Below, in pieces: positions 1-19,202 of a stretch of DNA of 19,202 nt. Under the pieces are notes generated by a model. That model did not search any database, was not told where the DNA came from, and saw only the letters and a list, made by a program, of their open reading frames with translations. This DNA is from Burkholderiales bacterium RIFCSPHIGHO2_12_FULL_61_11. GTDB lineage: Bacteria > Pseudomonadota > Gammaproteobacteria > Burkholderiales > Burkholderiaceae_C. Within the stretch, counting starts at the first letter, position 1; every line of letters begins with the position of its first letter. The stretch spans positions 2,180 through 21,381 of the forward strand of contig MERZ01000267.1 in NCBI GenBank assembly GCA_001770785.1. Direction: 5' to 3'. Both the position numbers and the translations under genes were made by a program.

Positions 1-1
1 C

Positions 2-268
2 GCTCTAAGCGTCTTCGCGGCCGGTATTGCGGCATCCTTGTGGCCGGTGCGCCAGATCGGCGCTTCATCTGGCGCTTCATCCGTGCCTTCATCAACCGGC
101 AGCCTGGTGGTGTCCTGGGGCGGCACCGCGGTGCAACCCGGGCTCAAGGCCTGGGTCGGGCCGATTTCGATCCTGGTGATTGTGATCGCGATGTATGCCT
201 TCTCGTCCGTCGGCTTTGAGCTGATGCAAGCCCTGCCTGTCACCGCTGTGGGTGGCGGTGGTCATTGA
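2..268 (+). CDS. C-terminal fragment of an unidentified membrane protein
   Basis: This reading frame is open from the left edge (second base) and ends at TGA 266-268, so the start lies outside the window. About 88 residues are visible. A hydrophobic Ala-rich stretch lies at the extreme left. A Ser/Gly-rich loop follows, then a clear transmembrane helix (around ISILVIVIAMYAF), and the protein ends in a Gly-rich tail GGGGH. This resembles the end of a multi-pass transporter or permease, but I do not recognise the family. A 66-residue membrane protein starts 18 bases downstream behind a good ribosome binding site, so the two are probably co-transcribed and may form a large/small subunit pair. 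Confidence 0.5.
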   Translation, partial: ALSVFAAGIAASLWPVRQIGASSGASSVPSSTGSLVVSWGGTAVQPGLKAWVGPISILVIVIAMYAFSSVGFELMQALPVTAVGGGGH

Positions 269-286
269 TTCTCAAGGAGTAAACAC

Positions 287-487
287 ATGAATGAAGATTT
301 CTGGCTGACTGTTCCCATCGCCGTCGTCTGGGCCATTCTCGGCGTGGCCTATGCGCTGGTGCCTTGGGGCGATATGATTGGCTACGCCTGGGTCTGGGGA
401 TTTGGCTCGCTGCTGTTCCTGGGCCTGTCCGGCCTGTTACTGTGGCGCAAAGCGGGGGCGCAATCCGCACCGCTTGGGCGTGGCTAG
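287..487 (+). CDS. small two-helix membrane protein, function unknown
   Basis: This 66-residue protein starts at ATG 287 behind AAGGAG at a suitable spacing, which makes the start convincing. Two hydrophobic segments are visible: residues about 6-26 (LTVPIAVVWAILGVAYALVP) and about 32-53 (the region around WVWGFGSLLFLGLSGLLLW). A short basic/polar tail follows. The position 18 bases after a truncated membrane protein suggests an accessory subunit of that protein, as seen for small subunits of several transporter families. I do not recognise a named family. It is probably unrelated to the exosortase-type genes further right. Confidence 0.6.
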   Translation: MNEDFWLTVPIAVVWAILGVAYALVPWGDMIGYAWVWGFGSLLFLGLSGLLLWRKAGAQSAPLGRG

Positions 488-667
488 GTGCCACATCGGG
501 ACTTAATTGAACCGGTCCCTCAATGTCGAAAATATTTACAGTAACGCCTTGAAACTTTGCAAACGAACGGCTTGCACTCCACCGTTAATATTTAACACAT
601 TGAATTTAAAAGGTATTTGAGTTTTCAATTTTCTATCGGCATGAGTATTGCGTGATAAATATGAATC
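488..667 (+). other. AT-rich intergenic region upstream of the lytic transglycosylase gene
   Basis: This 180-base non-coding stretch is clearly richer in A+T than its flanks. It contains a weak 5-bp inverted repeat (GGGAC 498-502 / GTCCC 515-519) that lacks a T-tract and is not a convincing terminator. A second inverted repeat, TGCAA 558-562 / TTGCA 572-576, could be an operator half-site pair. A sigma-54-like element at 637-652 is listed separately. No open frame worth calling was seen. Confidence 0.5.
637..652 (+). promoter_or_regulatory. candidate sigma-54 (-24/-12) promoter
   Basis: The element reads cGGCAT-gagta-TTGCg, with GG at 638-639 and GC at 650-651 separated by exactly 10 bases. 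It matches 8 of 11 positions of the TGGCAC-N5-TTGCA consensus. Transcription would start near 663, only about five bases before the ATG at 668. The mRNA would be nearly leaderless, which agrees with the absence of a Shine-Dalgarno sequence there. The closeness to the start codon is the main reason for doubt. Confidence 0.4.
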
Positions 668-1591
668 ATGCGCCTGCGTTTTTCACTCCTTTTGCCGCTG
701 TTGATGGCTGCATTCTGTGCTGCCGTGGCGGCGCAGGGTCAAGATGCCACGCCCGACGGGGCCGCTGACGGCAACCAGCTTGCAAAACTACGCCTGGAGG
801 CCGTCGCTTACGAGCATGGCGAAGGTGTGTCGCGCAATCCTGTTCTGGCCGCTACCCTTTATTGCAAGGGCGCACGCTTGGGCGACGCGCAGGCGCAATA
901 CAACCTGGGATGGATGTACGCCAACGGGCGCGGAGTGGCGCGCAGCGACGGTTTGGCCGCTTTCTTTTTTCAAGCGGCCGCCGAGCAGGGGCTCCAAGCC
1001 GCCCAACGCATGTTGAAAGTAGTGGGCGTTCCGGCCGCCGAAATACCCGACTGCATGCGCGAACCTGCTCCGCCAACCGCTGCGGGCCGGCCCACTGAGG
1101 CGGCTCTGCCGAGCGTGGACTACCGGGCGATTGCACCGCCTAAAATTTTTGATCTGGTGACGAAAATGGCCCCCCAGTACCAGGTGGAGCCGCAGCTGGC
1201 GCTGGCAATCATTGCCGCGGAATCCAACTTCGACAGTCGGGCGCTGTCACCCAGGAACGCCCAGGGGCTGATGCAGCTCATCCCGCAGACCAGCGCACGC
1301 TTCAACGTGAGAAATCCCTACGACGCGGTCCAGAATATCCGGGGCGGCCTGACCTATCTGCGCTGGTTGCTGGCCTATTTTGAGGGCGATGTGGCGCTGG
1401 TGGCCGCCGCCTACAACGCGGGCGAAGGCAAGGTCGAGCGTTACCGGGGTGTGCCGCCCTATCCGGAAACCCGGGCCTATGTGCAACGCATACTCAAGTC
1501 GGTCGGCACCTCGGCCCACCCATTTGACGAAACAGTGGCCCGGCCTTCCCCCTCGCTGCCCCTGATCCGCCCGTCCTGGCGCTTGAAATGA
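668..1591 (+). CDS. Sel1-repeat / SLT-domain lytic transglycosylase, secreted
   Basis: This 307-residue exported protein is likely a peptidoglycan lytic transglycosylase that cleaves the MurNAc-GlcNAc bond in the periplasm. Residues 1-22 form a signal peptide (basic start, Leu/Ala-rich core, AVAAQ). Residues about 40-115 hold Sel1-like helical repeats (YEHGEGVSRNP, AQYNLGWMYANGRGVAR). Residues about 155-280 are the SLT domain: catalytic Glu185 in AAESNF, then SPRNAQGLMQL (194-204), and AYNAGEG (248-254). An in-frame stop (TGA 662-664) just upstream limits the start to ATG 668 or later. There is no obvious Shine-Dalgarno sequence, but the signal peptide supports 668 over the next Met. Transglycosylases of this kind recur in exosortase-containing genomes, and it may open the cell wall for polymer or protein export. 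Confidence 0.9.
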   Translation: MRLRFSLLLPLLMAAFCAAVAAQGQDATPDGAADGNQLAKLRLEAVAYEHGEGVSRNPVLAATLYCKGARLGDAQAQYNLGWMYANGRGVARSDGLAAFFFQAAAEQGLQAAQRMLKVVGVPAAEIPDCMREPAPPTAAGRPTEAALPSVDYRAIAPPKIFDLVTKMAPQYQVEPQLALAIIAAESNFDSRALSPRNAQGLMQLIPQTSARFNVRNPYDAVQNIRGGLTYLRWLLAYFEGDVALVAAAYNAGEGKVERYRGVPPYPETRAYVQRILKSVGTSAHPFDETVARPSPSLPLIRPSWRLK

Positions 1592-1881
1592 TCGCCTGCA
1601 GTCGCCTCCTCTGACGTGACTGGCAGACCAATGCGCTTTGTCGACAACAGCCTTACTCCGTCAAATGCTCAGGTGCTTTTCAGGTCAAATGCCGGAAAAG
1701 CCTGAAATTTGTAAGCTGGTGGTGGAACTCCCAGGGCATGGTTTTCCGGCTTTGTCTTCGACACCCGGCCATTGATGATGCAGGGCCCGCATTCAGTTGA
1801 ATAAAGCTTGAAAAATCGCCGGTAACAGTCATAACAATTCGCGACAAAACCAACAGCGTCAGCGGTTTTTATGACTTTACG
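1592..1881. other. intergenic region with a perfect 9-bp inverted repeat
   Basis: The 290 bases between the transglycosylase and the acyltransferase hold no convincing gene. The most distinct structure is GCCGGAAAA (1691-1699), perfectly inverted as TTTTCCGGC (1742-1750), with 42 bases between the arms. A weak GG-N10-GC match (1723-1738, TGGAAC...GGGCA) lies between the arms. The right part is AT-rich and presumably carries the promoter of the next gene. Confidence 0.4.
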
Positions 1882-3297
1882 ATGGGACATCCGATTCGTC
1901 TTATAAAAAAATATGTCAACGACTTGCAATCAGGGGCAACTCATGAAAATCTGGAGATTGCCACCCGGTTTTTGCCCCTCTCCATGAACAATTCCCAGGC
2001 ATTAGCTGCAAAGAGATTCTTGCACCATGCACTTCGCAAAGCGTTTTCTGTCTTTCCCCGGTCCTTGCGGTTCGCCGTGTATCGCTCGTTTGTTGATTGC
2101 GATCCCAAACCCGACAAACGCCTGGTGCTCAAGATTGCGCAGACGAAAGAAGAACTGGAAGCGTGTTTCCGGCTCCTTCATGATGCCTATGTTGGAAGCG
2201 GTTTCATGCGGCCCGACCCATCTGGCATGCGCGCTACCATTTACCATGCGCTGCCAACCACGACCACGCTGTGCGCCAAGTTCGACGGCGAAGTCGTCGG
2301 GACCATTTCGCTGATTCGCGAAAGTGTTTTCGGCTTCCCCTTGCAGTCCATTTTTGACTTGCACGATATTCGGGAGAAAAGGGGCAGGATTGCCGAGGTA
2401 TCGGCGCTCGCGGTGCATCAGAAATTCAGGAAAACCGGCGGTTCCATCCTGTTTCCCCTGATGAAATTCATGTATGAATACTGCACCACTTTCTTCGATA
2501 CCCGCCATCTGGTGATTGCCGTCAACCCGAACCGGATTGAAATGTACGAGTCTCTCCTGTTCTTCGAAAGATTGACGGAAACCTCGGTTGAACACTACGA
2601 TTTCGTCAACGGAGCACCTGCGGTGGGCGCTTCTGTCGATCTGCACCTAGCCCCTGAAATTTTCAAACGGGTTTATGGCAGGAAACCGAAACGCAAGAAT
2701 CTCTATCGCTATTTTTTGCGGACCAAGTTGCGTAACATCATGATGCCAAGTCGGCGCTACTTCACGACCAATGATCCGGTGATGACGCCGGATTTGCTCG
2801 ACTATTTTTTCAACCAATGTACGCACACGTTTCAAAATCTGAGTGAAAGAGAAAAAGGACTGCTGCATTCCATCTACAACCTGCCCGAATACAAACCGGT
2901 ACTGCCGACGATTTTTTCCGAGTCCAGCTTCCGGACCCGTCAGCGCAAGCATCAGCGGTATTCACTCAAATGCCCCGGAAGTTTTTCTGTCACTGGCCCT
3001 GAAAAGACGGACGTTTATGCCCTGCGGGTGGTAGAGCTTTCCGCTGATGGCTTTCTGGCGCACTCCAAGGTGCCCCTGCCCGCCAACGTTTGGGGTGAAG
3101 CCATCATCCAGCTGGGGCACGATGAAAAGTCGGTGACCAAAGCCATGGTCGTACGTGGCAGTCACAAGGGACCGTATGGATTTTACGGATTCAAACTTCT
3201 TGAACCCGATCTGCCCTGGCGAAAACTTGTCGGCGTGTTGAAGTCCGGCATGATCGATGCAGACCTGGACAATGCCAGCCGATTCTTGCTGGACTGA
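1882..3297 (+). CDS. FeeM-like N-acyltransferase (GNAT fold) fused to a C-terminal PilZ domain
   Basis: This 471-residue protein has two parts. Residues about 80-260 resemble the GNAT-type fold of N-acyl amino acid synthases (FeeM type) and the acyltransferases of exosortase systems: LVLKIAQTKEELEACFRLLH, then GEVVGTISLI, then AEVSALAVHQKFRKTGG (171-187), the expected acyl-donor-binding core. Such enzymes join a fatty acyl chain from acyl-ACP to an amino acid. Residues about 352-455 form a PilZ domain with R355xxxR359 and the second motif ELSADG (385-390), where Glu replaces the usual Asp/Asn. PilZ domains bind cyclic di-GMP, so acylation may be controlled by this messenger. No signal peptide or membrane helix is seen, so it is probably cytoplasmic. 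The start is uncertain: ATG 1882 has no clear Shine-Dalgarno sequence, and Met35 (1984) is an alternative. It is convergent with the protease gene, with 16 bases between the stops. Confidence 0.8.
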   Translation: MGHPIRLIKKYVNDLQSGATHENLEIATRFLPLSMNNSQALAAKRFLHHALRKAFSVFPRSLRFAVYRSFVDCDPKPDKRLVLKIAQTKEELEACFRLLHDAYVGSGFMRPDPSGMRATIYHALPTTTTLCAKFDGEVVGTISLIRESVFGFPLQSIFDLHDIREKRGRIAEVSALAVHQKFRKTGGSILFPLMKFMYEYCTTFFDTRHLVIAVNPNRIEMYESLLFFERLTETSVEHYDFVNGAPAVGASVDLHLAPEIFKRVYGRKPKRKNLYRYFLRTKLRNIMMPSRRYFTTNDPVMTPDLLDYFFNQCTHTFQNLSEREKGLLHSIYNLPEYKPVLPTIFSESSFRTRQRKHQRYSLKCPGSFSVTGPEKTDVYALRVVELSADGFLAHSKVPLPANVWGEAIIQLGHDEKSVTKAMVVRGSHKGPYGFYGFKLLEPDLPWRKLVGVLKSGMIDADLDNASRFLLD

Positions 3298-3313
3298 GCG
3301 GTTCAACCCAAGA

Positions 3314-4099
3314 TCAGTTGGACTTGCTCCGTTGCAACAATTCCTGAACAAACCTGGATGGAATGGCGTAGCTGATTCCAGACGGGTGAGTCAAAGCCGA
3401 TTCCCGGGTTCCTTTGATGAACACCATGTTCACAACGCCCAGCACCTCGCCTGTTTCCGGGTCAAACAAGGGACCCCCACTGTTGCCGGGATAGGCCGTT
3501 CCGTCCAGTTGAAAGATATCGAAACTTCCTCCCGAGCGCAAACTGCGTATGGTTTTTTGATTGAGCTGTTGGGCTGATGCGGTCGGCAAAGCAACTGCGG
3601 CGATGGAAGAAATCATGCCACGGTGCGTCACGGGTGAAAAACCCAGCGCCCCCCCAATCGGGAACCCCATGAACGCGATGGCTTGCCCCTCTTGAACCAA
3701 GCCGGAATCTCCCATGCTGAGCGCCGGTGCCGCAGGGCCTTCAAAACGCAGCAAAACCAGGTCATGAAGCTTGTCCACTTCGAGCACCGTCACGGGCCGC
3801 ATCTGCAGTTCATTTTGGTCCACCCTGATCTGGATGACCAATGCGTCCTCCATATCCTTCCCAGTTGGCTGCTGAAGGACATGGGCATTGGTGATGACCA
3901 GATTGCCACTTCCCGTACTTCCTTTGCCCACGACGAAACCGGTACCCCTCAACGCAAATCGCGGACTGTTTGTGCTTTTGTAGGTACCCACAATGACCAC
4001 TGACGGTTTTAACTTGGCAACGGTGCTGGCCATGTCGGCGCGCAAGGGCCCGGCAATAAAGAGGCCAGAAAGAACAAGAAAAATCAGCTTGGACTTCAT
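3314..4099 (-). CDS. periplasmic trypsin-like serine protease (DegP/HtrA-type catalytic domain, no PDZ)
   Basis: This 261-residue exported serine protease has a signal peptide at residues 1-21 (KSK, then LIFLVLSGLFIAG, then LRAD). The catalytic triad is complete: His73 in TNAHVL, Asp113 in LHDLVLL, and Ser207 in GNSGGPL. The protein ends soon after the catalytic domain, so it lacks the PDZ domains of DegP/DegS. A long loop around residues 160-195 precedes the GNSGG motif. The start ATG 4099 follows GGAG with good spacing. It lies 75 bases after the nucleotidyltransferase gene on the same strand, so it may be the last gene of that transcript and could process an exported partner. The substrate is unknown. 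Confidence 0.85.
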   Translation of the reverse strand: MKSKLIFLVLSGLFIAGPLRADMASTVAKLKPSVVIVGTYKSTNSPRFALRGTGFVVGKGSTGSGNLVITNAHVLQQPTGKDMEDALVIQIRVDQNELQMRPVTVLEVDKLHDLVLLRFEGPAAPALSMGDSGLVQEGQAIAFMGFPIGGALGFSPVTHRGMISSIAAVALPTASAQQLNQKTIRSLRSGGSFDIFQLDGTAYPGNSGGPLFDPETGEVLGVVNMVFIKGTRESALTHPSGISYAIPSRFVQELLQRSKSN

Positions 4100-4174
4100 T
4101 TTTCAGTCTCCGTTGGATTGACTTAAGAGCCGCGATTTACCCAACACACTTGCACACAAATTGAGGCCATGCCA

Positions 4175-5293
4175 TCAAGCCTTCAGATCAGCATCAGCAA
4201 TCGATTTTTCTTCGTTGTGCAATTTTGGCCGAATAAGCGCCTTCCGCCCCAAATGATATGCCAGCAAGAGAAATGGCATCCTGATCCAGTGTGAGCGCAC
4301 ATACAGTACAAAACGTGCGAGCCAGGTTCCCCATGAACCGGTACTGGAATGCACGGGCCGCAGAGCCCGCAAATAGCAGCCATCCATCAGCCTGGTCACC
4401 AGCGCCGACGGCTTGCCAATTTGGGCCGCGTCCAGCACATGCCGGGGTACAGGGGTATCGAGCATCAGCGTGGTGTACCTCAACGCGTAATAGAGAGGTC
4501 GTGTCAACCCCAATTTCACCGCGCGTGGCACCAGTTGCTCCCAGAAGCCCTGCGTATCACCAAAAAAACGCAGCAAGCTATCCAGGTCGAACAGGTCGCG
4601 CAATCCTTTTTCAAAATCCCCCTCCTGAAAGAGATGCGTGGCACTGTGGAGCATCATGTCTGCGGGCTGCAGAACATACAAGTTGGCATGGCCTGGCAGC
4701 GCAACCACGCCTTCCAGCAGAGCCGTTGTGTTGACTTTGATCCGCGCGGTTTCCGCCAGGATGGTATGGTGCACATCAATCGTCGTGCCTCGTCTGACGT
4801 GACGCATTGGGGGAATTTCGTGCATCCAGCGACGGTAATAACGCTGGTCGTACGCATCGTGGTGCGAGCTCTGCCAGCCATGGATCATCAATTCACTTTC
4901 GGTACGACCCAGTCTGTCTTTAGGCACGATGATGTCAACGTCCGAAAAAATCCGCCCGTGCGCAGCCGCAAGCCCGGCCATGACATAGGCAGCGCCTTTG
5001 AGCAGCGTGACCCGAACGCCAGCATCAGCGAGTTCTTTGCTAATGCATGCCACCTCCCAACGCAGGGATTGCTCTTGCCTGCTCGCCAATTTCATTGCAG
5101 AAGCCAGATGCAGGCGTGGTGCCATTGGCACTTCTTTCAGCAAGTCAGCTTGCTCTAGCGCATGCGCCAGACGAGCCAGCAGTTTCGTGCGACGCCCTTG
5201 TCGAATAAGCAGATCCCATTGCTGATCTGAAAACTGTGTCGTCGACGCTGGGGTGAGCAGCGCGGAAACAATCAAGTCACGCGGCGGCGTCAT
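4175..5293 (-). CDS. uncharacterised nucleotidyltransferase (PF14907 / NTP_transf_5 type)
   Basis: This 372-residue protein has features of the NTP_transf_5 family. LLKGAAY (97-103) is followed by SDVDIIV (117-123), in which Asp118 and Asp120 are the likely metal-binding pair of the polymerase-beta-like nucleotidyltransferase fold. Before this is a helical region (residues 20-90). After it comes a His-rich stretch with HEIPP and DVHHTIL typical of this family, then a helical C-terminal half ending in a basic, hydrophobic segment (around FVLYVRSHWIRMPFLLLAYHLGRK) that may touch the membrane. Its ATG shares one base with the stop of the HPr-kinase-like gene (TGATG), which indicates translational coupling. 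Members of this family occur with HPr-kinase-like and PqqD-like genes in some peptide-tailoring clusters. The nucleotide and the acceptor are unknown. Confidence 0.8.
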   Translation of the reverse strand: MTPPRDLIVSALLTPASTTQFSDQQWDLLIRQGRRTKLLARLAHALEQADLLKEVPMAPRLHLASAMKLASRQEQSLRWEVACISKELADAGVRVTLLKGAAYVMAGLAAAHGRIFSDVDIIVPKDRLGRTESELMIHGWQSSHHDAYDQRYYRRWMHEIPPMRHVRRGTTIDVHHTILAETARIKVNTTALLEGVVALPGHANLYVLQPADMMLHSATHLFQEGDFEKGLRDLFDLDSLLRFFGDTQGFWEQLVPRAVKLGLTRPLYYALRYTTLMLDTPVPRHVLDAAQIGKPSALVTRLMDGCYLRALRPVHSSTGSWGTWLARFVLYVRSHWIRMPFLLLAYHLGRKALIRPKLHNEEKSIADADLKA

Positions 5294-6207
5294 CAGATCC
5301 GGCCCTCCAGCAAATTGTTAAAAACCTGCTGGGCATCGTCGAGGCTGCTATATGTGAACTGATAACACTGGGTACTATCGACCAAGGCTCCCACCGCATC
5401 AAAACCTCTTTGCCCCTGAATGTCATAGTTAAAAGATTGCTCGGCTAGCAACATGAAGGTGCGTGCCCGACTGTGAGGGGCCAAGATAGGCGGCGAGTCA
5501 TGCACGTAATTGGGCAAAACGATCCATCTGGCTTGCACTGGCTCTTTGACCCGCATCACGCTGGACCCAGGCGGACGCAGCAAGGCAATGGTTCCTTTGG
5601 TGGTGTTTGGAACTGGCGCCGTCATGACAGCATCAGGGGCAAGGCGCTTGATGATGCTGATCGATTTATTTTTCAGACTGATGGGGCGCGCCATACCGTA
5701 AATCAAACCACTTTGCAGGTCATACAGCGCCAACTCATCTGAAAGAAGACGCCACCCCTTCACGACCAAGCCAGCGCACAGCGTGCTTTTGCCCGACCCA
5801 GGTGGCGCTGGCAGCACCACCGCCTTGCCGTTTTTTTCAATGACTGCAGCATGGATGACCAGATACTGGTGGCTGTGCGCTGCGACGCACCAATTCAGCC
5901 CCCACTCCAGCATGGCAAATGCCTGGGCGACCGGTAAGCCGGTAAAAGAGGGTTGTCCATCGAAAGAAAAACGCGCCTGTGGCTTGATCCAGCGTCGAAC
6001 ACCCGAGTCGCGCCGGACTTGAACATGGAAATCAGCAAAGACATCGGTAGGGCAGATATCAAAGTCTGCATACATAAGGGCGATGTCGCGCACCAGAGAT
6101 GGAACGTCGGTGGCCACCCGCGCCACAAAGGGCGTCAGGCGCAACAGCAGGTCGCCACAACGCAGCAGGCGAGCCAACTCTGCCAAAGGAACTTCAGAGA
6201 TTTTCAA
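5293..6207 (-). CDS. HPr kinase-related kinase (HprK-related kinase A family)
   Basis: This 304-residue kinase-like protein belongs to the branch related to HPr(Ser) kinase/phosphorylase. A Walker A loop APPGSGKST lies at 134-142 (Lys140). It is followed by LLSDE (154-158), containing the acidic residues expected to act in HprK-type catalysis, and by RPISLK (174-179), also typical of these kinases. Residues 1-110 are a separate N-terminal domain with LYADFD-like sequence (MYADFDICPTD). The residues just before the P-loop (LVIHAAVIEKNGKAVVLPA) form the usual beta strands. The start is TTG at 6205-6207, overlapping the stop of the PqqD-like gene as TTGA, which fixes this start and implies coupling. 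No PTS genes are present, so classical HPr is an unlikely substrate. A target encoded in the same cassette is more likely, by analogy with lasso-peptide kinases. Confidence 0.85.
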   Translation of the reverse strand: MKISEVPLAELARLLRCGDLLLRLTPFVARVATDVPSLVRDIALMYADFDICPTDVFADFHVQVRRDSGVRRWIKPQARFSFDGQPSFTGLPVAQAFAMLEWGLNWCVAAHSHQYLVIHAAVIEKNGKAVVLPAPPGSGKSTLCAGLVVKGWRLLSDELALYDLQSGLIYGMARPISLKNKSISIIKRLAPDAVMTAPVPNTTKGTIALLRPPGSSVMRVKEPVQARWIVLPNYVHDSPPILAPHSRARTFMLLAEQSFNYDIQGQRGFDAVGALVDSTQCYQFTYSSLDDAQQVFNNLLEGRI

Positions 6208-6491
6208 TCAGGGGTGTCTGTAACGAGTCCAATATCTCGCAACTTTAGCAAAGTTGCCGAGATTAACTCCGGTATCTTGTCGTGATCGTCGGCGGAGAAG
6301 AACTCAGCCAACTCTTGCGCAATCGCCTCCGCAGACGCGGGTGATTTTTCGATCAACCGGAGAATTTCAATGACCGAAGCCTCAATCAAATGCGTATCGC
6401 CGGTAAGCTTGTCGTAGGCCACCGCCAAATCATCATCGTCCCATGATGCGAAGACCAGCCTGGCTGGTGCAACTATCGACCACAAAATCAA
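6204..6491 (-). CDS. PqqD-like small protein of the HprK-related cassette (probable RRE-type peptide chaperone)
   Basis: This protein of about 95 residues has the PqqD-like winged-helix pattern: WDDDDLAVAYDKLTGDTHLIEA (beta hairpin and turn), then EILRLIEKSPASAEAIAQEL (helices), then a final helix ending LLKLRDIGLV. PqqD-fold proteins bind leader or substrate peptides and hand them to modifying enzymes. This one would present a substrate to the kinase or nucleotidyltransferase encoded directly downstream. There is no ATG in the frame after the upstream in-frame stop, so it must begin with TTG: 6491 (used here) or 6485 two codons later. No strong Shine-Dalgarno sequence is seen, suggesting weak or coupled expression after the exported-protein gene, which ends 46 bases earlier. 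Its stop overlaps the kinase start by four bases. Confidence 0.8.
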   Translation of the reverse strand: MILWSIVAPARLVFASWDDDDLAVAYDKLTGDTHLIEASVIEILRLIEKSPASAEAIAQELAEFFSADDHDKIPELISATLLKLRDIGLVTDTPD

Positions 6492-6537
6492 GATGGTGAG
6501 CCAAATTAAAGGATGGGAAAATGTGCGAGCAAGTCAA

Positions 6538-7188
6538 TCACGCTTGGACAATATAATTATTTTGCAAGTACAGCCTAATCTGATTCACGGTCCACGGCGT
6601 GCCTGCTGGATACGTCCCTGCCACGATCGCCAGCCAATTGGCATCGGTCACGCACTCGGTAGGCGGCTCGGCCCCGACTGCGTAGTTCAGCATGGCAACC
6701 AGGAAGTAACTCTGGTCATCATTGTTGCCCAGACCACCAGCGACTTTGGCCGTCGAGACAAACCCAAAAGATGAGGGGTCGCGCATGTAGGTACCGCCGA
6801 CGTATCCATACAGATCTGCGAAGGTAAACGAATTCGGGTTTGAATTAATTCCATATTTGCTCTTGAACGCTTCCCACGCAGTCCCACTGCCGTCGCTGCT
6901 CGAATTCCAGGCCGTTATTGTCCAGCCGGTTGTGACAGCAACGCCTTGCCCAGCATGCCTGGCAGCCTGGCTCGCACTGCCGCTAATTTGGTCCGATCCC
7001 CAGGCAGACGTTGAAATGCATTGACCAGCAAGCGCCGACTGGCTGGTCAAGGTGGCCAGCACCGGCACGGCGGAAGCACCCAGTCTGATGATCCGACGCC
7101 GGGATGGAGACGCAACCGGATGCATCTCCTTTACAACCCCTGCTGCCATTTCGGCGTCTTCCCCTGATAGTTTGTTAGTTTGGTTCAT
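6538..7188 (-). CDS. small Tat-exported protein, possible substrate of the HprK/PqqD-like cassette
   Basis: This 216-residue protein matches no family I recognise. Residues 1-28 are polar. A twin-arginine signal follows: SRRRIIR (29-35), a moderately hydrophobic stretch GASAVPVLATLTS, and a likely cleavage after SALA (51-54). The mature part of about 162 residues is rich in Gly, Ser, Ala, Tyr and Trp. It has only two cysteines, Cys57 and Cys179, which could form one disulfide after folded export. The C-terminal segment TPWTVNQIRLYLQNN looks like a helix. There is no PEP-CTERM tail and no lipobox. As the first gene of the cassette, ahead of the PqqD-like, kinase-like and nucleotidyltransferase genes, it is the obvious candidate for the modified target. 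Tat use implies that it folds, or is modified, in the cytoplasm before export. Confidence 0.75.
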   Translation of the reverse strand: MNQTNKLSGEDAEMAAGVVKEMHPVASPSRRRIIRLGASAVPVLATLTSQSALAGQCISTSAWGSDQISGSASQAARHAGQGVAVTTGWTITAWNSSSDGSGTAWEAFKSKYGINSNPNSFTFADLYGYVGGTYMRDPSSFGFVSTAKVAGGLGNNDDQSYFLVAMLNYAVGAEPPTECVTDANWLAIVAGTYPAGTPWTVNQIRLYLQNNYIVQA

Positions 7189-7357
7189 AAACCAGCCTCA
7201 TTCGTAACATATCTTACCGACTCGTTTCAATTCTAATAGCCCTTCGATAAATTGGATTATGCATATTTCATGCCGCATGAGTTAAGCCATTGATTTGTAT
7301 TTGTATTTTTCTTTGAAAATCAGGATGCAGCGAGAAATGTAAAAATAACCGACAGCA
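7189..7357 (-). other. AT-rich intergenic region between prsT and the exported-protein cassette
   Basis: These 169 bases are much richer in A+T than the flanking genes and contain no open frame of interest. I found no hairpin followed by a T-tract after prsT, so a Rho-independent terminator is not visible. The drop in G+C, together with the GG-N10-GC element at 7274-7289, suggests a promoter region and therefore an independent transcript for the downstream cassette. Confidence 0.5.
7274..7289 (-). promoter_or_regulatory. candidate sigma-54 (-24/-12) promoter of the exported-protein cassette
   Basis: Read on the minus strand, the element is TGGCTT-AACTC-ATGCG. GG and GC (plus-strand positions 7287-7288 and 7275-7276) are separated by exactly 10 bases, and 7 of 11 consensus positions match. 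Transcription would start near 7264, leaving a leader of about 75 bases before the ATG at 7188. PrsR, encoded about 3 kb upstream on the same strand, is a sigma-54 activator, which makes the site plausible. The surrounding AT-rich region would equally allow a sigma-70 promoter. Confidence 0.4.
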
Positions 7358-10132
7358 TTACAAACCCGTCAAGAGAGTTGAAACCTCTCCCTGCGCCGGA
7401 AACTTGTCGCCCAGTTTAGTCAACTCATTCAGCTCCTTCCTGGCCAAATCTTTTTTCCCGCCTTTGATATGGATCTTGGCCAGGTTGAGTTTGAACAAGG
7501 CGTTTTGCGGCTGCAGCGCCAGCGCTTTGGTTTGCAGCTCTACGGCCTTCGCATAATCGCCTTTGTCAGACAGCAGCATGGCCAGCGTGTCCATGAAAGC
7601 TGGCTGGTTGGGCGCCAGGGTATTGGCCCTCTCGGCATAGGCAACTGCACCGTCCTTGTTCAGTCTTGAGGTCACCCATGCGAGATTGTTGTAGGCAACC
7701 GCATTATTGGGTTGCAGTTTGATCACCTCCGCATAATTCTTTTCGGCGCTGCCGTAGTCCTTGCGCGCCAAGGCGCGGGTGCCCTGGTAATACAAAAAGG
7801 CGGCATCTTTCGGGTTGTCCTTCTGCCAGGTGGACAAAAACTTGTCGGCTTCCGCGCCTTTGCCAGAAGCCAGCAACACGGAATGCAGCTTAATGGCCAG
7901 ATCGGAAGAATTCACTTGCTTCAGCCCGACGCGATAAGCCGTTGCGGCACTGTCCCATTTCTTCTGCGAGGCGTTGATATCGCCTTCGAACACATAGCCC
8001 GCCGCCTCCTTGGGTCGTTGCTGCTGCACCGTTCGCGCCGTCGCCAATGCCTCCCCCAATTTTTTCGCATCCAGATCGAGTGCGATCAGAGCACGCTGCG
8101 CTTGCAGTAGATCGGGCTTGATTTCAAGGGCTTTGCGTAGGCTGGCGCGCGCCGCCTCCTTGTTTTTTTCAGCCAGGTGCGCAGCCGCCAGTCGCAGATG
8201 CGGCTGCGGCGAGAGCGGTTGCAGGCCCGCCAGCTTGTTGTAACTGGCAATGGCCTGGTTCAATTCCCCGGCAGCTTGTTGCGTGCGACCCAATGCATCC
8301 AGAACCTCGGGGCTGTCGGGTAACGCTGCGACTGCACTCTGCGCCGCCGACGAGGCTTGCTTGAAGTCCTTGTTACGCAAATGGAAGTTGATCAGCAACA
8401 GGCGCGGTGCCACGTCAGCAGGCTTGGCTGCCACGGCCTTGCCAATCAGCCTGGCCACCTCGTCTTTTGCAGCCCCCGACCGTGCCGCGAGTTCAGCCAG
8501 CGCCAACCATGCCTGGCCATTTTTAGGGTCTTTTGCCAGCACCGCCTCAAATCGCTTCTTGGCATCCTCAGGCTTCTTGTCGGCCATGTCCATTGCGGCC
8601 AGGCTGGCCACTGCCGGAAAATAGGACGGATCAATCGTCAACGCCCGCTCAAAGCTTTTTCTCGCACCAGCGGTGTCTCGCTTGGCCAACAGGGTTCTGG
8701 CCCGCAAAAAGGCTGCCAACGGTTTGGCGGGCTGCTTTTTCTCAAGACCGTCGATGGCCTTTAACGCCTTGTCAAATTCCTGACGCCTCAGGTGTGCGCT
8801 GATCAGGGCCAGGTCCGCCGTGGTGCCCGTGTCCGAGACAGCAATATCGCGCAGCTCTTCAAAGGCAGTGTCCACCGAGCCGCTCATCAGATGGGTTAAC
8901 GCCAGGGCGGTCCGCTTTCTGCCGTCCTTGGGCGCTTGCTTGCTCGCTTTCTCGAAATACTCCTGTGCCTGCTTGACGTCACCGTTTTGCAGATAGACCT
9001 CGCCCGCCACTGAAAGCAGCTCGGGATCGATGTTCTCCCGGTTCAAGCCCGGGAGTAAAGTCGCCATCGCCTTGGCCGGTTGTCCGGCGCGCAGATAGGT
9101 CACGACAAGCAAGCGCCGGGCCAACGCAAGCGTGGGCGCGGCCTGCACGGCCCTGCTCAGATAGTTTTCCGCTGACGGTAGCGAATTGAGTTGAAGCTCC
9201 ACGGCGCCCGCCAATTGCAGGCCTTGCACGTTGCCAGGAGCCGCTCTGACAACTTGCTGCGTCAGCTCTCGGGCCAGCTTGAAGTCTTTCTTCTGAAAGG
9301 CCAGCAGCGCCTCAAGGTACTGGGTCTGCGGGTGATTCGCCGAAAGTTTTTTCAGTTGTTCTATTTGCACGGCCGCCGCGGCGAGATCGCCTTTTTGCAG
9401 CAACATCGTTGTGACGGCGGCATGACCAGCCAGAAAATCGGGCTTGATTTCAACCGATTTTCGATACGCCGCCAAGGCATCATCGCCCTGATTTTTGGCA
9501 TACAGCAAAATGTCGCCTTTGAATTTCCAGGCCTCAAAACTCCTGGGCGATTTGGCAATCACGTCATCGACCATTGCCAGCGCTCCGTCGAAGTCGCGTT
9601 GCCCGGCCTTTTGTCGGGCCTGCGCAAGCAGGGCCGGCGCATAGCCTGGCTCCGCCTGCAAGGCAGCATCCAGGGCTGTTTGTGCAAGGTCAGGCTGGCT
9701 CTGCATGGCATAGGCAGACGCCAGCGTCATCTGCAGACTTGCCTTGGCCTGCGGCTGGGTCAAGTCAATTTTGGCAAATTCTTCGGTCAGTTTTTTTGCC
9801 TGCCCTTGCGCCATCATGGCTTTGGCCAGAGACGGAACCACCGCATCTTGCGGATGTTTCAAGTCGAGCGCCTTGCGCAGTTCCGTTTCGGCCCCCACGG
9901 GGTCGCCACTGTCCAGCAGCGCGCTGCCCAGCAAAAAACGCGCCTCTGGCAAATTCGGATCGCTCTGCAGCGCGTTTTTAATCTGGATGACCGCCGCCTT
10001 GTTATCATTTTTCGCCAAATAGTCTTTGGCGGAAATGATCATGGCTTCAGGTTTCTCACTGCAGGCAGCGAGTAGCAATGCCACCAGCAGAGCCGGCAGT
10101 GTCATGGGCGCAGTGGATTTCTTGAAGCTCAT
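7358..10132 (-). CDS. prsT: PrsT: PEP-CTERM system TPR-repeat lipoprotein
   Basis: This 924-residue lipoprotein is built almost entirely of tetratricopeptide repeats. Residues 1-23 are a lipoprotein signal (LLVALLLAAC), with the lipobox Cys24 as the acylated residue. From about residue 35 to the C-terminus run consecutive 34-residue TPR units with the usual pattern of small and aromatic residues (for example NNLAWV, AAYRKSVEIKPDF, and A-L-PNNA turns). Length and architecture match the TIGR02917 family (PEP-CTERM system TPR-repeat lipoprotein). It lies 41 bases after prsR and follows AGGGGGG at good spacing before ATG 10132, so prsK-prsR-prsT form one operon. It probably works at the periplasmic face of a membrane as a scaffold for polymer export or protein assembly; its molecular role is not established. 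Confidence 0.92.
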   Translation of the reverse strand: MSFKKSTAPMTLPALLVALLLAACSEKPEAMIISAKDYLAKNDNKAAVIQIKNALQSDPNLPEARFLLGSALLDSGDPVGAETELRKALDLKHPQDAVVPSLAKAMMAQGQAKKLTEEFAKIDLTQPQAKASLQMTLASAYAMQSQPDLAQTALDAALQAEPGYAPALLAQARQKAGQRDFDGALAMVDDVIAKSPRSFEAWKFKGDILLYAKNQGDDALAAYRKSVEIKPDFLAGHAAVTTMLLQKGDLAAAAVQIEQLKKLSANHPQTQYLEALLAFQKKDFKLARELTQQVVRAAPGNVQGLQLAGAVELQLNSLPSAENYLSRAVQAAPTLALARRLLVVTYLRAGQPAKAMATLLPGLNRENIDPELLSVAGEVYLQNGDVKQAQEYFEKASKQAPKDGRKRTALALTHLMSGSVDTAFEELRDIAVSDTGTTADLALISAHLRRQEFDKALKAIDGLEKKQPAKPLAAFLRARTLLAKRDTAGARKSFERALTIDPSYFPAVASLAAMDMADKKPEDAKKRFEAVLAKDPKNGQAWLALAELAARSGAAKDEVARLIGKAVAAKPADVAPRLLLINFHLRNKDFKQASSAAQSAVAALPDSPEVLDALGRTQQAAGELNQAIASYNKLAGLQPLSPQPHLRLAAAHLAEKNKEAARASLRKALEIKPDLLQAQRALIALDLDAKKLGEALATARTVQQQRPKEAAGYVFEGDINASQKKWDSAATAYRVGLKQVNSSDLAIKLHSVLLASGKGAEADKFLSTWQKDNPKDAAFLYYQGTRALARKDYGSAEKNYAEVIKLQPNNAVAYNNLAWVTSRLNKDGAVAYAERANTLAPNQPAFMDTLAMLLSDKGDYAKAVELQTKALALQPQNALFKLNLAKIHIKGGKKDLARKELNELTKLGDKFPAQGEVSTLLTGL

Positions 10133-10173
10133 TTTTCATCCCCCCTGAGAGTAAATTTAAGAGTCGTTACAAA

Positions 10174-11535
10174 CTACTTCAACCCCAGCCGATGCATCAA
10201 ATCGTAAAGCGTGGGCCGAGTCACCCCAAGCATTTCGGCTGCCTTGACCAAATTGCCGTTGACGCGACCCAAAGCCGCGATGATTGCCCGTTTTTCGGCA
10301 TTGTCACGGATCACGCGCAGGTCCAGTGAATTGTCAATTTCATCGCGCACCGTGTTTTTCAAACCCACATCTTCGCTGGAAATCTGGCTGCCTTCGGCCA
10401 TGATGGTGGCGCGCCTGATGCAGTTTTCGAGTTCCCGGATGTTGCCTGGCCAGGGGTGCGATTCAATGGCCCTGACGGCCTCTTCGTTGAGCGTCATGGT
10501 AGACCGATTTTGTTCCTGTGCAAAGCGTCGCACGAACGCATGCGCCAGCAGCGTCGCATCTCCGACGCGCTCGCGCAGCGGCGGAATGTTGACAACGATT
10601 TCAGCCAGCCGGTAATACAAATCCTCGCGGAACCGGCCTTCCTTGCTGAGCGCGTTCAAGTCCTGATGGGTGGCGCAAACGATGCGGACATCGACCGGTA
10701 TTTCCTGCCGGCCGCCCACGCGTTCGATCGTTCTTTCCTGCAAAAACCGCAGCAGCTTGGCCTGCAGCGGAAAAGGCAAATCGCCAATTTCATCAAGCAT
10801 CAGCGTGCCGCCGTTGGCCGTTTCGATCTTGCCCAGCGTCGTTTTTGCCGCGCCGGTAAAAGCCCCTTTTTCAAACCCGAACAATTCGCTTTCCAGCAGG
10901 TTTTCCGGGATCGCGGCACAGTTGATGGCGACAAATTTTTCCGCGCGCCGGGGTGACGACTGGTGCAGGCCGCGCGCCAGCAATTCCTTGCCGGTTCCGC
11001 TTTCACCCAGCAGCATCACGGTGGCGTTGCTGCTTGCAACTTTCTCGATCGTGCGGCAGATGCGCAGCATTTCGGGGTCGCGCGTCATCAGGCCCGACAA
11101 GGCATCGGGTTGATGCAGTGCCTGCAAACGCCGATTTTCGCTTTGCAGCTCAAATAGCCTGAAGGCCCGTTCAACGGTCAGGTTGAGCAACTCGGGCTCG
11201 AACGGCTTTGCGAAAAAATCATAAGCACCCATGGCAACCGCACGCAAGGCATTGGCCTGGTCGTTCTGTCCGGTCAGGACAATCACCTTGATGTCCGGGT
11301 CAAACGCCAACGTTTGCTCCAGCAGCCTGAACCCTTCAGAGACCGAGTCCGCGTCTGGCGGCAGCCCCAGGTCCATCGTGACCACTGCGGGCGTACTCTT
11401 GCGCAATTGCAGCAACGCGCTTTCGCGGTCATGCGCCGTCACCGAATCAAAGCGGTCAAGCGACCACTTGATCTGCTTTTGCAGGGCCAGGTCATCTTCC
11501 ACAATCAACAACGAACGCGCTTTTTCGGAGGTCAT
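10174..11535 (-). CDS. prsR: PrsR: sigma-54-dependent response regulator of the PEP-CTERM system
   Basis: This 453-residue NtrC-type regulator has three domains. The receiver domain (1-125) has the acidic pocket Glu13-Asp14-Asp15, phosphoacceptor Asp55 (VTMDLGLP), Thr88 and Lys110. The AAA+ sigma-54 interaction domain (about 147-375) has Walker A GESGTGKE (177-184), the sigma-54 contact loop GAFTGA (224-229), Walker B LMLDEIG (245-251) and an arginine-finger region. The C-terminal Fis-type helix-turn-helix (about 412-453) contains AAEMLGVTRPTLYDLMHRLG. All key residues are intact, so it should be an active enhancer-binding protein. Its ATG overlaps the prsK stop by four bases (ATGA), a tight kinase-regulator pair matching TIGR02915. 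Likely targets are sigma-54 promoters of exosortase-associated genes; two candidates occur in this window. Confidence 0.95.
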   Translation of the reverse strand: MTSEKARSLLIVEDDLALQKQIKWSLDRFDSVTAHDRESALLQLRKSTPAVVTMDLGLPPDADSVSEGFRLLEQTLAFDPDIKVIVLTGQNDQANALRAVAMGAYDFFAKPFEPELLNLTVERAFRLFELQSENRRLQALHQPDALSGLMTRDPEMLRICRTIEKVASSNATVMLLGESGTGKELLARGLHQSSPRRAEKFVAINCAAIPENLLESELFGFEKGAFTGAAKTTLGKIETANGGTLMLDEIGDLPFPLQAKLLRFLQERTIERVGGRQEIPVDVRIVCATHQDLNALSKEGRFREDLYYRLAEIVVNIPPLRERVGDATLLAHAFVRRFAQEQNRSTMTLNEEAVRAIESHPWPGNIRELENCIRRATIMAEGSQISSEDVGLKNTVRDEIDNSLDLRVIRDNAEKRAIIAALGRVNGNLVKAAEMLGVTRPTLYDLMHRLGLK

Positions 11536-13643
11536 GAGGTTTCCAGCGAATGAAGGTCTGATTGTTCCTGATTTTCAAATAAGGGCAAGAGCATTTTGAC
11601 CGTGGTTCCCTGCCCCAGTTCGCTAGCCACCTCAATGCGCCCCCCCAATTCCTGCACATACTGGAAGCTTTCATAAGCCCCAATGCCCATGCCGGCCTGC
11701 TTGGTGGTCTGAAACGGCTTGAACAGGCGATCCCGAATGAAATCCTGGGACATGCCCTTGCCAGTGTCACCCACCACAATTCGGGCCTGGCCACTCAAAC
11801 GATCAAGATTGATCCAGACGCGCCCGCCAGCGTCCGTGGCATCAAGAGCGTTCTGCACAACATGCCCGATGACGCGCTCCAGGCGTTCTTCATGACCACG
11901 GGTCACAACCGGCTCCGACAGCTGAACCTCAAGCTTTCTGCCCCGCCCGGCCGAGACGGCCTCAATGCGCTCGATGATGGTGCCCAGGTTCACGCCAAAG
12001 GCCGTCCCGGGGGGCGTGGCCCCCTCGCGCAACTGGAGCATCAACTGGCGCATCCGGTCGAGTGAATTCTCAACTGTCATCAACATATCTTGCTGAAACT
12101 CAGGGTTATGACTCAATCGTTTGGCGTTCTTCATCATCAGCGAGAGTTGCGTGACGATGTTTTTCAAATCATGCACGACAAAGGCTGACATGCGATTGAA
12201 GGCGTCAAACTTGCGCACCTCCAGCAGCGCTTCCGTGGCCTGCATTTGCGCGAGAAAGCTGGCGGCCTGCCGCCCCGCCGTTTTCAGCAAGTCATTGACC
12301 TCCCAGTTCACATCGACGGGCGTGCGCGCACTGGCCAGCACAACAAAGCCGATCAGCGCCTCGCCGACCATGAGCGGCACGACCAGCCAGGCCTGGGCCA
12401 GGTCCTGCAGCCAGGCCGGCAGTTTCAGTTGGCCGTAGCGCCGGGGATAAGACCGGTATTCTTCCAGGTTGATCACCCAGCCGCTGGTCATCATGAACTG
12501 GCACAAGGGCGAGCTGGCATCTTCCTTTTCCAGCGTCTGCGCCAGATTCCAGCGCGCCGTCTGGCTGAACGCCGCCTCGCCCTTGTTCTTCATCCACAGG
12601 CCCCCCGCCGGGCTCTCCAGCATGTCCGCCAGGCCACGAATGACCTGCTGCCCCATTTCCCGCGGGGAATTTTCGGCCGACAGGGTGCGCGTGAATTTCA
12701 GCCACTCCTCACGGTAATCAAAGCGGTAGCGAAAAAAGTTCTTGCCCAAAAACACCCGCAACTTGGCCCGTACGGAGCCAGACAGCCCCAGAACCAGCAG
12801 CATCACCAGCGCAAAAAATACCAGGCCCAACTGAAGTGCGCGCCCCCACTCGCCGCCAAAGTAGCGAACGTAGTAACCCACACTCGATATGAATATCAAA
12901 TACAGGCCAGCCATCAGCAGCGTGGCCGTTTGAAAAGCCGCCTTGGGTGACATGCGAATTTTTGAAATCCAGTCACTGCGCCGCGACATTGAAAGCAACA
13001 ACAGCGGCACCACCAGGGTATGCACGGCGCCACGGATGCTGAGCGCGTCGGCGTCGAGCCGGTTGAATAAGACAGCCTCCGAAAACACATACAAGTCGAA
13101 CAAAAACGCACTGAACAGGCCAAGACACAAGGGCTTGATGTTCCAGCGCGAATCTTCCGTCACATTCCTGAACACCTGTTCAAGCAAGACCAGGGCAAAA
13201 ACTGGCGAGGCCATTGAGCTGAACAAAATCAGCCGCGAGGTTTGTCCAAAAATACTGAGGCGCAGCGCGCTGAGCGCGAGCGCCAGCAGCCCGAACAACA
13301 CCACAACGGCCGCAAGCGGCGTCATCCATCTCATTCCGGCCGGTCTGCCTTGTGCGGGATTTGGCCGGAGCAGGATTAACAAGAATGCATACCAGCAGGC
13401 GTACCTGAGAAGATCAGCGAACGTGCTCAACAATAAAAACAGCGGCCTGCCGGTCAACAAAAGCGCCAGCCCAAACCAGCCCCACAGGGCGCTCCATGTC
13501 ACCGCCGCCAGCACCGTGGTTTTGGACCATTCCCGCGCAGAGCGCAAATAACCGAGCTGAATCAGCCGCAGGGCAAAAGCCGAATAGACCAACCCAACCA
13601 GGCCATAACCCCACGCGGTCAAGACAAGATTGCCGTTATCCAT
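11532..13643 (-). CDS. prsK: PrsK: membrane sensor histidine kinase of the PEP-CTERM system
   Basis: This 703-residue histidine kinase matches TIGR02916. Residues about 5-290 contain roughly eight or more hydrophobic helices, an integral-membrane sensor region. A GAF-like cytoplasmic domain follows (about 315-465, with AWLVVPLMVGEALIGFVVL). The dimerisation/phosphoacceptor region has His491 in VVHDLKNIV. The catalytic domain has the N box HVVQNALDA (594-602), G1 DTGKGM (626-631) and GMGIGAYES (651-659). An in-frame TGA just before the ATG shows that translation cannot begin further upstream than 13643. A tiny overlapping frame with a strong Shine-Dalgarno sequence precedes it (13636-13662). 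The stimulus is unknown; PrsR, coupled directly downstream, is the partner. Confidence 0.95.
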   Translation of the reverse strand: MDNGNLVLTAWGYGLVGLVYSAFALRLIQLGYLRSAREWSKTTVLAAVTWSALWGWFGLALLLTGRPLFLLLSTFADLLRYACWYAFLLILLRPNPAQGRPAGMRWMTPLAAVVVLFGLLALALSALRLSIFGQTSRLILFSSMASPVFALVLLEQVFRNVTEDSRWNIKPLCLGLFSAFLFDLYVFSEAVLFNRLDADALSIRGAVHTLVVPLLLLSMSRRSDWISKIRMSPKAAFQTATLLMAGLYLIFISSVGYYVRYFGGEWGRALQLGLVFFALVMLLVLGLSGSVRAKLRVFLGKNFFRYRFDYREEWLKFTRTLSAENSPREMGQQVIRGLADMLESPAGGLWMKNKGEAAFSQTARWNLAQTLEKEDASSPLCQFMMTSGWVINLEEYRSYPRRYGQLKLPAWLQDLAQAWLVVPLMVGEALIGFVVLASARTPVDVNWEVNDLLKTAGRQAASFLAQMQATEALLEVRKFDAFNRMSAFVVHDLKNIVTQLSLMMKNAKRLSHNPEFQQDMLMTVENSLDRMRQLMLQLREGATPPGTAFGVNLGTIIERIEAVSAGRGRKLEVQLSEPVVTRGHEERLERVIGHVVQNALDATDAGGRVWINLDRLSGQARIVVGDTGKGMSQDFIRDRLFKPFQTTKQAGMGIGAYESFQYVQELGGRIEVASELGQGTTVKMLLPLFENQEQSDLHSLETS

Positions 13644-13662
13644 GACTCAAGCCCTGCGGCAT
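13636..13662 (-). promoter_or_regulatory. 8-codon mini-frame overlapping the prsK start
   Basis: On the minus strand, GGAGG (plus-strand 13670-13674) lies 7 bases before an ATG at 13662. That ATG opens a frame of eight codons (MPQGLSHG) ending in TAA at 13636-13638, just past the prsK ATG (13643). The best ribosome binding site therefore serves the mini-frame rather than prsK, whose own site is the weaker AGGG. This arrangement could couple translation of prsK to the short peptide. It may also be chance. Confidence 0.3.
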
Positions 13663-13699
13663 GGCAACGCCTCCACAACGGTTGTTTTCCACCACCATG

Positions 13700-15082
13700 C
13701 TATTGCGAGCCCTTGCACAGCAGGACGACACCCACAGTTTCAAAGAGAACGACAAAATCAAGAAACAGGCTGTGATTCTTCACGTAGTAAAGGTCGTACT
13801 GGAGTTTTTCAGCCGAGTCTTCGACCGAGGCGCCATAGTGATAGCGTACTTGCGCCCATCCGGTAACGCCCGGCTTGACACTCTGGCGCACCGCGTAATA
13901 CGGCATCTCTTGCGTCAGTTTGTCCACAAAATAGGGCCGCTCCGGACGCGGTCCCACCAGACTCATATCGCCACCAAGCACGCTGAACAGCTGCGGCAAC
14001 TCGTCGATGCGCCGCTTTCGGATCACGCGGCCAACCCGCGTGACGCGCTCGTCAGTCGCCGATGCCCAGCGAGGCTGGCCATCTTTCTCGGCGTCCAGGC
14101 GCATGCTGCGAAATTTCACCACATTGAAAAGTCGCCCGTTGAGCCCGACACGTTCCTGGCGGTACAAAACGGGGCCGCCGCTCTCCAGCAGAATCAAAAG
14201 GGCAGTCACCAGCATGAGCGGCAATGTCAACAGAATCAACAGCGTCGCACAGACAATGTCACAGAGACGCTTCATCACCGTGCGCATCAGGCCCTGGTTA
14301 AATCCCTCACCGAAAATGAGCCACCCCGCAGAGACTGCCTCCAGCCTGATCTGCCCCAGGATTGTTTCAAAGTAGGTGGCAATATCGACCACCCGCACAC
14401 CCCGCAGCTTGCAATCGAGCAATTCACGCAAAGGCATGCTGCCGCCACGACGCTCGGACAAGGCGACCACGATCTGATCGACCCGATGCTCCATCACAAT
14501 GTCGGTGAGGGACTTCCCGGCTGGCAGCAGCGCCCATGCCGAGACCTCCTTCTCGGCCTCATTGGGACTGGCGTAATACCCCACCAGGTCAACGTTGGGA
14601 TCTGACTTTTCCAGTAGGCTGCCAACCAGCCTGGCACGCGCTCCTGCACCAAATATCAAGACACGCGGACGCATCATGGCTCGCGACTTGGCGTGAGCCA
14701 CATAAACCCGGTTAACCAGCATCAGGGCCGCTGCAGCCACCAGCGCCAGCACAAAAGCTCCCTCATTGGCCGGCTGGAGCGGTGAAAGACGAAGAATCAG
14801 GTATGACAAAGGCAATGAAAGACACAAGGACAGCACGGCACGGGCACTCGTTTGACTCACTGTGCGGTTATAAATCCGATCGTAAAGCCCCAGACTGGAA
14901 TTGATGATCAGTAGGCCGGCAGCGAACAAGAGCGCCGTGGCCACAACGACCGACGAGACTGAAGCCGGGTCCGCCACCTGTGACAGGGTGAAGACCACCA
15001 CGGCAGAAACCACCAGGCCAAGATCAAAAAATAGATGTAAAAGCGTGCCCTTGTGAAAATAGTAATTGAATACTTTTATCAT
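13700..15082 (-). CDS. polyprenyl-phosphate sugar transferase, PEP-CTERM/XrtA-associated (TIGR03013 type)
   Basis: This 460-residue membrane enzyme transfers a sugar-1-phosphate to undecaprenyl phosphate, starting the repeat unit of an exopolysaccharide. It has an N-terminal block of about four transmembrane helices (14-130) and a Rossmann-like CoA/NAD-binding-type domain with FGAGARAR (144-151). The bacterial sugar transferase domain (about 268-460) contains RQERVGLNG (308-316), the catalytic acidic pair Asp360-Glu361 in RRIDELPQL, LVGPRPERP (375-383) and KPGVTGWAQV (403-412). The start ATG 15082 follows GGGGGAG at ideal spacing. This leader is duplicated and is preceded by a hexanucleotide repeat. 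The gene is the first of the group followed by prsK, prsR and prsT. Sugar specificity cannot be read from sequence. Confidence 0.92.
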   Translation of the reverse strand: MIKVFNYYFHKGTLLHLFFDLGLVVSAVVVFTLSQVADPASVSSVVVATALLFAAGLLIINSSLGLYDRIYNRTVSQTSARAVLSLCLSLPLSYLILRLSPLQPANEGAFVLALVAAAALMLVNRVYVAHAKSRAMMRPRVLIFGAGARARLVGSLLEKSDPNVDLVGYYASPNEAEKEVSAWALLPAGKSLTDIVMEHRVDQIVVALSERRGGSMPLRELLDCKLRGVRVVDIATYFETILGQIRLEAVSAGWLIFGEGFNQGLMRTVMKRLCDIVCATLLILLTLPLMLVTALLILLESGGPVLYRQERVGLNGRLFNVVKFRSMRLDAEKDGQPRWASATDERVTRVGRVIRKRRIDELPQLFSVLGGDMSLVGPRPERPYFVDKLTQEMPYYAVRQSVKPGVTGWAQVRYHYGASVEDSAEKLQYDLYYVKNHSLFLDFVVLFETVGVVLLCKGSQ

Positions 15083-15083
15083 G

Positions 15084-15108
15084 TTCAGACTCCCCCTTCA
15101 GACTCCCC
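15084..15108 (-). repeat. duplicated 12-bp Shine-Dalgarno-containing leader of the sugar transferase gene
   Basis: TTCAGACTCCCC occurs at 15084-15095 and again at 15097-15108, a 13-base period. On the coding strand this gives two copies of GGGGAGTCTGAA before the ATG at 15082. The proximal copy (extended to GGGGGAG) is the functional ribosome binding site. The distal copy merges into the GGGAAC hexamer tract. Confidence 0.7.
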
Positions 15109-15152
15109 GTTCCCGTTCCCGTTCCCGTTCCCGTTCCCGTTCCCGTTCCCGT
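15106..15152. repeat. hexanucleotide microsatellite (CCCGTT, seven full copies plus five bases)
   Basis: CCCGTT is repeated without error from 15106 to 15147, followed by CCCGT. On the coding strand of the downstream sugar transferase gene this is a GGGAAC tract that begins 23 bases upstream of the start codon. Copy number can change by slipped-strand mispairing. The tract lies in the leader, so changes would alter promoter-to-start spacing or mRNA structure rather than the protein. Confidence 0.95.
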
Positions 15153-15297
15153 AGCCGAAATCAAGTCTGCGCTGGGCAACTGGAAAGCTCTTGATTTTTG
15201 TCAAGCCATCGAGGAAAAGCTGTCACAGGACTGGCGAGAAATCCCCGCCCACCGCCCGTATGAAGTGCGCAAGCCGGGTTGGGCGGAGCCATGCTGA
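15151..15297 (+). pseudogene. start-less coding remnant, C-terminal end of an unknown protein
   Basis: A plus-strand frame runs from the hexamer repeat to TGA 15295-15297 and reads like natural protein (for example EIKSALGNWKALDF and LSQDWREIPAHRPYEVR) over about 48 residues. The frame continues leftwards through the repeat as Pro-Val dipeptides to a stop at 15067, with no ATG, GTG or TTG start. It therefore looks like the 3' end of a gene whose 5' part has been lost. It lies exactly between the O-antigen-ligase-like and sugar transferase genes, so the locus was probably rearranged here. I do not recognise the family. Confidence 0.4.
15199..15204 (-). promoter_or_regulatory. possible -35 hexamer (TTGACA) upstream of the sugar transferase gene
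   Basis: The minus strand carries a consensus TTGACA about 117 bases before the start codon at 15082. I could not find a good -10 hexamer at 16-18 bases downstream; the sequence there is around CAGTTG. The site may be fortuitous, but the intergenic region needs some promoter if the operon is broken here. Confidence 0.2.
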
Positions 15298-15355
15298 CTG
15301 GCGTGATCGATGATCGCTCGGGAGCATCCAGGATGCGTCAAAGCGCGATCGCAAC

Positions 15356-17392
15356 TCATTCAACTTTTTGCGCGGTTTGAATGGAATAAAGCGTCAAAAG
15401 ATAGAACAGAAAAGCCACTCTGGGCGCATCCATGAAACTGCTAACCAGCCCTACCCAAAGCGCCCCGCACAATGAAGCCGCCAGGTAGGCGGACAAGGGC
15501 AGCGACCTGGCACGGCCGACCATCAGATTCCACAGGGCATAGGCCATCAGCGCGGCCAGCAGCAGCAGACCAGCCAGCCCCCGCTCGATCAGAACTTCAA
15601 GCAACAGGTTGTCGATATGCCAGGGCACAAAATAGGCCTGTGCGGCAGGGAACCAGTGGGCCAAGCCCCTGGAGAATTCGCCATTCTCAAGCAAGGTCTT
15701 GCCATGCGGCCCGATCAGCCGGATATTGTCGAAATCCGCGACCCCTCCGGCATTTCCGACCGACAGCGAGAACATGCCCAGGCGTGGTGCATACCACGCC
15801 CCTCCCGCCAAAACCGGACCTCCAAGCGGCAGCGTCAGCGCTTGCCATGCGGTCCTGCCCGGAAAAACGCGAACAAATGCCCTCTGGCAACTCCCGTCGT
15901 ACAGCAAATGTCTTTCGCACAGTTCCAGGTAGACGTCGGTTTGATTCCTGACCCGAACCTCCAGAGCGACGCGGTGCGGACCCTTTGAAACCCTGCTCAC
16001 CCGCTGCGTCAAGGCGTACTGTGCGCCCAGTACTTTCATGGTGGCGGGACCGCGCACGGTGACAAAACCGTTGGCTGCACCGCCCGGCTTTTGTTCATCG
16101 CGCAGCTTGACATCACCCGAGAATTCGCCTTGCGGAACATGAGCCGCATAATTTGCCGGCAAGCGGCCAAGGCCCTTGCCCAGCATCCAGTCGGCGGGGC
16201 CATCAAGCAGGTCAAGGCCATGCTGCCAATGCGCAAGGCGGCTATCCATGTCACGGTCGGTGCTGGTCAGCCGCTCGGCCATGAACGAACCACCGCCCAC
16301 GACGGCCGCCTCGGCCAGCAGCGCCAGCACCAGCATCAGCCCCGCCTTCGCGCGCCAGCCCTCGGGCGCGTGCCGTCGCCACACGCGGCCCAAAAATTCC
16401 CGCAGGTTGAAATCGGACTTTTGTGACCACAGCAGCAGGCCCAGCAGCACCAAAGACACCGCAACGGCAAGATAAACGCCGCGGGAAAACGTGGTCAGGC
16501 AGGCATATCCCGTCAGCAAGGCCAGGGCAGCCGCGCCAGCCCAGACGATGGGGCGACGAGCCGAGGCCAGGGCCCACACCACAAAGGGCGTGGTCAAAAC
16601 CAGGTAAGCGTCAATCGCCGCGCCTCCCACATGCATCTCCCAAAACAGCGCGGCTGTGCGGTAATTCGTCGAAAAATCCGTTAACCCGGGAAAGGCTGCG
16701 CGCTCCCAGACAACGGCCAGCGTCACCACGGCCAACCCGGCGACGATGCCGGTGGCCAGTCGCTGGTTCGCAAGCGCTCTGGCATGGGCAAGCTCGTGCT
16801 GCAGCAACGGAATAAAGATCAGCGCAAAGCCCAGACTCTTGAACACGCGCAAGCTGTTCAGCGCATCGGCATAGCCGGCGAACCAGTCAAAGGAAAAGCC
16901 ACCAGCGTCGACAAATCCGCGGTACAAAGCCAGCAGAGCCGTGCCAGCCAGTAAAGCCATGAGCCACCAGAAAACGGCAGGCATTCTTGTCCCGGTGGCT
17001 GATCGGCCAGAGCAGGCCAAACGGCCATAGCCTCCGGCCAGTGCCCCCAGCAAGAGGATGTCGAACTCATCAAAAACCAGCCAGCCCGTCCACGCAGAGA
17101 AATTCAGAAACGGCAGGCAGGCGGGCAGCACAAGGAGCCATATGCCCGGCCGCCAAGCCGCCGTGACGCACCACAGCCAGTAGACCACCAGCACCACCAT
17201 GGGCCACAAGGGGTGGTGCAATGCCAGCACCGCCCCGGCAGAAAAACTGCCCAAGGCGAGCAACAGCCAGGGTGCATTCTTCAGAGGCCTGCCCCTAGAC
17301 CAGAACCTCAACACAAGCCGGATGCCCCAAAAACCCCTGCGGACTGGCGCTTGCGCCATAAGCGCCCGACTGGAACACCACCACCAGATCAT
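15356..17392 (-). CDS. O-antigen ligase-like membrane protein (exosortase-associated O-glycosylation ligase type)
   Basis: This protein of up to 678 residues has about a dozen transmembrane helices in residues 40-370 and 600-675. The Wzy_C/WaaL-type signature TFSRGVYLAVAVSL lies at 301-314. The large periplasmic loop before WHIDNLLLEVLIERG (591-605, with the candidate catalytic His592) is unusually long. Residues about 412-585 read as a beta-sandwich, carbohydrate-binding-like domain (GPHRVALEVRV, TAWQALTLPL, FSLSVGNAGG, VADFDNIRL). Such proteins ligate or polymerise lipid-linked glycan in the periplasm. The first ATG (17392) overlaps the decarboxylase gene by 98 bases. ATG 17359 or a non-ATG start just after the decarboxylase stop is more natural, and residues 1-36 are not hydrophobic enough to be needed. 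It is co-directional with the decarboxylase and ligase genes. Confidence 0.8.
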   Translation of the reverse strand: MIWWWCSSRALMAQAPVRRGFWGIRLVLRFWSRGRPLKNAPWLLLALGSFSAGAVLALHHPLWPMVVLVVYWLWCVTAAWRPGIWLLVLPACLPFLNFSAWTGWLVFDEFDILLLGALAGGYGRLACSGRSATGTRMPAVFWWLMALLAGTALLALYRGFVDAGGFSFDWFAGYADALNSLRVFKSLGFALIFIPLLQHELAHARALANQRLATGIVAGLAVVTLAVVWERAAFPGLTDFSTNYRTAALFWEMHVGGAAIDAYLVLTTPFVVWALASARRPIVWAGAAALALLTGYACLTTFSRGVYLAVAVSLVLLGLLLWSQKSDFNLREFLGRVWRRHAPEGWRAKAGLMLVLALLAEAAVVGGGSFMAERLTSTDRDMDSRLAHWQHGLDLLDGPADWMLGKGLGRLPANYAAHVPQGEFSGDVKLRDEQKPGGAANGFVTVRGPATMKVLGAQYALTQRVSRVSKGPHRVALEVRVRNQTDVYLELCERHLLYDGSCQRAFVRVFPGRTAWQALTLPLGGPVLAGGAWYAPRLGMFSLSVGNAGGVADFDNIRLIGPHGKTLLENGEFSRGLAHWFPAAQAYFVPWHIDNLLLEVLIERGLAGLLLLAALMAYALWNLMVGRARSLPLSAYLAASLCGALWVGLVSSFMDAPRVAFLFYLLTLYSIQTAQKVE

Positions 17393-18539
17393 CGACCTGC
17401 GCCACAGGCAATGTCATGCGGTCGGCCAGCAGGTCCAGGGGCGTGCACAGGGGCCCGACCACCGAAGCTGTTTCTGTTTCCGACGAATCAGCCTTGTTGC
17501 CAATCGTCACGGGATAGTTCTTGCGAACCACCTGGCCGAAGTTGCCGGACGCTGACAAATGGTGATGCAGCCCGCCGTCAGCCACCAGATACACCTGCCC
17601 GCGCGAGAGCTTGCGATCCAGAATGCGCGTCACGTAAACCCCGGCTTCGCCCACCAGGTAGCGGCCCAGTTCGATCACCAACGCGGCGTCGGGCAGCTCT
17701 GCATGCGCCCGCTGGACGAGTTTGGCCAGGTTGTCGCCGATAGGTGCCAAATCAAGCGCTTGCTCACCCGGAAAATAGGGAATGCCAAAGCCGCCACCCA
17801 GATTCAGGAAGCGCACCGGCGAAGGCGCGTGCCGGGCCAACCGAAGCGCCAGCTCATAAGACTTTTGCTGGGCTTCGCGGATGGACTCTGAACGCAAATT
17901 CTGCGAACCGGCAAACAAATGAAAGCCTTCAAAGGCCAGACCGGCGCGGCCGATGCTGGCCAGCAGCTCGGGTATCTGCTCGACATCCACGCCAAACTGC
18001 TTTGGGCCACCGCCCATTTTCATGCCTGAACCCTTGAGTTCAAAGTCGGGGTTGACCCGCACCGCCACGCGCGCTGGCAGGCCCAGCTTGCCGCAAATTG
18101 CCTCCAGCGCGGCCACTTCGCGAAACGATTCCACATTGATCAGCACGCGCGACGCCACCGCCTGGCGCAGCTCGGCGTCGCGCTTGCCAGGCCCGGCAAA
18201 GCTGACTTCAAGCGGGTTGGCGCCTGCATCCAGTGCCACCTTCAGCTCGCCCGCCGAGGCCACGTCAATGCCGTCCACCAAACCGGCCATCAAGCCCACC
18301 ACCGCGGGCATGGGGTTGGCCTTCATCGCGTAGTGCAGCTTGACCGTCTTGGGCAGCACGTCGCGCAGCGCTGCCACCCGGGCGCGCAGCAGCGAACGGT
18401 CATAAGCATAAAAAGGCGTTTGCCCGACCCGCGCCGCAAGCAATGACAAACGCTCGTCACCCACTATCAATTCGCCATCGCGCACGGCGAACTGATTCAT
18501 GGGGGCATGCACAGGCAGTTGGCGTTCAGTGAGGGACAT
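17295..18539 (-). CDS. PLP-dependent decarboxylase, exosortase A system-associated (TIGR03099 type)
   Basis: This 414-residue enzyme is of the fold-III ornithine/diaminopimelate decarboxylase type, using pyridoxal phosphate to decarboxylate an amino acid. Lys73 in YAMKANP is the Schiff-base lysine. Other features are HLFAGSQ (207-213), the phosphate-binding LGGGFGIP (247-254), ELGRYLVGEAG (290-300, the EPGR-like motif), GPLCTPLD (362-369) with the active-site Cys365, and GAYGAS (392-397). The start ATG 18539 has GAGG upstream and follows the acyl-CoA ligase gene by 26 bases, so the two are co-translated. This pairing is characteristic of exosortase A loci. The pair may provide an activated or decarboxylated amino-acid-derived group for the exported glycan or for a carrier protein. 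The actual substrate is unknown. Confidence 0.92.
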   Translation of the reverse strand: MSLTERQLPVHAPMNQFAVRDGELIVGDERLSLLAARVGQTPFYAYDRSLLRARVAALRDVLPKTVKLHYAMKANPMPAVVGLMAGLVDGIDVASAGELKVALDAGANPLEVSFAGPGKRDAELRQAVASRVLINVESFREVAALEAICGKLGLPARVAVRVNPDFELKGSGMKMGGGPKQFGVDVEQIPELLASIGRAGLAFEGFHLFAGSQNLRSESIREAQQKSYELALRLARHAPSPVRFLNLGGGFGIPYFPGEQALDLAPIGDNLAKLVQRAHAELPDAALVIELGRYLVGEAGVYVTRILDRKLSRGQVYLVADGGLHHHLSASGNFGQVVRKNYPVTIGNKADSSETETASVVGPLCTPLDLLADRMTLPVAQVDDLVVVFQSGAYGASASPQGFLGHPACVEVLV

Positions 18540-18565
18540 CGGTTTGCCTCGTCTTTCAATTGAGT

Positions 18566-19202
18566 TCAGCGCCCATGCCGCTCAGCCCACTCGGCTGCCA
18601 GCAGTTTGCGGTCGATCTTGCCATTGGGATTGCGCGGCAGCGGCCCGGCGACGATTTCGATTCCTGCGGGTACCATGTAGGCGGGCATCCGGGAACGGCA
18701 CTCGGATATCAAGGTATTCAGGACTCCAGACTCCGACCCTATTGCGTGAGTAGCTATTACCTGTATAGCATGACCCAGCGTGGGATGATCCACCCCAAAG
18801 GCCACGCATTCGCCGACCAGTTGGGTGGCGTACAAAATTTCTTCCACCTCGGTCGGGCTGACCCGGTAGCCTGATATTTTCATCATTTCATCGCGTCGGC
18901 CAATGAAATACAAGAACCCCTCGGCGTCCTTGCGCACTGTGTCGCCTGAAAAAACGGCATATTCAGGCAATTGCAGCCCCGGCTGACGCCCCGGTGCGTC
19001 CGAGGCCAACAACCTGTAGCGCTCCGCCGTCTTTTCGGCATCATTCCAGTAACCCATGCCCACCAGCGGACCGCGATGCACCAGCTCGCCAGGCTCCTCC
19101 GGGCCACAGGCAGAACCGTCTTCACGCAACACCAGAATTTCAGCATTCGGGATGGCCTTGCCGATAGAATCCGGGCGGCGGTCAACCTCATCGGGCGGCA
19201 GG
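18566..19202 (-). CDS. AMP-forming acyl-CoA ligase, exosortase A system-associated (C-terminal part)
   Basis: The frame is open to the right edge, so the N-terminal part, including the P-loop, is missing. About 211 residues are visible. They carry the second half of an ANL-superfamily adenylating enzyme: GELVHRGPLVGMGYW, then SGDTVRKDAEGFLYFIGRRDE (A7/A8 region), KISGYRVSPTEVEE (hinge and C-terminal domain), and PRNPNGKIDRKLL (A10) with the catalytic Lys. These enzymes activate a carboxylic or amino acid as an adenylate and pass it to CoA or an acyl carrier protein. The family at this position in exosortase A loci is TIGR03098. The next gene, a PLP-dependent decarboxylase, probably acts in the same pathway. 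Upstream genes lie outside the window. Confidence 0.9.
   Translation of the reverse strand, partial: LPPDEVDRRPDSIGKAIPNAEILVLREDGSACGPEEPGELVHRGPLVGMGYWNDAEKTAERYRLLASDAPGRQPGLQLPEYAVFSGDTVRKDAEGFLYFIGRRDEMMKISGYRVSPTEVEEILYATQLVGECVAFGVDHPTLGHAIQVIATHAIGSESGVLNTLISECRSRMPAYMVPAGIEIVAGPLPRNPNGKIDRKLLAAEWAERHGR

Follow-up and report, generated by a model that had tools for sequence, protein, structure and literature searches.

A conserved four-gene cassette beside an XrtA/PEP-CTERM exopolysaccharide locus, most likely a protein-substrate relative of the phosphorylated lasso and linear peptide pathways

Phosphorylated peptides and the HPr-rel-A system

HprK-like kinases that act on peptides have been described in lasso peptide pathways and in those of the linear polyphosphorylated peptides (LPPs). 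The kinases PadeK and PsmK and the proteobacterial SyanK phosphorylate serine, and PsmN is required for the hexoses carried on phosphoserine, according to a review (PMC9266682). In the LPPs of Bacillota an HprK-like kinase phosphorylates the pathway's own peptide, with LppK adding several phosphates to S3 of the core; the precursors reach 200 residues and vary at the C-terminus, with the modified residue close to where the core begins (PMC13381572, 2026). Deletion of the NTP transferase gave no detectable change, and in LPP work the activity of this protein is unassigned. In both kinds of pathway, lasso and LPP, the RRE recognises a ribosomally made precursor peptide through a [YW]xxP leader motif (PMC13381572).

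The cassette described here lies in a 19,202-nucleotide stretch of DNA, hereafter the window, and encodes a Tat-type exported protein (Exp), a PqqD-like protein, an HprK-related kinase and an NTP_transf_5 protein. It resembles the LPP clusters in bringing together a discrete RRE, an HprK-like kinase and an NTP transferase; in both, the N-terminal part of the precursor or putative substrate is conserved and the C-terminal part variable, and the conserved serine motif of Exp stands near the place expected from the modified serine at the start of the LPP core. LPP clusters are, moreover, often accompanied by capsular polysaccharide genes. In contrast, LPPs are restricted to Bacillota according to PMC13381572, while the cassette is found mostly in Pseudomonadota; and where LPP pathways have a SipW-like peptidase, an MsbA-like exporter and a YxxP leader, Exp has a Tat-type signal and a predicted folded domain. 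Among the window genes scanned there is neither an SpI/SipW-like leader peptidase nor an MsbA-like exporter, and the [YW]xxP motif occurs in 0 of 93 Exp N-termini; we therefore reject membership of the LPP family. The paeninodin and pseudomycoidin type of lasso peptide shares with the cassette a B1-type RRE, a serine-acting HprK-like kinase and a nucleotidyltransferase-like protein. It differs in its substrate, which here is proposed to be a protein of about 200 residues that does not end in a conserved serine (11 of 93), and membership is rejected because macrolactam cyclase and B2 protease are missing among the window genes scanned.

A canonical role in the PTS is likewise rejected. The kinase shares the P-loop core of HPr kinase/phosphorylase, and its His, GKS and Asp align with those of 1jb1, but it scores 16.1 bits against TIGR00679, for which the cut-off is 240, and a separate canonical hprK is present in the same genome on another contig (C405). 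The original prediction that the locus lacks a lasso cyclase and is not a standard PTS locus stands for the window genes scanned, which include no canonical HPr kinase. The nearest named relative is the HPr-rel-A system of NCBIfam, under which the kinase (TIGR04352) and the PqqD-like protein (TIGR04353) are already named and whose curated cut-offs both clearly exceed. The names of these models, which are used by no paper in the literature searched, state neither substrate nor mechanism, and the Exp family is covered by no NCBIfam model.

The cassette and its enzymes

The four genes lie on the minus strand in the order Exp (6538..7188; 216 residues, ATG start), PqqD_rel_X (6204..6491; 95 residues, TTG), HprK_rel_A (5293..6207; 304 residues, TTG) and NTP_transf_5 (4175..5293; 372 residues, ATG), with start codons taken from the longest open frames. 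This is the order that had been predicted from the sequence, and every gene except that of Exp has a family match. The predicted overlaps of 1–4 bases are present between PqqD and HprK (4 bases) and between HprK and NTP (1 base), and Exp is separated from PqqD by a gap of 46 bp; thus two of the three junctions overlap.

The PqqD-like protein matches TIGR04353 with 70.9 bits (curated cut-off 35). Its structural model (pLDDT 92.9) has the winged-helix fold of an RRE, and the best matches in the PDB are the lasso B1 RREs 5v1u, 5v1v and 6jx3 (E 5.5e-4 against TbiB1 and 2.1e-3 against 6jx3); the modelled fold resembles that of leader-bound lasso B1 proteins. The kinase matches TIGR04352 with 418.3 bits (curated cut-off 200), and a profile search pairs it with HPr kinase 1jb1 (7.1e-5). 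Its P-loop had been described as intact, and it is: the lysine K140, the preceding H119 and the following D157 and E158 are identical in all 153 aligned kinases, with E158 in the position of the second Asp of HPr kinase. The nucleotidyltransferase-like protein matches PF14907 with 201.1 bits (cut-off 31.2); K99 and G100 are constant in 141/141 aligned proteins and D118 and D120 in 140/141, in a numbering shifted by 8 to count from the ATG.

Exp and the recurrence of the cassette

The window Exp matches no Pfam or NCBIfam model; 46 homologues were found by homology search. Its sequence features are those of a Tat substrate, with a signal at residues 30–54 (RRRIIRLGASAVPVLATLTSQSALA; 7027..7101, minus strand) that comprises an RRx-phi-phi motif, a hydrophobic stretch and a predicted cleavage site after A54, judged by eye. 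In the 93 Exp proteins of the family R30 is present in 90, R31 in all, RRx-phi-phi in 82 and an A-x-A-like cleavage site in 83, and a TatC-encoding stretch, interrupted by a contig end, is found in the same genome. Behind the signal lies C57-x3-S61-[GA]-x2-S65-x3-S69 (6982..7020, minus strand), a candidate modification site by its conservation across the 93 proteins: C57 is found in 88, S61 in 81 (Thr in a further 9), S65 in 88 and S69 in 67. S[GA]xxS occurs in 80 of the 93, against a shuffle mean of 9.7 and a maximum of 17; it is missing in the other 13, and the looser [ST][GA]xxS in 19 of 76 Exp proteins, with small Nitrosomonas-type proteins among those that lack the motif. The signal and this stretch are the best conserved parts of Exp by sequence comparison, with mean pairwise identities of 0.39 and 0.32 respectively versus 0.19–0.22 for the remainder of the mature protein. 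From about residue 80 to 216 (6541..6951, minus strand) a folded helical domain of a divergent TPGYWKNH type is predicted by AlphaFold2, with block means of 83–94 from residue 91 onward; it has no match among solved folds, and the domain is found again as a module within giant open frames. Exp differs from the sorting substrates of XrtA in that the window protein has no PEP-CTERM match in NCBIfam, and none of the models matched by 68 Exp proteins is a PEP-CTERM one.

The cassette occurs in many bacteria of water and soil, mostly Pseudomonadota. The association is more than chance: in 92 of 96 family loci the kinase has Exp, PqqD and NTP together with it on the same strand, none more than 4 kb away. 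The check proposed with the original prediction, whether an exported protein always adjoins the kinase/PqqD pair, finds Exp less than 4 kb from the kinase in 94 of the 96 (the other two are interrupted by contig ends) and beside it in 78 of 80 loci of a named genome set, a set that overlaps the family sample, since contigs of identical length suggest that some organisms occur in both. There PqqD is present in 77/80 and NTP in 79/80, with all four genes together in 74/80. The junctions are conserved as well, with a start no more than 15 nt from the previous stop at PqqD/HprK in 88/94 and at HprK/NTP in 91/96. In three of the 96 family loci (L059, L066 and L092) Exp flanks the opposite end of the kinase gene. 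The Exp profiles were built from family loci, and matches there are therefore partly by construction; the independent parts of the evidence are a label-free test for Tat-type starts and the distribution of Exp over genomes without the kinase. By the former, a Tat-type start lies upstream in 125 of 144 loci versus 57 of 883 control windows, and on the opposite strand in 6 of 144. By the latter, a comparison of the kinase and Exp tables by eye, no full-length Exp is found among the best 8 candidates per genome in the 306 genomes of the family that have no kinase over the cut-off. Absence of the exported protein from most cassettes, which had been named as the contrary outcome, is thus the opposite of what was found. 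Outside the family, no exported partner was recognised at 8 of 57 loci, of which two are short of upstream DNA; over-cut-off kinases stand without a recognised Exp or PqqD at L167, L170, L176, L184 and L194, and L209 has PqqD and NTP without a recognised Exp. One over-cut-off fragment (G569) was left out.

The window is also an XrtA/PEP-CTERM exopolysaccharide locus, a point absent from the original prediction. Upstream of the cassette, at 7358..15082 on the minus strand, are genes for an EpsB-type transferase (13700–15082; TIGR03013), PrsK (11532–13643; TIGR02916), PrsR (10174–11535; TIGR02915) and PrsT (7358–10132; TIGR02917), all over their cut-offs. Moreover, we find that the cassette tracks XrtA from genome to genome, frequently unlinked: the exosortase is present in 89 of 93 kinase genomes versus 102 of 399 genomes overall, a contrast whose significance is overstated by Fisher values since the sampled genomes are related. 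Phylum-wide, 36 of 61 kinase genomes have no over-cut-off XrtA among the candidates scored. These genome-wide searches scored the best 8 candidates per genome for Exp and the best 6 for the kinase and XrtA, so that rare extra copies may escape. The same EpsB-type transferase, PrsK, PrsR and PrsT occur in a floc-formation locus whose floc-deficient mutants carry insertions in epsB2 and prsK; complementation confirmed epsB2 and prsT but not prsK (PMC9850573); HPr, PqqD and nucleotidyltransferase are absent from that text. The cassette is apparently part of this slime- and floc-building machinery.

A proposed route of modification and export

Comparison with these pathways suggests that the cassette is most likely a protein-substrate relative of the phosphorylated lasso and LPP systems, and we think it probable that it forms a unit of substrate and modifying enzymes in which RRE-guided serine phosphorylation and decoration by the NTP transferase precede Tat export. 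In this model, which is inferred as regards substrate identity, modification site, chemistry, sequence of events and matrix role, the PqqD-like protein would bind its co-encoded partner Exp in the N-terminal part and present it to the kinase, which would add at least one phosphate to serine in the C-x3-S-[GA]-x2-S-x3-S segment, with S65 the preferred site, followed by S61 and S69. The NTP_transf_5 protein would next add a nucleotide or sugar onto the phosphate, and the modified, folded Exp would be exported by Tat, a sensible route for a protein that needs to fold and be modified in the cytoplasm. Since the cut at A54 would leave the modified segment behind it, the tag would end up close to the N-terminus created by cleavage, on a protein of the periplasm or cell surface that serves the XrtA/PEP-CTERM exopolysaccharide matrix. 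The original prediction for this locus, that a folded protein is modified ahead of its export by Tat, is supported by the near-constant presence of Exp beside the kinase.

Other readings of the locus have to be weighed against this. The target of the enzymes could lie elsewhere, for instance in a lipid-linked exopolysaccharide sugar or a PEP-CTERM protein, and Exp would then be no substrate but a partner carrying, sensing or delimiting their activity; the often unlinked co-occurrence with XrtA, the loci without a recognised Exp and the NTP-transferase activity left unassigned in LPP work are consistent with such a target, which we nevertheless consider somewhat improbable, given that the RRE gene of the window stands between those for Exp and the kinase, that RREs of the lasso and LPP pathways bind ribosomal precursors, and that Exp, with its conserved leader and variable core, has a substrate-like pattern. 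It is unlikely that Exp is instead a long RiPP precursor whose phosphorylated N-terminal segment is excised as a small linear product, with the folded domain as carrier. The enzyme set is that of the LPPs, whose precursors are of comparable length, and a trypsin-like protease is encoded directly downstream in the window; in 13 of 96 loci a homologous frame follows the cassette on its own strand at a distance of up to 4.5 kb. Against this, the window genes scanned include neither of the LPP-type processing and export proteins, and the domain is confidently predicted to fold and recurs as a module.

The segment around the twin arginine might also be the leader bound by the RRE, with Exp exported by Sec or kept in the cell. 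It coincides with the region that an RRE would be expected to bind, with no second leader motif in evidence: the stretch ahead of the arginines, where one was sought and not found, is not conserved, shows only weak positional enrichment and lacks [YW]xxP. The RRx-phi-phi motif, the hydrophobic stretch, the A-x-A-like site and the TatC stretch in the genome make this reading doubtful in our judgement. That the four genes are mere neighbours without a shared function is scarcely credible, given their joint presence in nearly all loci of both sets and their conserved junctions.

If the preferred reading of a substrate and its modifying enzymes is true, RRE-guided serine phosphorylation by HprK-like kinases, so far a matter of short peptides, would also apply to exported proteins that are folded, the HPr-rel-A system would gain a substrate and a testable site, and the XrtA/PEP-CTERM exopolysaccharide machinery that underlies flocs in activated sludge would acquire a branch that modifies proteins. 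More speculatively, the cassette may represent a general means of tagging folded proteins before export, in which RRE machinery akin to that of the small-peptide pathways places a phospho-linked sugar or nucleotide on the N-terminal segment of a Tat protein and so joins the protein to the XrtA-dependent exopolysaccharide; a tag serving as attachment point would account for the way in which the cassette accompanies XrtA between genomes. Because PrsR belongs to the RpoN-type regulators, the Exp genes were also examined for a shared sigma-54 promoter, which is not supported, a loose pattern being found in 13 of 93 upstream regions against a shuffle mean of 6.0 (maximum 14) and in 11 on the opposite strand; in the window, TGGC-N8-TGC is located 101 bp upstream of Exp.

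Anatomy of the cassette

Our analysis bears out the four-gene cassette of the original prediction, with its coordinates and order on the minus strand of the window. A 216-residue Tat-type exported protein with no family match (Exp; 7188-6538) is followed by a PqqD-like protein (6491-6204; TIGR04353, 70.9 bits, cut-off 35), an HprK-related kinase (6207-5293; TIGR04352, 418.3 bits, cut-off 200) and an NTP_transf_5 nucleotidyltransferase (5293-4175; PF14907, 201.1 bits). The kinase and PqqD-like protein together are the HPr-rel-A system of NCBIfam. In a sample of 399 genomes from the window's family (Burkholderiaceae_C), TIGR04352 exceeded its cut-off in 93, at 96 places, which comprise the window and 95 further loci that were read. 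The genes are tightly coupled, as in an operon: 88 of 94 PqqD/HprK pairs and 91 of 96 HprK/nucleotidyltransferase pairs have their nearest start no more than 15 nt from the preceding stop.

Several neighbouring features were also observed. A trypsin-like serine protease is encoded immediately downstream of the cassette (3314-4099, minus strand) and has homologous frames at 18 of the 96 loci, 16 of them within 4.5 kb and 13 downstream on the same strand. An N-acyl amino acid synthase domain of the FeeM type (1882-3297, plus strand; PF21926, 152 bits) is joined to a longer C-terminal part, and this frame has homologues in 8 of the 96 loci. A sigma-54-like site, TGGC-N8-TGC (7275-7289, minus strand), begins 101 bp upstream of Exp, beside the RpoN-type PrsR; other Exp genes show no enrichment of this pattern in their upstream regions.

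Exp as a near-constant member of the cassette

An exported protein had been expected beside the kinase/PqqD pair in homologous cassettes, and within the family this holds: 94 of the 96 loci carry Exp, which in 92 lies with the PqqD-like protein and nucleotidyltransferase within 4 kb of the kinase and on its strand. The four incomplete loci comprise two upstream contig ends (L113, L125), one without a PqqD match (L124) and one in which the kinase and nucleotidyltransferase matches share a single called frame (L122). Exp flanks the kinase from the opposite side in L059, L066 and L092. A reverse search of the 399 genomes with an Exp profile gave a match in 92 of the 93 genomes that have the kinase; the sole exception (G261) ends at a contig edge, and in G205 the match is on another contig, 392 bp from its end. 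Comparison by eye of the matches listed for the 306 genomes lacking an over-cut-off kinase revealed no full-length Exp: the one strong match (G249) covers model positions 79-179 inside a 1808-residue frame, and the remainder are short, mostly over the signal, with E of 4.2e-5 or worse. As the profile was built from 68 of the Exp sequences, the matches in kinase genomes are circular in part; the absence elsewhere is free of that circularity. A homology-free test looked on the kinase's strand, 0.9-2.2 kb upstream of the kinase centre, for a twin-arginine start with a hydrophobic stretch and a cleavage-like site. Such a start was found at 125 of the 144 loci that had room for it; the corresponding figures are 57 of 883 for control windows and 6 of 144 for the opposite strand. 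Two Exp-like frames were seen near one kinase in L050, L057, L079 and L289, the first three from one genus (g53).

The association extends beyond the family. In a phylum sample the kinase exceeded its cut-off in 61 of 398 genomes, three of them in the window's family, and 57 further loci were read outside it (L153-L209). With the Exp profile, 41 of these loci show a partner (E up to 0.003); in 8 more (L199-L201, L203-L206, L208) a small Tat-type protein with a core judged by eye to be unrelated occupies the same place; seven of these eight are, at a guess, sphingomonad-like. In L199-L201 and L203-L206 this protein is much smaller than Exp, with a core beginning C[EQ]IPVP, and the two whose whole sequence was read (L200, L206) have the C-terminus C[FY]ASLQMPR. 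No exported partner was recognised in the other 8 of the 57 (L167, L169, L170, L176, L184, L190, L194, L209); in two of these, L169 and L190, upstream DNA is scant or missing. In L167, L170, L176 and L184 the kinases exceed the TIGR04352 cut-off, and neither PqqD nor Exp was recognised in their vicinity; the L184 kinase adjoins a frame resembling, by eye, a sugar-nucleotide dehydrogenase. Two below-cut-off kinase examples (L210, L211) have no Exp. Within 4 kb at 80 loci from named genomes, which judging by title are for the most part beta- and gammaproteobacteria with one Phycisphaeraceae MAG, we found Exp in 78, PqqD in 77, the nucleotidyltransferase in 79 and all three in 74; the samples share some organisms. 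Exp is missed in L266, with 349 bp of upstream DNA, and in the Phycisphaeraceae locus (L274), and lies downstream in L229 and L246.

Architecture of Exp and a proposed modification pathway

Residues 1-29 of Exp are variable and precede a signal of the Tat type (R31 in all 93 sequences, RRx-phi-phi in 82), behind which lies the motif C57-x3-S61-[GA]-x2-S65-x3-S69 (C57 in 88 of 93, S61 in 81 with Thr in 9 more, S65 in 88, S69 in 67). The core pattern S[GA]xxS is carried by 80 of the 93 sequences, where shuffling gives a mean of 9.7 (maximum 17); of 78 Exp frames tested from the named genomes, 76 have the signal, and 57 of these 76 carry [ST][GA]xxS (shuffle mean 11.4, maximum 20). Mean pairwise identity falls from 0.39 for the signal, a value inflated by hydrophobic composition, to 0.32 for the motif, 0.19-0.22 for the remainder of the mature protein and 0.14 for the residues preceding the signal. 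AlphaFold2 gives residues 1-54 a pLDDT below 50 and, starting near residue 80, predicts a helical domain, a fold with no PDB match. Four giant open frames (L293-L296; 1295 to 3394 residues in the DNA covered) each contain two copies of the Exp-type domain, with a TPGFWKNH-like signature; the one stretch of L294 scanned contains SdrD_B domains, with no Pfam best stretch over the Exp-type domain.

The active-site motifs of the two enzymes are intact. In the kinase, H119, G137, G139, K140, S141, T142, D157 and E158 are kept in 152-153 of 153 sequences; aligned by profile with HPr kinase 1jb1 (E 7.1e-5), it has E158 facing the second Asp of that enzyme. The nucleotidyltransferase keeps K-G in 141 of 141 sequences and D-x-D in 140, which we take to be a polymerase-beta-type site. 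The PqqD-like model (pLDDT 92.9) best matches leader-bound TbiB1 (E 5.5e-4) and lasso B1 6jx3 (E 2.1e-3).

The near-constant adjacency, the RRE encoded between Exp and the kinase, and the design of conserved leader and variable core suggest that Exp is the substrate. We propose that the RRE-fold PqqD-like protein would present Exp to the kinase, which would phosphorylate a serine near the future N-terminus; the nucleotidyltransferase may then decorate that phosphate, and Tat would export the folded, modified protein. This order of steps is probably how the cassette works, with its chemistry drawn by analogy from the lasso-peptide tailoring proteins PadeK/PsmK and PsmN (portions of PMC9266682) and from LppK, the kinase of linear polyphosphorylated peptides (LPP; portions of PMC13381572). 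The cassette lies by definition outside both the LPP and lasso pathways, yet would work like them. The HPr-rel-A system is already named in NCBIfam; in the open-licence PMC literature, preprints excluded, we found no paper under its names, and no exosortase/PEP-CTERM paper among the matches listed from open-licence PMC mentioned HPr kinase or PqqD, the other listed matches on the subject being lasso and LPP work.

Exosortase and exopolysaccharide context

Upstream in the window, on the cassette's strand, an EpsB-type sugar transferase, PrsK, PrsR and PrsT each exceed their cut-offs; this region is an XrtA/PEP-CTERM exopolysaccharide locus. In Aquincola, floc-deficient insertions map to epsB2 and prsK, and complementation confirms epsB2 and prsT, not prsK (portions of PMC9850573). 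The exosortase XrtA (TIGR03109) is over cut-off in 102 of 399 family genomes, including 89 of the 93 with the kinase; the four kinase-only genomes are 74, 94, 90 and 86% complete. By genus (n = 141), 37 have both, 3 the kinase only and 4 XrtA only. Among the 89 genomes with both, the pair lies within 60 kb in 17 and farther apart on one contig (up to 2.6 Mb) in 12; in 26 more the kinase sits on a contig that lacks XrtA, at more than 60 kb from either end, and in 34, the window's genome included, the distance is undecidable. Since many pairs are far apart or on separate contigs, linkage by itself does not account for the co-occurrence. In the phylum sample the kinase occurs in 25 of 35 XrtA genomes versus 36 of 363 others, and these 36 indicate that it is often present there without an over-cut-off XrtA. 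PrsT-related frames are found in 21 of the 96 family loci. The window also encodes a 678-residue protein (15356-17392, minus strand) with a weak O-antigen ligase domain (Wzy_C, 29.9 bits, below the 31.7 cut-off) and a long extra C-terminal part.
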